This document shows positions 1 through 64,000 of a stretch of DNA of 64,000 nucleotides, one piece after another. Numbering within the stretch: the stretch's first letter is position 1; every line of letters begins with the position of its first letter. Source of the stretch: Lachnospiraceae bacterium (GTDB taxonomy: Bacteria > Bacillota > Clostridia > Lachnospirales > Lachnospiraceae); assembly GCA_017552985.1 (NCBI GenBank), contig JAFZNO010000081.1, positions 92,795-156,794 on the forward strand, given 5' to 3'. Position numbers and translations under genes: made by a program. Below the pieces are notes generated by a model. The model was not told the origin of the DNA and searched no databases. It worked only from the letters and a program-made list of their open reading frames with translations.

Positions 1-2414
1 AAGAGCAACCATATAAATGCTGCCAAGATTACAAACGCCAAAATGATTCCAATCACGTTTCCGTTTCCGGCAACCATGTTCATGAGATGATATACAACGA
101 AGGATACTAAATAAGCAAATCCGCATTCATAGCCAATTGCAAACCAAGTCCACTTCGCATTGTTCATCTCCCGCTTGATCGCGCCGATGGCCGCGAAGCA
201 CGGTGCGCACAGCAGGTTAAAGAGCAGGAAACTCATGCCGGATGCGCTGGTAAACGCCGTGGCAAGTGCTGCCCACGCGGACCCTTCGCCGCCATACAAA
301 ACTCCCATGGTTCCTACAATGTTTTCCTTTGCAACAAGTCCGGTAACGGAAGCGACCGTCGCCTGCCAGTTGCCAAAACCGATGGGTGCAAAAATCCATG
401 CGACTGCATTTCCCACGAAAGCGAGAATGCTGTTTCCAATTTCCTCTTCCTCCAGCAAGCCAAACGCGCCGTCGCTCCATCCAAGACGGGACAGGAACCA
501 GATAACAACTGAGGAAAGCAAAATGATGCTTCCTGCTTTCTTGATAAAGCTCCAGCCTCTCTCCCACATGGAGCGGAGTACGTTGGGAAGCGTCGGCCAG
601 TGATATGCGGGAAGCTCCATAACAAAAGGTGCGGGCTCCCCGGCAAAGGGTTTGGTCTTCTTGAGAATGATTCCGGAGCAAATGATTGCCGCGATTCCAA
701 TAAAGTAGGCACCCGTGGAGATCCATGCGCTGCCGCCAAAAATGGCGCCTGCGATCATGGCGATGAACGGAACCTTCGCACCGCAAGGAATGAAGGTCGT
801 CGTCATGATCGTCATTCTTCTGTCCCTTTCATTCTCAATGGTTCTGGATGCCATAATGCCGGGAATGCCGCATCCAGTACCGATCAGGATGGGAATAAAG
901 CTCTTTCCGGAAAGGCCAAAGCGACGGAACACCCGGTCAAGTACAAATGCAACGCGGGCCATGTAACCGCTCGCCTCCACAAAAGCCAGCATAAAGAACA
1001 AAACAAGCATCTGGGGCACAAATCCAAGCACGGCTCCAACGCCGGCCACGATGCCGTCCAGGATCAAGCTCTTTAACCAATCCGCGCAGCCAATTGCATC
1101 CAACCCGCTTTCGATCAGCGCAGGTACTCCGGGAACCCATACGCCATAATCCGCCGGATCCGGTTCCTCGAACCCATTCTTCTCGAAATACTCTACGGCG
1201 TCGAGATAACTCATGGCATTCGCGTCATCCCCGGCAGCCTCGGGAACGGATTCGTAGTAGACCGTAATCTCGCTTTCCTCCAAGGTTTCTTCATCTTGAA
1301 CGACGTATGCCACTTCCGTTTCATCCGGGGTAAAGGCCCGCAAGTCATTCATCTGTATCTCTTCGTCAAATCCAACAAACGCGTCTACCGCCTGTACGGC
1401 AGCCACGTAGTCCTCCCCCGCCGCTTCTGCGTCAGCTGAGCCAATGCCAAGCAAATGATATCCGTCGCCGAACAATCCGTCATTTGCCCAATCCGTCGCG
1501 GGAGCTCCAACGCCAACCATGGCGATCCAGTAGATCAGAAACATCACCAGTGCAAAGATGGGCAAACCAAGGATCCGGTTTGTGACAATCTGATCGATCT
1601 TATCGGACTTGCTGAGAAGATTTGCGTCCTTTTTCTTATATATGCCCTTGAGCAGTTCCGCAATGTAAACGTATCTCTCGTTCGTGATGATACTCTCGGC
1701 ATCATCGTCCATTTCCTTTTCTGCTGCCGCGATGTCCTTCTCCACGTGGTCCATCACGTCTGGAGAGATCTTTAATTTTTCAAGCACCTTGTCATCCCGC
1801 TCGAAAACCTTGATGGCGTACCATCTCTGCTGTTCCTCGGGCATGCCGTGTACAACTGCTTCTTCAATGTGGGCAATGGCATGTTCCACGGGTCCGGAGA
1901 AAGTATGCATGGGAATCTTCTTGCCATCCTTAACGGCAGTGATGGCCGCTTCCGCTGCTTCCAGGGTTTTCTCGCCCTTTAACGCTGATATCTCTACGAT
2001 CTTGCACCCAAGCTTTTCTGCCAGTTCCTTCGTATTCAGCTTATCACCGTTCTTCCGCACCACGTCCATCATGTTGATGGCAATGACCACGGGAATGCCC
2101 AGTTCGATCAGCTGCGTGGTAAGATACAGATTTCTCTCAAGGTTCGTGCCATCCACAATGTTCAGGATTGCGTCTGGCCGTTCGCCGATCAGGTAATTAC
2201 GGGCAACGACCTCCTCCAAAGTATAGGGCGAAAGGGAATAGATGCCGGGAAGGTCAATGATCTCCACGTCGTCATGTTTATTAAGTTTCCCTTCCTTCTT
2301 TTCCACGGTCACTCCCGGCCAGTTCCCGACAAACTGATTGGAGCCGGTAAGTGAATTGAACAGCGTTGTCTTACCACTGTTAGGATTTCCCGCAAGTGCG
2401 ATTTTCATGCTCAT
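1..2414 (-). CDS. feoB: Ferrous iron transport protein B (FeoB), 3' end cut by window edge
   Basis: GTP-dependent inner-membrane Fe(II) importer. The visible 804 codons start with a cytoplasmic G domain: the G1 motif GNPNSGKTT is at residues 9-17 and the G3 motif DLPG lies near residue 55. A long permease follows with the conserved core stretches GTGCGIPGIMASRTI and IPCGAKVPF. The frame is still inside a hydrophobic helix (FAVILAAFIWLL) at base 1, so only the C-terminus is missing. An acidic segment of roughly 100 residues (about bases 1140-1470) sits between a predicted membrane segment and the GVPALI region. This insertion is not needed in short FeoB proteins and probably faces outside. The start is ATG at 2414, shortly after the upstream feoA. 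It is the third gene of the feoA-feoA-feoB operon. Confidence 0.96.
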   Translation of the reverse strand, partial: MSMKIALAGNPNSGKTTLFNSLTGSNQFVGNWPGVTVEKKEGKLNKHDDVEIIDLPGIYSLSPYTLEEVVARNYLIGERPDAILNIVDGTNLERNLYLTTQLIELGIPVVIAINMMDVVRKNGDKLNTKELAEKLGCKIVEISALKGEKTLEAAEAAITAVKDGKKIPMHTFSGPVEHAIAHIEEAVVHGMPEEQQRWYAIKVFERDDKVLEKLKISPDVMDHVEKDIAAAEKEMDDDAESIITNERYVYIAELLKGIYKKKDANLLSKSDKIDQIVTNRILGLPIFALVMFLIYWIAMVGVGAPATDWANDGLFGDGYHLLGIGSADAEAAGEDYVAAVQAVDAFVGFDEEIQMNDLRAFTPDETEVAYVVQDEETLEESEITVYYESVPEAAGDDANAMSYLDAVEYFEKNGFEEPDPADYGVWVPGVPALIESGLDAIGCADWLKSLILDGIVAGVGAVLGFVPQMLVLFFMLAFVEASGYMARVAFVLDRVFRRFGLSGKSFIPILIGTGCGIPGIMASRTIENERDRRMTIMTTTFIPCGAKVPFIAMIAGAIFGGSAWISTGAYFIGIAAIICSGIILKKTKPFAGEPAPFVMELPAYHWPTLPNVLRSMWERGWSFIKKAGSIILLSSVVIWFLSRLGWSDGAFGLLEEEEIGNSILAFVGNAVAWIFAPIGFGNWQATVASVTGLVAKENIVGTMGVLYGGEGSAWAALATAFTSASGMSFLLFNLLCAPCFAAIGAIKREMNNAKWTWFAIGYECGFAYLVSFVVYHLMNMVAGNGNVIGIILAFVILAAFIWLL

Positions 2415-2429
2415 GATTCTTCTCCTCTT

Positions 2430-2654
2430 CTACTTTACTTCTATCTTTTCCGCATCAGCCTTGCGGATGGAAAGTTCGTATCCCCTTACGGTAATCTCGA
2501 TTGGATCTCCCAGCGGTGCAACCTTTCTCACGTAGACTTCCGTTCCCTTTGTGATCCCCATGTCCATGATCCTTCTCTTGATCGCCCCTTCGCCGTTAAG
2601 CTTAACGACGGTCACGGTCTGTCCTACTTTTACTTCTTTCAGATTCATGCTCAC
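2430..2654 (-). CDS. feoA: FeoA family protein (second copy, next to feoB)
   Basis: Small SH3-like FeoA protein of 74 residues that normally binds the FeoB G domain and is needed for Fe(II) uptake. Conserved family features are seen: an N-terminal VGQTVTVVKL strand, the central GITKGTEVYVRKVAPLGDP block and the terminal VRGYELSIRKADAEKI block, which is the usual FeoA ending. It lies 15 bp upstream of feoB and 44 bp downstream of another feoA, clearly in one operon. Tandem FeoA genes before FeoB are common in Clostridia. Which of the two touches FeoB cannot be told from sequence. Confidence 0.93.
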   Translation of the reverse strand: MSMNLKEVKVGQTVTVVKLNGEGAIKRRIMDMGITKGTEVYVRKVAPLGDPIEITVRGYELSIRKADAEKIEVK

Positions 2655-2698
2655 TCAGCCCTCCTGTTTATCATTCTTATTCCTTTCATGAGTTGGAT

Positions 2699-2911
2699 TT
2701 ATACCATAACTTTTCTTGCCAATGCTTCGTCGAGTGCTATCCTTGATTCCTTCACTTTTACAATGACGTTTCCGCCAACCATGCTGACAAGCGTTACGCT
2801 CCCTCCCGGCGTAAATCCCAGGTTTTCTAAGTGCCTCTTCACTTCAGGATTTCCGCCAATTTTCTTTATGACGCTTTCTTCTCCTTGAGGCGCATAAATG
2901 AGTGGCATCAT
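2699..2911 (-). CDS. feoA: FeoA family protein (first copy, promoter proximal)
   Basis: A 70-residue FeoA-like protein with the typical LENLGFTPGGSVTLVS turn and a C-terminal VKVKESRIALDEALARKV segment. Its start is an ATG at 2911 preceded by an AGGAGG ribosome binding site six bases upstream. It differs from the neighbouring FeoA: the ARxI-type ending is replaced by a RIALDEALARKVMV ending, which places it in the group of FeoA proteins that precede a second FeoA in Clostridia. It is the first gene of the iron-uptake operon and its 5' leader carries the operator palindromes. Confidence 0.92.
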   Translation of the reverse strand: MMPLIYAPQGEESVIKKIGGNPEVKRHLENLGFTPGGSVTLVSMVGGNVIVKVKESRIALDEALARKVMV

Positions 2912-2944
2912 TCTTTTCCTCCTTTTTTTCTTTCACGCAGCATA

Positions 2945-2958
2945 TTAGTTATATCTAA
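2945..2958. promoter_or_regulatory. Imperfect palindrome in feo leader, possible metal-repressor half operator
   Basis: The sequence TTAGTTATATCTAA is an almost perfect inverted repeat (arms TTAG-T/A-TCTAA) located downstream of the start of transcription of feoA. It shares the TTAG...CTAA arms with the stronger palindrome 19 bp further upstream and with DtxR/IdeR-type operators. The regulator is inferred only. Confidence 0.45.
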
Positions 2959-2976
2959 CTCGCGCTTAAAAATAAT

Positions 2977-2992
2977 GTTAGATGTCTCTAAC
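2977..2992. promoter_or_regulatory. Palindromic operator overlapping the feo transcription start
   Basis: GTTAGATGTCTCTAAC has two perfect 6-base arms (GTTAGA/TCTAAC) around a 4-base centre. It lies 7 bp downstream of the -10 box of the feo promoter, exactly where RNA polymerase would start. The TTAG...CTAA arms resemble operators of the DtxR/IdeR/MntR family, and iron control is expected for feo genes. An additional GTTAG half site sits in the promoter spacer (about 3009-3014). Confidence 0.6.
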
Positions 2993-2999
2993 TATTACT

Positions 3000-3028
3000 G
3001 TTATACACAACTAACTTCTTTTTGTCAA
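3000..3028 (-). promoter_or_regulatory. Sigma-A-type promoter of the feoAAB operon
   Basis: On the minus strand a perfect -35 box TTGACA (3028-3023) is followed by a 17-base spacer and a -10 box TATAAC (3005-3000). Transcription would start near 2993, inside the palindromic operator, about 80 bases before the first feoA start codon. Confidence 0.8.
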
Positions 3029-3038
3029 GTATTAATAG

Positions 3039-3081
3039 GCAAAAAATAAAACCATCTTGAGATTTCTCTCAAGATGGTTTT
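3039..3081 (-). terminator. Intrinsic terminator after the glycosyltransferase gene
   Basis: A perfect 15-bp stem (AAAACCATCTTGAGA / TCTCAAGATGGTTTT, 3048-3062 and 3067-3081) with a TTTC-type loop stands 8 bp after the stop codon of the glycosyltransferase gene. On the minus strand it runs into a T-rich tract (TTTTATTTTTTG). It separates the 3.1-5.8 kb unit from the feo promoter. Confidence 0.88.
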
Positions 3082-3089
3082 CCAAATCT

Positions 3090-4118
3090 TTATTTGCGAC
3101 GGCTCTTGATCTTTTTTGATATTTGTTTCAGCCAGTAGACAAAAACAAAAAGATACGTCGATTTCAATTGCAGGTTGATCAGCTTCCGTTCGTAATCGTT
3201 CACTTCTTTGAGATAATAAGCATTCTCCCGGAATTTCGGGAACGTTGCCAATGCCTCTTTCCCCAAATTCCGGATAAAGCTTAAGTCTTTTTTGGCGACG
3301 CCCTGCATGTAGGTAAAAAGCGTATTCCGGTAAAAGAGGATCCCGTATTGATATTCGATCACGTCATGAAACTCATCCAACGCCCCGTTCTTTGACGCAT
3401 AGTCCATCATGATACGCATGGCCTCCATGCGATCCTCACACTTCTTCGGGCTGATCGCATGCGTCGTCGAAGCGTCGTGCTGATAATAAAACATGTTCAC
3501 TTCCGGCAGGTACTCAAAATGTTGGATCCGCATGCCGATCTCCACGCCGGTTGCATTATCCTCGTAAAACATGTGCTCCGGAAAGTGAAATTCCTTTTCC
3601 GTAAAAATCTCCCTGGCGTAGATCTTCGTAACCAGCGGTCCCGACTTCATCAGATATGCTTTTCTTTTCTCGTGATCCATCGGCCCCGTCTGCGCCACGT
3701 CATTACACGCTACCCTTTGGGTGGGCTCCATTGTGTGTTCATAGACCAGACACATGTCCGTTCCCACCACGTCAGCCCCCGTCTCATCCGCCATCTTCAA
3801 GAGCTTCTCATACATGTCCGGCGTAACCCAGTCGTCTGCATCCATGAAGCCTATAAAACGGCCCTTTGCCTCTTTTAGGCCAATGTTCTTTGCCCCGCCC
3901 TGCTTTCTGTTCTCCGGGGAGGCAATGGCTCTAACGCGGCCAGGATAGTCCTTTTCAAACTGCCTTAGAATCTCCAGGGACCGATCCGTAGAGGCATCGT
4001 CCACCGCTATGATCTCCATGTTTTGAAGCGTCTGATTGATCAGCGACCGGATGGAATACTCCAGTTTCCCGCCTTCCGCCATGTTATATACAGGTACGAT
4101 AACGCTCACGTCCGTCAT
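3090..4118 (-). CDS. Glycosyltransferase family 2 protein
   Basis: A 342-residue GT-A fold transferase that moves a sugar from a nucleotide-sugar donor. The N-terminus has the family signature VSVIVPVYN (residues 4-12), the VDDASTD nucleotide-binding turn (39-45) and the metal-binding DAD within FMDADDWV (91-98). Roughly residues 1-210 are the catalytic domain. The remainder, rich in aromatic and charged residues, ends in a basic KKIKSRRK tail with a hydrophobic LFVFVYWLKQI stretch that may attach it to the membrane. It overlaps the upstream acyltransferase gene by 4 bp (ATGA), so the two are translated together. A role in decorating a surface polysaccharide is inferred from that pairing. Acceptor and sugar cannot be named. 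Confidence 0.9.
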   Translation of the reverse strand: MTDVSVIVPVYNMAEGGKLEYSIRSLINQTLQNMEIIAVDDASTDRSLEILRQFEKDYPGRVRAIASPENRKQGGAKNIGLKEAKGRFIGFMDADDWVTPDMYEKLLKMADETGADVVGTDMCLVYEHTMEPTQRVACNDVAQTGPMDHEKRKAYLMKSGPLVTKIYAREIFTEKEFHFPEHMFYEDNATGVEIGMRIQHFEYLPEVNMFYYQHDASTTHAISPKKCEDRMEAMRIMMDYASKNGALDEFHDVIEYQYGILFYRNTLFTYMQGVAKKDLSFIRNLGKEALATFPKFRENAYYLKEVNDYERKLINLQLKSTYLFVFVYWLKQISKKIKSRRK

Positions 4119-5209
4119 TTTGCAGTATCCTTTGCTTTGCTAAATATCCTTTGAACCGCCTTGAAAAGAATCGACCGGAATGCATCCACCGCGATCCCAA
4201 GCAGGAACATCCCAATCACTGCTCCCAGCAATCGCAACAGGAACAGCGGCATGGATTCGGAGAGGGAACCCTTTAGTCCAAACCATCCCTGCCATTCGAA
4301 TCTCAGCTTTAAATTCTCTTGCAGGAGATAAACTCCAAGCACCAGCGGCGAAATGGCACAGATCAGCTTTGCGACCTTCCCGCCAAGAGGTTTTGCATGC
4401 AGAAATGCCGCAAAAATGCCGATGGCAGCCATCAATACCAAGAACTGATTGTAATGCAGGGTTGCCATCGTAAAATCCTTTAGGCGTCCCGTAAGTCCCA
4501 TGACCCAATAGAGCACCGCCGTCTCTGCGTAAATTAGAACGCAGGCTGCGAAATAAACAAGACTGCCCTTATATGATTTGTCCAAAACGCGGAACCCATA
4601 TTTTCTAAAGTATGCTCCGATCAGAAAGACAATGCAATACCACAAGAAAGTATAACCCTCGTCATCTACCACGTATTTCACGGGCGAAATGCTGATAATG
4701 AAGCATTCATACGCCAAAAGGCACAGTATCACCGTGCGCAGCTGCTTTTTCTCCATGGAATGGATTCCCGCCGATAAAAACGGTGAAAGCAAGTACGTGA
4801 CCACGTATGCCGTAATAAACCAATACGTATCCATGTGTACCGGCGCAAAATACTGCAAAAGGCTATAGATGCTTAGGTCTTCGCTCGTGACCTTCCCCAA
4901 CGCCAGGAATACTAACAGCGGCGCCAGCGAATAAAACATTGTCTCCAAGATGATCTCAAACAGACGTCCCAGTTTAAACCTGGAATTGATCATAAAATAT
5001 CCGGAGATCAGCATGAATACGTTGACCGCGCAAATGGAAAGGATTTCTAATCCCCACGCGAGCCATCCGTTTACGGAATCAATGTCATTCATGGGAAGCA
5101 AAAGATCACTTTTCCCCAGCGCGTGCAGCATGGTCACCATGATCATGGTAATGATCCTAAGGAGCTCAACGTTCGCATTTTTCTTTTTGGGTTCCGTTGT
5201 CTGATCCAT
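4115..5209 (-). CDS. Acyltransferase family 3 membrane protein
   Basis: A 364-residue integral membrane protein with about ten hydrophobic helices. The N-terminal block NVELLRIITMIMVTMLHALG carries the Arg and His conserved in acyltransferase-3 (OafA/WecH-like) enzymes, which acylate sugars of surface glycans, usually with acetyl groups. The family fit is from that block, the overall length and the helix pattern. It lies 17 bp after a small hypothetical gene and overlaps the glycosyltransferase by 4 bp. A joint role in making an acylated surface polysaccharide is inferred. It could also act on a small molecule; the substrate is unknown. Confidence 0.88.
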   Translation of the reverse strand: MDQTTEPKKKNANVELLRIITMIMVTMLHALGKSDLLLPMNDIDSVNGWLAWGLEILSICAVNVFMLISGYFMINSRFKLGRLFEIILETMFYSLAPLLVFLALGKVTSEDLSIYSLLQYFAPVHMDTYWFITAYVVTYLLSPFLSAGIHSMEKKQLRTVILCLLAYECFIISISPVKYVVDDEGYTFLWYCIVFLIGAYFRKYGFRVLDKSYKGSLVYFAACVLIYAETAVLYWVMGLTGRLKDFTMATLHYNQFLVLMAAIGIFAAFLHAKPLGGKVAKLICAISPLVLGVYLLQENLKLRFEWQGWFGLKGSLSESMPLFLLRLLGAVIGMFLLGIAVDAFRSILFKAVQRIFSKAKDTAK

Positions 5210-5226
5210 GTTTCGTCAACCTCTTT

Positions 5227-5724
5227 TTATGCCCACGGATCCTCAGCCGCAGATTTTCTGATGCCTACCATGACAAACTGCTCCCAGAGGAACCACTGCT
5301 CGCCCTTCTTGCGAAGCTTGATCTGACGCTCGGAATCCGCGCCGCCGGACTTCACGTGAAGCATGCAGTATCCGTCATTCTCATAGGAATAGGGATTGGT
5401 GTGGAACGTAACGGTAAAGGGCTTGCTCGGCGTATAATTATTGGAAGGCACTGCGCCCTCAAAATAAGAGAAAGGCACGTACTTCTGATCCCTGAATCTA
5501 TCCTTCAGGAAGCTGAGGTCATAAGCGCTCAGCGGCTGGGGTCCCTTAAGGAAATTTAACATTTCGATTCCCGCCTCAGGTGACGACGCATATGCGCAAA
5601 GTGCACAGATCGTCAGCGCCGCAGCCTTGAAAGGCGTGTCAAGGGAAGCTTCCGGAAGTGCCTTCAACTCCTCTAAGTTCTGAGGAAGTGCCTGAAAAGT
5701 AAAGGTCTGTGATTCATTTGTCAT
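5227..5724 (-). CDS. Hypothetical protein, DUF6935-like
   Basis: A 165-residue soluble protein with no signal peptide or membrane segment. It starts with FTFQALPQNLEELKALPEASL, then an alanine- and cysteine-rich helix (AALTICALCAYASSPEAG), and ends with a strand-rich part containing FHTNPYSYENDGYCMLHVKSGG. The pattern matches a small Firmicutes family that I believe is catalogued as DUF6935, recalled rather than searched. No function is known to me. It is the first gene behind the promoter at 5785-5813 and is co-transcribed with the acyltransferase and glycosyltransferase genes. Confidence 0.8.
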   Translation of the reverse strand: MTNESQTFTFQALPQNLEELKALPEASLDTPFKAAALTICALCAYASSPEAGIEMLNFLKGPQPLSAYDLSFLKDRFRDQKYVPFSYFEGAVPSNNYTPSKPFTVTFHTNPYSYENDGYCMLHVKSGGADSERQIKLRKKGEQWFLWEQFVMVGIRKSAAEDPWA

Positions 5725-5784
5725 GTTCTTTCTCTCCTTTGCATTTTTATTTTTGGAATCTTTTAATATTTTTTCCTTCTGTAT

Positions 5785-5813
5785 ATTTTAGCATAAACCC
5801 TCGCGTAAGGCAA
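5785..5813 (-). promoter_or_regulatory. Promoter of the hypothetical-acyltransferase-glycosyltransferase unit
   Basis: Minus-strand TTGCCT (5813-5808), 17-base spacer, TAAAAT (5790-5785). The -35 box overlaps an inverted repeat GCGTAAG-(9)-CTTACGC at 5803-5825, which lies a few bases after the stop codon of the upstream gene. The repeat could be an operator or a weak hairpin ending the long B12 transcript; it lacks a T tract. Confidence 0.65.
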
Positions 5814-5829
5814 ACAAACTTACGCATAT

Positions 5830-6072
5830 TCAGGATTTCTTAAGGATGTCTATAATGCGGTCGTAATTCTCTGCCTGATGCGGGAACGTGCAATTCGTAC
5901 AAACCTTGATCCTACGCTCCCCCTTATCAATATAAGTAGGATTCCCAGGACAATTCTCCAGGCGGTACATGGGGCAATAACAAAAGAGACAATTGAGTTG
6001 CTCCAAGCCTTTATGACAGGGATAATATTTGCACTCCTTATTTTCAAAAAAACGATGTGAATTCTTTTCCAC
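5830..6072 (-). CDS. Cysteine-rich small domain protein linked to cobalamin genes
   Basis: An 80-residue protein with a GTG start at 6072, chosen because GGAGG stands seven bases upstream and because the longer reading frame would run back into cbiA. It contains nine cysteines in a conserved arrangement (ECKYYPCHKG, CLFCYCPMY, LENCPGNP, KVCTNCTFPH), typical of the 'cysteine-rich small domain' family (Pfam PF04071 as I recall it). Members are often found beside corrinoid genes and are thought to bind metal. The start lies one base after the cbiA stop codon, so it is the last gene of the long B12 run. Its function is not established. Confidence 0.85.
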   Translation of the reverse strand: MEKNSHRFFENKECKYYPCHKGLEQLNCLFCYCPMYRLENCPGNPTYIDKGERRIKVCTNCTFPHQAENYDRIIDILKKS

Positions 6073-6073
6073 G

Positions 6074-7468
6074 TTATTTCCTCCAGCTTTCGCACTGATC
6101 CACGAACCATTTCGCAAATCCAGGGTTAGACGGATAATACAGATGTCCAAAGCTTAAATATCGTCCGTCGCCAAAATACCCACATTTCCAGTTCCTGCCC
6201 GTCACGGGCTTTACCGCAGTACAATCCTCTCCGCAGGCATCGCTGTCATAGTAATGAAATTCATGACCCCGGATTTCGTTACTGGCGTTTCCATCCATTC
6301 CGTCCAAAAACGTAGCAAAGGATCTTGGCATCTGGAACGTTGCATATCCAAATCGCACAAGCTTTCCGGAATTCCGACAGCCTCCTGAGATCACTCCTGC
6401 CATGGGATACTCCTCTCCCTCCGGAGACTGAATGAAGTCATGCAGATACATGAATCCACCGCACTCCGCCAGGGCAGGCATTCCGTCCGCGAGCTTTTGT
6501 TTGATCTCCGCGCGCATCGCCCCGTTTTCCGACAGCTCTCCCGCACGAAGCTCCGGGTAGCCGCCTCCAAGGATCAGGCCTTGCACGCCCTCCGGCAACT
6601 TCCCGTCCCTCATCGGGGAGAAGAAACAAAGCTCCGCACCCGCATTTTCCAGAAGCCGGAAATTATCCTCGTAATAAAAGCAAAAAGCCTCATCCATGGC
6701 AACGCCGATCCTGACCTTTTTAGCATTCCCGCCGGGTGCGTTTAACCACTTATATTCTCCCACAGTCAACGGGTTCTTTTTCGCAGCTTCGTTTGCAAGT
6801 TCGAGAATCCGATCTATGCAAACGGATTTTTCGAGTTGCCCTGCCGCCTCCTCCATCTTAGACTTTAATTCGCTTAACTCATCAGGAAGCAAAAGTCCCA
6901 GATGTCTGCTCGGTATCTCTAACTCTTTTCTTGTCGGGAAGCAGCCAAACGTTTCGATGTTTAATTCCTCCCGGATGATGGGCGCGATCGACTGATAAAA
7001 TGCTTCACTCACCTGATTTAGGATAACGCCCTTGATCAGCTTCTCGCGATCTAAGGCAAGGAATCCAGCAATCTCCGCAAGAACGGATCTCCCCATGCCC
7101 CTGCAATTTACAACCAATAGAATCGGTGCATTCAGCGTTCTTGCAAGATGGTATGCCGAAGCTTCCTCACTTGTGCCCGAAAGACCATCATATAATCCCA
7201 TGACGCCCTCGATCACGGAGACGTCACTGTCGTTATCCTTTAAGAACAATGCCCTAGTTACGTCCTCTCCCGTGAAGAAAAGATCAAGATTGCGGGAGGG
7301 CACCCCCAATACCCGTTTGTGAAACATGGGATCAATGTAATCAGGACCACATTTAAACGCCTGAATCTTTAGTCCTCTTTTCCGAAGCGCCTCGAGCAAG
7401 GCGCACGTGATCAGGGTTTTCCCGCTGCCACTCTTTGGAGCGGCCAACATGATTCTTGGATTCGCCAA
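6074..7468 (-). CDS. cbiA: Cobyrinate a,c-diamide synthase
   Basis: ATP- and glutamine-dependent amidation of carboxylates a and c of cobyrinate, in the cytoplasm. The 464-residue length is usual for the family. The N-terminal dethiobiotin-synthetase-like domain has the P-loop APKSGSGKT (residues 9-17). The middle carries an EGVMGLYDG motif. The C-terminal half is a class I glutamine amidotransferase-like domain with the nucleophile Cys in LAECGGFMYL and a late His (GHEFHYYD and FGHLYYPSN regions). It lies 16 bp downstream of the cbiJET fusion and is followed after one base by the cysteine-rich small protein. One of the last genes of the riboswitch-controlled run. Confidence 0.96.
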   Translation of the reverse strand: MANPRIMLAAPKSGSGKTLITCALLEALRKRGLKIQAFKCGPDYIDPMFHKRVLGVPSRNLDLFFTGEDVTRALFLKDNDSDVSVIEGVMGLYDGLSGTSEEASAYHLARTLNAPILLVVNCRGMGRSVLAEIAGFLALDREKLIKGVILNQVSEAFYQSIAPIIREELNIETFGCFPTRKELEIPSRHLGLLLPDELSELKSKMEEAAGQLEKSVCIDRILELANEAAKKNPLTVGEYKWLNAPGGNAKKVRIGVAMDEAFCFYYEDNFRLLENAGAELCFFSPMRDGKLPEGVQGLILGGGYPELRAGELSENGAMRAEIKQKLADGMPALAECGGFMYLHDFIQSPEGEEYPMAGVISGGCRNSGKLVRFGYATFQMPRSFATFLDGMDGNASNEIRGHEFHYYDSDACGEDCTAVKPVTGRNWKCGYFGDGRYLSFGHLYYPSNPGFAKWFVDQCESWRK

Positions 7469-7484
7469 AGCTTCCTCCCCCTTA

Positions 7485-9575
7485 CTATTCTGCCTTTTGA
7501 AACGTAAATGAAAAGATCATCACGGGATTTGCCGCCTGCATCAGATGGTATGCCCCCGCCTGCTTTGCCTTGCTGACGGAAACATTGGTGATTTCCAGAT
7601 CCTCTACAGGAAATTCCTGAACCAGTTCCTGCATCTTTGCAATGCTCTCCAGGCTGATGGCATTCATGACAACGCGCGCGCGCGGATTCTTTTGGTAAAT
7701 GGCTTCCAGGATCTCCCGAAGGTTTCCGCGGCTTCCGCCGATAAATACGTGCGTTGGCGCCGGCAATCCCTCCATCCCTTCCGGTGCCATTGCCTCGATG
7801 ACCCGTACCTGATAAGCGCCGAACTTTTCACGATTTCTCCGGATCAAATCCACCGCCTCCGGATTGCACTCGATGGCATAAACCTGAATCCGTGGCGACA
7901 AGGCTGCCATCTCCATCGCAATGGAGCCCGTTCCGCTTCCCACGTCGTACGCCACGGCGTCTTCCGTTAATCTCAGCTTACAGATCGATATTTCACGCAC
8001 TTCTTCCTTGGTCATCGGGACTTTCTCACGCAAAAACGCCTCATCTGAAAATCCCGGCGTGATCTGACCGAAGGCCGCGCAAGGCTGCCCTGCATCCGTT
8101 CCGGCGCAAGCACTTTTTCTTGGTACCATAAAACCTGCATACAGCCCTGGCTCCGTGATTTCCATTGCTTCTTTTGCCGTAGGCGTAAAGCACTTTTCCT
8201 CCGCATAGGAAAGCTGATACCCAAGTTTCAGATCGTAACGTTCGTCAAATCCACGCTCCACGCAGAACGCTCCGATCTCGCGTACGTCCTCCGGACCGGA
8301 GGTTAAAAAGAAAAGCTTTCTCCCCCTTCGCATGGCAAACAAAAGCTCTGCCTTCCATTGGTTTTGTTCCACGCCGTGAGTACTAAGGATCATGGCATCC
8401 TGCCAGCTTTCCCCAAACTTTGCGGCAAGGGCTGAGATCGTCGACGTTCCAGGCAAAAAGCGCACCCTGATTGTATCCATCTTTTCAAGCGCCGCACTCA
8501 GCTTTGCAGCGCCGCTGTAAAATCCCACGTCTCCCGAAAAAAGAATCGTCACATTCTGTTTGCCATTTTCTTTTTCCCGTATGTCATTTAGCCAAGGTAC
8601 GATATCCTTCTCCAGATAATAAGGGTATGCGTTCTTCTTCGCGCTAAGGCCTTCCAGCATCCGCTTTGCCCCAAACAAATAATCCGTTTCGGCCAGTCTT
8701 TGCTCCAGGGCTATGGTCCGTTGCTCCCTTGTACCCATGCCAATGCCTGCCAGAACCACGTCAAGGAAAGCCTTTTCGCCTTCCGCATCGCCCTCCTGCA
8801 AAGCAAGCTTTTCAATCTCTTTGCATGTTTCCAAAAAGGAATAGGTTTGATCTGTTTCCGGAATGGGCCTTCGAATGACACAGCACGTGATGCCTGCTTC
8901 CTTCGCCGCTTCCAGCTTCTCGTCAACGCCGCCGACCTTTCCGCTTTCCTTTGTCACCATACAGGTAATGCCATATTGTCGGATCGTCGCCAGATTCATC
9001 TCCTTGGTGAAGGGCCCCTGCATGGCTATGATCTGTTTTCCTTCCAACCCATTTTTCCAACAAAGCTCCATGCTCTCCCTGCCAGGAAGCACGCGAACCA
9101 CGAGACGGGATCTCAGTTCCTCTCTTTGGCAAAAGGCATCCAGCTCCTTGCTTCCCGTCGTCAAAAAAATAGTTCCTTCCATGCTACAAAGCCTTTTTGC
9201 GCAAACGCTTGCTGAATCAAAATAAATACAGTCCTTTGTCAAGTCTGTTTCTTCCTCCAGATTTCTCTCCAGACGGAAATAGGGAACGCTGCTTCCCTCC
9301 ATGCTTTGTCGAATGTTTTTCGTCACTTCCGTCGCATAGGGATGCGTTGCGTCCACAACGGCAAAGAGCGCTTCCGCCTGCAGGAGGTCTTTCATTTCCG
9401 TGACGGAAAGTCTCCCCTGCCTTACGTCGATCTCTTCCCGCACTGCCGTGTCTTGCATAACCTGGGCTCCATATTCCGTGGCAACGCAGACAATCGAAAA
9501 AATGCCTTTTTCAGCAAGCCTTTGCGCCAGTTCACGGCCCTCCGTCGTGCCCGCATAGATCAGCACTTTCCTCAT
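7485..9575 (-). CDS. Trifunctional CbiJ-CbiE-CbiT fusion: precorrin-6A reductase and C5/C15 methyltransferase-decarboxylase
   Basis: A 696-residue protein that joins three consecutive corrin-ring steps. Residues 1 to about 255 are the reductase (CbiJ/CobK), with the N-terminal nucleotide-binding start KVLIYAGTTEGRELA and the DATHPYA motif. Residues 270 to about 475 are a tetrapyrrole methylase (CbiE) starting VVLAGIGMGT. From about 505 to the end is CbiT, with the SAM motif DVGSGTGSIAMEMA and the GGSRGN block. CbiE-CbiT fusions (CobL) are well known; the three-way fusion is less usual. The gene overlaps cbiH by 4 bp (stop/start), fixing the ATG start. The linker around 480-505 contains several Cys (KSACAGTDAGQPCAAFG). 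Confidence 0.94.
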   Translation of the reverse strand: MRKVLIYAGTTEGRELAQRLAEKGIFSIVCVATEYGAQVMQDTAVREEIDVRQGRLSVTEMKDLLQAEALFAVVDATHPYATEVTKNIRQSMEGSSVPYFRLERNLEEETDLTKDCIYFDSASVCAKRLCSMEGTIFLTTGSKELDAFCQREELRSRLVVRVLPGRESMELCWKNGLEGKQIIAMQGPFTKEMNLATIRQYGITCMVTKESGKVGGVDEKLEAAKEAGITCCVIRRPIPETDQTYSFLETCKEIEKLALQEGDAEGEKAFLDVVLAGIGMGTREQRTIALEQRLAETDYLFGAKRMLEGLSAKKNAYPYYLEKDIVPWLNDIREKENGKQNVTILFSGDVGFYSGAAKLSAALEKMDTIRVRFLPGTSTISALAAKFGESWQDAMILSTHGVEQNQWKAELLFAMRRGRKLFFLTSGPEDVREIGAFCVERGFDERYDLKLGYQLSYAEEKCFTPTAKEAMEITEPGLYAGFMVPRKSACAGTDAGQPCAAFGQITPGFSDEAFLREKVPMTKEEVREISICKLRLTEDAVAYDVGSGTGSIAMEMAALSPRIQVYAIECNPEAVDLIRRNREKFGAYQVRVIEAMAPEGMEGLPAPTHVFIGGSRGNLREILEAIYQKNPRARVVMNAISLESIAKMQELVQEFPVEDLEITNVSVSKAKQAGAYHLMQAANPVMIFSFTFQKAE

Positions 9576-10324
9576 ATCGAATACCCCCGCTTCGTGATCA
9601 GTTTACCGTCTTGCAAAATGGACTGGGAATTTCCCACAAACACCGTGGTAAACATGTCTGCTTCCGTCTCCTTCAATTCCTTCAGCGTCATGACGCGGCT
9701 TTCCATTCCGTCCCTTCCGATGTTTCGCACGTAGCCACAGGCCCTGTCCGGGCTGGCTCCCGCGTCCAACATGATCTCGCATGCTCTTTTCAAGTAATCC
9801 TTTCGCTTATGACTGGAAGGATTATAAATGGCGATCGCAAAATCTCCCAAGATCGCCGCGCGCAGACGGCTCTCAATCGTCTCCCAGGAAGTCAGCAGAT
9901 CGCTTAAGCTGATCACGCAATAATCATGGTTTAAGGGTGCTCCAAGCACCGACGCGCCGCTGTTTGCCGCCGTCACGCCGCCAACGATCTCAATGCTGAT
10001 TTCCACGTCAGAAGTCCCAGAGGCATATTCCGGCAAAAGCTCATACATGGGTGCAGCCATCCCATATACGCCTGCGTCTCCGCTGCACACAAGCGCAACT
10101 TGTTTACCTTGCGCCGCCAACTCAAAACAAAGCCTGCAACGCTCTATCTCCTGCCGCATGCCCGTCGTCAAGTATTCTTTGTCCGGAAAGCTTGGTTTTA
10201 ACAGATCCGTATAGGTCGTATATCCTACGATCACGTCGCACGTCTCCAAAACGTGCTTCGCCTCCAACGTCATTCCTTCCAATTTTCCTGGCCCAATGCC
10301 CACAACGTAAATCGTCTGTCTCAT
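9572..10324 (-). CDS. cbiH: Precorrin-3B C17-methyltransferase
   Basis: SAM-dependent methylation of C17 with ring contraction of the corrinoid macrocycle in the anaerobic pathway. From Met at 10324 the protein has 250 residues, the usual CbiH size, and opens with IYVVGIGPGKLEGMT, the tetrapyrrole-methylase start. CSGDAGVYGMA and the NPSSHKRKDY block are typical of CbiH. The open frame extends upstream to 10492, but those 56 residues would overlap cbiG by about 100 bp and show no family likeness. A second possible start (MQHVKIDGRDY, ATG near 10378) cannot be excluded. Ribosome binding sites of both starts are weak. Its 3' end overlaps the cbiJET fusion by 4 bp. Confidence 0.93.
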   Translation of the reverse strand: MRQTIYVVGIGPGKLEGMTLEAKHVLETCDVIVGYTTYTDLLKPSFPDKEYLTTGMRQEIERCRLCFELAAQGKQVALVCSGDAGVYGMAAPMYELLPEYASGTSDVEISIEIVGGVTAANSGASVLGAPLNHDYCVISLSDLLTSWETIESRLRAAILGDFAIAIYNPSSHKRKDYLKRACEIMLDAGASPDRACGYVRNIGRDGMESRVMTLKELKETEADMFTTVFVGNSQSILQDGKLITKRGYSI

Positions 10325-10392
10325 TTGATCTTCCAACCCGCGTTTATAATCTCTACCGTCAATCTTCACGTGCTGCATTCCTTCATCCGTGT

Positions 10393-11454
10393 TCAAAAAT
10401 GAAGTACCGTGATTCTCTTGGCCACTGCCACCGTCATGCCCTGCGACGCCGTCTTCTTTTGAACGAGCTCCCCGCCTGTTCCTGCATGGCAAAGCGCAGC
10501 CCTCTCACACACGTTCGCCACGCCCGTGGTTTCCCGGACAAACTCAGACTCCGTAAATTCTCCCTGCACCTTCTGAAGTTCACTTGCCGGATATGTTACA
10601 AAGGGCAAGTGATAATATTGCGCCAATTCCCACAGTCCTTCTTCCCTGACCTTCAGATCAATGGAGGCGATGGCACAGGTTTTCTCCAGCCACCCTTCCG
10701 GAAGATTTTCCGCCAAAAAAGCATTGAATTCTTCAAAGGTCTTTCCCTTCTTGCAGCCAATCCCTACGACGTATTCCTTTGCCACCAGCAAGAGTGACTG
10801 ACTTACGTTAGGATGCCGCGCATGACCTTCCTCCGTAACGATCCGCACGTCTGTCGTCTCAGAAGAAAAAGGCACAAAAACAAGTCCCTCCGGGAGCTCC
10901 GCTCCTTCCGTTCCGCTGCCTTCCGTAATCGCCGCCCGGATTCCGTCTTCCCAAGTGATGGTTACCTTCTCCCCTCGGAGAAGCTTCGCAGAAACCTTCC
11001 GGATACCGTCCCGGTTTTTAATCTGCAGGCCGTTCTCCATGGCAAATACGTCCACGGAAAACGTTCCTTCCACGTCCGTTGCCGTCGTCAGAACCAGAAC
11101 GGCTCCCGTTTTATCCGCAAGCTTCTTTGCGAGCGCATTCGCGCCTCCAACGTGACCGGAGAGAATGGGAATGATAAATCTCCCCTGCTCGTCCATGACA
11201 AGCACCGCGCTGTCGGAAAGCTTGTCCCTCACAAAGGGCGCGATGGCCCGCACTGCGATCCCGCAGGCTCCGATAAACAGAATGGGGAGGTGCTTCTCAA
11301 AACACGCTCCCGTCCATTGCTCCAAAGAAACGTCCGCGCTTCGATACTGCGGGATCATTTCCGTCCATTCTTCAAATGTCTTCCGCGCCAAGGCTTCCCC
11401 TTGGGCAGTAAAGGTACAAACGCGAAGAATCAAACCTGACACCTCCAAAATCAT
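10393..11454 (-). CDS. cbiG: Cobalt-precorrin-5A hydrolase
   Basis: Opens the lactone of cobalt-precorrin-5A and releases acetaldehyde, a step of the oxygen-independent pathway. The 353-residue protein has the three CbiG parts: an N-terminal domain with FIGACGIAVRAIAPFVRDK, a central part with LSGHVGGANALAKKLA, and a C-terminal CobE-like domain starting VVGIGCKKGKTFEEF and ending with TGVANVCERAALCHAG. It lies between cbiF and cbiH. Presence of CbiG together with CbiD, CbiK and CbiF shows that the organism uses the early-cobalt pathway. Confidence 0.95.
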   Translation of the reverse strand: MILEVSGLILRVCTFTAQGEALARKTFEEWTEMIPQYRSADVSLEQWTGACFEKHLPILFIGACGIAVRAIAPFVRDKLSDSAVLVMDEQGRFIIPILSGHVGGANALAKKLADKTGAVLVLTTATDVEGTFSVDVFAMENGLQIKNRDGIRKVSAKLLRGEKVTITWEDGIRAAITEGSGTEGAELPEGLVFVPFSSETTDVRIVTEEGHARHPNVSQSLLLVAKEYVVGIGCKKGKTFEEFNAFLAENLPEGWLEKTCAIASIDLKVREEGLWELAQYYHLPFVTYPASELQKVQGEFTESEFVRETTGVANVCERAALCHAGTGGELVQKKTASQGMTVAVAKRITVLHF

Positions 11455-11474
11455 GAACCGTTATGCACTCATTC

Positions 11475-12233
11475 TTAAACCTTTGCCGGACGGTATTCCG
11501 TCGCGAAATCCGGCGCGTAAAGCCTCGATCTTGCATACCCGCTCTGGGCGATCGCCGGGCCAACCAACACAACGGCAATCTTGTTGATCCCATGCTCTGC
11601 CGCCACCTTTGGAAGGCTCTCCACGGTACACAGATACCGCTCCTCCTCCGGCCAGGTAGCTTTATACACCAAGGCTACGGGAGTATCCTTAGCATAACCT
11701 CCCGCCATCAGACGCCGTGATAATTCCTCCAGCATCCCTGCGCTCAGATAAATCGCCATGCTGGCGCCGTGGGCCGCAAAGCTTTCTATGGATTCCTTTT
11801 CCGGCACGGGCGTCTTGCCAGCCATTCTCGTAATGATCAAAGACTGTGACACCTCCGGCAAGGTATATTCCAGATTTAAGGATGCCGCAGCTCCAAAGCA
11901 TGCGCTAACGCCAGGGCAGCTCTCATACGGGATGCCGCGTTCGTCCAATGCATCCATCTGTTCCCTGACGGCCCCGTAAATACTGGGCTCCCCCGTATGA
12001 AGGCGAACCGTCATCTTCCCGCCTTTTTCAGCCACTTCCATGATTTCCAGAATCTCTTCCAGCGTCAGCTTTGCACTGTTGTGAAGCTCACAATCCGGCT
12101 TCGCGTACCCAAGCAATTCGGGATTCACCAAGGAACCTGCGTATATGATCACGTCCGCCTTCTCCAAAAGGTTCTTTCCCCGCACCGTGATCAAATCGGC
12201 AGCGCCGCTTCCGGCGCCCACAAAATAAACCAT
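11475..12233 (-). CDS. cbiF: Cobalt-precorrin-4 C11-methyltransferase
   Basis: A 252-residue tetrapyrrole methylase with the N-terminal VYFVGAGSGAADLITVRG, the second motif LHTGEPSIYGAVREQMDAL and a PVALVYKATWPEE segment, all characteristic of CbiF/CobM. It methylates C11 of cobalt-precorrin-4 using SAM. It is 20 bp upstream of cbiG and 30 bp downstream of the Ldh-type oxidoreductase gene. It is the first of a compact block cbiF-G-H-JET-A. Confidence 0.95.
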   Translation of the reverse strand: MVYFVGAGSGAADLITVRGKNLLEKADVIIYAGSLVNPELLGYAKPDCELHNSAKLTLEEILEIMEVAEKGGKMTVRLHTGEPSIYGAVREQMDALDERGIPYESCPGVSACFGAAASLNLEYTLPEVSQSLIITRMAGKTPVPEKESIESFAAHGASMAIYLSAGMLEELSRRLMAGGYAKDTPVALVYKATWPEEERYLCTVESLPKVAAEHGINKIAVVLVGPAIAQSGYARSRLYAPDFATEYRPAKV

Positions 12234-12263
12234 TCCCGTCCCTCCGAAATCTATATCACCGCT

Positions 12264-13379
12264 TTACTTATCCTCAAAAGCGAAATGATAATTTAATCCA
12301 AGCGCATCCCTTACGGTGATAATGTCCTTTTGCACGGCCTCGCCCACGGGAACGCCCTTGTCCTTGCGGAAGAGCCAAACGTCATGCTCCTTTTCACCAG
12401 CCGTATAGATTCTGCTCTCGCCGGGGGCTTTCTTTGAAGCGCGCAGCGCGCGGCAGATCTCGCCGGCAATTTTCTTAAACTCTTCCCGTCCCATAAATGC
12501 CTCGGGATCGACCACAAAGAAGAAATGACCCAAGTGATACATTCTGGGCTTTCCGTTGTCATCAACGCCTGACAGTGCCTTCATAAACTCACCGCCCGAC
12601 AAAGCCGCGGAAAGGATTTCCACAACCGTCGCGTAGCCATATCCCTTATATCCCGCCATCTCCTCGCCAATGCCGCCGAGGGGCGCCAGGGCTGCCGTTC
12701 CCTTCACCAGATCCTTTAAGATCTGTGCACTGTCCGTCAAGGCTTCCCCCTGCTCGGAAACCACCATGCCGGCCGGCACGGGCTTTCCTTCTCTCGCATA
12801 ATATTCAATCTTTCCACGCTGTACGATGGAAGTCGCGCAGTCCAGACAGAAAGGGAATTCCTCATCCGTCGGGATGGAGAACGTGAGCGGATTCGTTCCA
12901 AGCATGTTTTCCACGCCAAGAGTTGGCGCAATGGAGGGTCTCGCATTGGTACCCGTGATGCCGATCATTCCCGCATCGCTCGCCATGCCGGTCCAGTAGC
13001 CCGCGATGCCGTAATGGGTGCTGTTGCGGATCGCTCCACCCGCCATGCCGTAGGTTTTCGCCTTTTCGATCAGCTTCTTCATCACGTGATAGCTGGCCAC
13101 CATGCCCATGCCGTCATGGGCGTCAGCGACGATTGTCGTTGGCGTCTCCTTGATGATCTCAAGCTCAGTCTTGGGTAAAAGCGTTCCCTTCACGATCCTG
13201 TCAATGTAGATGGGCTTAAAGCGATTGCATCCGTGGCTCTCGATGCCTCTCCTGTCAGACTCCAAAAGGACGTCAGCGCAAATCTTCGCATCCTCCTCCG
13301 GGACGCCATACCCCTTAAAAGCGTCGATCATAAAGTTGTTCATTTGCTCCCACGGTACAAAAGGTCTGGTTTCCGTCAT
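12264..13379 (-). CDS. Ldh family (malate/L-lactate/sulfolactate-type) NAD(P)-dependent oxidoreductase
   Basis: A 371-residue member of the LDH2/MDH2 oxidoreductase family, which is unrelated to classical lactate dehydrogenases. Family marks are the ESDRRGIESHGCNRF segment (residues 48-62, with the conserved His), the NSTHYGIAGYW segment containing another conserved His, and TGTNARPSIAPTLG followed by LGTNPLTFSIPT. It oxidises a 2-hydroxyacid to a 2-oxoacid; the substrate cannot be told (malate, L-lactate, ureidoglycolate and sulfolactate enzymes all look alike). It sits inside the B12 run, 30 bp from cbiF, and has no known place in corrinoid synthesis. Confidence 0.93.
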   Translation of the reverse strand: MTETRPFVPWEQMNNFMIDAFKGYGVPEEDAKICADVLLESDRRGIESHGCNRFKPIYIDRIVKGTLLPKTELEIIKETPTTIVADAHDGMGMVASYHVMKKLIEKAKTYGMAGGAIRNSTHYGIAGYWTGMASDAGMIGITGTNARPSIAPTLGVENMLGTNPLTFSIPTDEEFPFCLDCATSIVQRGKIEYYAREGKPVPAGMVVSEQGEALTDSAQILKDLVKGTAALAPLGGIGEEMAGYKGYGYATVVEILSAALSGGEFMKALSGVDDNGKPRMYHLGHFFFVVDPEAFMGREEFKKIAGEICRALRASKKAPGESRIYTAGEKEHDVWLFRKDKGVPVGEAVQKDIITVRDALGLNYHFAFEDK

Positions 13380-13409
13380 AGTTACTTCCTCCTGCGTTTT
13401 CCATAATTA

Positions 13410-14954
13410 TCATTTCAATACGTAGCCGTTTTCCGGCGTCCATTCCAATTTCTTTGGCTTGTCCGTAACTTGAAAGCTTCCAAGAAAATTCGCCCTCAGT
13501 TCATCATTCCATACTTCCCCGTCATTGGCAAGACGCACGGCGTAAATGGGCTTCTTTTCCTCGTCCAAAACGCTCGGCGTTGCAATGGCCAGATAAACCT
13601 CGTATTCTCCAAGCGGAGCATCCTCCGGCAGAAAAGCACTCACGCAAAAGCTTGTGATTCTCTGGCTGTCCCATTTCGTCGGATCTGAATTCTCAACCCA
13701 TTCCATGAAAGGATAATGATATTTCACGCCATTTCCAACAATCAGCAAACTCAATTCCTTCGGTTTTACCAGATTTGCAAATCCAACGTTCTCCACGTCT
13801 GTCTCCAGAATAAGATTCCACCCCTGCGGCACTTCCTTTGTCATTCTGACGCCTCGCACGACAAACCGATATCCAAAGTGATTCCTTACGTATTCATAAC
13901 CCGAACGACCTTGATATCTTGGATCGCTCCCTTCGTACGTTTCCTGCTTTAAAACGTCCATCGTCTGTTGGTTCCAAGCGCCGTTTAGATACGTAAGATG
14001 CGTAAGAAACGCCTCTTTTTCCAAGTAGGAAACCGTCAATCCGATCTCGTCCATATTATCGCGGGTCACGCCCGCCTCTCCTCCAAAGAGCGTATGCTTT
14101 GCCTGATTCGAAAGCCACGTAAGCTCTTGGTCTCGATTCACGTAGGTACCAAGATCAGACTCGGAAGCCATATACCCGTCATCATAGATTCCGACGCGAT
14201 ATTCCCTTTGTCCTGGCGTTGTCACTTGCGCCGCAAGTTCGTTTAAGCCAATGCCGCACCATCCTGCATATTGGCTCGGCGTCCTAACGCTGATGGGAAT
14301 GGATTCCGGTAAAACATCCAGCCATTTGTCGATCACTCTGTTAAAGTTTTCCTGCGTGCATGCTTTCGATCCGTGCATCTCACCCCATTTCCCAAAGAGG
14401 CCGCACTCGACGGAAACCACTGTTTCTCCGTGTCTGCTGATCACTTCACCTAGCTGTTCCTGATGCCGCAGGATCATTTCCAGGCTTGGTTCATAAGTAT
14501 TTTTCCCGCTAAACCATGGATCATACGAAAAGCGAAGAATTGCGCAGCGTTGATCCTCCTCCAGCATCTCCAGCGTCTCTTCGAAGCATTTTAAAGCATC
14601 CTCCGAAAGTTCCTTATCGGAGGAATGATGATAGGCACCCGAAAACTCCGCAAGATCCATTCGGAAATGGATCAGCGGATCAGACGTCTCCGGCATGGCA
14701 TTTCCATTCTCCTGAAAATGAACGTAGACGGGGGAATAAAACCCCATGCCTGGATTCTCCACGTAGTCCAGCGTCTCTTCATAGCTGATTTCATCCACGG
14801 ATTCAAGCCGTCTGTGATCCTTCACCATATATGCGCTGCCGATTTCCGCGATCATAAGATTCATCCCCACCCATGCAGGAATCAGAATTCTGACCATCCT
14901 CCACAGGATCAACGTTGGAACCAGCCAAATTGGCTTCCCGTACAAAAATTGCAT
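13410..14954 (-). CDS. DUF4832/DUF4874 domain protein, possible glycoside-hydrolase-like
   Basis: A 514-residue protein with an N-terminal hydrophobic stretch (PIWLVPTLILWRMVRILIPAW) that probably acts as a membrane anchor or uncleaved signal. Next comes a block starting ENPGMGFYSPVYVHF, which matches the DUF4874 N-domain. The AILRFSYDPW and ECGLFGKWGEMHG motifs match DUF4832. This two-domain pair has the look of a (beta/alpha)8 glycoside hydrolase, but no activity is known to me. The last 130 residues form a beta-rich domain. It lies between the serine hydrolase and the Ldh-type gene within the B12 run; the link to corrinoids is unclear. Confidence 0.82.
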   Translation of the reverse strand: MQFLYGKPIWLVPTLILWRMVRILIPAWVGMNLMIAEIGSAYMVKDHRRLESVDEISYEETLDYVENPGMGFYSPVYVHFQENGNAMPETSDPLIHFRMDLAEFSGAYHHSSDKELSEDALKCFEETLEMLEEDQRCAILRFSYDPWFSGKNTYEPSLEMILRHQEQLGEVISRHGETVVSVECGLFGKWGEMHGSKACTQENFNRVIDKWLDVLPESIPISVRTPSQYAGWCGIGLNELAAQVTTPGQREYRVGIYDDGYMASESDLGTYVNRDQELTWLSNQAKHTLFGGEAGVTRDNMDEIGLTVSYLEKEAFLTHLTYLNGAWNQQTMDVLKQETYEGSDPRYQGRSGYEYVRNHFGYRFVVRGVRMTKEVPQGWNLILETDVENVGFANLVKPKELSLLIVGNGVKYHYPFMEWVENSDPTKWDSQRITSFCVSAFLPEDAPLGEYEVYLAIATPSVLDEEKKPIYAVRLANDGEVWNDELRANFLGSFQVTDKPKKLEWTPENGYVLK

Positions 14955-14981
14955 TTACGCATCATCCATTCTCTGTCTAAT

Positions 14982-16115
14982 TTACTTTCCAAACACCATG
15001 TCCCGAAGCCTCGGATGGATCACGCCGTAGGCCATGCCGCAATTCCTCACGTGCATGATATAGACGAAGCTGGTTTTCGATGCCGTATCCATCTGGATGC
15101 AGGCACCTGCCGCACCGTCCCATCCAAAGACGCCTGCGGGAGCCGTCGAACCGACCATCTCAGGATTTAACAGGATCTGCATGCCGCAGCCGTAACCATA
15201 GCCAACTCTTCCCATGGTCCTCGCGATGTCGTTCATGGAATCGGAATACAAAAGATTCTGCTTGAATCGCTCCACGGATTCAGGCCTTAAGATCTGGACG
15301 CCCTTTGCCGAAATGCCGCCACATGCAAGGGCATCCGCGAGAATGGCATAATCCTCCGTACAGCTTACAAGTCCTGCGCCGCCGCTCTCATAGCTTTCCG
15401 AAAGCTGATAGTTACAGGTCTGCTCCATGGGCACGATTCCCGTTTCATCGCAAATATATTGCTGGGCGAGTCTCTCAAGCCCCATATTGTCAGGCTTTGC
15501 GAAGAAGGTATTCTTCATGCCAAGGGGCTCCCAGACATTCTTCTTCAGATACTCACCGAAGCTCATTCCCGTGACGACTTCCAACACTGCTGCCGCAACG
15601 TCATGGCTTAAACTGTAGCAAAAATGCGTGCCAGGCTGGAATAATAAGGGAGACTCCGCAAAGGCATCCACGATCTCCCTCGTCGTTGCCATCTGTCCCT
15701 TTTCATTTAATACGCGGACAATGCCAGGACGATTTAAGTCATAATCCAATCCAGACTGCATGGAAACCAGGTGTCTAACCTTCAGAGGCCATTTTAACGC
15801 TTCTTCCCCGTTCTCCGTTTTAACTTTGACGTCCTTGTATGCCGGAAGATACTTTGCGACCTCATCCTCCAGGGAAAGCTTTCCCTGCTCCACGAGCTGC
15901 ATGATCGCCGTCATCGTCTGCACCTTTGTCATGGAAAACATCAGGTACCTTTGATCCGCTGCCACTGGCTGCGTCTTTTCCGTATTGACCGTACCGTTCA
16001 TATGACGGTAGATCTGCTGATGGTCCTGGTAAACAATTAAATCCACCGACGGAATTCCCAGATCCAGTAAGGAATCCAGATATGCCGTCATCTTCTCTGC
16101 GTTAAATCCACTCAT
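14982..16115 (-). CDS. Serine hydrolase of the beta-lactamase / penicillin-binding-protein-like family
   Basis: A 377-residue class C beta-lactamase-fold protein. The catalytic SxxK is SMTK at residues 61-64 in LMFSMTKVQTMTA. The second-motif Tyr is in HFCYSLSHDVAAAV; here the usual YxN reads YSL, so the Asn is missing. The third motif region reads FGWDGAAGAC. No signal peptide is visible, so it appears cytoplasmic. Likely an esterase or D-amino-acid peptidase rather than a true beta-lactamase. Its neighbours are the DUF4832 protein and a membrane protein, and no direct role in B12 synthesis can be inferred. Confidence 0.88.
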   Translation of the reverse strand: MSGFNAEKMTAYLDSLLDLGIPSVDLIVYQDHQQIYRHMNGTVNTEKTQPVAADQRYLMFSMTKVQTMTAIMQLVEQGKLSLEDEVAKYLPAYKDVKVKTENGEEALKWPLKVRHLVSMQSGLDYDLNRPGIVRVLNEKGQMATTREIVDAFAESPLLFQPGTHFCYSLSHDVAAAVLEVVTGMSFGEYLKKNVWEPLGMKNTFFAKPDNMGLERLAQQYICDETGIVPMEQTCNYQLSESYESGGAGLVSCTEDYAILADALACGGISAKGVQILRPESVERFKQNLLYSDSMNDIARTMGRVGYGYGCGMQILLNPEMVGSTAPAGVFGWDGAAGACIQMDTASKTSFVYIMHVRNCGMAYGVIHPRLRDMVFGK

Positions 16116-16175
16116 GTTTTACTTGCTCCTTTGCCGTTATAAAATGATTATCGTTTTTCATTCCACAAATTCACG

Positions 16176-17441
16176 TCAATAGTAGTAATTCGCCCATTGA
16201 AGCAGCCAGGTGATTACCCATATGGTAATTACGGTCACCATGGCATATGCCACTTTTCGCACGGTGCCCTTACTGCCATCCTTCGTCTTTAGCAAGAATG
16301 CACATCCTAAGCTTCTCAAGGTAATATAAAATCCTTGAGCGATGCCATTCAAAAAGATGCGGAAAAAATGGATGGCAGACATGCTATTATATCCTATGGT
16401 GGTCAACGTCTTAGTGACCGCGAAGCTCACCGGATAGGAAATCAACAAAATCCCTAAATGAATCAAAACTGCCATAACCAAGTTCCGCTTAGTGTCCAAG
16501 GAAAAGGCTATCAGCAGAATCATGACCACGGCTAAATCTATAAAAACAAGTGCGGCACTGCTAATGGGAATTTCATAAACCAGTCCCGCAATCGCACTGA
16601 CAATGTTAGCGACAATGGCATAAATGATACATCTGCCATGCTTCTCATTCTTCTGCTTCATGAAGAAAGCATAAAGAAGACACTCTGCCAAAATGATCAG
16701 GAATTCCATGCCAAGAAACTTCCCAAGGTATCCCAGCCCGACGCCTTGATTTACCTGATAACGCCAAGTTCCCACGTGCAGATAAATTTGCGTTAAGATA
16801 TTTGCGATAAAAAAGATAGGTAAATTACGGACCTGATTCAAACGGAATAAAATCAACAAAAGGCCTTCCATCAAAAGCGTTCCAACCAGATATTTCAGAG
16901 CCGTGACCACGTAGGTCTTGTCATACTTCCGATATGCCTCCTCATCCTCCGTCAACGTTCCCGCCGCGACGTCGTAAATGCATTGCGCGGAAAACCTTGT
17001 CGTGGTAATCTCGTTGCTGACGAATTCCGTGCCGTCTTCCGTGATCAGCAAAACCTTAAAATGGGATGGCGCGTAATAGTTGAAGCTATATTCCGGATTC
17101 GGGCCGTATCCGTACGGATCAGAAAAACTAAGGAACCCAGACCCGCCTCTGCTAAAACTCAGCTTCCAACCGTTTTGCTCATACGCAAAGACCTTATCCC
17201 TTAACTCTGCCTTAACCCCCGTTAATCCATCATTTCCCGGCTCTTTTTCCGGTCTCCCACCCTCCTTTGTCAGCAGGGCAATACAATAAAACTGTCCCGG
17301 CGCATTCTTAAGAGTGACGGATACGTTAGGTTTCGGCCCAATGTCAGCAAAGACAGTAACTGCCGCGCTGACTGCCAGACTGCAAACTAAAAAACACCAA
17401 ACAAAAAACTTACCCCAAACCCTTTTTCCCCTCTTGTTCAC
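16176..17441 (-). CDS. Multi-pass membrane protein of unknown function with N-terminal extracellular part
   Basis: A 421-residue protein. Residues 1-33 look like a signal peptide (basic MNKRGKRVW, then FFVWCFLVCSLAVSAAVTVFA). It is followed by an extracellular beta-rich part of about 150 residues with PGQFYCIALLTKEGG and DPYGYGPNPEYSF. The C-terminal 240 residues contain six or seven hydrophobic helices, including IFFIANILTQIYLH and LVFIDLAVVMILLIAF. I do not recognise the family with certainty; similar signal-plus-receptor layouts occur in Lachnospiraceae membrane proteins. It lies 60 bp upstream of the serine hydrolase gene. Confidence 0.78.
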   Translation of the reverse strand: MNKRGKRVWGKFFVWCFLVCSLAVSAAVTVFADIGPKPNVSVTLKNAPGQFYCIALLTKEGGRPEKEPGNDGLTGVKAELRDKVFAYEQNGWKLSFSRGGSGFLSFSDPYGYGPNPEYSFNYYAPSHFKVLLITEDGTEFVSNEITTTRFSAQCIYDVAAGTLTEDEEAYRKYDKTYVVTALKYLVGTLLMEGLLLILFRLNQVRNLPIFFIANILTQIYLHVGTWRYQVNQGVGLGYLGKFLGMEFLIILAECLLYAFFMKQKNEKHGRCIIYAIVANIVSAIAGLVYEIPISSAALVFIDLAVVMILLIAFSLDTKRNLVMAVLIHLGILLISYPVSFAVTKTLTTIGYNSMSAIHFFRIFLNGIAQGFYITLRSLGCAFLLKTKDGSKGTVRKVAYAMVTVITIWVITWLLQWANYYY

Positions 17442-17465
17442 ATAACACCTCCCGATGTCTTAAAC

Positions 17466-18677
17466 TTACAGCCCGACGTCCTTTCGTAACGACTCGATAA
17501 AATATCTCGTCAGCTTTGTCTTTTCATCCCAAAAAGCGATTCCCTCGGGGCTTACCATGGGATTGTCCTCTTCCTGTTGTCGCAGGGTATATCTTGTTAT
17601 GTGATCCAGGCAATCTTCAAATCTGGCATCCGGATTCCGGCTCTCCGTGATCATGCAGTCCATGACGATTCCCTGCGCACCCATGTCGTCGAGAAGGTCT
17701 GCCTCCATCAGCATCAAAAGCCCTGGATCCAGCTTTTCCTTCTTCATGCGATACTTATCTGAATGCTGCTCCACCAAACTGCAAACATAATCAATTTGTG
17801 TGGCTTCATAACCCTTTTTCTTCAAGTACTCCCTTGTAATGGGTACGCCTGCCTGCGCATGCGGGATCCTCAGCTTGTCCGCCGCTTTGCGTCCCACGTC
17901 GTGAAAGATGGTTGCAATGACCAATTCGTCTAACGGGATTTCATTTTTCCGCGAGGACCTTTCATAAAGCCTAAGTGCCCAGGCCAGAACGCGCTTTGTG
18001 TGATCAAACCTGCTGTAGGCGATCTCCATTTTTCCACTCCCGGTAAACTCCGTATTGTTCTCCCCAAGCGTCTCCTGCACGAAGTCCAGCATTTCAAAAT
18101 ATTCCGGATGCCCCAAAGTTTTTAGCGTATTTCTCTCATGTTCCTTCCGCTGAAGCTTCCTGCTTTCCAGATCAACCAGATCTAAAACCTTCGCCTCGCG
18201 CTTTACCATGATCGCATCCAAACCTTCCTGGCTCAGATCGCAATACCTGTTCCTTTGACTAGCCTCGAACGGCTCCATCCATACGGAAGTAAAGCCTTCC
18301 TCCCGTTCATAATCATCAAGCTTTACTTCTGATCTTACGTCTTCCCGTAGCTCGCAGAAATAATAAAAATTATCCTGGGCAAAGATGCCGTTCTCATCCC
18401 GTGCGTCCTTATGGCGTCTGGGCACAAGTCCGAACTCGCGGATGCTCTCCTCGCAGACCTCGAAGCCCGTCTCTTCGCGCACCTCCCTGCAGAGCGTCTG
18501 GGCGTGAGCCTCGTCCCCCTCAATGCCACCGCCGGGGAATTTATAATACCCGTATTTTTTTGAATGAACGAGCAGAACCTTCCCGTCTTTCATAATGATT
18601 CCGCGAACGGAATCCCTCCGGAAAACTTTCCCGTCCTCTTTGTAATCATGCTGGTCCAGGGAAAACAATTCTCTCAT
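17466..18677 (-). CDS. Nudix hydrolase fused to an HD-domain phosphohydrolase
   Basis: A 403-residue fusion. Residues about 20-150 form a Nudix domain; the Nudix box runs from GGGIEGDEAHA to REVREETGFEV (about 49-74) with the expected G...E...REVREE pattern. Residues about 190-400 are an HD domain with ATIFHDVGRKAADK and a preceding His in RFDHTKRVLAWALRLY. Both halves are metal-dependent and act on nucleoside di/polyphosphates or phosphoesters. The fusion suggests two-step processing of one metabolite or clean-up of damaged nucleotides. No specific substrate is evident. It is 24 bp from the membrane-protein gene and 18 bp from the thioesterase gene. Confidence 0.9.
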   Translation of the reverse strand: MRELFSLDQHDYKEDGKVFRRDSVRGIIMKDGKVLLVHSKKYGYYKFPGGGIEGDEAHAQTLCREVREETGFEVCEESIREFGLVPRRHKDARDENGIFAQDNFYYFCELREDVRSEVKLDDYEREEGFTSVWMEPFEASQRNRYCDLSQEGLDAIMVKREAKVLDLVDLESRKLQRKEHERNTLKTLGHPEYFEMLDFVQETLGENNTEFTGSGKMEIAYSRFDHTKRVLAWALRLYERSSRKNEIPLDELVIATIFHDVGRKAADKLRIPHAQAGVPITREYLKKKGYEATQIDYVCSLVEQHSDKYRMKKEKLDPGLLMLMEADLLDDMGAQGIVMDCMITESRNPDARFEDCLDHITRYTLRQQEEDNPMVSPEGIAFWDEKTKLTRYFIESLRKDVGL

Positions 18678-18695
18678 CTAATGCACCCTTCCGCC

Positions 18696-19109
18696 CTATT
18701 TGGCCATGGGCCTGTTTACGTGTGCGCCCGTGAACGAGACTACTGCAACGTCCTTTCCAAGATCATCATAAATGGAGATCTCATAAAAGCAATTTGTCCT
18801 GCCATCCTTGATCAGCTTTGCCTCCGCATATAATACGCTGCCCTTGGACATGTTCAGAAAGCTTGCCTGTCCCACAAGGCTGACCGTCAGATTCTCCTGT
18901 TCAAAATTTGATGCCACCGCGAACGCAAAGTCCGCCAGCGTGTATATGCTGCCGCCCATGATCCCGCCATAGGCGTTTCTGTGATTCTCCGTCAGGGCCA
19001 TGCTGCATTTTGAATAATGATCTCCGACTTCCTCTATCTGGATCCCGGATTGCTTTGTCGCATAGAGATCCCTCGAAAAAATCTCCCGTGCCTCTTCCAA
19101 CTTGCTCAT
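18696..19109 (-). CDS. PaaI-type hotdog-fold thioesterase
   Basis: A 137-residue single-domain hotdog protein. The central helix motif HRNAYGGIMGGSIYTLADFAFAVA matches the PaaI/DUF4442 family, in which the N/H and G-G-x-x-Y-T-L-A-D pattern forms the acyl-CoA site. A thioesterase activity on an acyl- or aryl-CoA is expected from the family; the substrate is unknown. It overlaps the metallophosphoesterase gene by 4 bp, fixing its ATG start. Confidence 0.9.
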   Translation of the reverse strand: MSKLEEAREIFSRDLYATKQSGIQIEEVGDHYSKCSMALTENHRNAYGGIMGGSIYTLADFAFAVASNFEQENLTVSLVGQASFLNMSKGSVLYAEAKLIKDGRTNCFYEISIYDDLGKDVAVVSFTGAHVNRPMAK

Positions 19110-19657
19110 TTCATTTCCATCCTTTTTGCGTTATCTTTTATTGCTTCATTATAGCATTCTTTGGTCTGAGCCACAATTGCCTTTTTCACGTCCTCAAACG
19201 CGATCGGCGCATAACCGGACCGTTCAACACAGACCACGTAGTGTTGACTGCTAAAGTTTACGTACTGCTTGGATCCATGCACGTGTCCAAACAGATTCGC
19301 GTAAGGCATGTTTTCATTGACGTACAAGGGTTCGTGGGAAAGGATCCAGAATCCTTCGTAAAGGACTGGCAAGTCATAAACCTCATAAAATCCGGCGCGG
19401 CGATACTGCTCGTTCGAAAGCTCGTCATGATTCCCCCTGACAAGGATCACCTTTCCATGCAATCTTTTTAGGTATTCCGCCTCTTTGCCAAGGGCGCAGA
19501 AATCACCAAGGTGCCATACCACGTCCTCCTCGGAAACCTTCTCATTCCATCTCCGGATCAGTTCCTCATCCATCTCCTGCACGCTCGAAAACGGTCTGTT
19601 CTCATAGCGTCTTATGCTTTCATCCCCAAAATGTGTGTCCGACGTAATAAAGATCAT
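19106..19657 (-). CDS. Calcineurin-like metallophosphoesterase
   Basis: A 183-residue phosphoesterase with all the two-metal-site motifs: DTHFGD at 7-12, HLGDF near 70, GNHDEL near 96, SHEPLY and GHVHG. The short length places it with small cytoplasmic phosphodiesterases of the YfcE/Ser-Thr-phosphatase-like group. Substrate is unknown. It overlaps the PaaI gene by 4 bp at its 3' end and follows the leucine-rich repeat gene by 30 bp. Confidence 0.93.
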   Translation of the reverse strand: MIFITSDTHFGDESIRRYENRPFSSVQEMDEELIRRWNEKVSEEDVVWHLGDFCALGKEAEYLKRLHGKVILVRGNHDELSNEQYRRAGFYEVYDLPVLYEGFWILSHEPLYVNENMPYANLFGHVHGSKQYVNFSSQHYVVCVERSGYAPIAFEDVKKAIVAQTKECYNEAIKDNAKRMEMK

Positions 19658-19687
19658 GCTCCCTTCTCCTTTCGCATGCAGTTCTTG

Positions 19688-20428
19688 TCAAATAAAATCT
19701 ATGGAAAAACCCGTTCCGCCTTGCGCCGCCCGCTGCAACAGCAATGCCTTCAGCTCCACGCATTCCTCCGGCAACCTCTTCAGCAGTTCCTGGCAGTTTT
19801 CCCGCGTTAACAGGCCTGCCTCCCCGAAGACGCTGACCACTTTTGCCGGATTCTCCGGATGATTTATGAGGAGCTCCAATGCCACGTCATTTTCCCGGAG
19901 CTTTTCTTGATAATACGCTTTTCTTTCCGGATTTCCGTCTGCGGTTAGTCTCACGTAAACGGCCAATGCCTTCCGGAGACGCGTTGCCCTGCAATGCTCC
20001 TTAAGCTTTTCCTCCTCGTCCGCGTAATCCTCCTCGCCGCCTGCGAGAAACGGACGAAACCCTTCTGCGTCAGAACTCTCTAAATAGTTTTCGCACAACT
20101 CATCCCACAACGCCGTCCATGCTTGCCGGCCCAGGCGCCGCTCAGTGATCAGCCTTGCGTCCGCCTTGAAAAATCGAAGTGCAACTGCCATGAGCCCGGA
20201 AAGCTCGTCTTCCTCTTCAAGTCTTTCCTGATACCAAGATGCGTACGTAAGCTTATCACAGCCTGCAAACGCATCCCTTCCAATGCACGTCACGCTCGCA
20301 GGGATCTTGATCCACGCGAGCTCCCTGCAACCTGCGAAGGCCCAGTCCCCAATCTCTTTCGTGCCCATGGGGATCACGTAGCTCCTAAGGGACTTGTCTC
20401 CCATAAACCTTTTCTTTTCGATCATCAT
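19688..20428 (-). CDS. Short leucine-rich-repeat (BspA-type) protein
   Basis: A 246-residue protein with two BspA-like LRR_5 repeats near its N-terminus (IGDWAFAGCRELAWIKIPASV then IGRDAFAGCDKL, about residues 25-60). The rest is charged, helix-rich and has no recognised motif, with an EEDYADEEEKLKEHC acidic stretch. No signal peptide is seen, in contrast to surface BspA proteins, so it is probably cytoplasmic and may mediate protein contacts. It sits 3 bp after the cbiD stop codon, so translation is coupled with cbiD. Function unknown. Confidence 0.78.
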   Translation of the reverse strand: MMIEKKRFMGDKSLRSYVIPMGTKEIGDWAFAGCRELAWIKIPASVTCIGRDAFAGCDKLTYASWYQERLEEEDELSGLMAVALRFFKADARLITERRLGRQAWTALWDELCENYLESSDAEGFRPFLAGGEEDYADEEEKLKEHCRATRLRKALAVYVRLTADGNPERKAYYQEKLRENDVALELLINHPENPAKVVSVFGEAGLLTRENCQELLKRLPEECVELKALLLQRAAQGGTGFSIDFI

Positions 20429-20431
20429 GGT

Positions 20432-21646
20432 CTATCCTATCTTACCATCAGTCATTAACGCGGACAGCATGTCTTCCGCGCCTTCACTCTTTGCAAGCAG
20501 TCCGTATTGATTGCAATAGGTCATGCACTCGATCCGGAAGCCTTCCCCACCGCGCTTTCGCAGAAAGAACAGGATCCTCTCCATGACGTAATCCATCGCC
20601 TTCTCGCAGCATCCTGCCTCCTTCAAAATCCGGATGCCCTCCTCCGTCACGGCAGTCTCCAATACGGCTCTTGCCGCGTCTGCGTCGCAGCCGGCCTTTA
20701 ATCCCGCCGCCGCAAGGAGCTCCATGCGACAGTCCCCCTCCTTGGAGTGCGTGTTCATAATGCCGCCGGAAACCTTGATCAATTTTCCAATATGTCCCGT
20801 GAGGAGCATTCCTGAAAAACCAAGCGCTTTCGCCATGTCAATGGTATCGCCGATGAAGTTCGAGCACTTCACGCTTTTATCCAGATCATAATCATAAGTC
20901 TGCTTCATAAAATCCAGGCCGTAATTTCCTGGAGACACGGCTGCAATCGCCTGTCCCAATGTCCTTTTTTGATTGAGTTCCACGCGGATTGTCTCCAACA
21001 ATGCCTTAGAACTCATGGGTTCCACGACGCCGCTTGTTCCCAAGATGGAGATGCCTCCAACGATCCCAAGCCTTGGATTGAAAGTCTTATCCGCAAGGTC
21101 CTTTCCTTCCGGCACGGAGATGGTCACGCGAAGTCCGCCGTGATAGTCACAGACGCTGCAAACCTCCAGCACTTCCTTCCCGATCATTTCCCTTGGCACG
21201 TGATTGATCGCCGCATTTCCCACGGGCTGATCCAATCCAGGAAGCGTAACGCGTCCCACGCCCTCTCCGCCGTCGATTATGATCCATGCCGCTTGAACGT
21301 CAACTGCCTCGATGCATGTCGGCGACGCACCGTCATTTACGCCTTTTTCCTCGATTTTATGCGTTGCTGGCTCGTAGGTTACCTCCGCAAACACGTGACA
21401 TCCCGTCGTCACGTCAGGGTCCGATCCGCCGTCCTTGATCACGGCGCACCGCACCAGGTCCTCTAGCCTTGTGATCTCTACGATCTGGGCGTGATACGGA
21501 ATGCCCTTGGGCGTCTCTATGGTGATCTCGTTTTTAAGTTTTCCCGTAAGGAGCATGTACGTCGCTGCCTTTGCAGCTGCTGCCGCGCAGCTCCCCGTCG
21601 TAAAGCCAAGCCTTACCGTACTTTCCTTCTCTGCCATTGCTGCCAC
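20432..21646 (-). CDS. cbiD: Cobalt-precorrin-5B C1-methyltransferase
   Basis: CbiD methylates C1 of the macrocycle in the anaerobic pathway using SAM. The 404-residue protein begins with the hallmark RLGFTTGSCAAAAAKAA (residues 13-29). It carries KDGGSDPDVTTG and GEGVGRVTLPGL, then GTSGVVEPMS, all typical of CbiD. The C-terminus adds the LTGHIGKLIKVSGGIMNTHS region. It lies just upstream of the LRR gene and 28 bp downstream of the DUF6483-like gene. Confidence 0.96.
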   Translation of the reverse strand: MAAMAEKESTVRLGFTTGSCAAAAAKAATYMLLTGKLKNEITIETPKGIPYHAQIVEITRLEDLVRCAVIKDGGSDPDVTTGCHVFAEVTYEPATHKIEEKGVNDGASPTCIEAVDVQAAWIIIDGGEGVGRVTLPGLDQPVGNAAINHVPREMIGKEVLEVCSVCDYHGGLRVTISVPEGKDLADKTFNPRLGIVGGISILGTSGVVEPMSSKALLETIRVELNQKRTLGQAIAAVSPGNYGLDFMKQTYDYDLDKSVKCSNFIGDTIDMAKALGFSGMLLTGHIGKLIKVSGGIMNTHSKEGDCRMELLAAAGLKAGCDADAARAVLETAVTEEGIRILKEAGCCEKAMDYVMERILFFLRKRGGEGFRIECMTYCNQYGLLAKSEGAEDMLSALMTDGKIG

Positions 21647-21673
21647 CTTATACGTTCATCCATACTGCCGGAA

Positions 21674-22051
21674 CTAATGCAGAAACACGTCCGCCATTTC
21701 TCCCAGGCCATGCCGGGAGGCAACGTCTTTCAATCCCTGCATGACTTCCTCACGGCTAAACCTGTGTTCCTCCAAAAAAGCGTCTGACTTTTCATTCAGG
21801 TAAGAATAAAACAAAACGGCAATCTCCAAGTCACTCCCATTGCCATTTTCCGCCAGTTCGATCACGCGGTTTTCTGCTTCACAGATTTCCCCCGCGTCCA
21901 CCAGGTCGTATAATTCCTCAAGCGTCTGTTTTTGCTCCGTATCCTGCAACAATTCCGCCGTGGGCGACTGGGTGTCAATGCCAAACAAAAGCTTTATGAT
22001 CGCCCTGACCATTTCCTTGATCATGCGCATGATATAATCCCGTTCAAACAT
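21674..22051 (-). CDS. Small hypothetical protein, DUF6483-like
   Basis: A 125-residue helical protein. I start it at ATG 22051 because GGAGGA stands about nine bases upstream. The sequence opens with MFERDYIMRMIKEMVRAIIKLLFG and has an ELYDLVDAGEICEAENRVIEL helix pair, the pattern of the family I recall as DUF6483. No catalytic motif is seen. Its start overlaps the end of the upstream MmcQ-MGMT gene by 8 bp, so they are translated together. Function unknown. Confidence 0.82.
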   Translation of the reverse strand: MFERDYIMRMIKEMVRAIIKLLFGIDTQSPTAELLQDTEQKQTLEELYDLVDAGEICEAENRVIELAENGNGSDLEIAVLFYSYLNEKSDAFLEEHRFSREEVMQGLKDVASRHGLGEMADVFLH

Positions 22052-22685
22052 GTTCTTTCGTCCTCCACTGATACTTCTCCAGATCAACCCTGCCGTCCGT
22101 AACGACGATGCCTTCCGCCTTCAGAAGCTTTGCCTGGGCGCCTCTTCCGCCAAATGCGAATTCTCCGGCGAGCTCCCCCTTGGAATTGACTACCCGGAAG
22201 CATGGGACATTGTCCGGGTCAGGATTTTTATGCAATGCATTTCCCACGGCCCGCGCCATCTTCTTGTCACCGGCGAGCTGCGCGATCTGCGCATACGTCG
22301 CCACCCGTCCGTAGGGGATCTGCTTTACCGCCTCATAAATGCGCTTGGAAGGACTGTCGCTGATCAGGTCATAGCTCTCGGCGATCATCATCTTCACGTC
22401 CTTGTCCGGGATGCTTCCATCCAAAATAACCGTATTCCAATGATCTTTATTCTGGTGATAGCCCGGGATCACGGAATCATAAATTTTCCGCCAGAAATAA
22501 GCCTTCTCGGGGTCCACCTTGACGTTAAGGCAGACTTGTCCGTCCTTTTCATACGTCCAAAGAAATGCTTTCTTATTTCCCGCATGGCGCACCAACTGCC
22601 AGTTCGCGTCATGAAAAGGCGCGTCCTGATAAGTATCCGGAAAGGAAAGTCCATAGCGAAGTGCCTGTTCTCTCGTTCTCATCAT
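22044..22685 (-). CDS. YjbR/MmcQ-like domain fused to an O6-alkylguanine-DNA methyltransferase-like domain
   Basis: A 213-residue fusion. Residues 1 to about 115 are a YjbR/MmcQ-type double-wing DNA-binding-like domain (GLSFPDTYQDAPFHD, then VNVKVDPEKAYFWRK and HWNTVILDGSIPD). Residues about 128-213 are the C-terminal MGMT domain with IPYGRVATYAQIAQLAG and ARAVGNAL. The active-site motif reads PCFRVV in place of PCHRV: the alkyl-accepting Cys is kept, the His is Phe. It lacks the N-terminal domain of Ada/Ogt. It may repair alkylated guanine or act as an alkyltransferase-like sensor. It overlaps cbiC by 4 bp, an unexpected partner. Confidence 0.88.
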   Translation of the reverse strand: MMRTREQALRYGLSFPDTYQDAPFHDANWQLVRHAGNKKAFLWTYEKDGQVCLNVKVDPEKAYFWRKIYDSVIPGYHQNKDHWNTVILDGSIPDKDVKMMIAESYDLISDSPSKRIYEAVKQIPYGRVATYAQIAQLAGDKKMARAVGNALHKNPDPDNVPCFRVVNSKGELAGEFAFGGRGAQAKLLKAEGIVVTDGRVDLEKYQWRTKEHV

Positions 22686-23320
22686 TTCTGATCTACCCCG
22701 TAAAGCAATGCGTTACAAATGGCGGCAGCGACGTTGCTTCCACCCTTTCTTCCCCTGTTAATGATAAAGGAAACGTCCGAATCCAAAAACAATTCCTTGG
22801 CCGGAACCACGTTCACGAATCCGACGGGAACGCCAATCACAAACTGCGGCTTGAAGATTCCTTTTTCCATGAGCTCATATAAAGAGATCAGTGCCGTCGG
22901 CGCGTTTCCGATCGCAAAAATCACGGGACCCGGAAGAGCCGCAGCGCGTTCCATCGAGACGGTTGCTCTCGTCACCTGCCGCTCCTTTGCTTCCTTGGCT
23001 ACGTCCTCGTCCGCCATAAAGCAATGGACCTGGCCGCCATATTTTGCAAGCGTCGCCTTGCTGATCCCGGCCTTGGCCATGTTGGTGTCCGTCACAATGT
23101 CAGCGCCCCGTTTGATAAGTTCTCTTGCGACGTTCACTGCATCCTTGGAATAGGTTAGCGTCTCGGCGTAATCAAAATCTGCGCTGGTGTGGATCACGCG
23201 TTTCGTCACTGGCTCCTCGTCCGGCGGTAACGTAATTCCTCTTTCCCTTAATTCCTCCCCGATGATCTCAAAACTCCGCTTCTCAATGTCCCCGGGCAGA
23301 ATGTATTCTATCGTTTTCAT
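22682..23320 (-). CDS. cbiC: Precorrin-8X methylmutase
   Basis: Moves the methyl group from C11 to C12 to form cobyrinic acid. The 212-residue protein carries the CbiC/CobH signature RVIHTSADFDYAETL with the catalytic His (RVIHTS, near residue 45), TDTNMAKAGISK and the terminal VGVPVGFVNVVPAKE plus NRGRKGGSNVAAA blocks. It overlaps both neighbours by 4 bp: cobD upstream and the MGMT fusion downstream. Confidence 0.96.
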   Translation of the reverse strand: MKTIEYILPGDIEKRSFEIIGEELRERGITLPPDEEPVTKRVIHTSADFDYAETLTYSKDAVNVARELIKRGADIVTDTNMAKAGISKATLAKYGGQVHCFMADEDVAKEAKERQVTRATVSMERAAALPGPVIFAIGNAPTALISLYELMEKGIFKPQFVIGVPVGFVNVVPAKELFLDSDVSFIINRGRKGGSNVAAAICNALLYGVDQK

Positions 23321-24402
23321 TCCCGTTTATCCCTTTGTCTCGTGTCCTTTTTTTGATTCTCCAAAATCGCTTCCATCGCCTGTAAAAGCATCTCATTCTC
23401 CATGCGGTTTTTCACGGCAATGCGATAATAACCTTTGCCGAGGCCCTCGTAATCACTACAGTCCCGGATGAGAAATCCCCGTTCCAGCAACTGGCCGTAC
23501 AACGCTTCATCCTTCCACAAAAACAGGATAAAATTCGCATCGGACTGGATGACTTTTGCGCCCAGGTTCCGAAGTCCCTTCTCCAGATAATCACGCTGCG
23601 TTTTCACAAAAACCTTGCTGGCCGAAAGGTATCCCTCCTGCTCCATGGATGCCATTCCTGCTGCCTGTGCCAAAACCGAAACGTTCCATTCCGGAAGCTG
23701 CATGGCAATCTTCCCCGCGATTTCCTTGTCGCCGCAAAGAAGATATCCCAAGCGGATCCCGGGGATGGCAAAGGTTTTGGTAAAAGCCCTGAGCACAAGG
23801 ACGTTCCCATACTCTGACACATCCTTAGTCATGCTGTAATTCTCCGGCTCCGCAGTAAGTTCCATAAAGCACTCATCCACGACCAGGACCGTCCCCGCTT
23901 CCTTGCAGGTTTTTGCAAGCATGCGCATTGTCTCTAACTCCGTAAGCTTTCCCGTGGGGTTGGCGGGATTGGCCAAAAAGAAAAGGTCATACGCCCCGCT
24001 TTTGATCGCATCCAGCAGTTTGTCCGTCATCCCCTCCGACAGGGCGAACTCCTCGTCCTTTCTGAGGTAAAAGTGGGTGATCCTGCATCCCTGCGCCCTC
24101 AGCGCCCTGGCATAGCCCGAAAATCCCGGGGCAAGTAAAAGTGCCTTTTTCGGTTTCTTCCAACTGCAGACCGCGCTGATCAATTCCGATGCGCCGTTTC
24201 CGCACAGCACGTTTTCAGTCCCCAGGCCATATTGCTTGGCCAATTTCCCGCGAAGTTCCTCACATTTCACGTCCGGATACGTCTGAACGCGCGAAACCGC
24301 GTCAGTCAACGCCTCCCGGACCTGCTCCGGAATCCCCAGCGGGTTTACGTTCACGGAAAAATCCGTATGTACTTTATTGCGATAAACGTCTCCGCCATGC
24401 AT
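23317..24402 (-). CDS. cobD: L-threonine-O-3-phosphate decarboxylase (CobD type)
   Basis: PLP enzyme that makes (R)-1-amino-2-propanol phosphate, the linker of the nucleotide loop. The 361-residue sequence has NVNPLGIP and GNGASELI, the NPANPTGK motif and the PLP lysine in RAFTKTFAIPGIRLGYLLCG. Histidinol-phosphate aminotransferases share this fold. The MHGGDVYRN start, typical of CobD, and the position next to cbiC and cbiB support the CobD call. It overlaps cbiC by 4 bp. The C-terminal tail is basic (KKDTRQRDKRE). Confidence 0.92.
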   Translation of the reverse strand: MHGGDVYRNKVHTDFSVNVNPLGIPEQVREALTDAVSRVQTYPDVKCEELRGKLAKQYGLGTENVLCGNGASELISAVCSWKKPKKALLLAPGFSGYARALRAQGCRITHFYLRKDEEFALSEGMTDKLLDAIKSGAYDLFFLANPANPTGKLTELETMRMLAKTCKEAGTVLVVDECFMELTAEPENYSMTKDVSEYGNVLVLRAFTKTFAIPGIRLGYLLCGDKEIAGKIAMQLPEWNVSVLAQAAGMASMEQEGYLSASKVFVKTQRDYLEKGLRNLGAKVIQSDANFILFLWKDEALYGQLLERGFLIRDCSDYEGLGKGYYRIAVKNRMENEMLLQAMEAILENQKKDTRQRDKRE

Positions 24403-24420
24403 CCTTCTCTTTTGCTCTCC

Positions 24421-25887
24421 TTAGTGATCCGCCCTGTTAAATCCGTTCTTCATGTGTTCGCTGGCGATCTGCAGGACCTTGTTCAGGCAATCCGTCGTCT
24501 GCTCCTTTGCCATCTTGCAAAGCTTCTCATTCGCTTCGCCTGCCAGCTTCTCACAATCGCCGGCTTCCTTCATCTTCTTGTCATACTCTAAAACGATCTG
24601 GCGGCTCTTTACAAAAACGGCCTCCTGATATCTCTCGATCTGTTGCGCGCTGGTTGCAAAATTCGCATCCGCGTAGGCGCCGATCATTCTGCTCGCCCAA
24701 TAAAAATTCTCCGTGGAAGCATCCGTCGTAACGTTGCTCAAATACGCCGGAACCTTCGGAACGTTCGGATATACCGGGAGAATGGCGTCAAAGGCCGTGG
24801 ATCCAAAGCAGATCCATTCCAGTCCCTTGATCTCTTCCGGCACGTCGCTCCGGATCTGACAGATGCTGGTAACGCCCGTGCGGTTAATGCCGATGGAGCG
24901 GTACTTTCCACGCTTCCCCGTATCCTGCGCCATATAGGGATCAAAATCCGTTCCCTGGTAATGCCCGGAAAGAAGATACTTTACGTCCTCCACTGCGATC
25001 TTTCTTTCAGGCACGAAGCTCCAGGGAATATGATCACTCTCGGGCGTAAACTCAGCATTCTCGCCCTCCCAGCGATGACCTTGCGGCGTCAGATACCTTC
25101 CCATAAACCAGGCTCTCGGCGTGTTATAGATATGATCGCTGTCATCATGGGATCCAAAAATATCCCTTGGATTCCACTTTCCGTCCTGATTCAGGTTCAA
25201 ATGATTCTCTGCGACAAACTCGCGAAGATCGGCGGAGCACATGTGATTTTTCTTAGCACCGAAAGCATCCTTCAGGTCAAAGGAATCCATGCCAAACTGA
25301 TTTGGCATGATCACGCAAACCTCATCCGGCACGCGTTTAGCCATCCAATGATGTCCTCCGATCGTCTCCATCCACCAGATCTCATTCTCGTCATTAAAGG
25401 CAATGCCATTGGATTCATAGGTTCCATAGATTTCCAAGAGGGATGCCAGTCTTAGGACGCCCTCTCTCGCGCTGTGAATATAGGGCAGTACCAGAACAAC
25501 GATATCCTCTTCACCGATGCCGCCCGGCACGTCCTTTTCCTTTTTCGTCTTTGCCTTTTTGTATTCCACCAGCGGATCTGCAGCCAGAACCCTGGGATTG
25601 GAGGTAATGGTTTCCGTCGCCGTCATGCCAACGTTGGCTGCGTTGATGCCCGTTGCCGCCCAGATGCCCTCCTTTTTATCCACGTTAGGACATGCCGTAT
25701 ACCGCATGGGATTCTCCGGAAGTTCAATCTCTAAATGCGACAGCACGCTCTTGTATTTTCTTGGCTGTTTCTTTGGTTCAACGACGATCATTTTCTTAAC
25801 GTCGAAATGTCCGTCATCCGTCCTCGCAATCATTGTGGTATTGTCATTACTGGCCTTTTTCCCGACCAAAACCGTTGTGCATGGCAT
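24421..25887 (-). CDS. C69 family dipeptidase (PepD-like)
   Basis: An Ntn-hydrolase of the U34/C69 family, 488 residues, active on dipeptides. The sequence begins MPCTTVLVGKKASNDNTTMIARTDDG; Cys3 is the expected nucleophile after processing of Met-Pro, and the ART/RTDDG block is the C69 signature. IWWMETIGGHHWMAKRVPD and AWFMGRYLTP follow in the usual order. The usual secretion signal is absent, so it is cytoplasmic. It lies between cobD and cbiB; no B12 role is known and no substrate can be named. Confidence 0.9.
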   Translation of the reverse strand: MPCTTVLVGKKASNDNTTMIARTDDGHFDVKKMIVVEPKKQPRKYKSVLSHLEIELPENPMRYTACPNVDKKEGIWAATGINAANVGMTATETITSNPRVLAADPLVEYKKAKTKKEKDVPGGIGEEDIVVLVLPYIHSAREGVLRLASLLEIYGTYESNGIAFNDENEIWWMETIGGHHWMAKRVPDEVCVIMPNQFGMDSFDLKDAFGAKKNHMCSADLREFVAENHLNLNQDGKWNPRDIFGSHDDSDHIYNTPRAWFMGRYLTPQGHRWEGENAEFTPESDHIPWSFVPERKIAVEDVKYLLSGHYQGTDFDPYMAQDTGKRGKYRSIGINRTGVTSICQIRSDVPEEIKGLEWICFGSTAFDAILPVYPNVPKVPAYLSNVTTDASTENFYWASRMIGAYADANFATSAQQIERYQEAVFVKSRQIVLEYDKKMKEAGDCEKLAGEANEKLCKMAKEQTTDCLNKVLQIASEHMKNGFNRADH

Positions 25888-25951
25888 ATGTTTATCCTAG
25901 TCCTTTCCCTTACTGCCGGAACGTTACGCGTCCCCTTTCCCTACATACATA

Positions 25952-27379
25952 CTACGCAGAGGTGATTCTCATGATTTCGATCATTTCCTTGCCGCCTAGC
26001 CCAAAGTAACAGATCAGCAACATCACGATCAAACAAATGAGCAGGCAAAGAATTGCCGCTCCGTACATCAGACGATTCGCGCGCCGGATGTCCTCAGGCT
26101 CGATCGCGCGCTTTGCGTCTCCGATGGTGGGCTTATGAACAAGCTTGCCAAAATAGCTGGCATCTCCCGCAAGCTGGATTCCCAAGGCTCCCGCACAAAC
26201 GCTTTCCGTCTGGGCGGAGTTGGGACTTGCGTGTTTTAACCGGTCTCTCAGATAAATCCTCTCCGCCTCCGGTGCGTCAAAGGAGGAGCCAAGAAAATGA
26301 CAGGCAAAGATCATGAGTCTTGCACTGATCCTGGAGGGTAGATAATTTACAAAATCATCCAGCTTGGCAGCTGCCCGTCCAAAATCAAGATATCTTTCAT
26401 TCTTGTAGCCGATCATGGAATCCATGGTATTGATCGCCTTGTAGACAAGACCCAAAACCGGCCCGCCTATGGCAAGATACAGCAAGGGTGCGATCACGCC
26501 GTCGGAAGTATTCTCCGCAACCGTCTCCACCGCCGCGCGGGTAACTCCCTCCTCGGAAAGATTCGCCGTATCCCTTCCAACGATCATGGAAACAGCCCTT
26601 CTGGCATCCTTGAGTGAACCCGTTTTCAAAGCCTTGTATACCTTCATGCTTTCGACGCGAAGGCACTTCGCTGCCAAGATTTGATAAGTCAAAAACGCTT
26701 CCACCAGACAACCTGCGACGGGATGGATAAAATAGCTTCCCATAAAGAGTACGTCCGCCGCGACAACCGTACACAGAAGGACGATCAGCACGGTGGTGCG
26801 ACCCTGTTCCCTCTTCTTTTGGGCTTCTGGGGAAAGAGCTTCGTCCGCGGTAACTTTCTTTCTTTCCACGGCAGTGACAGCTTCCTGAACGGATTCCTCT
26901 TCGATTTCTTCAGATACCTTTTTCTTCGACGTCTGGCTCCAGTCAAATTCTTCCATGTTTTCAGACCAGATTACGTCCTCATGCAAATTCTTCCAATCCT
27001 CGAATTCGTCAGCCTCAGTCGCCGATCCCGTTACCTCTCCGGTTTCATCTTCGACGCTCCTGGTTTCTTGGTCTAACGTCTCCACGCTCTCATCAAACGC
27101 GCCTTCCATCTCCGGCCTGTTAGCTTCTTGACCGTCACCGTCCAGATTCTCACTTTCCTGGATTTCATTTTCTTGATTATCGCTCTCTTGGCTTTCACTC
27201 TCTTCATCGGCCGCAGGTATTGCCAAGGTCTCCTTAGGACCGAGATAGCGCTTCTCCAGCGTGCTGATCAGCTTCCCCATTGCCTTCACGGGATGCGGCA
27301 TAAAATATGGGTCCCCAAAGATGCAATCCAAAATAAAACCTAGCAAAAATGCAATTGCGTGATAAAAGTATACTGGCAT
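25952..27379 (-). CDS. cbiB: Adenosylcobinamide-phosphate synthase with large acidic insertion
   Basis: Membrane amide-bond ligase that attaches aminopropanol phosphate to adenosylcobyric acid. The N-terminus (FILDCIFGDPYFMPHPVKAMGKLI) and the second part starting at VLFMGSYFIHPV, with SMIVGRDTANLSEEGVTRAAVETVAENTSDGVIAPLLY, are both characteristic CbiB, normally about 310-330 residues in total. Here the protein has 475 residues because an acidic, Glu/Ser/Asp-rich low-complexity stretch of about 140 residues (about 50-188, bases 26815-27232) splits helix 1 from helix 2. The insert ends in a basic KKREQGR before the next membrane helix. The frame stays open across it, so it is not a frameshift. 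Cobalamin operon context agrees. Confidence 0.92.
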   Translation of the reverse strand: MPVYFYHAIAFLLGFILDCIFGDPYFMPHPVKAMGKLISTLEKRYLGPKETLAIPAADEESESQESDNQENEIQESENLDGDGQEANRPEMEGAFDESVETLDQETRSVEDETGEVTGSATEADEFEDWKNLHEDVIWSENMEEFDWSQTSKKKVSEEIEEESVQEAVTAVERKKVTADEALSPEAQKKREQGRTTVLIVLLCTVVAADVLFMGSYFIHPVAGCLVEAFLTYQILAAKCLRVESMKVYKALKTGSLKDARRAVSMIVGRDTANLSEEGVTRAAVETVAENTSDGVIAPLLYLAIGGPVLGLVYKAINTMDSMIGYKNERYLDFGRAAAKLDDFVNYLPSRISARLMIFACHFLGSSFDAPEAERIYLRDRLKHASPNSAQTESVCAGALGIQLAGDASYFGKLVHKPTIGDAKRAIEPEDIRRANRLMYGAAILCLLICLIVMLLICYFGLGGKEMIEIMRITSA

Positions 27380-27394
27380 GGTATTCTCTCCGTT

Positions 27395-27982
27395 CTAGAT
27401 CCTTTCCGCTGAAAGAATCTGAAAATTATTCTCCTCCAGTTTCATGCAAACCTTGTATCCTTCCCCATTGGGAATCTGATAATCATAATAATCACCGCCA
27501 TACGCACCTGACAGGATGGACATGACGGTACCGCCGTGAACCACGGCAGCGGCCTTGAGTTCATCCTTTGGGTGCTTGCGTAATTCCATCAGCAACTCCT
27601 GAAAACCCGCAAGATTTCTCTGGATAAAATCCTGTCTGCTTTCGCCTTGCGGAAAAGCCATGGTCCCGCCGCTGTCGATCCATGCCTGATAATCTTTGTT
27701 CCCTGACAATTCCTGATAATTCTTCCCCTCAAAGGTTCCAAAATCGATCTCCCGGAAGGCATCGATCACGATTGGTTCCATGCCGGGATACAGGCACTGA
27801 CAACTTTCCACGCAGCGCTTCATGGGACTGGAAAACAGCACTTCCGCAGCCGGCGCCTGCTTTCCAAGAAGTTCCCTTCTCCCTGTTTCCGAAAGGCTCT
27901 CCTCCGTTCTTCCCACGTATCTTTTCTCTTCATTTCCCGGCGTTTTCCCATGCCGGATCAAATATAATTCCACAGTTTTCAC
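27395..27982 (-). CDS. cobC: Histidine phosphatase family, likely alpha-ribazole phosphatase
   Basis: Removes the 5'-phosphate of alpha-ribazole phosphate or of adenosylcobalamin phosphate. Starting at GTG 27982, where GGAGG lies seven bases upstream, it has 195 residues. The catalytic RHG motif is in YLIRHGKTPGNEE and the second-half motif FSSPMKRCVESCQ is the usual phosphohistidine-pocket Arg. REIDFGTFEGKNYQELS is typical of CobC. The longer open frame up to 28027 overlaps the preceding cobU-like gene and is less likely. A neighbour of the same superfamily lies two genes upstream. Confidence 0.9.
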   Translation of the reverse strand: MKTVELYLIRHGKTPGNEEKRYVGRTEESLSETGRRELLGKQAPAAEVLFSSPMKRCVESCQCLYPGMEPIVIDAFREIDFGTFEGKNYQELSGNKDYQAWIDSGGTMAFPQGESRQDFIQRNLAGFQELLMELRKHPKDELKAAAVVHGGTVMSILSGAYGGDYYDYQIPNGEGYKVCMKLEENNFQILSAERI

Positions 27983-27999
27983 GTTCGCGCCTCCGGCGT

Positions 28000-28419
28000 T
28001 TACTTGATCCTCACGGGAATCCCGCAAAAGATTCTCTCCACGCTGTCTGCCTTTGCAGCCAGTTTACAGAGCATTCGCCCCGTCTCCTCCCGATAGCGTC
28101 TTTCCTCTGGTTCCATGGGAACGATGCCATTTCCAATCTCATCACAGATCACCACCAGGTCAGGTCTTTCGTCTACGAAGCTTGCTACCTTCTCCCATAG
28201 TTCCGAAGGTTCCATTCCCAGCGATAACGCCCGTCTGACAAACAGGTGAAAATGATTCCAGACAAGCCGTTCGTCTTTCGGTGCATCCTCTAAGGACCGT
28301 AAGAGTTCCTCCTTGCACTTCGCATCCGTTTCGCTCACGTCCAAGATCTTCGCTTCTGGCCATTTTTGCTTGGCCAGCGCAAGCTTTCCCTGGGCGCGGC
28401 CGCCGATCCACAATACCAT
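28000..28419 (-). CDS. CobU-like paralogue with degenerate nucleotide-binding loop
   Basis: A 139-residue protein whose C-terminal part reads NGIVPMEPEERRYREETGRMLCKLA, the conserved CobU/CobP ending. Its N-terminus opens with VLWIGGRAQGKLALAKQ, a clearly weakened version of the CobU P-loop: the GKS Ser is replaced by Leu. The region of the guanylylated His in the true CobU is also not recognisable. I start at ATG 28419, after a plausible AGAGGG. Longer frames to 28479 or 28545 overlap the upstream phosphatase. The intact CobU is at 31633-32172. The paralogue may be catalytically weak or have a regulatory or partner role. Confidence 0.82.
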   Translation of the reverse strand: MVLWIGGRAQGKLALAKQKWPEAKILDVSETDAKCKEELLRSLEDAPKDERLVWNHFHLFVRRALSLGMEPSELWEKVASFVDERPDLVVICDEIGNGIVPMEPEERRYREETGRMLCKLAAKADSVERIFCGIPVRIK

Positions 28420-28450
28420 AAGACTGCCCTCTTCCTTTTGTTCTAAGCTC

Positions 28451-29122
28451 TTATTCCACTCCCAGCAAATGCCTTTCATCTCCCAGGATTTCCATGTGTG
28501 GCACGTAAACGTCCCCCGGCGTTCTGGAAAAACGAATCGTTGCAATCCCCGTAAATCCTAGGTGCACGGTAGCACAAAGGTATGGGAACGTCAGATTAAA
28601 CATCTGGGCGAGCAATGCCGTCGAGGATCCGCCGTGGCAAAACAATGCCACCGTGTGCTGTACGTCATCTTCCCTCGTGCAGCGATAGTACAGGCCTTCC
28701 CGCTGAAGGCCCAGCGTCGCGAGCCATGCGTCCGTGCAGGGTGCGATTCCCTGTACGGCCTTCGTCACCACGTTTCTCACAAAATATGGGTGCTCCGGCC
28801 AGTCGGTCCGGTTTAAGTCCCAGCCCTGACGCACCAGCTCGTCCGCTATATTCCAGGGATGACCATCCGCGTAAAGCGGCCCTCCCTCCGTTCCCCAGGG
28901 AAGTTCATGCATAAAATCCAGGATCTTGATCTCACGGATCCCAAGCAAATCTGCCGTCTCCTGCGCCGTCTGCCTGGCCCGTCCCATGGGGGAAGAATAA
29001 ATCTCCTCAATCCCTTCGTCCTTTAATCTCTCAGCAGCTGCCTTCGCCTGCCGGATCCCCAGAGGCGTCAGACAGTCCTTTTCGTAATTTGGTTGTCCAT
29101 GTCTAACTATGATGATTCTCAT
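28451..29122 (-). CDS. Histidine phosphatase (phosphoglycerate-mutase-like) family protein
   Basis: A 223-residue two-histidine phosphatase. RHG is at residues 7-9 in IIVRHGQPNYEK and the SSPMGRARQTA block follows near 60. The second catalytic His is in VALFCHGGSSTA. It is larger than the cobC protein two genes downstream and lacks its FGTFEG motif. A B12 function is possible but not shown. Its 3' end lies about 30 bp before the presumed start of the CobU-like gene; ATG 29122 has only a weak AGGA ribosome binding site. Confidence 0.9.
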   Translation of the reverse strand: MRIIIVRHGQPNYEKDCLTPLGIRQAKAAAERLKDEGIEEIYSSPMGRARQTAQETADLLGIREIKILDFMHELPWGTEGGPLYADGHPWNIADELVRQGWDLNRTDWPEHPYFVRNVVTKAVQGIAPCTDAWLATLGLQREGLYYRCTREDDVQHTVALFCHGGSSTALLAQMFNLTFPYLCATVHLGFTGIATIRFSRTPGDVYVPHMEILGDERHLLGVE

Positions 29123-29174
29123 CTATTTATGAATCCTCGTTTTCATATCTTTTCTACGCATTAATCCGAAAAAA

Positions 29175-29335
29175 TTACGGTGTCACGTCCATTGCCCTGT
29201 TTACGGTTTCTACCACATCACCTTCCCTTAAATTGAACGCATGCCAAACCCTCCTGTCTGCGCTGGATGGAGCTTCAAAGACCTGGATCAACTCCTCATT
29301 TTTGTATAGAGATAACTTTGCCTTATCCTCATTTA
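29175..29335 (-). pseudogene. C-terminal remnant of a surface-protein gene
   Basis: Between the lipoprotein gene at 29333-29986 and the histidine phosphatase there is a 53-codon open stretch in a different frame, ending at a TAA at 29177-29175, with no start codon and an in-frame stop just upstream. The translation KLSLYKNEELIQVFEAPSSADRRVWHAF... resembles the C-terminal tail (strand, P-S-x-x-x-x-x-VWH-F, then V-N) often seen in clostridial cell-surface proteins. It looks like the broken end of a gene joined to the preceding lipoprotein, through a frameshift or deletion. Confidence 0.5.
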
Positions 29336-29986
29336 ATCTTTATGTATATCTAGTTGCAAAACATCTGTACTTTCTTCAATCTCATTCCACGCTTTTTTAT
29401 CTGTATTATATGTCTGTTTGCTGAGGATTAATGTCGCAGGAATTATTTTTTTCGAAAAATTATATTCATATTCCATCACGACAGGCACTAAATTATTTAT
29501 TAATTCATAATGAAAGTCAGAAACCCCATTTGTAAGATAGAATCCTTCTATTATGCTCCTTTCGTCTGACTTTAACTGCAAATATTGTCGATAATCATCC
29601 TTTAGTAATTCATACTCACATATATCTACCGTATTTCTTTCCGCATCTCTTCCAAACACTCTAAATCCATCTTCCATCGAATAACCCGCGAGGTCTTTCT
29701 TCAAGTCAAAAACATAGATTACTTCTGACGTGGTATTAACATAAATCGCACATAACCCAAGCAGATTATTACTGTCATACTTATATATTTTCGCATCAGA
29801 CGCTATTGCAAAAGGCATGGTTTCCTCTATTGGCGGTATCTCCTCTTGACCCAAGCCCGTACTGGTATTTCCGTCCGAAGTACTCGACTCACCAGAATAC
29901 TCGGTTGACGAATTTCCTTTAGAAAACTCACAGCCACATAATGCCATGATGGCAAAGCATAAAATCAACACCCGCATTTTTCTCAT
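29333..29986 (-). CDS. Small lipoprotein of unknown function
   Basis: A 217-residue secreted lipoprotein. The start at ATG 29986 is supported by GGGGAGG eight bases upstream. The signal peptide is MRKMRVLILCFAIMALCGC, with lipobox MALC|GC and the lipidated Cys near position 19. Next comes a Ser/Thr/Gly linker (GNSSTEYSGESSTSDGNTS) and a mixed domain with no motif I recognise. A short remnant follows directly after it in another frame. In the B12 run it is 47 bp from cobS. A role in corrinoid binding is conceivable only by location. Confidence 0.82.
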   Translation of the reverse strand: MRKMRVLILCFAIMALCGCEFSKGNSSTEYSGESSTSDGNTSTGLGQEEIPPIEETMPFAIASDAKIYKYDSNNLLGLCAIYVNTTSEVIYVFDLKKDLAGYSMEDGFRVFGRDAERNTVDICEYELLKDDYRQYLQLKSDERSIIEGFYLTNGVSDFHYELINNLVPVVMEYEYNFSKKIIPATLILSKQTYNTDKKAWNEIEESTDVLQLDIHKD

Positions 29987-30033
29987 AATAGTCCTCCCCT
30001 TGTACACCATTCACAGTGTCAAATCTGTTACCA

Positions 30034-30849
30034 TTATCTGATAACAATTTCCAAAATAGCAACAACACATAAGATCACTACTTCGGTAAGGGACACAAAG
30101 TATCCTGCCAGGTCTCCCGTAATCCCGCCAAATTGCTTCATGCTGACGTGATGATAATATGCAAAAGAAAGGCCGGCTGACGCAAGTAGCGTAGTACCCA
30201 TGACGGGACTTAGCACGATGGCTGCCGCCGCGATCAATACAAGCTGCAGGATCAAAAGAACCAGGACTGTTTTCTTTCCTGCCGTGTCGGAAAAGGTTTG
30301 GAGCATGCCCTTCTTCTTGGCGCCCGGCATGGTGACTACGCTGATTCCGCTGAGCGCCCTGGAAAGAAAGAAGCTCATGCAAAGCACGGCCACTCCCCGC
30401 CAATCCTCAAAGAGCGTTGATGCTTCCTGAATCGCCGCGTCAAACAGAATGGAAAGCGCTCCTGCCGCCAACAAAAAATATCCGGCAAGGCAGATCACGG
30501 CAAAGGCCCCTATGTGCGGATCCTTTAAGATCTCCAGCTTTTTCTCCCTGTCCTGATAGGAATGCAATGCATCGCAGGAATCCATAAAACCGTCCAGATG
30601 GAATCCACCCGTGACCAATATGGGAATGGCAATGGCGATAAAAACATAGGCACACGTTCCGAGCTCCCTTTGTGAGCACAGAAAGTACCAGAGCCACTCC
30701 AATCCGCCGATCACAGCTCCAACCCACGGGAAAAAGCACAGATGATATTTCATGTCATCCGATTCCCAGTTAAAGCGTGGCATTGGTATTTTTGAATAAA
30801 TGGAAAAGGCAACGACAAATGCTTTTCCAATCGACTTGATCCATTTCAA
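30034..30849 (-). CDS. cobS: Adenosylcobinamide-GDP ribazoletransferase (cobalamin synthase)
   Basis: Joins adenosylcobinamide-GDP and alpha-ribazole (phosphate) in the membrane to give adenosylcobalamin (phosphate). I start at TTG 30849 (reading MKWIKSIGKAFVVAFSIYSKIPMP), since AGGAGA stands upstream and the longer frame overlaps the preceding lipoprotein. It is 271 residues with about six membrane helices. FWESDDMKYHLCFFPWVGAVIGG and the GFHLDGFMDSCDALHSYQDREKKLEILKDPHIGAFA block are the CobS signature; the D-G-x-x-D-x-x-D-A pattern binds metal. Confidence 0.94.
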   Translation of the reverse strand: MKWIKSIGKAFVVAFSIYSKIPMPRFNWESDDMKYHLCFFPWVGAVIGGLEWLWYFLCSQRELGTCAYVFIAIAIPILVTGGFHLDGFMDSCDALHSYQDREKKLEILKDPHIGAFAVICLAGYFLLAAGALSILFDAAIQEASTLFEDWRGVAVLCMSFFLSRALSGISVVTMPGAKKKGMLQTFSDTAGKKTVLVLLILQLVLIAAAAIVLSPVMGTTLLASAGLSFAYYHHVSMKQFGGITGDLAGYFVSLTEVVILCVVAILEIVIR

Positions 30850-30863
30850 GGTTTTTCTTTCTC

Positions 30864-31621
30864 CTACTTCCACACGTATTCGCAGTAAACTTGCTGATGG
30901 AGAACATAGTCTTCTGCCCGGCTGCTGATCAATCCCCATTCAATCTCATCCCAAGTCAGAGCATCATCATTGACCAGAACGTATCTTTCATAAGAGCTGA
31001 ACAGTGCGCTCGTACCCGGCTTTGGTTCCCCCTCATATTTCATCAGATACTTCCAATTTTTGATCGGATTGTCGTATCCTACCTGTTCATATACGTAATA
31101 ACCATCTTTTCCATAATGTACCGGGCTTAGCGTAAATTGCTCCCCGTCATATTCCAATTTGACGTAAAAAATCATTGGATAATTATCTTTTTCAGCTTCA
31201 TATAGCTCAGGCGAGACGCGCTCGGGATCCAACGTATGGTATTGCATGATCATGACGTCTGCCGCCTCTCCTAATAAGACTTTCTCATAAAAGGCAAGCC
31301 AAATATCCTTTCCATTCGTAACGCTCCCGTTTTGCATGACGACAAGACCATTATCAATCGCTATTTGCAGTTGCTCCTCGGCAGATGCGTCCGTAGGTTC
31401 TCCCGGCGTATTTATCGCCGTCTCTTCCGCTACGGATTTCTCGGTCTTTTCCATGGATGATTCCGCTACGGATTCCACGCTTTTTTCCGTAGACGATTCT
31501 GCTACGGATTCCACGCTTTTTCCGCTGACGATCCCGCGCTGCCTTGCGGTTCCCGTCCCGCACACCCTGCCATGCCCGTCAAGGCAACGGCAATAAGTAT
31601 CCAACACGTTTTTCCCTTCAT
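30864..31621 (-). pseudogene. Lipoprotein gene with a frameshift in a short A run
   Basis: ATG 31621 has a good ribosome binding site (AAGGGG) and encodes a lipoprotein signal, MKGKTCWILIAVALTGMAGC, then CAGREPQGSAGSSAEK. The frame ends soon after. The rest of the gene, including repeats of the unit SVESVAESS(T/M)EK and about 180 residues of globular sequence, is open in the next frame. The break is at 31517-31521, a run of five A on the coding strand, while the same position in the second repeat (31481-31486) has six. One added A would restore a 252-residue lipoprotein. It may be a sequencing error, a recent mutation or a phase-variable switch. Function unknown. It lies between cobU and cobS. 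Confidence 0.8.
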
Positions 31622-31632
31622 GGAATCACCCC

Positions 31633-32172
31633 TTATCCTTTCACTGGCAACGCAATTCCGGCAACCACTTCCACAACCTGCGCCGCATCCCCGGCGAGTT
31701 CCGCGTTCACCTTTCCCAGCGCACGCAGATAATCCCTTGTTCCTTCCTCATAATCGATACCATCTTCAAATACGTTATTCGAAACGATCACAAGATGATC
31801 TAAACTGGAATTCATTTGACGAAGCTGCATTACGATCTTATCCGCCACGATCTCCCAGGGCGTCATGGCGCCGTCTTCACCAAACATTTCGTTTGCGACT
31901 AAATTTCCCATGTCCTCCAGGAGAACGACTTTAGGGCCTTCCTGCATCTTTGGAAGCGCCTCTGAAACGTCGCGGGTCTGTTCGATCGTGAGCATGCCCT
32001 TATTCTTACGCAGTTCCACATGGCGATGCACCTTTCGGCGCCCTTCCTCTCCATAGACCTGCATGGTCGCAAGGTAATATCGCATGGCGCCATCTAAGCT
32101 CAGTTCCATGATTCTTTTTTCCGCATACGCTGACTTGCCGCAGCCGCTTCCTCCCACGATCAAAATCATCAT
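31633..32172 (-). CDS. cobU: Bifunctional adenosylcobinamide kinase / adenosylcobinamide-phosphate guanylyltransferase
   Basis: Phosphorylates adenosylcobinamide and transfers GMP to it. ATG 32172 gives 179 residues, the normal CobU length, with GAGGGA at a good distance. The alternative ATG 32181 is too close to that site. The P-loop is intact (IVGGSGCGKSAYAEKRI, residues about 5-20), and HRHVELRKNKGMLTIEQ holds the His region normally guanylylated. VVLLEDMGNLVANEMF and LVIVSNNVFEDGIDYEEGTRDYLRALGKVNAELA complete the family pattern. It is the functional copy compared with 28000-28419. The gene follows cobT. Confidence 0.95.
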   Translation of the reverse strand: MMILIVGGSGCGKSAYAEKRIMELSLDGAMRYYLATMQVYGEEGRRKVHRHVELRKNKGMLTIEQTRDVSEALPKMQEGPKVVLLEDMGNLVANEMFGEDGAMTPWEIVADKIVMQLRQMNSSLDHLVIVSNNVFEDGIDYEEGTRDYLRALGKVNAELAGDAAQVVEVVAGIALPVKG

Positions 32173-32229
32173 GGCCGTCATTCCCTCATGTCTTTCCCTA
32201 ATACCTTGCCTAAGCCGGTGCGTCTCTAA

Positions 32230-33372
32230 TCATTGAAAGCGCTCATACCGTCCTATGCCTGCCCCTTCAAATGACACGCTGTTTTCATAAACCGCATTCG
32301 CCGTTTTCAAAAGCTGAAGCATCATCACTGCACCCGTGCCTTCCCCAAGTGCCATTTTGGCATAAATCACCGGCTGCAGGCCCAGTTCTTTCTCAATGGC
32401 CTTTACGGCAGGTTCCTTGCCGGAATGGGAAGGGATCAAGTAAGCTTTCACTTTGGGCTCGATCCAGCATGCCACAAGTGCCGCGGCAAGGCTGATAAAC
32501 CCATCCAAAACGATCGGCACGTGATGCTTTGCACCGCCGAGGCAAATGCCTGCCATGCATGCCAAGTCATATCCTCCCATCGTTTCCAATGCGTCTAGCG
32601 CAAGCTCTCTTTTGGAATACGCCGGTTCTCTTTTTTCACCGAGCTCAACTCCGATCTTTTCCGCTATTTCCTGCGCTTCGCCCAGTTCCGTCTGATAACC
32701 GTACTGAAACAATGCCTCCCGGATGATCGCTTTTTTTCGTGAAAGCCCCGCGTCATCAAGGCCTGCACCCCTGCCCGTCACGGTGACGGAAGAAAGTCCG
32801 AGAAGCGCTGCCGTTACGGCACTGGAAGTCGTCGTGTTTCCGATTCCCATCTCACCAATCCCAAGAATGGCATAGCCCGCTTCCTTGCTCTCCAAAACCA
32901 GCTTCTCGCCGACGCCAAATGCTTTTTCAACTTCTGCCGCCGTCATCGCCGGCTCTTTCCGGAAATTTCTGGTACCCTTCCGGATTTTTTCATCCCGGAC
33001 GCCGCTGATCTTTTCGTCCGTATTGATTCCGACGTCAACGCACAAAACGTCAACGCCTGCCTTCCTTGCCATGATGGCTACGCTGGAGCGCCCGCCCGCA
33101 ATGTTGCCGGCGCAGATCGCAGTGATCTCCTGTCCGCTTTGGCTTACGCCCTCCTCCACAATGCCATTGTCCGCACAGCAAACGATCACGCGGCTTCTTT
33201 CCACCTCCGGAAGAAGCCTCCCCTGGATCGCTCCAATGCGGGAAAGCAGCTCCTCAAAGCTTCCCATGCCGTCCAAAGGCTTTGCCACCTTGTCCCAGCC
33301 GGCTTTGATCTTTTTGTATAACGCCTGATCGATTTCCTCGATCTCCAGCGCTCCCAAATCTATCTGATCCAT
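32230..33372 (-). CDS. cobT: Nicotinate-nucleotide--dimethylbenzimidazole phosphoribosyltransferase
   Basis: Activates the lower-ligand base to alpha-ribotide using nicotinate mononucleotide. From ATG 33372 (AAGGAAG upstream) it has 380 residues, close to the usual 350-380. Family marks include VCCADNGIVEEGVSQSGQEIT and MARKAGVDVLCVDVGI, GIGEMGIGNTTTSSAVTAAL, and KMALGEGTGAVMML, where the Glu is the general base known from Salmonella CobT. The open frame extends 15 codons upstream without support. The base used cannot be predicted from sequence. Confidence 0.95.
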   Translation of the reverse strand: MDQIDLGALEIEEIDQALYKKIKAGWDKVAKPLDGMGSFEELLSRIGAIQGRLLPEVERSRVIVCCADNGIVEEGVSQSGQEITAICAGNIAGGRSSVAIMARKAGVDVLCVDVGINTDEKISGVRDEKIRKGTRNFRKEPAMTAAEVEKAFGVGEKLVLESKEAGYAILGIGEMGIGNTTTSSAVTAALLGLSSVTVTGRGAGLDDAGLSRKKAIIREALFQYGYQTELGEAQEIAEKIGVELGEKREPAYSKRELALDALETMGGYDLACMAGICLGGAKHHVPIVLDGFISLAAALVACWIEPKVKAYLIPSHSGKEPAVKAIEKELGLQPVIYAKMALGEGTGAVMMLQLLKTANAVYENSVSFEGAGIGRYERFQ

Positions 33373-33425
33373 TTCGTTCTTCCTTTTCCCATATGCCACG
33401 CAGCATGGCAGCGTCAACTAAGGTT

Positions 33426-34964
33426 CTAAATGGCTGCGTCGCGAAGCATTGCGTACACGGCATCTACGTCCAAGTGCTTTCTCATCTCTGCCGCCAAAAG
33501 ATCATACTGGCTCTCTTTATAGGCGCGGTAATCCGATTCCTCCGGTGCCCGCAGGGTAACGCCCTTCCCGTCAGCCAAGGCCTTTGCGATGCGATACGCC
33601 ACGTCACCTTGATCAAAAATGCCGTGTACGTAACTTCCGCATACGTTTCCGCAAATGGCGCCGTCCATGCGAAAATCACCCGCGGCAGCCGTCTGTGCGG
33701 AACCCTCTTCCCTCTGACGGATCTCGCAGATCCGGGTCAGGCTTTTTTGACCATCAGTAGCCCTCGTATCCCCCATGTGGATCTCGTAGCCTTCCACCGC
33801 CAGTCCTGACAGGCAGGAAAAGAAACCCTCCAGTTCTTCAAACGTTCCGCGAACCTGCAGGGTCGTCTTTTGAGCCTTTAAGGTCGTCTCGACGCCTAAG
33901 AGTCCCAAGCCCCGAATGGAGCCGCCTTCTTCCAAGCTCTCCGGATCAGCGATCACGTTTCCCAGCATCTGGTATCCGCCGCAGATTCCCATCACGGGCT
34001 TTTCCTGCGCAAAGCGGTAAATGGATGCCTCCATGCCGCTTTCCCGGAGCCACTTTAAGTCTCCGATGGTATTCTTGCTTCCAGGCAGAATAACAATGTC
34101 TGCGTCCGCAAGCTCCTCGGGCCTTGTCACGTAAGTTACCTTTACGCCGTCAATCCGCTCAAACGCTGAAAAGTCCGTAAAGTTCGAGATCCGCGGCAGC
34201 CTGATCACGGCCACGTTCACCGCTCCCCGCCCCTTACTCGTAAGACGTTCGCTTAAACTGTCCTCGTCATCCAGCTTTACGTGCATATAGGGCAACACCC
34301 CCGTAACGGGAATGCCGCCGCGCTCTTCCAACATGGTGATGCCAGGATCTAAGATGGTCTTGTCTCCGCGGAATTTGTTGACGATCAGTCCCTTGATCCT
34401 TGCCTTCTCGTCCTCCTCAAGGAGCATAATGGTTCCAAGGAGCTGGGCGAACACGCCGCCGCGGTCAATGTCGCCGACCAAAAGGACGGGAGCGTCCACA
34501 AGCTTTGCGATTCCCATGTTAACAATGTCATTTTCCTTTAAGTTGATCTCCGCAGGGCTTCCCGCGCCTTCGATCACGATCACGTCGGCATACTCCTCTA
34601 GCTTTTGGAAGGCCTTGACAATGTCAGGGATCAGCTTTGTCTTATACTTAAAATACTCTTTTGCAGGCATGTTGCCGAGGACTTCGCCGTTGACAATGAC
34701 CTGGGAGCCCTTGTCCGTCGTAGGTTTCAGCAAAATGGGATTCATGCAGACCATGGGTTCCATTCCTGCCGCTTCCGCCTGCATGACCTGCGCGCGCCCC
34801 ATCTCAAGTCCTTCCTTCGTGATAAAGGAATTCAGGGCCATGTTCTGGGACTTGAACGGCGCAACGCGGTAGCCATCCTGCTTAAATATCCTGCAAAGAC
34901 CTGCGACCACCAGGCTTTTTCCGGCATTGGACATCGTCCCCTGCACCATGATCACCTTAGCCAT
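33426..34964 (-). CDS. cobQ: Cobyric acid synthase (glutamine-hydrolysing)
   Basis: Amidates carboxylates b, d, e and g of adenosylcobyrinic a,c-diamide. The 512-residue protein begins with [25 protein letters not shown], the CobQ P-loop-like start, then [16 protein letters not shown]. The central [14 protein letters not shown] motif and the C-terminal amidotransferase part ([12 protein letters not shown] with the catalytic Cys, and GSYVHGIFD with the catalytic His) are present. Its ATG overlaps the stop codon of the MIF-like gene by one base (TAATG). It is also called cbiP in anaerobic-pathway species. Confidence 0.96.
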
Positions 34965-35305
34965 TAGAAATTACCACCGTTCCATCCCCAATCGCTCACG
35001 GGATGATACGTTACGTAGATGCAATTCCCGGGAATGCCGAGTTTTCTTGCATACAGTTCACAGATCTGTCCCGTCAGCTTGTCATAGTCGCCGGAGGATG
35101 CGTTTCCGAAAAGGCTTACTGCAACGTATGCCCCCTTCTCCAGCTTCTTGCCGCCAAGCCACAGATCATAATTATCCTCGATGCCCACCATCAGATAAGT
35201 CTCGCTCTTGTGAAGCGTTGTGATCAGCTTGCCAAGTTCGCTCTTTAACTCTTCCTTCCCGGAAGCACTTACGGGTACGGTGATCTTTGAATCAATAAAT
35301 GGCAT
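34964..35305 (-). CDS. MIF/phenylpyruvate-tautomerase-like protein
   Basis: A 113-residue tautomerase-superfamily protein. The start at ATG 35305 is preceded by GGAGG and exposes Pro after Met removal ([10 protein letters not shown]), the catalytic base of MIF-type tautomerases. [19 protein letters not shown] and [35 protein letters not shown] match the MIF strand-helix pattern. The usual activity is keto-enol tautomerisation of phenylpyruvate-like compounds; the natural substrate is unknown. It is a regular part of this operon, overlapping cobQ by 1 bp, although no step of B12 synthesis needs it. Confidence 0.85.
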
Positions 35306-35354
35306 ATTGGTTTCCTCCATTCTTTTTTATGATTTATGTTTTAATGCGTTCTTT

Positions 35355-36506
35355 TTATTCTACCACGTTTTCCAGTTTCCCGCAATTTTTTGCGTATTCT
35401 TTAAGGGCTTTATTTGCCTCATTTAGCGGTCCAAACGTCTTTAACGGACAAATTACCGACTCGCACTCGTCGATAAGCTTCCTTGCCCTTTCCAAAGCTT
35501 TGGCGTCAATGGGCGTGAAAGCCTCCGCGCTGACCACCTGGCTTGCACAGGCCCGCGCCGCATCCATCTCCAAGTCATTCTCAAAAAGAATGCCTGCGGC
35601 GAAAGGAATTCCTTCGCGCAGAAGCTTGTAATACGTAGGGATCCCCACTCCTCCGCCGCCAATGACGAAGATCTTTGGCTGCGCCTTTCCCGCCTTTAGA
35701 TACAGGGCTCCCGTCATGGGATTAAAGCATTCCTGGTCAACGCCGTAGAGCTTTTGCACGTAATCTCCGGAAAAAATCTCCTCCGGCGTTCCCTGTCTTG
35801 CCACCCGGTCTCCGTCCACGCAGGCAATCCAGTCAGACACCTTCATGGCCAAATCCAGTTCGTGCAGGGAAGTGATCACGGCGATTCCCTTTTCCTTTGC
35901 CAGTCTTCGGATTGACTCCAAAATGTCCAGTTTATGGCGCAAGTCCAAATATGAGGTTGGCTCGTCCAGCACCAGAACCTTGGGTTCCTGGCACAGAGCC
36001 CTGGCAAGCATGACGCGCTGTCTTTGTCCGTCGCTGATCGCATAAAAGCTCTGGTCCGCCACCTCCTCCGCGTTCATGATCCCCATGGCATCGTCCACCT
36101 TCTGCCAGTCTTCTTTCCCAAGAATTCCCAGCATTCCCACGTAGGGATATCGTCCCGTTGCCACCATTTCGCGACAAGTCATGAGTTCCGCGGCAGGTCT
36201 TTGCGTCATTACCATGGCGAGCCTCTTTGCAATTTCCGTGCCCGTCATCTCTTCCACGTCGTGCCAATTTTCTTTCCCCGCGTCCGTCTCCGCAGATCCG
36301 TCCTTCTCCAAAAAAAGGATCCTTCCGCCAAGGCTCTCCAATTGCCGGGTGAGCGTCTTTAGGATCGTGGATTTTCCAGATCCGTTTGGTCCGATCAGAG
36401 TCAGCACGCTACCGGCGCGCACCTCCAGCTCCACGCCCGAAAGAAGTACCTTTTTCTCATAGCCGACGCTTAGTTGTTCCGTTTTTAGTCCATTTTTTAT
36501 CTCCAC
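35355..36506 (-). CDS. btuD: Corrinoid/iron-siderophore-type ABC transporter ATPase with extra C-terminal domain
   Basis: ATP-binding subunit of the importer encoded just upstream. Walker A is GPNGSGKST (about 38-46), the signature motif is in YAISDGQRQRVMLARAL, and Walker B is VLVLDEPTSYLD, the FecE/BtuD pattern. After the ATPase (about 270 residues) comes an extra domain of about 110 residues beginning KIFVIGGGGVGIPTYYKLL. It has a nucleotide-binding-like GGGGVG turn and later EAFTPIDAKALERARKLIDECESVI. No such domain is present in E. coli BtuD. It could bind a nucleotide or corrinoid and control transport. It lies 47 bp downstream of the DUF2809 gene. Confidence 0.9.
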   Translation of the reverse strand: MEIKNGLKTEQLSVGYEKKVLLSGVELEVRAGSVLTLIGPNGSGKSTILKTLTRQLESLGGRILFLEKDGSAETDAGKENWHDVEEMTGTEIAKRLAMVMTQRPAAELMTCREMVATGRYPYVGMLGILGKEDWQKVDDAMGIMNAEEVADQSFYAISDGQRQRVMLARALCQEPKVLVLDEPTSYLDLRHKLDILESIRRLAKEKGIAVITSLHELDLAMKVSDWIACVDGDRVARQGTPEEIFSGDYVQKLYGVDQECFNPMTGALYLKAGKAQPKIFVIGGGGVGIPTYYKLLREGIPFAAGILFENDLEMDAARACASQVVSAEAFTPIDAKALERARKLIDECESVICPLKTFGPLNEANKALKEYAKNCGKLENVVE

Positions 36507-36553
36507 GCGTTTTCCATCCCTTTTACGTGTTTGTTACAGCTGCGAGCGGTCAT

Positions 36554-36946
36554 TTACTCCTTTTTACCTCCCCGTGTCGTTACTTCCTTAAAAATTCTCA
36601 GATCCATGATCAGATTTACGACGGATCCGGCAATATAGGCTATCATGTCTTTCCAGGAAAAGGAAGTTCCCATGACCACCCGGATAAAGCGATTCTTTAT
36701 GCCGAGAAGGTCCACCAGCGGGAAAACCTGCGTCGCTTCCACAAAAACGGCAAACAAAAAGATCCAAAGACATAAAAATGCCGGTTTCTCAGGGGAGATG
36801 CTCCTGATCAGGAAATAAAGGACAATCACGACGATCACGTCCCCCACGTAAGGCCTTATGAAACGGTCATGAACGAAGATCCCGATGAAGAATTCAACGG
36901 CCAGCAAAATCAGAAAAACGATAAAGTAAATCCACTTTTTTTTCAT
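36554..36946 (-). CDS. DUF2809-family small membrane protein
   Basis: A 130-residue membrane protein with four hydrophobic helices (IYFIVFLILLAVEFFIGIFV, VGDVIVVIVLYFLI, AFLCLWIFLFAVFVEATQVFPLV, MIAYIAGSVVNLIMDL). I start at ATG 36946, which has GGAGG seven bases upstream and overlaps the stop codon of the permease gene by 4 bp. The motif FVEATQVF and the following DLLGIKNRFIRVVMGTSFSW match DUF2809, a family related to VanZ-like small proteins. No function is known. It is translated together with the corrinoid permease, which hints at a helper role in uptake. Confidence 0.85.
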   Translation of the reverse strand: MKKKWIYFIVFLILLAVEFFIGIFVHDRFIRPYVGDVIVVIVLYFLIRSISPEKPAFLCLWIFLFAVFVEATQVFPLVDLLGIKNRFIRVVMGTSFSWKDMIAYIAGSVVNLIMDLRIFKEVTTRGGKKE

Positions 36947-37986
36947 GTCCTTGCCTCCTTCTTCCGCAGCATCATGACAATGACCACGGGAGCAAGAAAT
37001 ACCGCAGTGACGGAGCTGATGCTGACCTCCGTCGGAGCAAACGCGCATCTCGCGATCCCGTCACAAAACAGCGTCACTACCGCGCCGCCGAGAAAACAAC
37101 CCGGAATCAGAATTAGGGGCTTTGCCGTTTTGGTGCAGAGCTTTACCAGATGCGGTACGGCGATCCCGACAAAGGATATGGGACCAGCGAATGCCGTTAC
37201 GCAAGCAGACAACAGGCTAGACAAGAGGATCATTGCGATCCGGAGTGCCTTCACGTTCACGCCCACGTTTCTCGCATATGCTTCGCCTAACTGATATGCT
37301 CCCATAGGCTTCGACAACAAAAAAGTGATCACGCAGGTGAGAATCACCATCCAGGCCATGAATCCCACGTTCGCCCACTGCATTCCCGAAAAGCTTCCCA
37401 TGGACCAGTTGTGCAAATTTACGATGTTGGAGTCGTCCGCAAACGTGACCAAAAGGTCCGTCACCGCGGAACAGACGTAGCCGATCATAATGCCGCATAC
37501 GATCAGCAGGGATGCCTTTTGTACGCGAAGCGAGACCAAAAGCACAAATCCCATTGCCATTAAGGAACCGGCAAACGCTGCCGCCATCAAGCCATAAGAT
37601 TTCAAGTGAATGCCCTTGCCCAGGAAAAAGATCATGGTCAAGGCAACCACAAGTTTCGCGCCGGAGGAAATGCCCAGCACGTACGGACCCGCGATTGGAT
37701 TTCCAAAAAATGTTTGCAGAAGAAATCCTGAAACGGCAAGGGCACCGCCCAAAAACAAGGCTGCGAAAATCCTGGGGAGCCTAATGTTCCAAAGGATCTG
37801 ATAACCTGCGCCCTCCGTCACCTGCCCCGTTAGGATCTTCCATATCTCCGTTATCGTCATGGAATGGCTGCCACTCCATACGTTCCATAAGATCAGGGCA
37901 ATGAGTGCTGCGGCCGCGCCGGTAAAGAAAATGATCCTTCGCAAATATGAAGTTCTGCGGGACTGCGTCTTTTCCTTCTCCGCCAT
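36943..37986 (-). CDS. btuC: FecCD/BtuC-family ABC transporter permease
   Basis: Membrane subunit of a corrinoid or siderophore importer. From ATG 37986 (AGAGG upstream) it has 347 residues and about ten helices. The family motifs ILWNIRLPRIFAALFLGGALAVSGFLLQTFFGNPIAGPYVLGISSGA and AFAGPISFVGIAVPHLVK are well conserved. FecCD permeases transport either siderophores or B12; the link to B12 is from context only (riboswitch, cbiK and btuF ahead). The alternative start at 38010 adds eight residues. The gene lies 46 bp after the binding-protein gene. Confidence 0.92.
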   Translation of the reverse strand: MAEKEKTQSRRTSYLRRIIFFTGAAAALIALILWNVWSGSHSMTITEIWKILTGQVTEGAGYQILWNIRLPRIFAALFLGGALAVSGFLLQTFFGNPIAGPYVLGISSGAKLVVALTMIFFLGKGIHLKSYGLMAAAFAGSLMAMGFVLLVSLRVQKASLLIVCGIMIGYVCSAVTDLLVTFADDSNIVNLHNWSMGSFSGMQWANVGFMAWMVILTCVITFLLSKPMGAYQLGEAYARNVGVNVKALRIAMILLSSLLSACVTAFAGPISFVGIAVPHLVKLCTKTAKPLILIPGCFLGGAVVTLFCDGIARCAFAPTEVSISSVTAVFLAPVVIVMMLRKKEART

Positions 37987-38032
37987 GCTTCCGTTCCTCT
38001 CCGTAATCACTTAAAACCAATACTTCCAAAAT

Positions 38033-39238
38033 TTATTTCGTGAGTTTTTTCATTTGATGGAATTCCGTTTGCTCCGGATCCCGGAGCGCTTTGCCCAGAT
38101 CCTCTACGAAATCCGCGATGGCCGTGGTCTGCTGGAAGAAATTCTTCTCCGTGCAATAAACCCGGTTTTCCTTTACTGCCTTAAAATCCGCAAACAGCGG
38201 GCTTAACTCCAAAAGGTCTCCGACGCTGTTTAATTCACCGACGATGGTGCTGTTATAGACGATCACGTCAGCATCCTTCGCGGCGAGATAAAAGTCTTCC
38301 ATCTGCATGTTCATGGTGGAGAGGGCATTCTCTTCCTCCACTTTGGCATCCGCCAAAACATACTCTCCGCCCGACAATTCAATCATTTTTGCAACGTAAT
38401 CTCCAGGCTTTCTTACGTTGACCACGCCATTGGAATTCACGTAAAAAAACGCCACCTTGTAATCCGTTTTTTCTTGTTGCAACACAGGCGTAATTTCCTT
38501 GACCGCCTCATCAAAAAAAGCCGCCGCCTCATCCTCGCGGTCAAACAAGAGTCCATATAGCTTGATCCATTCCATTCTTCCGAAAGGGTGTGCTTCATAG
38601 CTTGAGGTTTCCACCAAGACAGGAATCCCCAGCGATTCCAATTTTTCTTTTGCTTCCGGGTTGTGATAGATCATGGTGTTTTCGATCGCAAGATCGCATC
38701 CTTCCGCGACCATAAGTTCATAATCCGGCTTATTATATTTCCCGGCATACAATAGCCTTCCCTCATTCATGGCTGACACGGCTTCGGAGATGCAAAGATC
38801 ATCCTTTTTTGTTCCTGAGAGGCGAATGCTATCTAATGCTTCGGCTTCCCTGATCAGATCAAAGACGGAGGAAGATGCCAGATAAACGTGCCGTAAGGGT
38901 TTTCTAAGGATTGCAACGTCCTTGGGAACACCATCTGGAATTACTCCTCCTTCCGGTATCACCAGAAAACGATCTGCATCCGCAATCGTTATCAGATTAT
39001 ACTCTCCACATTTTTCCACAAAAAAAGTCGTAGCGTGAGAAAGCTCCAACCCCTTTTCCCAATGCATTTGGTCAAAGGAGGCAGCCATGTTTTCCCCGCT
39101 AGCGACCTCAGTTTTTACGTCGTTCCCGGATTGACTCTCCGTAACCGGATTGTTTTTTCCGGAACCCTGTCCCCCCGCGCTACACGCGCAAAGGGACAGG
39201 CAAATCAGCAAGGTCAGTCCTGCCTTAATAATTCTCAT
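38033..39238 (-). CDS. btuF: ABC transporter substrate-binding lipoprotein (BtuF/FecB family)
   Basis: A 401-residue secreted lipoprotein with signal peptide MRIIKAGLTLLICLSLCAC (lipobox SLCA|C). A Gly/Ser/Asn linker leads to the periplasmic-binding fold. Features such as PDGVPKDVAILRKPLRHVYLASSSVFDLI and GIPVLVETSSYEAHPFGRMEWIKLYGLLF followed by DREDEAAAFFDE are typical for class III binding proteins. Near the C-terminus is VKENRVYCTEKNFFQQTTAIADFVEDLGKAL. The ligand is inferred to be a corrinoid because it directly follows cbiK behind the riboswitch. Confidence 0.9.
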   Translation of the reverse strand: MRIIKAGLTLLICLSLCACSAGGQGSGKNNPVTESQSGNDVKTEVASGENMAASFDQMHWEKGLELSHATTFFVEKCGEYNLITIADADRFLVIPEGGVIPDGVPKDVAILRKPLRHVYLASSSVFDLIREAEALDSIRLSGTKKDDLCISEAVSAMNEGRLLYAGKYNKPDYELMVAEGCDLAIENTMIYHNPEAKEKLESLGIPVLVETSSYEAHPFGRMEWIKLYGLLFDREDEAAAFFDEAVKEITPVLQQEKTDYKVAFFYVNSNGVVNVRKPGDYVAKMIELSGGEYVLADAKVEEENALSTMNMQMEDFYLAAKDADVIVYNSTIVGELNSVGDLLELSPLFADFKAVKENRVYCTEKNFFQQTTAIADFVEDLGKALRDPEQTEFHQMKKLTK

Positions 39239-39260
39239 GTTTGTTACCTTCCGTCGTTCC

Positions 39261-41285
39261 TTACTCCTGCACTACAAACTTCACAGAATATTCAATTTCA
39301 TGAGGCGTACCCATGGCAATGGTGTCTCCGATCACATTCAGTTCTTCCCCAAGACTCTTCACTGGAATGGTGAACTTGGAGTTTTCCCCCTCAGCTGCCT
39401 CATTTAAGTATTTCTCGCCGTCCACGATCATGTAGTCATAATTTTTGCTGCTCCAGGTCAGCTGCGCGTAAATCTTGGCATCCTTAACAACGATCTTCAC
39501 GGGATTCTCAATCGTTGCCTTGCCGGATCCGCCAGTCACCGTAACCGTGGCAACGTATTCACCGTCTGCCAGAGATGCTGCTGCCGTCTTGACGGACACT
39601 ACGCCGTTAAGGTTGCCTTCCGTCACCTCGGAAACGCTTACCTTATGATCATACCACGTACCCTTGGTTCCAACAAGTGCAAGGTCAAATTCCTGATTCA
39701 GCGCGGGCACGGGAACGTCAAAGCCATATACCTCTTCCTTCTCGCCGTCACTGTAAGTCACCTCATCGATCGAGGGCAGGATGATCGCATCGCCAAGGCC
39801 TTTCAAGTCAGCCACAAGTCCCTGGAAAAGCTTCACGGTGTTCTTGCTGGGCATGGTAATATGCAGGGTCATCTTGCCATCCTTGATCGTCAGGGTTCCC
39901 TTACCCTCACATGCCTCGTTGGTCTTGAACATGCCGCTGTCCGTGCTGAACTTTGCAAGATAGGTTACGCCTTCCTTAAGCTCTGCCTCCGTCAGTCCGG
40001 TTGCGGTTTCCGTGGACTGACCCTCAAGCGAATTTGCAAGCTCAATTGCTTCTGCAGCATGACGCACGTAGATTGCCTGTACCTCGGGAATTCTTCCAAG
40101 TCCCGCAATCTGTACGTCAATGCCCTCAAACTCTTCTGAGGCCGTAAACATGCTCAGCCAAGAATCCTCATCCTCACCTGCCATGTCGTTGTTTGCATGA
40201 TCTCCCGCAACTACCATCAAAGGACGAAGAATAACCTTAGGGAACTTTCTCTCTGCAACCTTTTCGATCACTGCTTCGCAGGAAGTATCCTCCGGCTCCC
40301 CTTCCACGGTGCCAATAAATACGTTGTTATACCCAAGCTCATTCATTTGGGTCTGCATCTGGCTGTAAGTAATCTTTGCAGAGTGCGCGGTACCATGGCC
40401 CATCAAAACAATGGCGGTTCCGCCTGCCTCAGCCGCTGCGTTGTCTCCAAGACCAGCTTTTTTAACGGCATCATTGATCACGGCCTTAGCCACCGCCTGC
40501 TTGTCCTCATTGATCACATTGGCGTCACTGCCAACTTCGCCAAGCAAGGGCTCTGCAACCACAATGGTCGGGATCTGATTTTCATACTGCTTCAAAGCGC
40601 CGACGAGCTCATCATATTCAGCGCCGTGCATCAGATGCGTGGGCTGTACCACAAGTTTCTTTACGCCATTCTTAACGGCACGCTCCAACGCCTGCTCCAT
40701 ATTGTCGATCTTCTCGCCGTCTCTTGCCTGCACGTGATTGATAATGATCTGTGCCGTAAACGCACGTCTCACGGACCAATCGGGACAAGCTGCCTGTAGT
40801 GCCTTTTCCACGCTTGAAATGTCTTCCACGCGGCTGTCATTAAAGGAGGTGCCAAAGCTTACGACCAAGAGCTCCTTCTCACCAATGCCGTCCTGATTTA
40901 AGGGATCATCCTTGGAGGCATCTCCGGTATCACGTCCAAAGTAATCGGGATCTGCATTTTCGCCTTCCACCAATTCCTTTTGCGCATCGGTCAATTTGTC
41001 CCAAGCAGCCTTTGCTGCAGCACACTGCTCATCCGTTTTATCAGTTCTGGTCTGTACGTAAATGGCATCGATCAGGGCAGCCACCTCGTCTGCCAGCTCT
41101 TGATCCGTCTTTTCCTTGATCACTTCCTTGCTCTCCTCCGTCGTGGTCTCATCCTGAGTGCTTTCCTGCGTGCTCTCCTCCGTCGACGTCGTCGCATTAG
41201 GGTCCGGTGCCATGTTTGTGCAGGCGGCCATGCCCAAAGCGAGCGCCATCGCCGCCATCATTGCCAGTAACGTTTTCTTCTTCAT
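39261..41285 (-). CDS. cbiK: Extracytoplasmic lipoprotein sirohydrochlorin cobaltochelatase with C-terminal NEAT-like domains
   Basis: Inserts cobalt into sirohydrochlorin. The 674-residue protein has a lipoprotein signal (residues 1-22, lipidated Cys22), a Ser/Thr/Glu linker and a small helical surface domain (about 60-125). The CbiK domain (about 137-425) has VVSFGTSFND and putative metal ligands His217 in QPTHLMHGAEYDEL and His363 in VVAGDHANNDMAGED. The last about 235 residues hold two immunoglobulin-like, NEAT-resembling domains (VTYLAKFSTDSGMFKTNEA and DGEYVATVTVTGGSGKATIENP) known for binding porphyrins. The usual cytoplasmic CbiK is about 260 residues, so this form is exported. It is the first gene after the cobalamin riboswitch. 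Confidence 0.93.
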   Translation of the reverse strand: MKKKTLLAMMAAMALALGMAACTNMAPDPNATTSTEESTQESTQDETTTEESKEVIKEKTDQELADEVAALIDAIYVQTRTDKTDEQCAAAKAAWDKLTDAQKELVEGENADPDYFGRDTGDASKDDPLNQDGIGEKELLVVSFGTSFNDSRVEDISSVEKALQAACPDWSVRRAFTAQIIINHVQARDGEKIDNMEQALERAVKNGVKKLVVQPTHLMHGAEYDELVGALKQYENQIPTIVVAEPLLGEVGSDANVINEDKQAVAKAVINDAVKKAGLGDNAAAEAGGTAIVLMGHGTAHSAKITYSQMQTQMNELGYNNVFIGTVEGEPEDTSCEAVIEKVAERKFPKVILRPLMVVAGDHANNDMAGEDEDSWLSMFTASEEFEGIDVQIAGLGRIPEVQAIYVRHAAEAIELANSLEGQSTETATGLTEAELKEGVTYLAKFSTDSGMFKTNEACEGKGTLTIKDGKMTLHITMPSKNTVKLFQGLVADLKGLGDAIILPSIDEVTYSDGEKEEVYGFDVPVPALNQEFDLALVGTKGTWYDHKVSVSEVTEGNLNGVVSVKTAAASLADGEYVATVTVTGGSGKATIENPVKIVVKDAKIYAQLTWSSKNYDYMIVDGEKYLNEAAEGENSKFTIPVKSLGEELNVIGDTIAMGTPHEIEYSVKFVVQE

Positions 41286-41371
41286 CTTCTTCTCCTCTTT
41301 TCTCCGTAGGTCTGTTTGTTTGATTCATCTAAGAAGAGCAGCCATTTTATGCATCTTTGAATGATTTGAAA

Positions 41372-41401
41372 ATAAAAAACTCTGCCTTTGATCAGCAGAG
41401 T
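41372..41401 (-). terminator. Intrinsic terminator of the riboswitch expression platform
   Basis: Minus strand ACTCTGC (41401-41395), loop, GCAGAGT (41385-41379) followed by TTTTTTATTTT. It lies between the riboswitch aptamer and cbiK, about 90 bp before the start codon, as expected for switch-dependent premature termination. The small stem AGGGAAAAGCCCT (about 41428-41440) lies between. Confidence 0.85.
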
Positions 41402-41499
41402 CTTTCACATCAAAATTAGACCTTCTCAGGGCTTTTCCCTAAGACGGTTTTCTCTCGATACGACCAATGACTCGTGATCTGGAATTTCTTCCCGTACCA
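41402..41499 (-). promoter_or_regulatory. Leader between riboswitch core and terminator
   Basis: No gene in this stretch. It holds the linker of the riboswitch expression platform, with several short self-complementary pieces but no clear antiterminator that I can prove by eye. Confidence 0.5.
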
Positions 41500-41696
41500 T
41501 TATAACTGGCAGGTTTCCTGGCTGAAAGATCATCGCGGACGCGTCGCCTTCCCAATCCAACGGATCAGTGACTGACTCCTTATGCAAAGAGTCCTGACGC
41601 TCCCACTCCCTTATCACAGTGACGAGATCGTGCGGGAATCTCACCCGCTTCCCTTTTAACCCTTAGAGAAAAAGGACTTCTCCGCCGGCACCAATT
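41500..41696 (-). promoter_or_regulatory. Cobalamin (adenosylcobalamin-class) riboswitch
   Basis: On the minus strand the leader carries the known elements of a B12 riboswitch in order: GGTGCC (41692-41687), AAGTCC, TAAAAGGGAAGCGGGTGAGATTCCCGC, CGTCACTGTGA as B12-box-like core, then GTCACTGA, and GCCAGGAAACCTGCC (41522-41508), which matches the conserved GCCAGGAGACCTGCC arm. The promoter is upstream and a terminator follows. It probably lowers transcription of the whole cbiK-btuFCD-cob run when B12 is plentiful. Confidence 0.93.
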
Positions 41697-41720
41697 ACTC
41701 TTCTCTATGAAACTTGCTAT

Positions 41721-41749
41721 ATATTATCACAAAACGCGGACGCATGCAA
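41721..41749 (-). promoter_or_regulatory. Promoter upstream of the cobalamin riboswitch
   Basis: Minus strand TTGCAT (41749-41744), 17-base spacer, TAATAT (41726-41721). Transcription would begin near 41714, about 20 bases before the conserved riboswitch core. Confidence 0.75.
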
Positions 41750-41770
41750 GAAAAACCAGTAAACGCGCAA

Positions 41771-41805
41771 ATAAGAAGGCAACAGAGCCGTAACGCCCTG
41801 CTGCC
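41771..41805 (-). terminator. Terminator after the beta-helix gene
   Basis: Minus strand GGCAGCAGGGC, loop GTTACG, GCTCTGTTGCC (41805-41778), an 11-bp stem with two G-U pairs, then TTCTTATTT. It lies 8 bp after the stop codon at 41814 and keeps that gene apart from the riboswitch promoter. Confidence 0.7.
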
Positions 41806-41813
41806 CGTAAGCT

Positions 41814-43592
41814 TTAGTACTTTACAATTGTCATGTTCATGGATGCACCTTTTTTTGAATACGGCCACGTAAACACTGCCTCGAGGTTTTCTATGTAATC
41901 ATTGATTACAATCATGTGCGTCCGACTGGAGTCAAACATGATCTTGATGTCCTCTCCAATTTGTTTTCGCGTTTCGCCTGCCGTTTCATAAAGCCTTAAA
42001 GTAGCTTCACCACTAATATTTTGCTTCGGGACGGTCACCTCCACGTATTTCACAAATCCATATGGTTTTGCCTCAAACGTTTTGTCATTCTCGAGGTTAA
42101 ACAAATCATATCCATCTTTCCCGGAAAGATTTACTTGCTGTCTACATTCATTTAATTTGGTTACGGTATGAACATAACCTTGATTATACAGGTAGAAATC
42201 ATAGGAATCATCTACAATAATCCGAACATTATTGGTATTATTATAGTTGCCTGTTTCCAAAGTTCCCTTCACGCTTGATTTCGCAACCAGATTATCCACG
42301 TTTAAGTCAGAGCAGTCTCGAAAAGTTATCGTCGGCAGAACCATCGGTGATGTAGGCACTTGCCCTGAAATTGCTATTGTAGAGCATCCAAAGCAATCTT
42401 CGAAAAGCGCGTCAACACCTCCATTGATCACCAAAAGATTATCATCAGATACTGTCGTAGCATTTAAATTGCAAGATCTAAACGTAACTGCCGGAAAACT
42501 CTTACAATTATTTTTCACTTTCAAAAGCGACGCATTTTCCCAGATTTCAAAACGCGTGCCGTTACAAAATACTTGTGGAGCATTACCAGAATCTGATCCA
42601 TGCCCGCTACCATCAGCATAGTCGAAATTAAAAGCGGAAACCGTTTCTGCTTTCAGGTCACCACTCTTAACGACAACCGAACCACCGTTCAGCATAACAG
42701 AGCCGGCACCCTTAAAATGGAAAACATTACCGTAAATTGATTCTATGTCGGTATAATCAAATCTCCAGTTTACGCCCTGTGGGCAAGTCAACGTAAACAG
42801 ATCACACGGTTCTAACACATGTGACGTGTTATTTGGATCTCTTTTACCGCAATCATTGATCCTGCAATAGGAAAACGTAATTTCGGAGAGCATCTGTGAT
42901 GCCCCCTCAGCGCATTCCAGGATTTTCTTAAAATGACTGAACCCGCAGGAAAGAAACTGCAGTCTCTGAGCGCCATTCGTACTGACACCGTTAGAATTCT
43001 TGTTTGAAGAAGCCAGATACATAAAGGTATTCTTTTGACTTTCATCAGCTCCCTTCCCATCAAATCCGATGTCACGGAAGGTACTGAATGCAAAAATCAC
43101 GCTGGTGTCAGAAGAGGATGTGATATGATCGTTAAATAAAGTTTCACCATTTCCTATAAATTGGATGATCGTTGATTCCCTCCCCGCGCCAAAAACCTCA
43201 AACATTGCGTTACGTACTTTATGTCCGCCATCCGTCGTCAAATCCTCATCCACAATTGAACCCGAGATACGATATTTTCCGCTCGGAATATAGATGGGCT
43301 TGCATCGTCTCCACGGGACGGCAGGACTGTTTTCAGGATAATCAATGTCGTTATATGCTGCATATGCTGCGGCAAACATCCTTCGGAAGGACTCCGTGTC
43401 ATCTTTGTCGCCCTCTTGCTTAAACTGCTGCGGCGTTAGATAGTCCGATGAAATGTCATAATTACCCGCGCTTTTCGTTTCAGTCGTTCCATTCTCCGCA
43501 GAAACCGGAAGAACAAAACGTGAAAAGAAGAATCCCAAAACGATACACGCCGTCACCGTTGCCAGGCTAGTAACAAAAATCCTTTGCTTCAT
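41814..43592 (-). CDS. Secreted right-handed beta-helix (pectate-lyase-superfamily) protein
   Basis: A 592-residue secreted protein. I start at ATG 43592 because GGAG is six bases upstream; ATG 43598 would touch the ribosome binding site. A signal-anchor (IFVTSLATVTACIVLGFFFSRFVLPVSA) leads to a domain with DYLTPQQFKQEGDKDDTESFRRMFAAAYAAY and PIYIPSGKYRISGSI, the N-terminal hallmark of pectate-lyase-3-type beta-helices found in tailspikes and polysaccharide lyases. Repeated short strands follow. The last 120 residues are a separate beta-domain. Catalytic residues cannot be named. It may act on plant or host glycan. Confidence 0.82.
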   Translation of the reverse strand: MKQRIFVTSLATVTACIVLGFFFSRFVLPVSAENGTTETKSAGNYDISSDYLTPQQFKQEGDKDDTESFRRMFAAAYAAYNDIDYPENSPAVPWRRCKPIYIPSGKYRISGSIVDEDLTTDGGHKVRNAMFEVFGAGRESTIIQFIGNGETLFNDHITSSSDTSVIFAFSTFRDIGFDGKGADESQKNTFMYLASSNKNSNGVSTNGAQRLQFLSCGFSHFKKILECAEGASQMLSEITFSYCRINDCGKRDPNNTSHVLEPCDLFTLTCPQGVNWRFDYTDIESIYGNVFHFKGAGSVMLNGGSVVVKSGDLKAETVSAFNFDYADGSGHGSDSGNAPQVFCNGTRFEIWENASLLKVKNNCKSFPAVTFRSCNLNATTVSDDNLLVINGGVDALFEDCFGCSTIAISGQVPTSPMVLPTITFRDCSDLNVDNLVAKSSVKGTLETGNYNNTNNVRIIVDDSYDFYLYNQGYVHTVTKLNECRQQVNLSGKDGYDLFNLENDKTFEAKPYGFVKYVEVTVPKQNISGEATLRLYETAGETRKQIGEDIKIMFDSSRTHMIVINDYIENLEAVFTWPYSKKGASMNMTIVKY

Positions 43593-43640
43593 ATGCATCT
43601 CCCTCTCTTTTTATAATGAGAAACTCTGTAATCCCTCATA

Positions 43641-43670
43641 ATGCTATCATGTTTTAAGCCGCAATGTCAA
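43641..43670 (-). promoter_or_regulatory. Possible promoter of the beta-helix gene
   Basis: Minus strand TTGACA (43670-43665), 18-base spacer, TAGCAT (43646-43641). The -35 box is perfect, the -10 box is weak. It lies 49 bp upstream of the proposed start and is divergent from the promoter of the HD-GYP gene. Confidence 0.5.
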
Positions 43671-43737
43671 CGGAATAACGCATGCGTAATCTCTAACAAA
43701 TCAGTTTACTTTCTAAATTATCAGACTTTTGGTGCAA

Positions 43738-43766
43738 TTGACAGACGAACTTAATTGCGATAAAAT
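43738..43766 (+). promoter_or_regulatory. Consensus promoter of the HD-GYP-like gene
   Basis: Plus strand TTGACA (43738-43743), 17-base spacer, TAAAAT (43761-43766). The ribosome binding site AAGGAGGTGA is at 43781-43790, six bases before the ATG at 43797. Confidence 0.88.
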
Positions 43767-43796
43767 AAACCATAAGATACAAGGAGGTGAATCCGC

Positions 43797-45665
43797 ATGG
43801 AAGAAACCATTATTACTGAAAAACAACTAGATGAATTATACGGAAAATTAAAAATGAATTCAGAATTGGTGGGTGAATGGAACAATCGCCTGATGGCTTC
43901 CTGTGAGGATGCCAACTGGTCCGAGGTCGTTTATGAACGTGCCAAGATTCTTCGCGAAGTATATCAGGAAAACGAAAAACTGTTCAATGAGTTCTTCTCT
44001 TCCCTTCCCATGCGGATGTCATGGCAGGAATGGGACCTGCTTTTTGAACTCCTTTGGAATCTGCATCAGAATTCCCTTTACGTCGTTTCCTTTGGCCTAA
44101 GGCTTGCGAGATATTTACTGCCCCATTATGAGGACATGCGGGATTTTGCGAAGATAGTCTTCTTAAACTATGCCATGGGCTGTGCGCACTATCTTCTGTT
44201 TGACCAAACGCTGAATGCCGACGGTCCCTCGGAATGGTTACAATATTTTGAAAGGATCACGACTTACGAAGATCATTATGCGGAGATTCCCCGGGAGGCT
44301 TATCGCGGCCTGTTCTTTACCGCTTACTTAAATCTGATCCAATATAGTGCGGAATACCCGTCCCTCTCCGGCCGCGCGAGTGAATTCCGCGACAGATGCA
44401 TGGCCCTGTGGAACCGCGAGGAAGTACAGAAATTAGACGGCAATGCGCCTTACGTAAAGGCAATCGTAAGAAACGTGGAAGAACAATACTTAAACGTCCT
44501 CTCCATGAATCCTTCCTGCATCACCAACGCTGAGGAATATTGTGCGCTTGCTGAACAGGCACTGAATAAAATGGGCAGGATCAACTTAAAGAGCGATCCC
44601 CTTGGCTATTACAAGATCATGGAGAATAGCTATAAGCGGATCCAGAAGCAGACCTCCGAGGAAGCCAGCGTAGTCTCCATGTCTGACTACATATTGAAGG
44701 CGCTTCCCGCCATCAATTTTGAAAAGAGTGATTCCAAGAGAACCTGGCAATTGCTTCGGAATGAGCATTCCTGTTTCGCTTATGCCGCAAAGGCATTGAA
44801 AAAGCTTCCCGCGGAGAAAGGAACCTTATTGCAGGGTGCGCTGAACCGCCTGATCAAGGACAGCGTTCACACGCCGCATACCTTTTATCCCGAAGATTTT
44901 AATTGGACTTTCTATGAATTTTACGGGCTGGCTGCACCGCTCCTGGATAATGCCGAGGATAAGCTTTCCCTTCTCCTCAACCTGATCCTTCGCAGACAGC
45001 CTACGACCTACGTACACAGCATGATGGTTTCCAAGATCGCCCGCATGATCGGTGAATCCGTATTAGACCATCAGCCCTCTCTTTTCATCGGGCTGTTAGG
45101 ATATGCCACGGAGAAGGAAATCCTGGAAAACCGCGAAAAGATCCTGTCCTACGTGGAACGGAGCGGTCTTTTGCATGACGTAGGAAAGTGCCGCGTGGCC
45201 ATTATCATCAACACGCAGGACCGCAAGCTTTCCGAGGATGAATACGGAATCCTTAAGTATCATCCAAGTCTCGGTGCCAAGCTTCTGGAAGATGATCCCG
45301 ATTTCGCGCCCTATGTCGACGTGATCCGCGGTCATCACAAGACCTATGACGGCAAGGGATATCCGAAAGATTTTGACAACGTAAACTCCCCGGCCCACGT
45401 TCTGATCGACCTGATCCGATTGGCGGACAGTGCTGATGCAGGCACGGACGTGCTTGGCAGGTACTACACCCACGGCAAGACCTTCCAGATGATCCTGGAA
45501 GAGTTTAAGGCCGGCGCCGGAACCATCTATAATCCCGACCTCGTCGCCCTGATAGAGAATGATAAGGAACTCTGTGAGAAGATATCCCATCAAACCTCTG
45601 ACGGCCGCATGGAATTATACCAAAAGATCTGCATTGAAGTCATGAACATGCATAAGAACGCATAA
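43797..45665 (+). CDS. HD-GYP-like phosphodiesterase with large N-terminal helical region
   Basis: A 622-residue protein, the only complete plus-strand gene here. The C-terminal third is an HD-GYP-type domain: LLHDVGKCRVA near residue 457, KYHPSLGAKLL near 490, and HHKTYDGKGYP (about 513-523), followed by a LIDLIRLADSADAG helix and a RYYTHGKTF stretch. HD-GYP enzymes hydrolyse cyclic di-GMP; metal ligands are present. The 440 residues before it are helical without recognised sensor motifs, no membrane segment or signal peptide, so it is likely cytoplasmic. What it senses is unknown. It has its own promoter and terminator. Confidence 0.9.
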   Translation: MEETIITEKQLDELYGKLKMNSELVGEWNNRLMASCEDANWSEVVYERAKILREVYQENEKLFNEFFSSLPMRMSWQEWDLLFELLWNLHQNSLYVVSFGLRLARYLLPHYEDMRDFAKIVFLNYAMGCAHYLLFDQTLNADGPSEWLQYFERITTYEDHYAEIPREAYRGLFFTAYLNLIQYSAEYPSLSGRASEFRDRCMALWNREEVQKLDGNAPYVKAIVRNVEEQYLNVLSMNPSCITNAEEYCALAEQALNKMGRINLKSDPLGYYKIMENSYKRIQKQTSEEASVVSMSDYILKALPAINFEKSDSKRTWQLLRNEHSCFAYAAKALKKLPAEKGTLLQGALNRLIKDSVHTPHTFYPEDFNWTFYEFYGLAAPLLDNAEDKLSLLLNLILRRQPTTYVHSMMVSKIARMIGESVLDHQPSLFIGLLGYATEKEILENREKILSYVERSGLLHDVGKCRVAIIINTQDRKLSEDEYGILKYHPSLGAKLLEDDPDFAPYVDVIRGHHKTYDGKGYPKDFDNVNSPAHVLIDLIRLADSADAGTDVLGRYYTHGKTFQMILEEFKAGAGTIYNPDLVALIENDKELCEKISHQTSDGRMELYQKICIEVMNMHKNA

Positions 45666-45670
45666 AAAAT

Positions 45671-45708
45671 CTGGGTCACGGGAAATTCCCCGTGGCCCAG
45701 TTCTTTTT
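45671..45708. terminator. Bidirectional intrinsic terminator
   Basis: CTGGGTCACGGG (45671-45682) pairs with CCCGTGGCCCAG (45689-45700) with one G-U pair. TTCTTTTT follows on the plus strand, and on the minus strand the stem is followed by ATTTTTTATG. It ends both the HD-GYP-like gene and the convergent esterase gene. Confidence 0.88.
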
Positions 45709-45711
45709 AAC

Positions 45712-47364
45712 TTATTTGTATAAAGCCTTGATCGTCTCCATGTCTCCGCCTTCTATCGTTCCGTCCGGGAGTCTCTTAAACTGGCTCATAAACTTCCATG
45801 CCTGCTCACAGGTATGGTGCCTCACCTCATGTCCCTGATTTCCCACGCACCCAAATACGGAATAGCACTTTCCGTTCGTGCTCACAAAAAGCTGTAAGGT
45901 CAATACGCTGTTCTCACGCTCCTCGTTGACTAACTTGTAGGCATAGTCACCGTCCACGCCCCAGATGGGATTCTCCCACTGTTCTTTTTCTTCCAGCTTA
46001 ACTTCATAAGGCTTTTTCACCTGATTTACTTTGAATACGTATCTCATGCGGTCAACACATTTTTGTGCCTGGAAGGGCAATTCCGGAAGCGGCGTGATCT
46101 CTCCGCCGGCATAGAACGTGGGCACAAGTACGGTCTGGTTGTAACCTTCCACCGGATCGCCATAAGAATTGCAGCCTACCTCGAACGTTGCATCCATGGG
46201 TGCAACTGCCGCAAATACCTTCGGGTACTCCTGCATCATGTCCCATGACTTACAGCCGCCCATGGAGAAACCGCTGGCATAAATCTTCGTCTCATCAATG
46301 GAGTACTTCTCCTTAAGCTGGCTGAGCATCTCCATGTTCTCAGTCGCCGTGCTGTTTAAGTGATTTTCCACGCAGACAAGAAGAAATCCATACTTCGCCG
46401 CGATCAGATTCCAGCCGGAACAGCTCGCCATAAAGAAGGTGGAATCTCCGCCGCCGTGGAAACAAAGCACCAGCGGAACCTTCTTCCCTCCATCCATGAT
46501 GCCCTTATTGTAATAGGCAACGTAGCCGATCCTATGCTCCTTCGTATCCTTATCGTCTCCGCGATTGTCTGGTGCAGTTTTTACGGTGACGTAAGAAGGC
46601 TCGCATACCATGCCCATCTTCTCCAAGTCAGGTTCCTCTTGGAGGTCTCCAAGAATGCGTCTGTAATTTCCAACAAACTCCTTAAAGTCGCCCGGAACGT
46701 CTGCGACCTGTTCGATCAATACGTCGTCCAGGCTCTCCATCAACGCTTCATTGATCTCATCACTGTTACCAACGGATACCACCGGCACGTCCCTGCGCTC
46801 CGGCTTAGGCATCACGCTAAGCCCCTGCAGGATGCAAGCGGCCGGCGTTACTTCTCCAGGCCCCCAAAGGAAAGGACCGTAAATGGTTTTTAGATAATTC
46901 TTTGCGATAAAATCTGCAGACTGCCCATATCCATAAAGATAGGTTCTGAGAACTGCACCGCGGATGTAGGGATTGCCCATCTTCTTTGCAAAGCGGTCGT
47001 ACGTGATTGCCATGCCATCCTCATAATACTGGCTGATGCGGGACTCCCCTAGAATATCGGCAAAGAAGGAATCCGGCGCCTTTTCCCAACCGCCTTCATT
47101 CAGCGGATAGAAAAAATTCACGCTTCCCGCGAACCCGGATGCCACCTCCGAAAAACCATTCCTGTCAGCGAACTCCTTCGCCTCCTGCTTTGTGAGACGA
47201 TTCTCTTCAAAAATCATGAGGTAGGGTGCGCGGAATCCGAAATTTACGATGTCTTCTGGCAAATCTGTTTTGGGCAGATAGGTCTTTACCGCGAAGGTTC
47301 CCAGTTCTGCTTCCCAAATTTTTGTTCCATCTTCAAAAACTGTAATTTCAGGCTTTTTTTCCAT
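45712..47364 (-). CDS. Alpha/beta hydrolase, PHB-depolymerase/feruloyl-esterase-like
   Basis: A 550-residue carbohydrate-esterase-like protein. From ATG 47364 (GGGAG upstream) it lacks a signal peptide, so it seems cytoplasmic. The C-terminal half is an alpha/beta hydrolase: oxyanion segment LCFHGGGDSTFFMASCSGW and nucleophile motif GFSMGG in IYASGFSMGGCKSWDMMQ. The His in NQGHEVRHHT is a good third residue. The N-terminal 230 residues are a separate domain that I do not recognise. PHB-depolymerase-like esterases include acetyl-xylan and feruloyl esterases, which suits the xylanase gene 63 bp upstream. The exact bond cut is unproven. Confidence 0.85.
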   Translation of the reverse strand: MEKKPEITVFEDGTKIWEAELGTFAVKTYLPKTDLPEDIVNFGFRAPYLMIFEENRLTKQEAKEFADRNGFSEVASGFAGSVNFFYPLNEGGWEKAPDSFFADILGESRISQYYEDGMAITYDRFAKKMGNPYIRGAVLRTYLYGYGQSADFIAKNYLKTIYGPFLWGPGEVTPAACILQGLSVMPKPERRDVPVVSVGNSDEINEALMESLDDVLIEQVADVPGDFKEFVGNYRRILGDLQEEPDLEKMGMVCEPSYVTVKTAPDNRGDDKDTKEHRIGYVAYYNKGIMDGGKKVPLVLCFHGGGDSTFFMASCSGWNLIAAKYGFLLVCVENHLNSTATENMEMLSQLKEKYSIDETKIYASGFSMGGCKSWDMMQEYPKVFAAVAPMDATFEVGCNSYGDPVEGYNQTVLVPTFYAGGEITPLPELPFQAQKCVDRMRYVFKVNQVKKPYEVKLEEKEQWENPIWGVDGDYAYKLVNEERENSVLTLQLFVSTNGKCYSVFGCVGNQGHEVRHHTCEQAWKFMSQFKRLPDGTIEGGDMETIKALYK

Positions 47365-47427
47365 GTCTGTATTCTCCCTGTGAAAAGATAAGGGCATGCG
47401 CCTTTAGAGGATCATGCCCTTTCGTTA

Positions 47428-48930
47428 TTAGAACTGGATGCTTCTGGAAGGAGCGCCAAAGGAGGAGAACGTCGCCGTAGCGTTTCTGAAGTAGAGAACT
47501 TCCGTATTGTCATCCTCTGCGGAATACATGCCCTTCAGGTGAGGATATGCTTCCAGCATGTGCTCTTTTGCTTCGATCCTGTCATCGCGGATCAGTTCAC
47601 CTGCAACGCGCAGCCATCTGCCTTCCGCAAAGGCACAGATCTCTGCCTTCGGATTCTTCTGCAGCTGCTTGGAAACTTCCTTAACCTTACCCGTCTGGAT
47701 ATAAAGCTTGCCCTCGAACATGTCGATGGTGCCAAAAGGCCTTACCCTAGGCTGATCACCTTCCACCGTTGCCAGATAATAAACGCCAACTTCCTTTAAG
47801 AATTCATATACTTCCTGCATGGTAATCCCTCCTTTATTTTCCTCAGGCATTCCCTGTGCCTGGAAATCTTCTTCGCTTGCCTCAAACTTCCAGGGATTGA
47901 TCTGATCCTCAGGAACAACAACCTTCAAAACTTCATAATACGCTTCCTTGGCCTCGCATTTTCCATGGAACAGCAAAGGATAGCTTGTCTCCTTGCGGAA
48001 ACCGGAAAGCCAGCTGTTTTCATCCAACAGATTCCAGAACGTCACGGCAGTCACGTTCGCCTTGCCGGATTTCTTCGCCTCAACAATGATCTGGAAGAGC
48101 TCCTGATATCTCATGGCCAGCTGATGCATGGATTCCTCTGAAGGGTCTGCATTATGCAGGTCAAGCTCCGTGATCTGTACCTCGATTCCGAGCGCGCCAT
48201 ACATTTCCAATGCCGTTTTGAAATCCTTGAAGTCCGGATGATCCATGAGCAGGTGCGACTGCATTCCCATGCCGTCAACCAGGCCCTTTTCCTTTAAGGG
48301 AATCAGGATGTCCTTCAGGATGCAATCCCTCTTCCACTCCAAAGCAGTCTCGTAATCATTATAAAACAGTGATACGCCGGGAGTCGCATATTTTCTTGCA
48401 AACTCAAATGCCTTTTCGATAAAATCCTTTCCGAGAACCTTAAACCAAAGAGAATCGCGGAAACCGCCGTCATTGATGGCTTCATTGACAACGTCCCATG
48501 CATAGATGACGCCGGGATAATTGTCCTGTACAAAGCCAAGCACGCCCTTTACGTAGTTCTCCAGTCTTGCCAGCATCGTCTCCCTGCTTGCAAGCTTTCC
48601 GGAAGTATTATAATTCTCGTAAAAGAACCACTGCGGCGTCTGTCCGTGCCATACAAGAGTATGCCCACGCATGGGGATTCCTTTTGCCTTCGCCATCTCC
48701 AGATAGGGAATGGCATGCTCAAAAGTCAATGCCGGCACCAGGTTATACTTCCCCGGCTCCATGCGGTTTTTCTTCCCGTCAAGGAAATACATGGGTTTCA
48801 TGTCATTTTCAACGGTGTAGCTGCTAAACTGTTGCGAAAGGAACTCTACGTGTGCAGGCGTATGGAGATTCCATCTCGACATTGCCGCGCCCACTTTAAA
48901 ATATGGTGCAAATGCTGTTTTTAAATTCAT
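47428..48930 (-). CDS. GH10 endo-1,4-beta-xylanase fused to a pyridoxamine-5'-phosphate-oxidase-like FMN domain
   Basis: A 500-residue protein with two unrelated halves. ATG 48930 is supported by GGAGG six bases upstream. Residues 1 to about 350 form a GH10 xylanase barrel: the acid/base Glu150 in WDVVNEA, the nucleophile Glu255 in VQITELDLHN, and SRWNLHTPAHVEFLSQQFSS near the start. No signal peptide, so it acts on imported xylo-oligosaccharides in the cell. From Met371 comes a split-barrel flavin domain (VYYLATVEGDQPRVRPFGTID and CAFAEGRWLRVAGEL). The junction ENKGGITMQEV spans a perfect internal ribosome binding site, so the second half may also be made alone. The upstream stop codon has been lost. 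Confidence 0.9.
   Translation of the reverse strand: MNLKTAFAPYFKVGAAMSRWNLHTPAHVEFLSQQFSSYTVENDMKPMYFLDGKKNRMEPGKYNLVPALTFEHAIPYLEMAKAKGIPMRGHTLVWHGQTPQWFFYENYNTSGKLASRETMLARLENYVKGVLGFVQDNYPGVIYAWDVVNEAINDGGFRDSLWFKVLGKDFIEKAFEFARKYATPGVSLFYNDYETALEWKRDCILKDILIPLKEKGLVDGMGMQSHLLMDHPDFKDFKTALEMYGALGIEVQITELDLHNADPSEESMHQLAMRYQELFQIIVEAKKSGKANVTAVTFWNLLDENSWLSGFRKETSYPLLFHGKCEAKEAYYEVLKVVVPEDQINPWKFEASEEDFQAQGMPEENKGGITMQEVYEFLKEVGVYYLATVEGDQPRVRPFGTIDMFEGKLYIQTGKVKEVSKQLQKNPKAEICAFAEGRWLRVAGELIRDDRIEAKEHMLEAYPHLKGMYSAEDDNTEVLYFRNATATFSSFGAPSRSIQF
47821..47835 (-). promoter_or_regulatory. Internal ribosome binding site inside the xylanase-flavin fusion gene
   Basis: AAAGGAGGG (47835-47827 on the minus strand) stands six bases before the in-frame ATG at 47820. 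It is the best Shine-Dalgarno sequence in this region and lies inside an open frame. It probably belonged to the separate flavin-domain gene before fusion. Confidence 0.8.
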
Positions 48931-49023
48931 GCGTAACCTCCTCATTAAGACTTTTCTTTGTACATTATCTCAGAAAAAATCGTTTTACGCTACGTTATTA
49001 TTGTTATTCTTGCTCAATCCTTG

Positions 49024-49057
49024 CCAAAAATAAAGCCGGTCCCTTTCGGAACCGGCT
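49024..49057 (-). terminator. Terminator after telA
   Basis: Minus strand AGCCGGTTCC, loop GAAA, GGGACCGGCT (49057-49034) followed by TTATTTTTGG. The stem has 10 bp with a GNRA loop. It closes the long housekeeping operon. Confidence 0.9.
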
Positions 49058-49070
49058 CTAAGTACGTTCA

Positions 49071-50261
49071 TTATTTGCTTTCTTTCTTTAACATGCTTCC
49101 CTTGCTTACGTCGAGCAGCTTTGCCTTCATCTCGTTCTCGATTCTTGCAAGCTCTACCTCTGCGTTTGCACGTCTCGTTCTGCCTTCCTCCTGGATCTTC
49201 ATCACTTCATCCAAAGTGCTGATCAGGGTCTGGTTGGTCTGGGTCAGGGTTTCAATATCCACGATACCTCTCTCATTCTCCTTTGCAGTCTCAATGGTAG
49301 CAACCTTCAGGGTCTCCGCATTCTTCTTCAGAAGAGCGTTGGTCATGTCAGAAACTTCCTTCTGTGCCCTTGCAGCGTTCGTGGAGTGGTTCAGTCCAAT
49401 TGCAATTACCATCTGGCTCTTCCACAGAGGAATGGTATTTACAAGAGTGGACTGGATCTTCTCACTCATTGCAGTGTCATTCGTCTGGATCAGACGAATC
49501 TGAGGAGCCATCTGAAGGGAAATGGTCTTGGTCAGCTCCAGGTCATAGATCTTCTTCTCAAAGCGATCGATCTGTGCGGAGAAATCCCTTGCAGCCTGCG
49601 TATCCTCAGGAAGTCCGCTCTTCTCAGCCTTGGCAAGTAATTCAGGAAGCTCAACGCTCTTAGCGTGCTCAAGCTTCTGCTTGCCGGCAAGGATGTACAT
49701 GGACAGTTCCTTGTAGTAGTTCATGTTCAGGTCATACATCTTATCCAGCATGGCAATGTCTTTCAACAGGGTTACCTGATGGCCTTCCATCACCTTGCAG
49801 ATTTTATTTACGTTTACTTCAGCCTTGTCATACTTAGCCTTCATGTCAGAAAGCTTTGCGGTGCTCTTCTTGAAGATGTTGCCGAAGAATCCCTTGTCTT
49901 CCTCGTTTTCAAAGCTTCTAAGCTCAGCAACCACGTCGGTCAACATCTTGCCGATCTCGCCCATGTCCTTGGTTCTAACGTTGCCCAAAGCGCTCTCAGA
50001 GAAATCTGCGATCTTCTTCTGGCTTCCGGAACCGTACTGCATTACCTGCTGCGTGTTGGTGATGTCAATCTGTGCAGCGAAATCATCTACCATTTTCTGC
50101 TCCTGAGGAGTCAGATTTACTTCCTGAACAACCGGCACTTCCTCTTCTTCCTTTGCGTTCGGCGTCAAGGTCATTTCAGCGATCGCGTCTGCGGGACTTG
50201 GAATGGGGTCCAGGGTAAGGCTGGGTGCTTGATTTAACATCTCGTCCAATTCGTTACTCAT
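49071..50261 (-). CDS. TelA-like toxic-anion-resistance protein
   Basis: A 396-residue soluble, mostly coiled-coil protein of the TelA family, with the segments QEQKMVDDFAAQIDITNTQQVMQYG and LNMNYYKELSMYILAGKQKLEHA and the block DTAMSEKIQSTLVNTIPLWKSQMVIAIGL. Members are linked to tellurite and cell-envelope stress resistance; their biochemical role is unsettled. It follows the XpaC-like gene by 32 bp, the same pair seen in many Firmicutes, and may act with it. Confidence 0.92.
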   Translation of the reverse strand: MSNELDEMLNQAPSLTLDPIPSPADAIAEMTLTPNAKEEEEVPVVQEVNLTPQEQKMVDDFAAQIDITNTQQVMQYGSGSQKKIADFSESALGNVRTKDMGEIGKMLTDVVAELRSFENEEDKGFFGNIFKKSTAKLSDMKAKYDKAEVNVNKICKVMEGHQVTLLKDIAMLDKMYDLNMNYYKELSMYILAGKQKLEHAKSVELPELLAKAEKSGLPEDTQAARDFSAQIDRFEKKIYDLELTKTISLQMAPQIRLIQTNDTAMSEKIQSTLVNTIPLWKSQMVIAIGLNHSTNAARAQKEVSDMTNALLKKNAETLKVATIETAKENERGIVDIETLTQTNQTLISTLDEVMKIQEEGRTRRANAEVELARIENEMKAKLLDVSKGSMLKKESK

Positions 50262-50293
50262 TTTGCGTATCCTCCATAGATTTCATTTATCTC

Positions 50294-51745
50294 CTAGCTT
50301 TCCCATGGTGCCTTCAGGGAAGGCAGCACCTCAGGTTGCTCTGGTTCCAGCGTAAGCTTAAACGGATTGTCATCCTCTTCTTCCTCTTGCGCCTCATATT
50401 CATCATATGCGTTTTCTTGCTTGGAGTCAATAGTTTCCGAACTCATTTCGCGACGAAGGCCCTCTCTTGAAAGCATTGCCTGCAATACCTGAGCATCCGT
50501 AGTGGCGTCGAACACTTCATCCTGGAAGAGATTATTGAGCAATTCCGTAAAGGCTTCGTTGATGATTCCCAAGGTTTTTTGGATCTCTGCCTTGGCATCC
50601 CGGATGTCCTGGCCGGGATTCTCCACCTTTTCAAACTGCACGTAAGCTTCCACAAGCTTTACCGTCGTGGGCAGGTAGTACTCCATCAGCTTGTGCATGC
50701 GGTTCATCTGCTCCGGATGCTCCTTCACGCGGTCAAAGATCTGACGAAGCAAGGTTTCCAACTGGGACAACTGCCCAGAGATCTCCTGACCGGGAATGGA
50801 TTCATTCAACTGACGCAACTTCTGGATGTATGCCGTGCCTTCCGACATCATGGCATTTAATTCGTTCTCCTGCTGCAGTTTAAGCTCCCGTTCTTCCTCC
50901 TCCGCAGTGAGTATGCGGTTCTTCTCCGCATTCATCTGCTCGCGCATTCTAAACGCTTCCGCAGTCTCCGTATATTGACGGTATACTTCGTTGTTTAACA
51001 TAAAGCAGGTTTCCTGAAGATCCAAATGACCTTCCGGGAACATGCCAAGGCGAAGCATTTTCTTGATGTCCTTTCTTATGAACTTGGAACTGTTTCCCGT
51101 CTGAACGGCAATCTCATCGATGTCCGCATACATTTTAGTCCCGCAGATTTGCATGTAACGCTGCGCCCTGTTAATCAGCCCGCGCTGCTTGCTTCCCTTG
51201 CTGAGCAATGCAATGGATATGCCCGCCACGATTGCCGTGGCAAATGCAAACGGAAACCAGGTGCGTCCGGTACTCATCAGTATCACGGACACGAGGGACA
51301 TGCCGACCCCGACGCTGAGCCCAAGCGAACCAAACACCGTATTCAATACGTTCTTAACGCTTCCAACCTTCTTAAACCGAACGCGGTTTACCCTGGGAGG
51401 CGGCGGCAATGGCCTGGATCCAACGCTATTCGGCGTATACCGGTACTGCTGCGCCTCGCGGACCTTTCTCCACTCTTCCCGGCGTTCTTCCTTTCTGCGG
51501 TTCAGTTCCTGCTGCTGTTGCAGCCACTTTTCGCGGTTTGCGGCATTATTCTCCCGGTATTGCCTAAGAATTTCCTCCCGCGTTGCCCTCGTGATCTCAG
51601 CCTGTTTTTTGGCTTCCTGCACGACGGTGTCCACCGTACCGGAAACCAGACTGTTCAATTGCTGAAAGTCTCCCGAATTTAAGGCCCCCGCCACGGAATC
51701 TAAGATCTGTTCTCCAAGATTTTTCCAATCCTGATTGTTGCTCAT
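50294..51745 (-). CDS. XpaC-like (5-bromo-4-chloroindolyl phosphate hydrolysis family) membrane protein
   Basis: A 483-residue protein. The N-terminal 120 residues are charged, with a coiled coil (EEILRQYRENNAANREKWLQQQQ), followed by two membrane helices (VLNTVFGSLGLSVGVGMSLVSVILM and WFPFAFATAIVAGISIALL) and a large C-terminal helical domain with YLPTTVKLVEAYVQFEKVENPG. The layout is that of XpaC, found beside TelA. Activity of the family on the dye substrate does not give its true function. It lies 31 bp downstream of rsgA and seems to be transcribed with the operon. Confidence 0.88.
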   Translation of the reverse strand: MSNNQDWKNLGEQILDSVAGALNSGDFQQLNSLVSGTVDTVVQEAKKQAEITRATREEILRQYRENNAANREKWLQQQQELNRRKEERREEWRKVREAQQYRYTPNSVGSRPLPPPPRVNRVRFKKVGSVKNVLNTVFGSLGLSVGVGMSLVSVILMSTGRTWFPFAFATAIVAGISIALLSKGSKQRGLINRAQRYMQICGTKMYADIDEIAVQTGNSSKFIRKDIKKMLRLGMFPEGHLDLQETCFMLNNEVYRQYTETAEAFRMREQMNAEKNRILTAEEEERELKLQQENELNAMMSEGTAYIQKLRQLNESIPGQEISGQLSQLETLLRQIFDRVKEHPEQMNRMHKLMEYYLPTTVKLVEAYVQFEKVENPGQDIRDAKAEIQKTLGIINEAFTELLNNLFQDEVFDATTDAQVLQAMLSREGLRREMSSETIDSKQENAYDEYEAQEEEEDDNPFKLTLEPEQPEVLPSLKAPWES

Positions 51746-51776
51746 GCGAATTCTCCAATTCTGTTAACCAGCGTAA

Positions 51777-52652
51777 CTAGTACTTTCTTTTATTCTTTAA
51801 TTCTCCATATAACTGACAATAATTTTCATACCGGATCCGCGGGATCTCCCCCGTCTCCACAGCCTGCCTGATGCCGCAGACCGGTTCCGTCACGTGACTG
51901 CAGCCCCCAAAGCGGCAATACTTTTCAAACGGAACAAATTCCTCATAATACGCAGCCAGTTCTTCCTTCTCAAGATCCATGACCTCAAGAGAACTAAAGC
52001 CCGGCGTGTCAAAGATAAAACTGTCTTGATCGATCCTCAGCAGCTCTGAGTGGCGCGTCGTGTGTTTTCCCCTGTCGATCTTCGCGCTAAGGCTTCCCGT
52101 CTCCATGGCCGTTTCGCCGAGAAGATGATTGATCAGAGAAGATTTTCCCACGCCGCTCGGTCCGGCCACCGTGGTGGTCTTTCCCTCAAGAAAGGCGCGC
52201 AATTCCTTTAAGCCCGTGCCCTCCTTGGCGCTGATGAAAAGAAGCGGATGTCCGCTCTTCTCATAAGCGGATCTGTAAGTCTCCATCAGCTTCCCGTCAT
52301 CCAGATCCATTTTGTTAAAGCAGATCAGACAAGGAAGCTTTTGTCTGTCCATCATGATCAGAAAGCGATCCAAAAGATTCAGATTCGGTGCGGGAGAAGT
52401 CATCGCAAATATGACCATCCCTTGATCCACGTTGGCCACCGCCGGACGGATCAACTCACTTTTTCTTGGAAGGAGCTCCGTCACGTTGCCAATTTTCTTT
52501 TCCTCATCCAAAACTTCCAACAGAACGTCATCACCCACCAAAGGTTTCCGATTGTCCTTGCGAAAGACGCCCTTCGCCTTACATTCATACAAGATCCCAT
52601 CCACGTTCACGTAATAGAATCCCGCGATCCCTTTCACGATCTTTCCCTGCAT
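51777..52652 (-). CDS. rsgA: Ribosome small subunit-dependent GTPase A
   Basis: A circularly permuted GTPase that helps mature the 30S subunit. In the 291-residue protein an N-terminal OB domain is followed by G4 (CFNKMDL), G5 (ISAKEGTGL), G1 (GPSGVGKSSLINHLL) and G3 (FDTPGFSS), in the permuted order. The C-terminal zinc site is CRFGGCSHVTEPVC (Cys-Cys-His-Cys). It lies 7 bp from the kinase gene, in the frequent Firmicutes order prpC-prkC-rsgA. Confidence 0.97.
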   Translation of the reverse strand: MQGKIVKGIAGFYYVNVDGILYECKAKGVFRKDNRKPLVGDDVLLEVLDEEKKIGNVTELLPRKSELIRPAVANVDQGMVIFAMTSPAPNLNLLDRFLIMMDRQKLPCLICFNKMDLDDGKLMETYRSAYEKSGHPLLFISAKEGTGLKELRAFLEGKTTTVAGPSGVGKSSLINHLLGETAMETGSLSAKIDRGKHTTRHSELLRIDQDSFIFDTPGFSSLEVMDLEKEELAAYYEEFVPFEKYCRFGGCSHVTEPVCGIRQAVETGEIPRIRYENYCQLYGELKNKRKY

Positions 52653-52659
52653 GCTTCCT

Positions 52660-54825
52660 CTATTCTCTCACAAAATCTATTCTTCTGGTAAAACTCTTTG
52701 TTTCCGTCTTTGCCTCACTGACAACGGTTTCTCCGGTAACCGGATCCGTGGTCGTTTCGCCGGGTATGGTCACGGTATAAGTGACGGTCAGGTTACCCCC
52801 GGGGGAATCGATGCTTTGATAGCTGACGGGATATGGAAAGCTCGTCGTCTTTGTATCCAGCAAAACCATTCCCGTATCTGCCACGAGCTTTAACCCAACG
52901 GTGCTGCCCGCCCTGTAATCCGGTGCCTCCGCCGCTGACGGCGCTTCAATGGTCACGTCACACTTATAAGAGCGCTTCTGCCCCATGCTGACGCAAATGT
53001 CGATGGCAGTGCCCTCGTCCACGTATACGCCGGAAGAATAGCTTTGGGTACAGATTCTTCCCTCCGCGTAATTGTCATTAAAGACCATTTGAATGTTGCC
53101 AATGCTAAGTCCGCTTTCAATGGCGCGAAGGGTTCCCTCCGACTGCTCTAATCCGATCAGGTCAGGAACCTTCTTCATGACGTTTTCCTTACCCTTGCTG
53201 ATATAGACCGTGATCACGCTGCCTTTCGGGGCCTTCACTCGGCTGACCGGATTCTGGTTAAACACAAGACCTTCCTCTGCATCCGAATAATCTTCCAGTT
53301 TATTCACCAGAAAACCCGCCTGGCCAAGACGGCTTGTCGCTTCATCCAAGGTACATCCCGTCACGTCAGGCACCAAAACGCCCTCAACGCCGGAACTCAC
53401 GGTAAGCACGATCTCACTGCCTTCCGGAACCATTAGTCCCGGTTCCACGTCAGCACTGATCACGTCGCCCGATGGGACCAAGTCCGATTCCACGTACTCC
53501 ACGGAAACCAGCATCTTTATTTCCCGCAGCTTTCTCCTCGCTTCTTCAACGCTAAGTCCTTCCACTGTGGGCATTTCCCTGCTGGGAACGTCAGGCTTGG
53601 AAATCTCTTCTGACAAATTGCCCGAGGAACTTTCATCCGATATGATCGGAGAGGTGCGCCCCGAACCCACGGAACTCTCTCCATCCTTTTCAGGTAAAAA
53701 ATAGTTGAGCAGCTGTTTGCTGAGAACCAGAATAATGATCAGGATCACGATTCCCACGATCACCGTGACGATGGCAGTGATCTTTTCCACCTTCGTCATG
53801 CCGCCGCGGCCATCTTCCCCGTCCACGTCATCGTATACTTCCGGTTCCGTCTCGTAGCCGTCCTGATACTCCTGATCCTTCAGCCGGATTCCTTCATCGG
53901 AATCGTCAGCATAAGTCCTTCCGCGCACCTGGCTAAGCTCCCAGTCATTGATGGCACGCGTTCCGCCATCCACGTCCGGATTGTCAAGCTCCACAAAATC
54001 CTCGTCCGGCGTAAGGAGCGATTGCTTCAAGTCTCTCAAGAGCTCTCCCATGTTCTGATAACGTCTGTCGGGAGATTTCTGACAACATTTCAGCACAATG
54101 GATTCCACTGCCACGGGAATCTCGGGAACGTAATCACTTGGATACGGCAGTTCTTCCTGAATGTGCTTAATGGCGATGGCAACCGTCGTCTCCCCGTTAA
54201 AGGGAACCCGTCCGGTCAACATCTCAAACATGGTAATGCCCAATGAATAAACGTCACTCTTCTCGTCACTGTATCCGCCCCGGGCCTGCTCAGGGGAGGT
54301 ATAGTGTACGGAACCCATCACGTTCGAGGTAATGGTGTTGCTGGATGCCGCCTTTGCAATTCCGAAATCCGTTACCTTTACCTTTCCGTCCTTGGAAATA
54401 ATGATGTTCTGAGGTTTAATGTCTCTGTGGATAATGTGATTGTTATGGGCCGCCTCAATGCCCATGCTCACCTGAATCGCAATGCTGACGGCCTCTTTGT
54501 ACGAAAGGCGCGCCTTCTTTTCGATATATTTCTTAAGCGTGATGCCCTCGATCAGCTCCATTACGATGTAATGGATGCCAGCCTCCTCGCCAACGTCATA
54601 CACATTCACGATGTTGGGATGCATCAGTCCGGTTGCCGCCTGCGCCTCGATGATAAATTTCGAAACAAAATTCTCGTTCTCCGCGAATTCCTGTTTCAAA
54701 ACCTTCACCGCCACGTAACGGTTCAGCTTATGACATTTCGCCCGATATACGTCTGACATGCCGCCGGTACCGATCTTTTCCAGGATCTCATATCGGTTAC
54801 CGATCATCATACCCATCTTTACCAT
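52660..54825 (-). CDS. prkC: PASTA-domain Ser/Thr protein kinase
   Basis: Membrane kinase that senses muropeptides or lipid II through extracellular PASTA repeats. The 721-residue protein has an N-terminal kinase domain: glycine loop IGTGGMSDVYRAK, Lys in VAVKVLKQE, catalytic HRDIKPQN, DFGIAKA and the APE-like TSPEQAR. A helix at about 345-370 (AIVTVIVGIVILIIILVLS) follows an acidic region (DGEDGRGGM). Outside are three PASTA repeats (from MPTVEGLSVEEARRKL, VPDVTGCTLDEATSRL and VPDLIGLEQSEGTLRA). The last about 130 residues form an extra extracellular beta domain. ATG 54825 has GGAG at the right place. Confidence 0.96.
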   Translation of the reverse strand: MVKMGMMIGNRYEILEKIGTGGMSDVYRAKCHKLNRYVAVKVLKQEFAENENFVSKFIIEAQAATGLMHPNIVNVYDVGEEAGIHYIVMELIEGITLKKYIEKKARLSYKEAVSIAIQVSMGIEAAHNNHIIHRDIKPQNIIISKDGKVKVTDFGIAKAASSNTITSNVMGSVHYTSPEQARGGYSDEKSDVYSLGITMFEMLTGRVPFNGETTVAIAIKHIQEELPYPSDYVPEIPVAVESIVLKCCQKSPDRRYQNMGELLRDLKQSLLTPDEDFVELDNPDVDGGTRAINDWELSQVRGRTYADDSDEGIRLKDQEYQDGYETEPEVYDDVDGEDGRGGMTKVEKITAIVTVIVGIVILIIILVLSKQLLNYFLPEKDGESSVGSGRTSPIISDESSSGNLSEEISKPDVPSREMPTVEGLSVEEARRKLREIKMLVSVEYVESDLVPSGDVISADVEPGLMVPEGSEIVLTVSSGVEGVLVPDVTGCTLDEATSRLGQAGFLVNKLEDYSDAEEGLVFNQNPVSRVKAPKGSVITVYISKGKENVMKKVPDLIGLEQSEGTLRAIESGLSIGNIQMVFNDNYAEGRICTQSYSSGVYVDEGTAIDICVSMGQKRSYKCDVTIEAPSAAEAPDYRAGSTVGLKLVADTGMVLLDTKTTSFPYPVSYQSIDSPGGNLTVTYTVTIPGETTTDPVTGETVVSEAKTETKSFTRRIDFVRE

Positions 54826-54841
54826 AAGTCTTCTCCAAAAT

Positions 54842-55576
54842 CTATTCTGCAGGGATCTCGATCAAAATCACGGAAACGTTGTCCTTTCCGCCGTTTACGT
54901 TTGCAGCGTCCACCAAGAACTTTGCCTTGTCCTCCAAGGATCCAACGCTGTCAACAATTTTCTGCAGTTCCTCATCCTCAAGCATGTTGCTCAGGCCGTC
55001 GGAACACATTAGTATTCTGTCTCCTGCTTTTAAGTCCACCTCAAAAAAATCCGGTTCCACGGTCGGGGCAACGCCTACGGCCCTGGTGATGATGTTTTTC
55101 TTGGGATGGTTACGTGCTTTCTCTTTCGCAAGAATGCCTTTCCTGACCATTTCCTCCACGAGGGAATGATCCATGGTGATCTGACGGATCTCCCCGTCAG
55201 AGATCAAGTAAAGCCTGCTGTCGCCTACGTTCATGGCCAGAAGCTTTCCGTCAAGAATGGTAGCCGCCACGACAGTGGTTCCCATGCCTTCCAGATCCTC
55301 TGACGCACTGGCATCCAGAAAAACCTTCCTGTTTGCCACGTTCAAGGCCTCCTGCAAGATTACCTTGGGATCCGTTTCCTTTACGGTGGAGATCTTCTCC
55401 AGCATCATTTCCACGGTTTCCTTGGATGCCCGGTCGCCAGCCTTATGCCCGCCCATTCCGTCTGCCACGATAAAGAAATTGGAAAGGTTCCCAACCTCCT
55501 CCGTCCTTGCACAGACGTAATCCTCATTTAGTTGTCTTTTCCTACCGACGTCGGTTAGGGAAAATGCTTTTAGCAC
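54842..55576 (-). CDS. prpC: PP2C-type Ser/Thr protein phosphatase
   Basis: Reverses phosphorylation by the neighbouring kinase. The 244-residue protein contains the metal motifs TDVGRKRQLNEDYVCA, VADGMGGHKAGD, NVGDSRLYLI and CSDGLSNMLEDEEL near the end. It lies 16 bp upstream of prkC and overlaps rlmN by 7 bp, as is usual in Firmicutes. Confidence 0.97.
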   Translation of the reverse strand: MLKAFSLTDVGRKRQLNEDYVCARTEEVGNLSNFFIVADGMGGHKAGDRASKETVEMMLEKISTVKETDPKVILQEALNVANRKVFLDASASEDLEGMGTTVVAATILDGKLLAMNVGDSRLYLISDGEIRQITMDHSLVEEMVRKGILAKEKARNHPKKNIITRAVGVAPTVEPDFFEVDLKAGDRILMCSDGLSNMLEDEELQKIVDSVGSLEDKAKFLVDAANVNGGKDNVSVILIEIPAE

Positions 55577-56658
55577 CCCTGTTGTCCTCCCGTACCTTCC
55601 ATGGAAATGGATTCCTTATGTTTCCTTCTCAACTGTCCACAGGCCCCGTCAATGTCCCGGCCCATTTCCCTTCTAATTGTAACATTTATTTTATTTCTTT
55701 CAAGCTTATTTTTAAAAGCAAGTACCCTTTTCGCCTCTGACTGAACGTAATCCCGCTCCTTGATGGGATTGACCGGGATCAGGTTGACGTGGCAGCAGAG
55801 TTTCGACGCGAGTCTCGACAGTTCCTCCGCATCCTCATCCGTGTCGTTTACGCCGCCCACAAGATTGTATTCAAACGTGATCCTCCTGCCCGTCTGCTTG
55901 AAATAATAATCACACGCTTCCATCAGTTCGCGGATGGAATACTTGTTGGCGATCGGCATCAGTTTCCTGCGTTTTTCGTCATTGGAAGCATGAAGGCTCA
56001 GCGCCAGCGTGACCTGAAGCCCTTCCTCCGCAAACCGCTTCATCTGCGGCACGATCCCGCACGTAGATACCGTAACGTTTCTCTGGGAAACGTTGAGTCC
56101 GTTTTCATCCGTCAAAAGCTTTAGAAAACGGATCAAATTATCATAATTATCCATGGGTTCGCCGGTTCCCATGACCACGACGTTGCTAACCCTTTGTCCC
56201 GTATGCTTTGTTATGGCATAGATCTGTTCGAGCATCTCAGAAGGCGTCAGATTCCTCTCGAGTCCGTCCAGCGTGGAAGCACAAAACCTGCAGCCCATGC
56301 GGCAACCAACCTGCGAGGAGATGCAAACGCTGTTTCCATGCTTATACTGCATCCAAACGCTCTCCACCACGTTGCCGTCGCGAAGGCCAAACAAGTATTT
56401 CCGCGTGCCGTCGATCTTTGATTCCTGCACTCTGACGGTTTCCAGGGATGCATACCAAAATCTTTCCCTGCACTTCTCCTTGAAGCCTGCGGAAAGGTTG
56501 GTCATTTCCTCATAGCTTCCTGCAAGCTTTTCATGCATCCACTGATATAACTGCTTCGCCCGAAAAGCCTTCTCTCCCATGTCCTCCACGGCTTTCTGAA
56601 GTTCCGCAAGCGTCAGGGATTTTACGTCTGTTTTTCCGTCAGTTTCCACTGTCTGCAT
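55570..56658 (-). CDS. rlmN: 23S rRNA (adenine(2503)-C2)-methyltransferase
   Basis: Radical SAM methyltransferase of 362 residues; it methylates A2503 of 23S rRNA and A37 of some tRNAs. The cluster motif is CRMGCRFCAS, and the second catalytic Cys is in the C-terminal DGACGQLRRKH. MGTGEPMDNYDN and SLHASNDEKRRKLMPI are typical. AGGAG is eight bases before ATG 56658. It overlaps the rsmB 3' end by 20 bp. Confidence 0.96.
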   Translation of the reverse strand: MQTVETDGKTDVKSLTLAELQKAVEDMGEKAFRAKQLYQWMHEKLAGSYEEMTNLSAGFKEKCRERFWYASLETVRVQESKIDGTRKYLFGLRDGNVVESVWMQYKHGNSVCISSQVGCRMGCRFCASTLDGLERNLTPSEMLEQIYAITKHTGQRVSNVVVMGTGEPMDNYDNLIRFLKLLTDENGLNVSQRNVTVSTCGIVPQMKRFAEEGLQVTLALSLHASNDEKRRKLMPIANKYSIRELMEACDYYFKQTGRRITFEYNLVGGVNDTDEDAEELSRLASKLCCHVNLIPVNPIKERDYVQSEAKRVLAFKNKLERNKINVTIRREMGRDIDGACGQLRRKHKESISMEGTGGQQGC

Positions 56659-58048
56659 TCATTTTTCTCCTAAACTTCGCAAAGAAAAAGCCATCCATCT
56701 CAAGGACGCCCGGAAGAATCTGTGCAAGACAATTCTCCCATGATGCCTTCTCTCCGCGATAAGCCTTTTTTTCCTCCAGCACGCCCGCCTGAACGGCAGC
56801 CGGGAGCTCCGTCTCCATTGGAACGGGCTCAAAAGGCAGGTTCTCCAATATCCACCTTACAGCGTCACGGTTTTCTTGGCTTCTGATCGTACAAGTACTG
56901 TAAAGCAGGATGCCTCCCGGCTTTACGTACCTTGTCGCACCGGCCAAGATTTCTTTTTGGAGTTCATCAAGACCGGAAAGCCCATCCTCCGTAAAGTGAT
57001 ATTTTACGTCGCGCTTCTTTCCCATTACTCCAAGTCCGGAGCACGGCATGTCCAAAAGCAGCACGTCAGCCTTTCCGATCAGATCCGTTTCCGGTTCTCT
57101 TGCGTCCCAAACCCGGACCTCTATATTGTTGCGACCCATGCGGGTCACGTTCTCACGTATTTTATCAGTCTTTTGAGGTGACACGTCGCCGCAGGTCACG
57201 CGTCCTTCTTCACCCGTAAGCTCCGATGCAAGAATGCTCTTTCCGCCAGGCGCCGCGCAGGCGTCCACTACCAAGTCACCCTTCCGGATTCCAGCCATTT
57301 TTACGGCCAGAACGGAACTTGCATCCTGAACGGTCAGCTTTCCTTCGCAAAAATCCGGAAGGCTCTCCGCCCCCTCTAAATCCCTCGCGAGAAGAATCCT
57401 TGCGTCATAGGGGGACGTTTCCGCCTTTGCCCCGCTCTTTTCAATGCGCTCCTTTACCTCAATTACCTCTGCCCCGGAAAGGCTTTCTTCCACGCGCAGC
57501 GACACGGGATGAATCTCCAAAAGCCCTTGCAGTATTTTTTCCGTAAGGGCTTCTCCATATTCTGAAAGCCATGTCTTCGTGATCACTTCCGGCATGGAAT
57601 ATTTAACGCAAAGAAACAGAAGAAAATCTTTCTTCCTGTCCGGCAAGGGAAGGGCCTCCTTCTCCCGCGAAACCTTCCTCAATACTCCGTTGACAAATCC
57701 CTTTAAGTTCTGGAATTTCCTGCGTTCAGCCAGCTTGCACGCCTCATTACAGACGGCGCTGTCCGGAACGGCATCCATGTAAAGGATCTGATAGGCACTC
57801 ATGCGAAGAAGATTCCGTATCAGGGGCTTCATCTTCCTGACGGGCAAGCTGGAAAAATGATCCAGATAATAATCCAGTTCAATGCGCCTCTCCAGCGTTC
57901 CTTCCGCAACACGCTTGATAAATCTCTTGTCCTTCGCGTCCAGATAATCATATTTATTCAATACGTTGCCGATCAGCCGGTGAGACATCCCGCCGTCCTT
58001 TTCCAAGGTCAGCAGAACGTCCAGCACGATCTCCCTGACGTTCTCCAT
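56639..58048 (-). CDS. rsmB: 16S rRNA (cytosine(967)-C5)-methyltransferase
   Basis: A 469-residue enzyme with an N-terminal NusB-like RNA-binding domain (about 1-140) and a C-terminal SAM domain. SAM motif VVDACAAPGGKSILASEL, catalytic Cys in LLDMPCSGLGVMGKKRDVK and second Cys in LLYSTCTI are present. I start at ATG 58048, where GGGGAGAG lies just upstream; ten codons before are in frame but not supported. It follows fmt by about 40 bp. Confidence 0.95.
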   Translation of the reverse strand: MENVREIVLDVLLTLEKDGGMSHRLIGNVLNKYDYLDAKDKRFIKRVAEGTLERRIELDYYLDHFSSLPVRKMKPLIRNLLRMSAYQILYMDAVPDSAVCNEACKLAERRKFQNLKGFVNGVLRKVSREKEALPLPDRKKDFLLFLCVKYSMPEVITKTWLSEYGEALTEKILQGLLEIHPVSLRVEESLSGAEVIEVKERIEKSGAKAETSPYDARILLARDLEGAESLPDFCEGKLTVQDASSVLAVKMAGIRKGDLVVDACAAPGGKSILASELTGEEGRVTCGDVSPQKTDKIRENVTRMGRNNIEVRVWDAREPETDLIGKADVLLLDMPCSGLGVMGKKRDVKYHFTEDGLSGLDELQKEILAGATRYVKPGGILLYSTCTIRSQENRDAVRWILENLPFEPVPMETELPAAVQAGVLEEKKAYRGEKASWENCLAQILPGVLEMDGFFFAKFRRKMNADSGN

Positions 58049-58089
58049 TGCTTCTCTCCCCGCACTGCCACGGGGCAATGCATTTGTTC

Positions 58090-59025
58090 TTATACTCCCA
58101 GCTTATCTCCAACCTGCACCTTCACTCCCAAAAGGAAGTCATGACAGCTCATTCGCTTTTTCCCCTCCAGTTGAAGCTCTTCGATGCGAAGGGATCCTTC
58201 CCCCGTTGCCACGGTGAAAGCATCCTTTGTGACCTCCGTCACCTCGCCGGGCTCCGCTTTTTTAACCGATTGCTTTAGCGGCACGGCCTTCCATATCTTC
58301 AGCTGCTTGCCATTCCATTTGGTAAAGGCACTGGGCCACGGCGTCATGCTGCGGATCTGACGGTCAAGACGCACGGCTGACTTTGAGAAATCAAGCTTTC
58401 CCATCTCCTTCGTGATCAAAGGCGCATAGCAACTCAGTTCGTCATCCTGCTTCACTGCGACAAGTTCCCCTGCCTCCAAAAGATCTAAGGCTTCCGTGAT
58501 CGCCACGCCGCCAAGTGCTGCCAGTTTATCGTGAAGGGTCTCAAAATTATCTTCGGGCTCAATGGGAATCTCTTTCTGGTACAGAATGTCTCCCGTATCG
58601 ATTCCTGCATCCATCTGCATAATGGTGATGCCAGTCTTTTCTTCTCCGTCCAGGATCACGCGCTGTATGGGAGACGCGCCGCGATACTTGGGCAATAAAG
58701 ACGCATGGACGTTCAGGCATCCAAGTCTCGGCATGTCAAGGATCTCCTGGGATAGGATCTGTCCAAATGCCGCAACCACAAAGGCATCCGCTTCATATTC
58801 CTTAAGCTTTGCCACTGCTTCGGGGCGCTTGATCCTCTCCGGCTGAAATACGGGAATTCCGTGTTTTAGCGCACATTCCTTTACGGGAGGAGCGACCAGT
58901 TCCACGCTTCTGCCCTTTGGCTTATCCGGCTGCGTGATCACAAGCACTACCTCTCTGCCAGACTGGATGATGGCTTCCAGGGATTGTGCCGCGTATTCCG
59001 GCGTTCCCATAAACACGATCTTCAT
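58090..59025 (-). CDS. fmt: Methionyl-tRNA formyltransferase
   Basis: Formylates initiator Met-tRNA with 10-formyl-tetrahydrofolate. The 311-residue sequence has KIVFMGTPEYAAQSLEAI at the start and the formyl-transferase signature GCLNVHASLLPKYRGASPIQRVILDG with the catalytic Asn and His. DTGDILYQKEIP follows. The C-terminal part binds tRNA. It overlaps def by 4 bp. Confidence 0.97.
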   Translation of the reverse strand: MKIVFMGTPEYAAQSLEAIIQSGREVVLVITQPDKPKGRSVELVAPPVKECALKHGIPVFQPERIKRPEAVAKLKEYEADAFVVAAFGQILSQEILDMPRLGCLNVHASLLPKYRGASPIQRVILDGEEKTGITIMQMDAGIDTGDILYQKEIPIEPEDNFETLHDKLAALGGVAITEALDLLEAGELVAVKQDDELSCYAPLITKEMGKLDFSKSAVRLDRQIRSMTPWPSAFTKWNGKQLKIWKAVPLKQSVKKAEPGEVTEVTKDAFTVATGEGSLRIEELQLEGKKRMSCHDFLLGVKVQVGDKLGV

Positions 59026-59513
59026 GCTTCCTCTTCCTCCTGAGCGGCGGGCGGAACCACGTCCTGCAGTTCTCCCTCAACCTTTTCCACGTAAAGATGC
59101 CCGTCCAAATGATCCAATTCATGGCAAATGGCACGCGCAAGCAATTCTTCGCCCTCAATCTCGTAAGGGCGCATGTTCACGTCAAGTGCCGTCGCCTTTA
59201 CGTAATTAGGTCGCGTCACGATCCCGCTCTTTCCGGGAACGCTAAGACAGCCCTCCGGTCCGCATTGTTCCCCGGAAGTCTCAAGAATCTTTGGATTGAT
59301 CAGGACGTAAGGATCCTCTCCCGTAACGTCGATCACGACGATGCGCTTCAAAATTCCCACCTGCGGTGCAGCAAGGCCTACGCCGTTCGCCTCATACATG
59401 GTATCGAGCATGTCCTCGATCAGTTCACGGATGCGGGGCGTCATTTCCTTTACTTCCTTGCAGGTCTTTTCCAGAATGGGATCTCCCATCTCTCTAATGT
59501 TTCGGATTGCCAT
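59022..59513 (-). CDS. def: Peptide deformylase
   Basis: Metalloprotease that removes N-formyl from new proteins. From ATG 59513 (AAGGA upstream) it has 163 residues. The three motifs are GVGLAAPQVG, EGCLSVPG (metal Cys) and HELDHLDG (two metal His). The C-terminus is acidic (QEEEEA). It overlaps fmt by 4 bp and lies 84 bp after priA. Confidence 0.96.
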   Translation of the reverse strand: MAIRNIREMGDPILEKTCKEVKEMTPRIRELIEDMLDTMYEANGVGLAAPQVGILKRIVVIDVTGEDPYVLINPKILETSGEQCGPEGCLSVPGKSGIVTRPNYVKATALDVNMRPYEIEGEELLARAICHELDHLDGHLYVEKVEGELQDVVPPAAQEEEEA

Positions 59514-59597
59514 GGTAATTTCCTTTCCACAAAACAATAAAATATAAGTCTTTTGGTTTTCTTAGCGCAAATATTATAGCACAAAATGCTCTTCAGG

Positions 59598-61826
59598 TCA
59601 AAGAAAGTTCATGGGATCAAAGTCAAATTGCACGTTTTCCTGCGTGATCCGTTCCTCGGAGAGATAATTCTCAAGCTGGTCTTTGATCTCAACCAGTTTT
59701 CGGTAATCCTCCGCCTTAAAATACAGCACAAATCTGTAAACGTCGTTGATCCTCCCAATGGTTGCCGCACTCGGTCCCAACATCTGGATTTTTTGCCCTT
59801 TGGCGTATTCCCGCACCTTTCCGGCCATGTAGGACGCAAGCCTCTCCCCTGCCCGCTCGTCAGGTGAGAATATCTGCACTGCCAGCAGATGATGGACCGG
59901 AGGATAACCTCCCAGTTCCCTGTATAGGATTTCTTCCTGATAAAAACTCTCATAATCCTGCGCCGCCGCGGCAAGGACCGCATAATGATCCGGCTGATAA
60001 GTTTGGATCACGGCGACTCCAGGCTTGTCTCCCCTGCCCGCACGCCCCACGGCCTGCGTGAGAAGCTGAAACGTTCTTTCGCCTGAACGATAGTCCGAAA
60101 TACCAAGGGACAAGTCCGCTGCAAGAACGCCCACAAGCGTTACGTTAGGGAAATCATGCCCTTTCACGATCATCTGCGTTCCGATCAGAACGTCTGCCTC
60201 CTGATTCGCAAACGCACTTAGGATCGTCTCATAACTGTCCTTGGTTCCCGTCGTGTCGCGATCCATGCGAAGCGTCCGCACCCCCGGGAATAATTCTTTC
60301 AGCTTTTCTTCGATCTGTTCCGTTCCCGCCTTGAAGCCCAGCACGTATTTTGAACCGCAGGAGGGGCAAACGGCCGGCTTTGGAATCCCGTATCCGCAAT
60401 AGTGACAGATCAGCTTATTCCCGCCATGCTCCGAGAGCGAAACGTCGCAATGCGGACATTTGATGACCAAACCGCAGCTCCTGCAGGACACAAATCCGGC
60501 ATAGCCACGGCGATTCAAAAACAGCATGGCCTGCTCGCCCTTAGAAAGTCTGTCTGCCAATAATTCCTGAAGTTTTCTGCTGAAGATCGAACGATTTCCG
60601 GCCCGCAGTTCCTCCCGAAGGTCCACGATGCCAACTTCGGGAAGCGATCCTCCCGTCAACCTGTCCTTAAGGCGGAACAAGCCATATTCTCCCTGTAATG
60701 CCCGGTAATATGCCTCCACGGAAGGCGTTGCGCTGCCCAATACAAGACTTGCGCCCGCAAGCTCCGCCAGCTTTTCTGCCGTCTCCCTGGCATGATATTT
60801 GGGCGTGCCTTCACTCTTATAGCTCGCCTCATGTTCCTCATCCATAATGATGAGCCCCAAATTCGGAAACGGCGTAAAAAGCGCCGACCTCGGACCGATG
60901 ATGACGTCGATCTCACCTGCCTTGGCGCGCTCGCACTGATCAAATTTTTCTCCCGGAGACAACATGGAATTCATGACGCTCACGCGATTTCCAAAGCGTC
61001 TGTAAAAACGAAGAAGCGTCTGGTAAGTCAAAGCAATTTCCGGGATCAGCATGATAACCTGTCTTCCCCTTTTTACCATCCCCTCCACAAGTCGGACGTA
61101 AACCTCCGTCTTTCCACTTCCGGTAATGCCATGGATCAAATAGGTCTTGTGAATGCCTTCGTCAAAATCCTCCAACACGTCGTGAATGATCCTGCCCTGA
61201 TCCGCACTCAGGATTTTCTTTTCTTCCTCCTCGGCGCGAACCTTCACGGGATCGCGAAAAGAAGTGGTACTGTCGATCTTAAGCGCCCCCAGGCGTTCCA
61301 GCGAACCAATGGCCTGAGCGCTGACTCCAAGCTTTGAAGTCACCCATTCGTAAGGGATTGTCTCTTCCTCGAGAAGTGCCTCCAGAAGCCGGGCCTTTGC
61401 CACCTGATGCTTTCTTTGGCTCTCCCCCAACATGGAGATCAATTCCTCGCTCGTCGCCTTTCTTACAATGGTCCGTCTTTCCAGCTTTTTTACGGATTTC
61501 CGCATGGGAAGCACGGTTTTTAAGGCCTGAATCATAGTTGATCCGTAATTCTCCTTGATCCAGGCCGCCAATGCAACGCTCCGTCCCTCGTCACCGGCAT
61601 CATTTTGGACGATTTCTGCAATTTCCTTGATCTTGGAGGGATCGATCTTGCATTTGTCCCCAAGACCAACGCAATAGCCCTTGATCAACCGGTTCCCCGC
61701 ACCAAACGGGATCATGACGCAGCTTCCGAGACAAAGGGAATCCTGAAGTCTTTCCGGGACCTTGTACTGAAAGCTCTTATCCAGTTTTTCATGAACGATG
61801 TTAACTATGACGTCTGCATATAGCAT
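59598..61826 (-). CDS. priA: Primosomal protein N' (replication restart helicase)
   Basis: A 742-residue 3'-5' DNA helicase that restarts stalled forks. Walker A GITGSGKTEVY, the DEEH box in IMDEEHEASYKSE and the zinc-binding Cys pairs (CRSCG, CPHCD, CHYCG, CPSCG) are seen. GTQMIVKGHDFPNVTLVGVL and QAVGRAGRGDKPG are helicase motifs V and VI. The N-terminal VIVNIVHEKLDKSFQYKVPE domain binds the 3' end. It overlaps the murE 3' end by 22 bp. Confidence 0.96.
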   Translation of the reverse strand: MLYADVIVNIVHEKLDKSFQYKVPERLQDSLCLGSCVMIPFGAGNRLIKGYCVGLGDKCKIDPSKIKEIAEIVQNDAGDEGRSVALAAWIKENYGSTMIQALKTVLPMRKSVKKLERRTIVRKATSEELISMLGESQRKHQVAKARLLEALLEEETIPYEWVTSKLGVSAQAIGSLERLGALKIDSTTSFRDPVKVRAEEEEKKILSADQGRIIHDVLEDFDEGIHKTYLIHGITGSGKTEVYVRLVEGMVKRGRQVIMLIPEIALTYQTLLRFYRRFGNRVSVMNSMLSPGEKFDQCERAKAGEIDVIIGPRSALFTPFPNLGLIIMDEEHEASYKSEGTPKYHARETAEKLAELAGASLVLGSATPSVEAYYRALQGEYGLFRLKDRLTGGSLPEVGIVDLREELRAGNRSIFSRKLQELLADRLSKGEQAMLFLNRRGYAGFVSCRSCGLVIKCPHCDVSLSEHGGNKLICHYCGYGIPKPAVCPSCGSKYVLGFKAGTEQIEEKLKELFPGVRTLRMDRDTTGTKDSYETILSAFANQEADVLIGTQMIVKGHDFPNVTLVGVLAADLSLGISDYRSGERTFQLLTQAVGRAGRGDKPGVAVIQTYQPDHYAVLAAAAQDYESFYQEEILYRELGGYPPVHHLLAVQIFSPDERAGERLASYMAGKVREYAKGQKIQMLGPSAATIGRINDVYRFVLYFKAEDYRKLVEIKDQLENYLSEERITQENVQFDFDPMNFL

Positions 61827-63361
61827 ATTTTATCTACAATCTCCCGTATAATGTCTCTTTCGTCCAAGGGATACGTCTTTCCCTTAATTTCCTGATACGT
61901 TTCGTGCCCCTTTCCCGCAAGCACGATCAAATCTCCGTCTTTCGCCATGGAAAGCGCCTGTCGTATGGCCTCACGCCGTCCCGGGATCATTACGTAGCTT
62001 CCCTGAACCTCCCTGATGCCCTCCGCGATCTGCTCCCGGATCGTCGCGGCGTCCTCGCTCCTCGGATTATCATCCGTCACAATGGTAAGATCCGCCTTTT
62101 CTCCGCTGATGCGTCCCATAAGTCTTCGCCTCATGACGGGTCGGTCACCCCCGCATCCGAACAGGCAGATCAGGCGCCCCGGATGGTAGGCCCGCAAGGT
62201 TTCCAGCAGGCTGGAAAGCGCCATGGGATTATGCGCGTAATCGATCAAAACAACGTAGCCGTCCTTCTCAAGAACCGTTTCGATCCGTCCCTTCACCCTG
62301 GCTGCCGCGAGGGACCTTTGCATGTCGGATTCCCTTACGTGAAAATGCTTACAAAGATAAATGGCGGCGAGGGCGTTATAAACGCTAAAGCTTCCCGGCA
62401 TGGGAATCCTTGCCTCAAATTCCATAAGGCCCGCCGTCTGGAAACGTACGCCTAATTTCCCGTCAAAACGCTCCAGCGTTACGTTCCGGGCCCGAAGCTC
62501 ATTTTCCTCATTAAGGCCATAGGTCTCGATCTTGCAGGTACAGCCCTCCGTGATCCTCTGCGCATATGGATCATCTCCGTTGACGATTCCAATCCTGCAT
62601 TGTCTAAAAAGCTCACGCTTACATTCCAGGTATTCCTCAAAATCACGATGCTCGCCCGGTCCCACGTGGTCTGGTGACAGATTGGTAAAAACCCCGTAAT
62701 CAAACAAGATCCCGTCCGTCCGGCTTTGCTTGATTGCCTGGGAGGAAACCTCCATCACGACGGTATCCGCCCCTTCTTCAACCATCTGCCGGAAGTAATC
62801 ATGAAGTAACGTCGCGTCCGGCGTAGTGTTTCCGGCAACCAGATGCCTCCGTCCTATGATCACTTCATTGGTTCCGATCAAGCCGACCCTGCGACCTGCA
62901 TTTTCCAATATGGACTTGATCAGGTACGTGGTCGTCGTCTTTCCTTTGGTGCCCGTAACGCCAATTGTGACAAGCTTCCCGGACGGGTGCCCGTTCCACG
63001 CGTCGCTTGCACGTGCCAATGCCTTTCGCACGTTTCTAACGCAAACGACCGCCACGTTCTCTCCTGCATTTGCCAGAAGCATTTGCAGCCTGTCGTCATG
63101 CATCCCCGGCTCCGGGTCAGGCATGGTCCCCGTCCTCCCCGGAGTAACGTCCGACTCAATTCCCGCGATCAATGCCACGGCGCCGCGTTCCACGGCTTCC
63201 TTGGCATAATCCGCCCCGTCCCGAGCCATTCCTCTGATGCAAAAAAATACCGTTCCGGGTGCTACCTTCCCGGAATCCGCAGTGATCCCCTTTACTTCCC
63301 GGTCTTCATCTCCCCGTAAAAACAAGGCATCTGATCCCGTCAACAGTTCCCTTAAGGTCAC
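61805..63361 (-). CDS. murE: UDP-N-acetylmuramoyl-tripeptide synthetase
   Basis: Adds the third residue of the peptidoglycan stem. The ATP loop is GVTGTKGKTTTTYLI and the acceptor-binding motif is DNPRSE, which in MurE indicates meso-diaminopimelate instead of lysine. GTP-type start: I chose GTG 63361 because GGAGG lies seven bases upstream, giving 518 residues; ATG 63406 adds 15 residues without a better site. MurE proteins usually have about 485-500. It heads the housekeeping operon, unusual compared with its normal division-cluster place. Confidence 0.93.
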   Translation of the reverse strand: MTLRELLTGSDALFLRGDEDREVKGITADSGKVAPGTVFFCIRGMARDGADYAKEAVERGAVALIAGIESDVTPGRTGTMPDPEPGMHDDRLQMLLANAGENVAVVCVRNVRKALARASDAWNGHPSGKLVTIGVTGTKGKTTTTYLIKSILENAGRRVGLIGTNEVIIGRRHLVAGNTTPDATLLHDYFRQMVEEGADTVVMEVSSQAIKQSRTDGILFDYGVFTNLSPDHVGPGEHRDFEEYLECKRELFRQCRIGIVNGDDPYAQRITEGCTCKIETYGLNEENELRARNVTLERFDGKLGVRFQTAGLMEFEARIPMPGSFSVYNALAAIYLCKHFHVRESDMQRSLAAARVKGRIETVLEKDGYVVLIDYAHNPMALSSLLETLRAYHPGRLICLFGCGGDRPVMRRRLMGRISGEKADLTIVTDDNPRSEDAATIREQIAEGIREVQGSYVMIPGRREAIRQALSMAKDGDLIVLAGKGHETYQEIKGKTYPLDERDIIREIVDKICYMQTS

Positions 63362-63447
63362 TGACTGCCCTCCTATCACTTTACCATAGGAATTCCTTCC
63401 ATTCAAGGAAAGAATTCTTAAGGATTCCTATATATTAATATATGCAG

Positions 63448-63484
63448 AAAAAGCGGAAGAGCCACACTAACGTGCGGCTCTTCC
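63448..63484 (-). terminator. Terminator-like hairpin upstream of murE
   Basis: GGAAGAGCC (63455-63463) pairs with GGCTCTTCC (63476-63484) and inner CAC/GTG pairs extend the stem. On the minus strand CGCTTTTTC follows, as in intrinsic terminators. There is no coding gene directly before it on that strand, so it may end a short untranslated RNA or act as attenuator for murE. Confidence 0.65.
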
Positions 63485-63503
63485 ACTTTCTTATGAGGGG
63501 GGG

Positions 63504-63526
63504 AGATAGTTAACTAGTAACTATCT
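63504..63526. repeat. Perfect inverted repeat of 9-base arms
   Basis: AGATAGTTA, centre ACTAG, TAACTATCT. It lies 20 bp from the terminator-like hairpin, so it may be an operator or a second hairpin of a leader RNA. Confidence 0.7.
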
Positions 63527-63580
63527 AAATACATTGTATCCGAGAATTGTGTTCGTTTTGTGTTTAAAAGATTAAAAAAG

Positions 63581-63594
63581 TGTAATCGTTTACG
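63581..63594 (+). promoter_or_regulatory. cre-like site (catabolite control)
   Basis: TGTAATCGTTTACG fits the core of the cre consensus TGNAANCGNWNNC. CcpA binding is only inferred and the core is short. Confidence 0.3.
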
Positions 63595-63667
63595 TTATAT
63601 TCTAAAATTTTAGTAAAACGACCATCTTCGCTTTCCAGAATTGGCTTCTCCTATCCTCCTGAAGCAA

Positions 63668-63696
63668 CAAAAAAGAGCAAACACATCGTTTGCTCT
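63668..63696 (-). terminator. Terminator after tRNA-Leu
   Basis: AGAGCAAAC (63674-63682) pairs with GTTTGCTCT (63688-63696). On the minus strand TTTTTTGTTG follows. It lies 12 bp after the tRNA 3' end. Confidence 0.88.
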
Positions 63697-63707
63697 CTTA
63701 TCATTCG

Positions 63708-63791
63708 TGCAGAAAGAGGGACTTGAACCCTCATGGTGTTGCCACCACACGGACCTGAACCGTGCGCGTCTGCCAATTCCGCCATTCCTGC
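63708..63791 (-). tRNA. tRNA-Leu (anticodon CAG)
   Basis: The minus strand from 63791 starts GCAGGAATGGCGGAATTGGC and ends CCCTCTTTCTGCA. The acceptor stem GCAGGAA/TTTCTGC pairs with one G-U. The anticodon loop TTCAGGT lies between ACGG and CCGT, which reads CAG. The long variable arm (GTGGTGGCAACACCAT) is typical for leucine, and GGTTCAAGTCC is the T loop. The CCA end is not encoded. Confidence 0.96.
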
Positions 63792-63802
63792 GAACAAAAT
63801 GT

Positions 63803-63831
63803 ATTATATCTTGTTCAGGTACAAAAGTCAA
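63803..63831 (-). promoter_or_regulatory. Promoter of tRNA-Leu
   Basis: Minus strand TTGACT (63831-63826), 17-base spacer, TATAAT (63808-63803), 11 bp before the mature tRNA 5' end. Confidence 0.88.
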
Positions 63832-63889
63832 TACTTTTTTTGATAAAAATGTTTATACATATAAACCATTTGCGATAATGTCCTATTAA

Positions 63890-64000
63890 ACCACAAGGGA
63901 AAATGTCCCAATTGATGGTATAATGTTCCCATCAGCCAAGGATGGGAGGGATCAGTATCAGAAAGGTTGAAACGACAATGAATGAACAGTTTAAGTACGA
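63890..64000 (+). mobile_element. Possible end of an insertion sequence with partial transposase start
   Basis: The inverted repeat GGGAAAAT...ATGTTCCC (about 63899-63930) precedes an extended -10 box (TGGTATAAT, 63916-63924) and a start codon ATG at 63978, reading MNEQFKY before the window ends. The start and the leader resemble ISNCY-type transposase genes of Clostridia as I recall them. The right end is not visible. Confidence 0.35.
63978..64000 (+). CDS. 5' fragment of an open reading frame, possible transposase
   Basis: Only seven full codons are visible (MNEQFKY). A weak AAAGG lies upstream. A transposase is suggested by the flanking inverted repeat, not proven. Confidence 0.4.

Follow-up and report, generated by a model that had tools for sequence, protein, structure and literature searches.

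Where does cobalt insertion for B12 take place in a bacterium whose only CbiK cobaltochelatase carries an export signal? This question is raised by a gene in a stretch of 64,000 nucleotides (the window) from contig JAFZNO010000081.1 of a Lachnospiraceae bacterium (assembly GCA_017552985.1).

The CbiK-NEAT lipoprotein and its operon

The open reading frame (39261..41285, on the minus strand like every feature of the window given below) encodes 674 residues. It begins with a lipoprotein signal peptide ending at Cys22 (residues 1-22, 41220..41285), recognised by sequence pattern and by alignment, and the Cys22 column is invariant among 28 aligned relatives. A conserved region ahead of the CbiK domain (approximately residues 56-130, 40896..41120), delimited by alignment, contains Cys88, which is invariant in the same 28 sequences. 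The chelatase domain (residues 137-417, 40035..40877) matches Pfam CbiK with 226.6 bits (cut-off 26.2) over positions 1-262 of 262, that is, in full. Its residues E223, H297 and H363 correspond to E89, H145 and H207 of Salmonella CbiK, and all three are invariant among the 28 relatives. The glutamate presumably has the catalytic role of Salmonella E89. For the two catalytic histidines, a role is given in the accessible text of PMC7689651. With its signal peptide and a lipobox at Cys22, the protein is predicted from sequence to be something other than a cytoplasmic CbiK, and we refer to it and its like as exported. Its score against the NCBIfam equivalog SiroCoChCbiK (178.7 bits) is below the cut-off of 400, so that it is not filed as the cytosolic equivalog; the 33.5 bits that the whole protein obtains for CbiX are a cross-hit. 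The solved relatives that we found are Salmonella CbiK (1qgo), FetB of Porphyromonas gingivalis (9b86) and 2xvx, and no others.

The tail of 257 residues that follows the CbiK domain contains two domains, N1 (residues 433-556, 39618..39989) and N2 (residues 569-674, 39264..39581), both of which are modelled as NEAT folds. Pfam NEAT (cut-off 32.8) scores on N2 35.6 bits when a 254-residue tail is searched, 31.9 with the whole protein and 27.8 with N2 alone; N1 has no match to it. Against PDB sequences, the N2 profile found no NEAT match and the N1 profile gave two weak ones (E = 0.26 and 0.54), the remaining 19 of its 21 matches being to a surface-layer protein and galectins. Strand 8 of N2 reads HEIEY and the last strand of N1 reads WYDHKV. 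The sole NEAT match of the entire genome falls in the CbiK gene itself. A preliminary description of this gene had read in it a lipoprotein signal at Cys22, a complete CbiK domain and two C-terminal domains resembling NEAT, and all three features hold; the structural comparison that it had recommended for the C-terminal domains matched them to a ligand-binding fold.

The same description had placed the gene between a riboswitch and a BtuF-BtuC-BtuD importer, which is the arrangement that we find. A cobalamin riboswitch lies upstream (41491..41710; Rfam RF00174, 92 bits). Downstream follow the genes for a BtuF-like substrate-binding lipoprotein, so classed by its sequence (38033..39238; Pfam Peripla_BP_2, 8.8e-26), a BtuC-like permease (36943..38010; Pfam FecCD, 2.2e-77) and a BtuD-like ATPase (35355..36506; Pfam ABC_tran, 1.1e-27) extended at its C-terminus by about 120 residues that have no Pfam match. 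By Pfam, these three genes supply the components of a BtuFCD-type importer. The NCBIfam models for BtuC and corrinoid ATPases are the top matches, yet stay below their cut-offs (206.9 bits for the best BtuC model, cut-off 334), and import of cobalamin by this set is putative. Between btuC and btuD lies a gene for a DUF2809 membrane protein (36554..37048, Pfam), whose true start is probably internal to the called reading frame; a DUF2809 gene is also present in loci L003-L005.

The CbiK gene heads the run of cob genes in the window. After the importer come a CbiP/CobQ-like protein (33426..34964; Pfam GATase_3 and CbiA, the exact name being our interpretation), CobT (32230-33417; Pfam DBI_PRT), CobU (31633-32181; Pfam CobU), CobS (30034-30939; Pfam CobS), CbiB (25952-27379; Pfam CobD_Cbib), a CobD-like aminotransferase (23317-24402; Pfam Aminotran_1_2), CbiC (22682-23320; 254 bits in Pfam, below the NCBIfam cut-off) and CbiD (20432..21646; TIGR00312, 398 bits). 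Further along are CbiF (11475-12233), CbiG (10393-11454), CbiH (9572-10492), a CbiJ-E-T fusion (7485-9575) and CbiA (6074-7468), all named by NCBIfam; CbiG scores below the cut-offs and the other four exceed at least one.

Corrin genes and precursor genes across genomes

The statement that no second, cytoplasmic CbiK is present, made originally for the window, extends to the whole assembly (3.86 Mb, 98.5% complete), in which the exported CbiK is the only CbiK found. The genome-wide search for a cytoplasmic CbiK or CbiX that had been suggested found neither, and profile searches for CbiX, HemB and CobA gave none of the three over cut-off. Five TP-methylase genes were identified, namely CbiF, CbiH, the CbiJ-E-T fusion, CbiL (TIGR01467, 193.6 bits, cut-off 163.25) and RsmI, and a gene was found for each corrin-ring step sought after cobalt-sirohydrochlorin, from CbiL to CbiA. 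Since CbiK was found only in exported form, CbiX, CobA and HemB were not found and the corrin pathway has its genes from CbiL through CbiA, the cytosolic pathway as found begins at cobalt-sirohydrochlorin, which is the product expected of the very enzyme that bears the export signal. The genome thus has the pattern of a tetrapyrrole precursor salvager, with corrin genes and neither HemB nor CobA.

A scan of named genomes returned at least 590 relatives among at least 595 pattern matches, of which the best 80 were kept; these are mostly labelled Lachnospiraceae or Clostridiales, with others from Oscillospiraceae, Treponemataceae and Eggerthellaceae. We searched the genomes behind 50 of the best 80 loci for CbiK, CbiC, HemB and CobA, and added our own genome (n = 51). 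CbiK matched once in 40 of the 50 genomes and twice in 10. CbiC is present in all 51 genomes, HemB in 9 and CobA over cut-off in 13, and HemB and CobA are both missing in 38, cultured Butyrivibrio isolates (those behind loci L007 and L012) among them. A second CbiK that is not of the window type, as judged by match span and frame, occurs in 9 of the 51, and HemB is found in 5 of these 9 as against 4 of the 42 others (p = 0.005). Incomplete assembly is not the general cause of missing HemB, as some HemB-less genomes are nearly complete: in one (G036, behind locus L044) the locus sits on a single 3.19-Mb contig of a 3.2-Mb genome, and another (G108) consists of five contigs and is 100% complete. 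A hidden second chelatase of the CbiX type was considered and rejected. A stand-alone CbiX was found in none of 68 genomes; PF01903 matches of 20-29 bits occur in 41 of the 68, and those listed all lie, by their coordinates, within CbiK frames and are for that reason counted as cross-hits.

We also analysed an independent sample of 130 genomes spread evenly over the family (129 genera), in which CbiK was found in 76, HemB in 44 and CbiC in 78, a partial HemB match of 24 bits in G177 being counted as absent. The CbiK genes were sorted into classes E, E2, C and A by score, lipobox pattern and tail; L156 was assigned to E2 without a lipobox match. Exported CbiK is present in 38 of the 130 genomes, in 27 as the window type and in 11 as a second exported clade. 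All 38 possess CbiC, and exported CbiK is thus found in 38 of the 78 genomes with CbiC and in none of the 52 without it. Five loci were ambiguous (L098, L116, L121, L135 and L160) and were kept outside the Fisher tests unless their genome also had the cytosolic class; G068, with a window-type and an ambiguous gene, was placed on neither side. L121 has a signal peptide and no lipobox; if it were exported, the 38 genomes would become 39, with the same HemB ratios.

HemB is significantly rarer in genomes with window-type CbiK only (3 of 18) than in those with any cytosolic CbiK (31 of 45; Fisher test, p = 2e-4), also with three ambiguous genomes grouped among the cytosolic ones (31 of 48, p = 7e-4), although these p-values overstate independence as the loci share ancestry. 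Exported-only and cytosolic-only genomes of the sample have HemB in 4 of 24 and 21 of 31 cases, respectively. Loss of HemB is not confined to genomes with exported CbiK, since it is also seen in 10 of the 31 cytosolic-only genomes with CbiC, in three genomes whose only CbiK is ambiguous and looks unexported, and in 4 of the 5 genomes that have CbiC and no CbiK at all. Across the two genome sets there are, conversely, seven exported-only genomes with HemB (G014, G016, G026, G028, G072, G078 and G118). In their hem regions no open reading frame matched the CbiK query, and HemL lies near HemB in all seven and a SirC-like protein in five, so that these genomes may use their hem genes separately for siroheme, or may insert cobalt in the manner of SirC. 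In hem region L187 SirC is absent, and of the gene panel L189 has HemB and HemL alone.

Neighbourhood, domain order and a proposed route

Exported and cytosolic loci of the family keep different company. The neighbour panel was based on Pfam (CbiM, CbiN, CbiQ, glutamyl-tRNA reductase, porphobilinogen deaminase and a siroheme-synthase-like NAD-binding protein), with CobA and HemL named from wider Pfam families by interpretation. BtuF lies within 3 kb at 93 of 118 exported loci and at 1 of 52 cytosolic loci, whereas CbiM (0 of 118 versus 16 of 52) and HemC (none versus 17) show the opposite distribution. By these counts, cytosolic CbiK is a frequent companion of genes for cobalt import or precursor synthesis, and exported CbiK of a BtuFC-type importer. 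At locus L130, a cytosolic CbiK and an ABC ATPase form one fusion, with CbiM, CbiN and CbiQ next to it. NEAT-like domains, searched with profiles built from 15 window-type tails, are present in the CbiK protein or in a reading frame within 3 kb at 105 of 107 window-type loci, at all 11 of the second clade and at none of the 52 cytosolic loci. A cobalamin riboswitch lies upstream of 22 of the 23 window-type loci searched (of 107) and of 10 of the 11 second-clade loci. Riboswitches are not exclusive to exported loci: among eight cytosolic controls, one was found in the fetched stretch at three loci and directly upstream at one.

The lipobox pattern occurs in 99 of 107 window-type relatives and 10 of 11 second-clade genes versus 4 of 52 cytosolic ones, and the reading of the protein as cytosolic, with a chance signal, was discarded on these counts. 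In the four cytosolic cases (L122, L127, L130 and L133), about 300 residues precede CbiK.

CbiK, N1, N2 and BtuF all lie within 7 kb at 91 of the 118 exported loci, the other 27 being without part of the four-domain string, some of them despite long flanks. The order is CbiK>N1>N2>BtuF in 87 of the 91, N2>BtuF>CbiK>N1 in three and N2>CbiK>N1>BtuF in one. The main order occurs in seven of the eight possible partitions into genes. With a slash for a gene border, these are CbiK-N1/N2-BtuF (31 loci), CbiK/N1-N2/BtuF (25), CbiK-N1-N2/BtuF, as in the window (14), all four separate (7), CbiK-N1/N2/BtuF (5), CbiK/N1-N2-BtuF (3) and CbiK/N1/N2-BtuF (2); the BtuF part of two fusions is Peripla_BP_2 in Pfam. 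Seven arrangements imply at least six border changes, which are not independent events, as the loci are related. A fixed order with shifting gene borders is the trace that a hand-over chain would be expected to leave. The recurrence of the same domain string with floating borders also disposes of the idea that the gene is an artefact of fusion or misassembly.

There is strong support from the genome context for a role of the CbiK-NEAT protein in initiating corrin synthesis with a precursor from outside, and we consider it highly probable that the protein handles a tetrapyrrole outside the cytoplasm on behalf of the corrin pathway. We propose that it combines an extracytoplasmic cobaltochelatase, anchored to the membrane, with two NEAT domains that shuttle tetrapyrroles. 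Its CbiK domain, on the outer side of the membrane, would put Co2+ into scavenged sirohydrochlorin or a close tetrapyrrole, N1 and N2 would pass the cobalt-loaded product to the BtuF-like lipoprotein, and BtuCD would take it into the cell. CbiL would then act directly on the imported product in the cytosol, and B12 would be completed without synthesis of a haem-type precursor by the cell itself. Plentiful B12 would shut the operon through the riboswitch. This full chain, from external cobaltochelatase through NEAT relay and BtuFCD to the corrin pathway, appears moderately probable to us. The preliminary description had left the choice between cobalt loading of an externally held tetrapyrrole and reuse of the CbiK fold for binding. 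The former is favoured by the invariance of the catalytic glutamate and both histidines in 28 relatives, by a cytosolic pathway that, as found, starts at the product of the enzyme, and by the tendency of the exported form to occur where corrin-ring genes are present and HemB is absent.

The same genes might form a relay without catalysis, in which the CbiK fold and the NEAT domains would capture sirohydrochlorin, cobalt-sirohydrochlorin or a later corrinoid from neighbours for BtuFCD, the cobalt arriving with its ligand. NEAT domains and substrate-binding proteins are carriers, and the order CbiK>N1>N2>BtuF suits a hand-over chain. The CbiK-type lipoprotein of P. gingivalis, IhtB/FetB, is moreover described as a putative heme-binding protein in the accessible text of PMC10913741. 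Binding alone, however, would not obviously require three catalytic residues to be invariant in 28 sequences, and we regard such a relay as unlikely. The cobalamin riboswitch and the BtuFCD-like genes would also suit a protein capturing cobalamin or cobinamide for ordinary B12 salvage through BtuFCD. This seems quite improbable, as CbiK and NEAT domains are associated with flat tetrapyrroles and as exported CbiK is absent from all 52 genomes without CbiC, where the need for salvage would be greatest.

Acquisition of heme or iron, as proposed for FetB/IhtB, would have the metal removed from heme, or exchanged in it, at the cell surface. It would agree with the relationship of the CbiK lipoprotein to FetB (E = 8.4e-33), with the weak similarity of the BtuF-like protein to the IsdE model (27.6 bits, cut-off 298.65) and with heme binding by NEAT domains in Isd systems, as stated in the titles of solved structure entries. 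FetB is also a surface chelatase reported to insert Mn into PPIX, yielding Mn-PPIX (review PMC13402209, in its accessible part). We nevertheless hold this to be the least probable of the alternatives, given the B12 riboswitch at nearly all window-type loci searched, the corrin genes that accompany exported CbiK in 38 of 38 sampled genomes, and the position of the gene ahead of the cob run. One might further imagine that the protein exchanges the metal of scavenged siroheme or of another metallo-tetrapyrrole, iron leaving and cobalt entering, instead of loading a metal-free ring. Free sirohydrochlorin is possibly scarce, and metal exchange at the surface has been proposed for FetB (PMC13402209, same part); as no feature of the sequence indicates de-metalation, such an exchange looks very unlikely to us.

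Loading of a metal-free ring by an exported cobaltochelatase may reach beyond this genome, as a widespread route by which B12 synthesis would start outside the cell in Lachnospiraceae and further anaerobes of gut and rumen. Sirohydrochlorin shed by neighbours would be loaded with cobalt, an Isd-like NEAT relay would bring it to a BtuFCD-type importer dedicated to it, and the cell would complete the corrin inside. As cobalt-sirohydrochlorin would be what is carried to the importer, cobalt may enter as a complex and not via CbiMNQO, and export of CbiK to this end may have evolved repeatedly. We see the chances of this general picture as evenly balanced. If it is true, cobalt insertion, which is taught as cytosolic, would happen outside the cell, sirohydrochlorin would be a traded nutrient of gut and rumen, many "producers" on genome-based B12 maps would rely on their neighbours, and FetB-type proteins of other phyla would merit re-examination.

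Relation to known systems

Salvage of B12 precursors is known from genome predictions, with the uptake machinery unnamed in the accessible text of PMC6461909, and CbiK-NEAT-BtuFCD is a concrete and testable candidate for it. Shelton et al. (PMC6461909, in the part accessible to us) defined 180 tetrapyrrole precursor salvagers, mostly Firmicutes, with dependence on ALA in three, and found P. gingivalis to be without the steps to precorrin-2. Precorrin-2 salvagers are put at 0.6% in the accessible text of a review (PMC8123684), and a rumen bin with 8 of 10 corrin steps and 0 of 5 precursor steps was, according to the available portion of PMC12654859, filed as a cobinamide salvager. Our literature search, with most subscription papers outside its reach, returned nothing that pairs CbiK with a NEAT domain, nothing that combines a cobalamin riboswitch, CbiK and a lipoprotein, and no biochemistry on the exported CbiK-NEAT family; the accessible texts that it found name neither a NEAT relay nor external cobalt insertion for B12. 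These negative results are no proof of novelty.

In a tree of 87 rows, built with a careful search and with a bootstrap that had not settled, a branch with support of 99/94 sets the window-type genes apart from all other rows. A quick tree places the second exported clade near them; FetB and CbiKP group there with Salmonella CbiK and two cytosolic rows, but their branches are long and their placement is unsure. The exported rows, FetB and CbiKP together require five label changes, at least three of them forced by starred branches. CbiK export may have evolved independently in Bacteroidota, Desulfovibrio and these Firmicutes, although we are unsure of this.

The class II CbiK of Salmonella (1qgo/2xwp) shares with the protein described here the whole CbiK domain with its catalytic glutamate and two histidines, but has no counterpart of the lipoprotein signal, the conserved N-terminal region, the greater length of the CbiK domain or the two NEAT domains. 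The neighbours differ as well, being BtuFCD-like here, whereas CbiM stands near 16 of 52 cytosolic CbiK loci of the same family. Tetrapyrrole precursor salvagers, mostly Firmicutes, have in common with our genome corrin genes without precursor genes, and the accessible text on them (PMC6461909) names no machinery for uptake or chelation. FetB/IhtB resembles our protein as a lipoprotein with CbiK homology that stands beside genes for binding-protein-dependent ABC uptake; it has been studied as a heme or porphyrin protein, and NEAT domains are not mentioned in the accessible part of that work (PMC10913741). In the tree it lies outside the exported clades of Lachnospiraceae, on long branches. The structure 2xvx we take to be CbiKP, the second CbiK of Desulfovibrio vulgaris, periplasmic and linked to heme; the likeness would consist in an extracytoplasmic CbiK. 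Its genome, unlike ours, presumably also holds a cytosolic one, and its solved chain of 269 residues is too short for NEAT domains. The Isd-type relay (IsdA/IsdC/IsdX and the listerial Hbp2) shares the NEAT folds, and its NEAT domains hand a tetrapyrrole to the lipoprotein of an ABC importer. Strand 8 bears the ligand motif YxxxY in Isd proteins, versus PHE(I/V)EY in N2, and here, unlike in the Isd relay, NEAT domains are joined to a chelatase under a B12 riboswitch.

The region ahead of CbiK in the exported lipoprotein

Between the N-terminus and the CbiK domain of the predicted exported CbiK lipoprotein lies a region (aa 56-130; window 40896-41120, reverse strand) that, in the alignment of relatives with an exported CbiK of the same type, is highly conserved, and in which Cys88 is invariant. 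The same region contains a GENADPDYFGRDTGDAS-like sequence.

Unusual CbiK arrangements in relatives

Four loci from relatives (L068, L076, L079 and L081) hold ORFs of 889-1090 aa in which the CbiK match stretches over about 650-730 residues, and from sequence these look like single exported proteins with two CbiK domains each. The domain order in L079 reads as CbiK-N1-CbiK, N1 being a NEAT-fold domain. At another locus (L033), a short CbiK without a signal peptide (6602-7432 of the locus, forward strand) lies directly 5' of an exported CbiK (7878-9104) in the same direction.

Other genes of the window

Among the cbi/cob genes, all on the reverse strand, are a 696-aa CbiJ-CbiE-CbiT fusion (7485-9575), a malate/L-lactate dehydrogenase family gene (12264-13379) and a C69 peptidase gene (24421-25887). 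An odd combination is a single ORF (47428-48945, reverse strand) joining a GH10 xylanase domain (residues 8-341) to a pyridoxamine-phosphate-oxidase-like domain (377-451).

ABC ATPases of the importer and of cytosolic CbiK

The BtuD-like ATPase encoded downstream of the lipoprotein gene is extended at its C-terminus by about 120 aa (window 35355-35720, reverse strand), for which a Pfam search gave no match. In three relatives, the predicted cytosolic CbiK carries a fused ABC ATPase-like part, and CbiM and CbiQ-like genes adjoin (L130 by Pfam, L127 and L133 by ORF reading). Such a single protein would putatively couple cobalt import with cobalt insertion.
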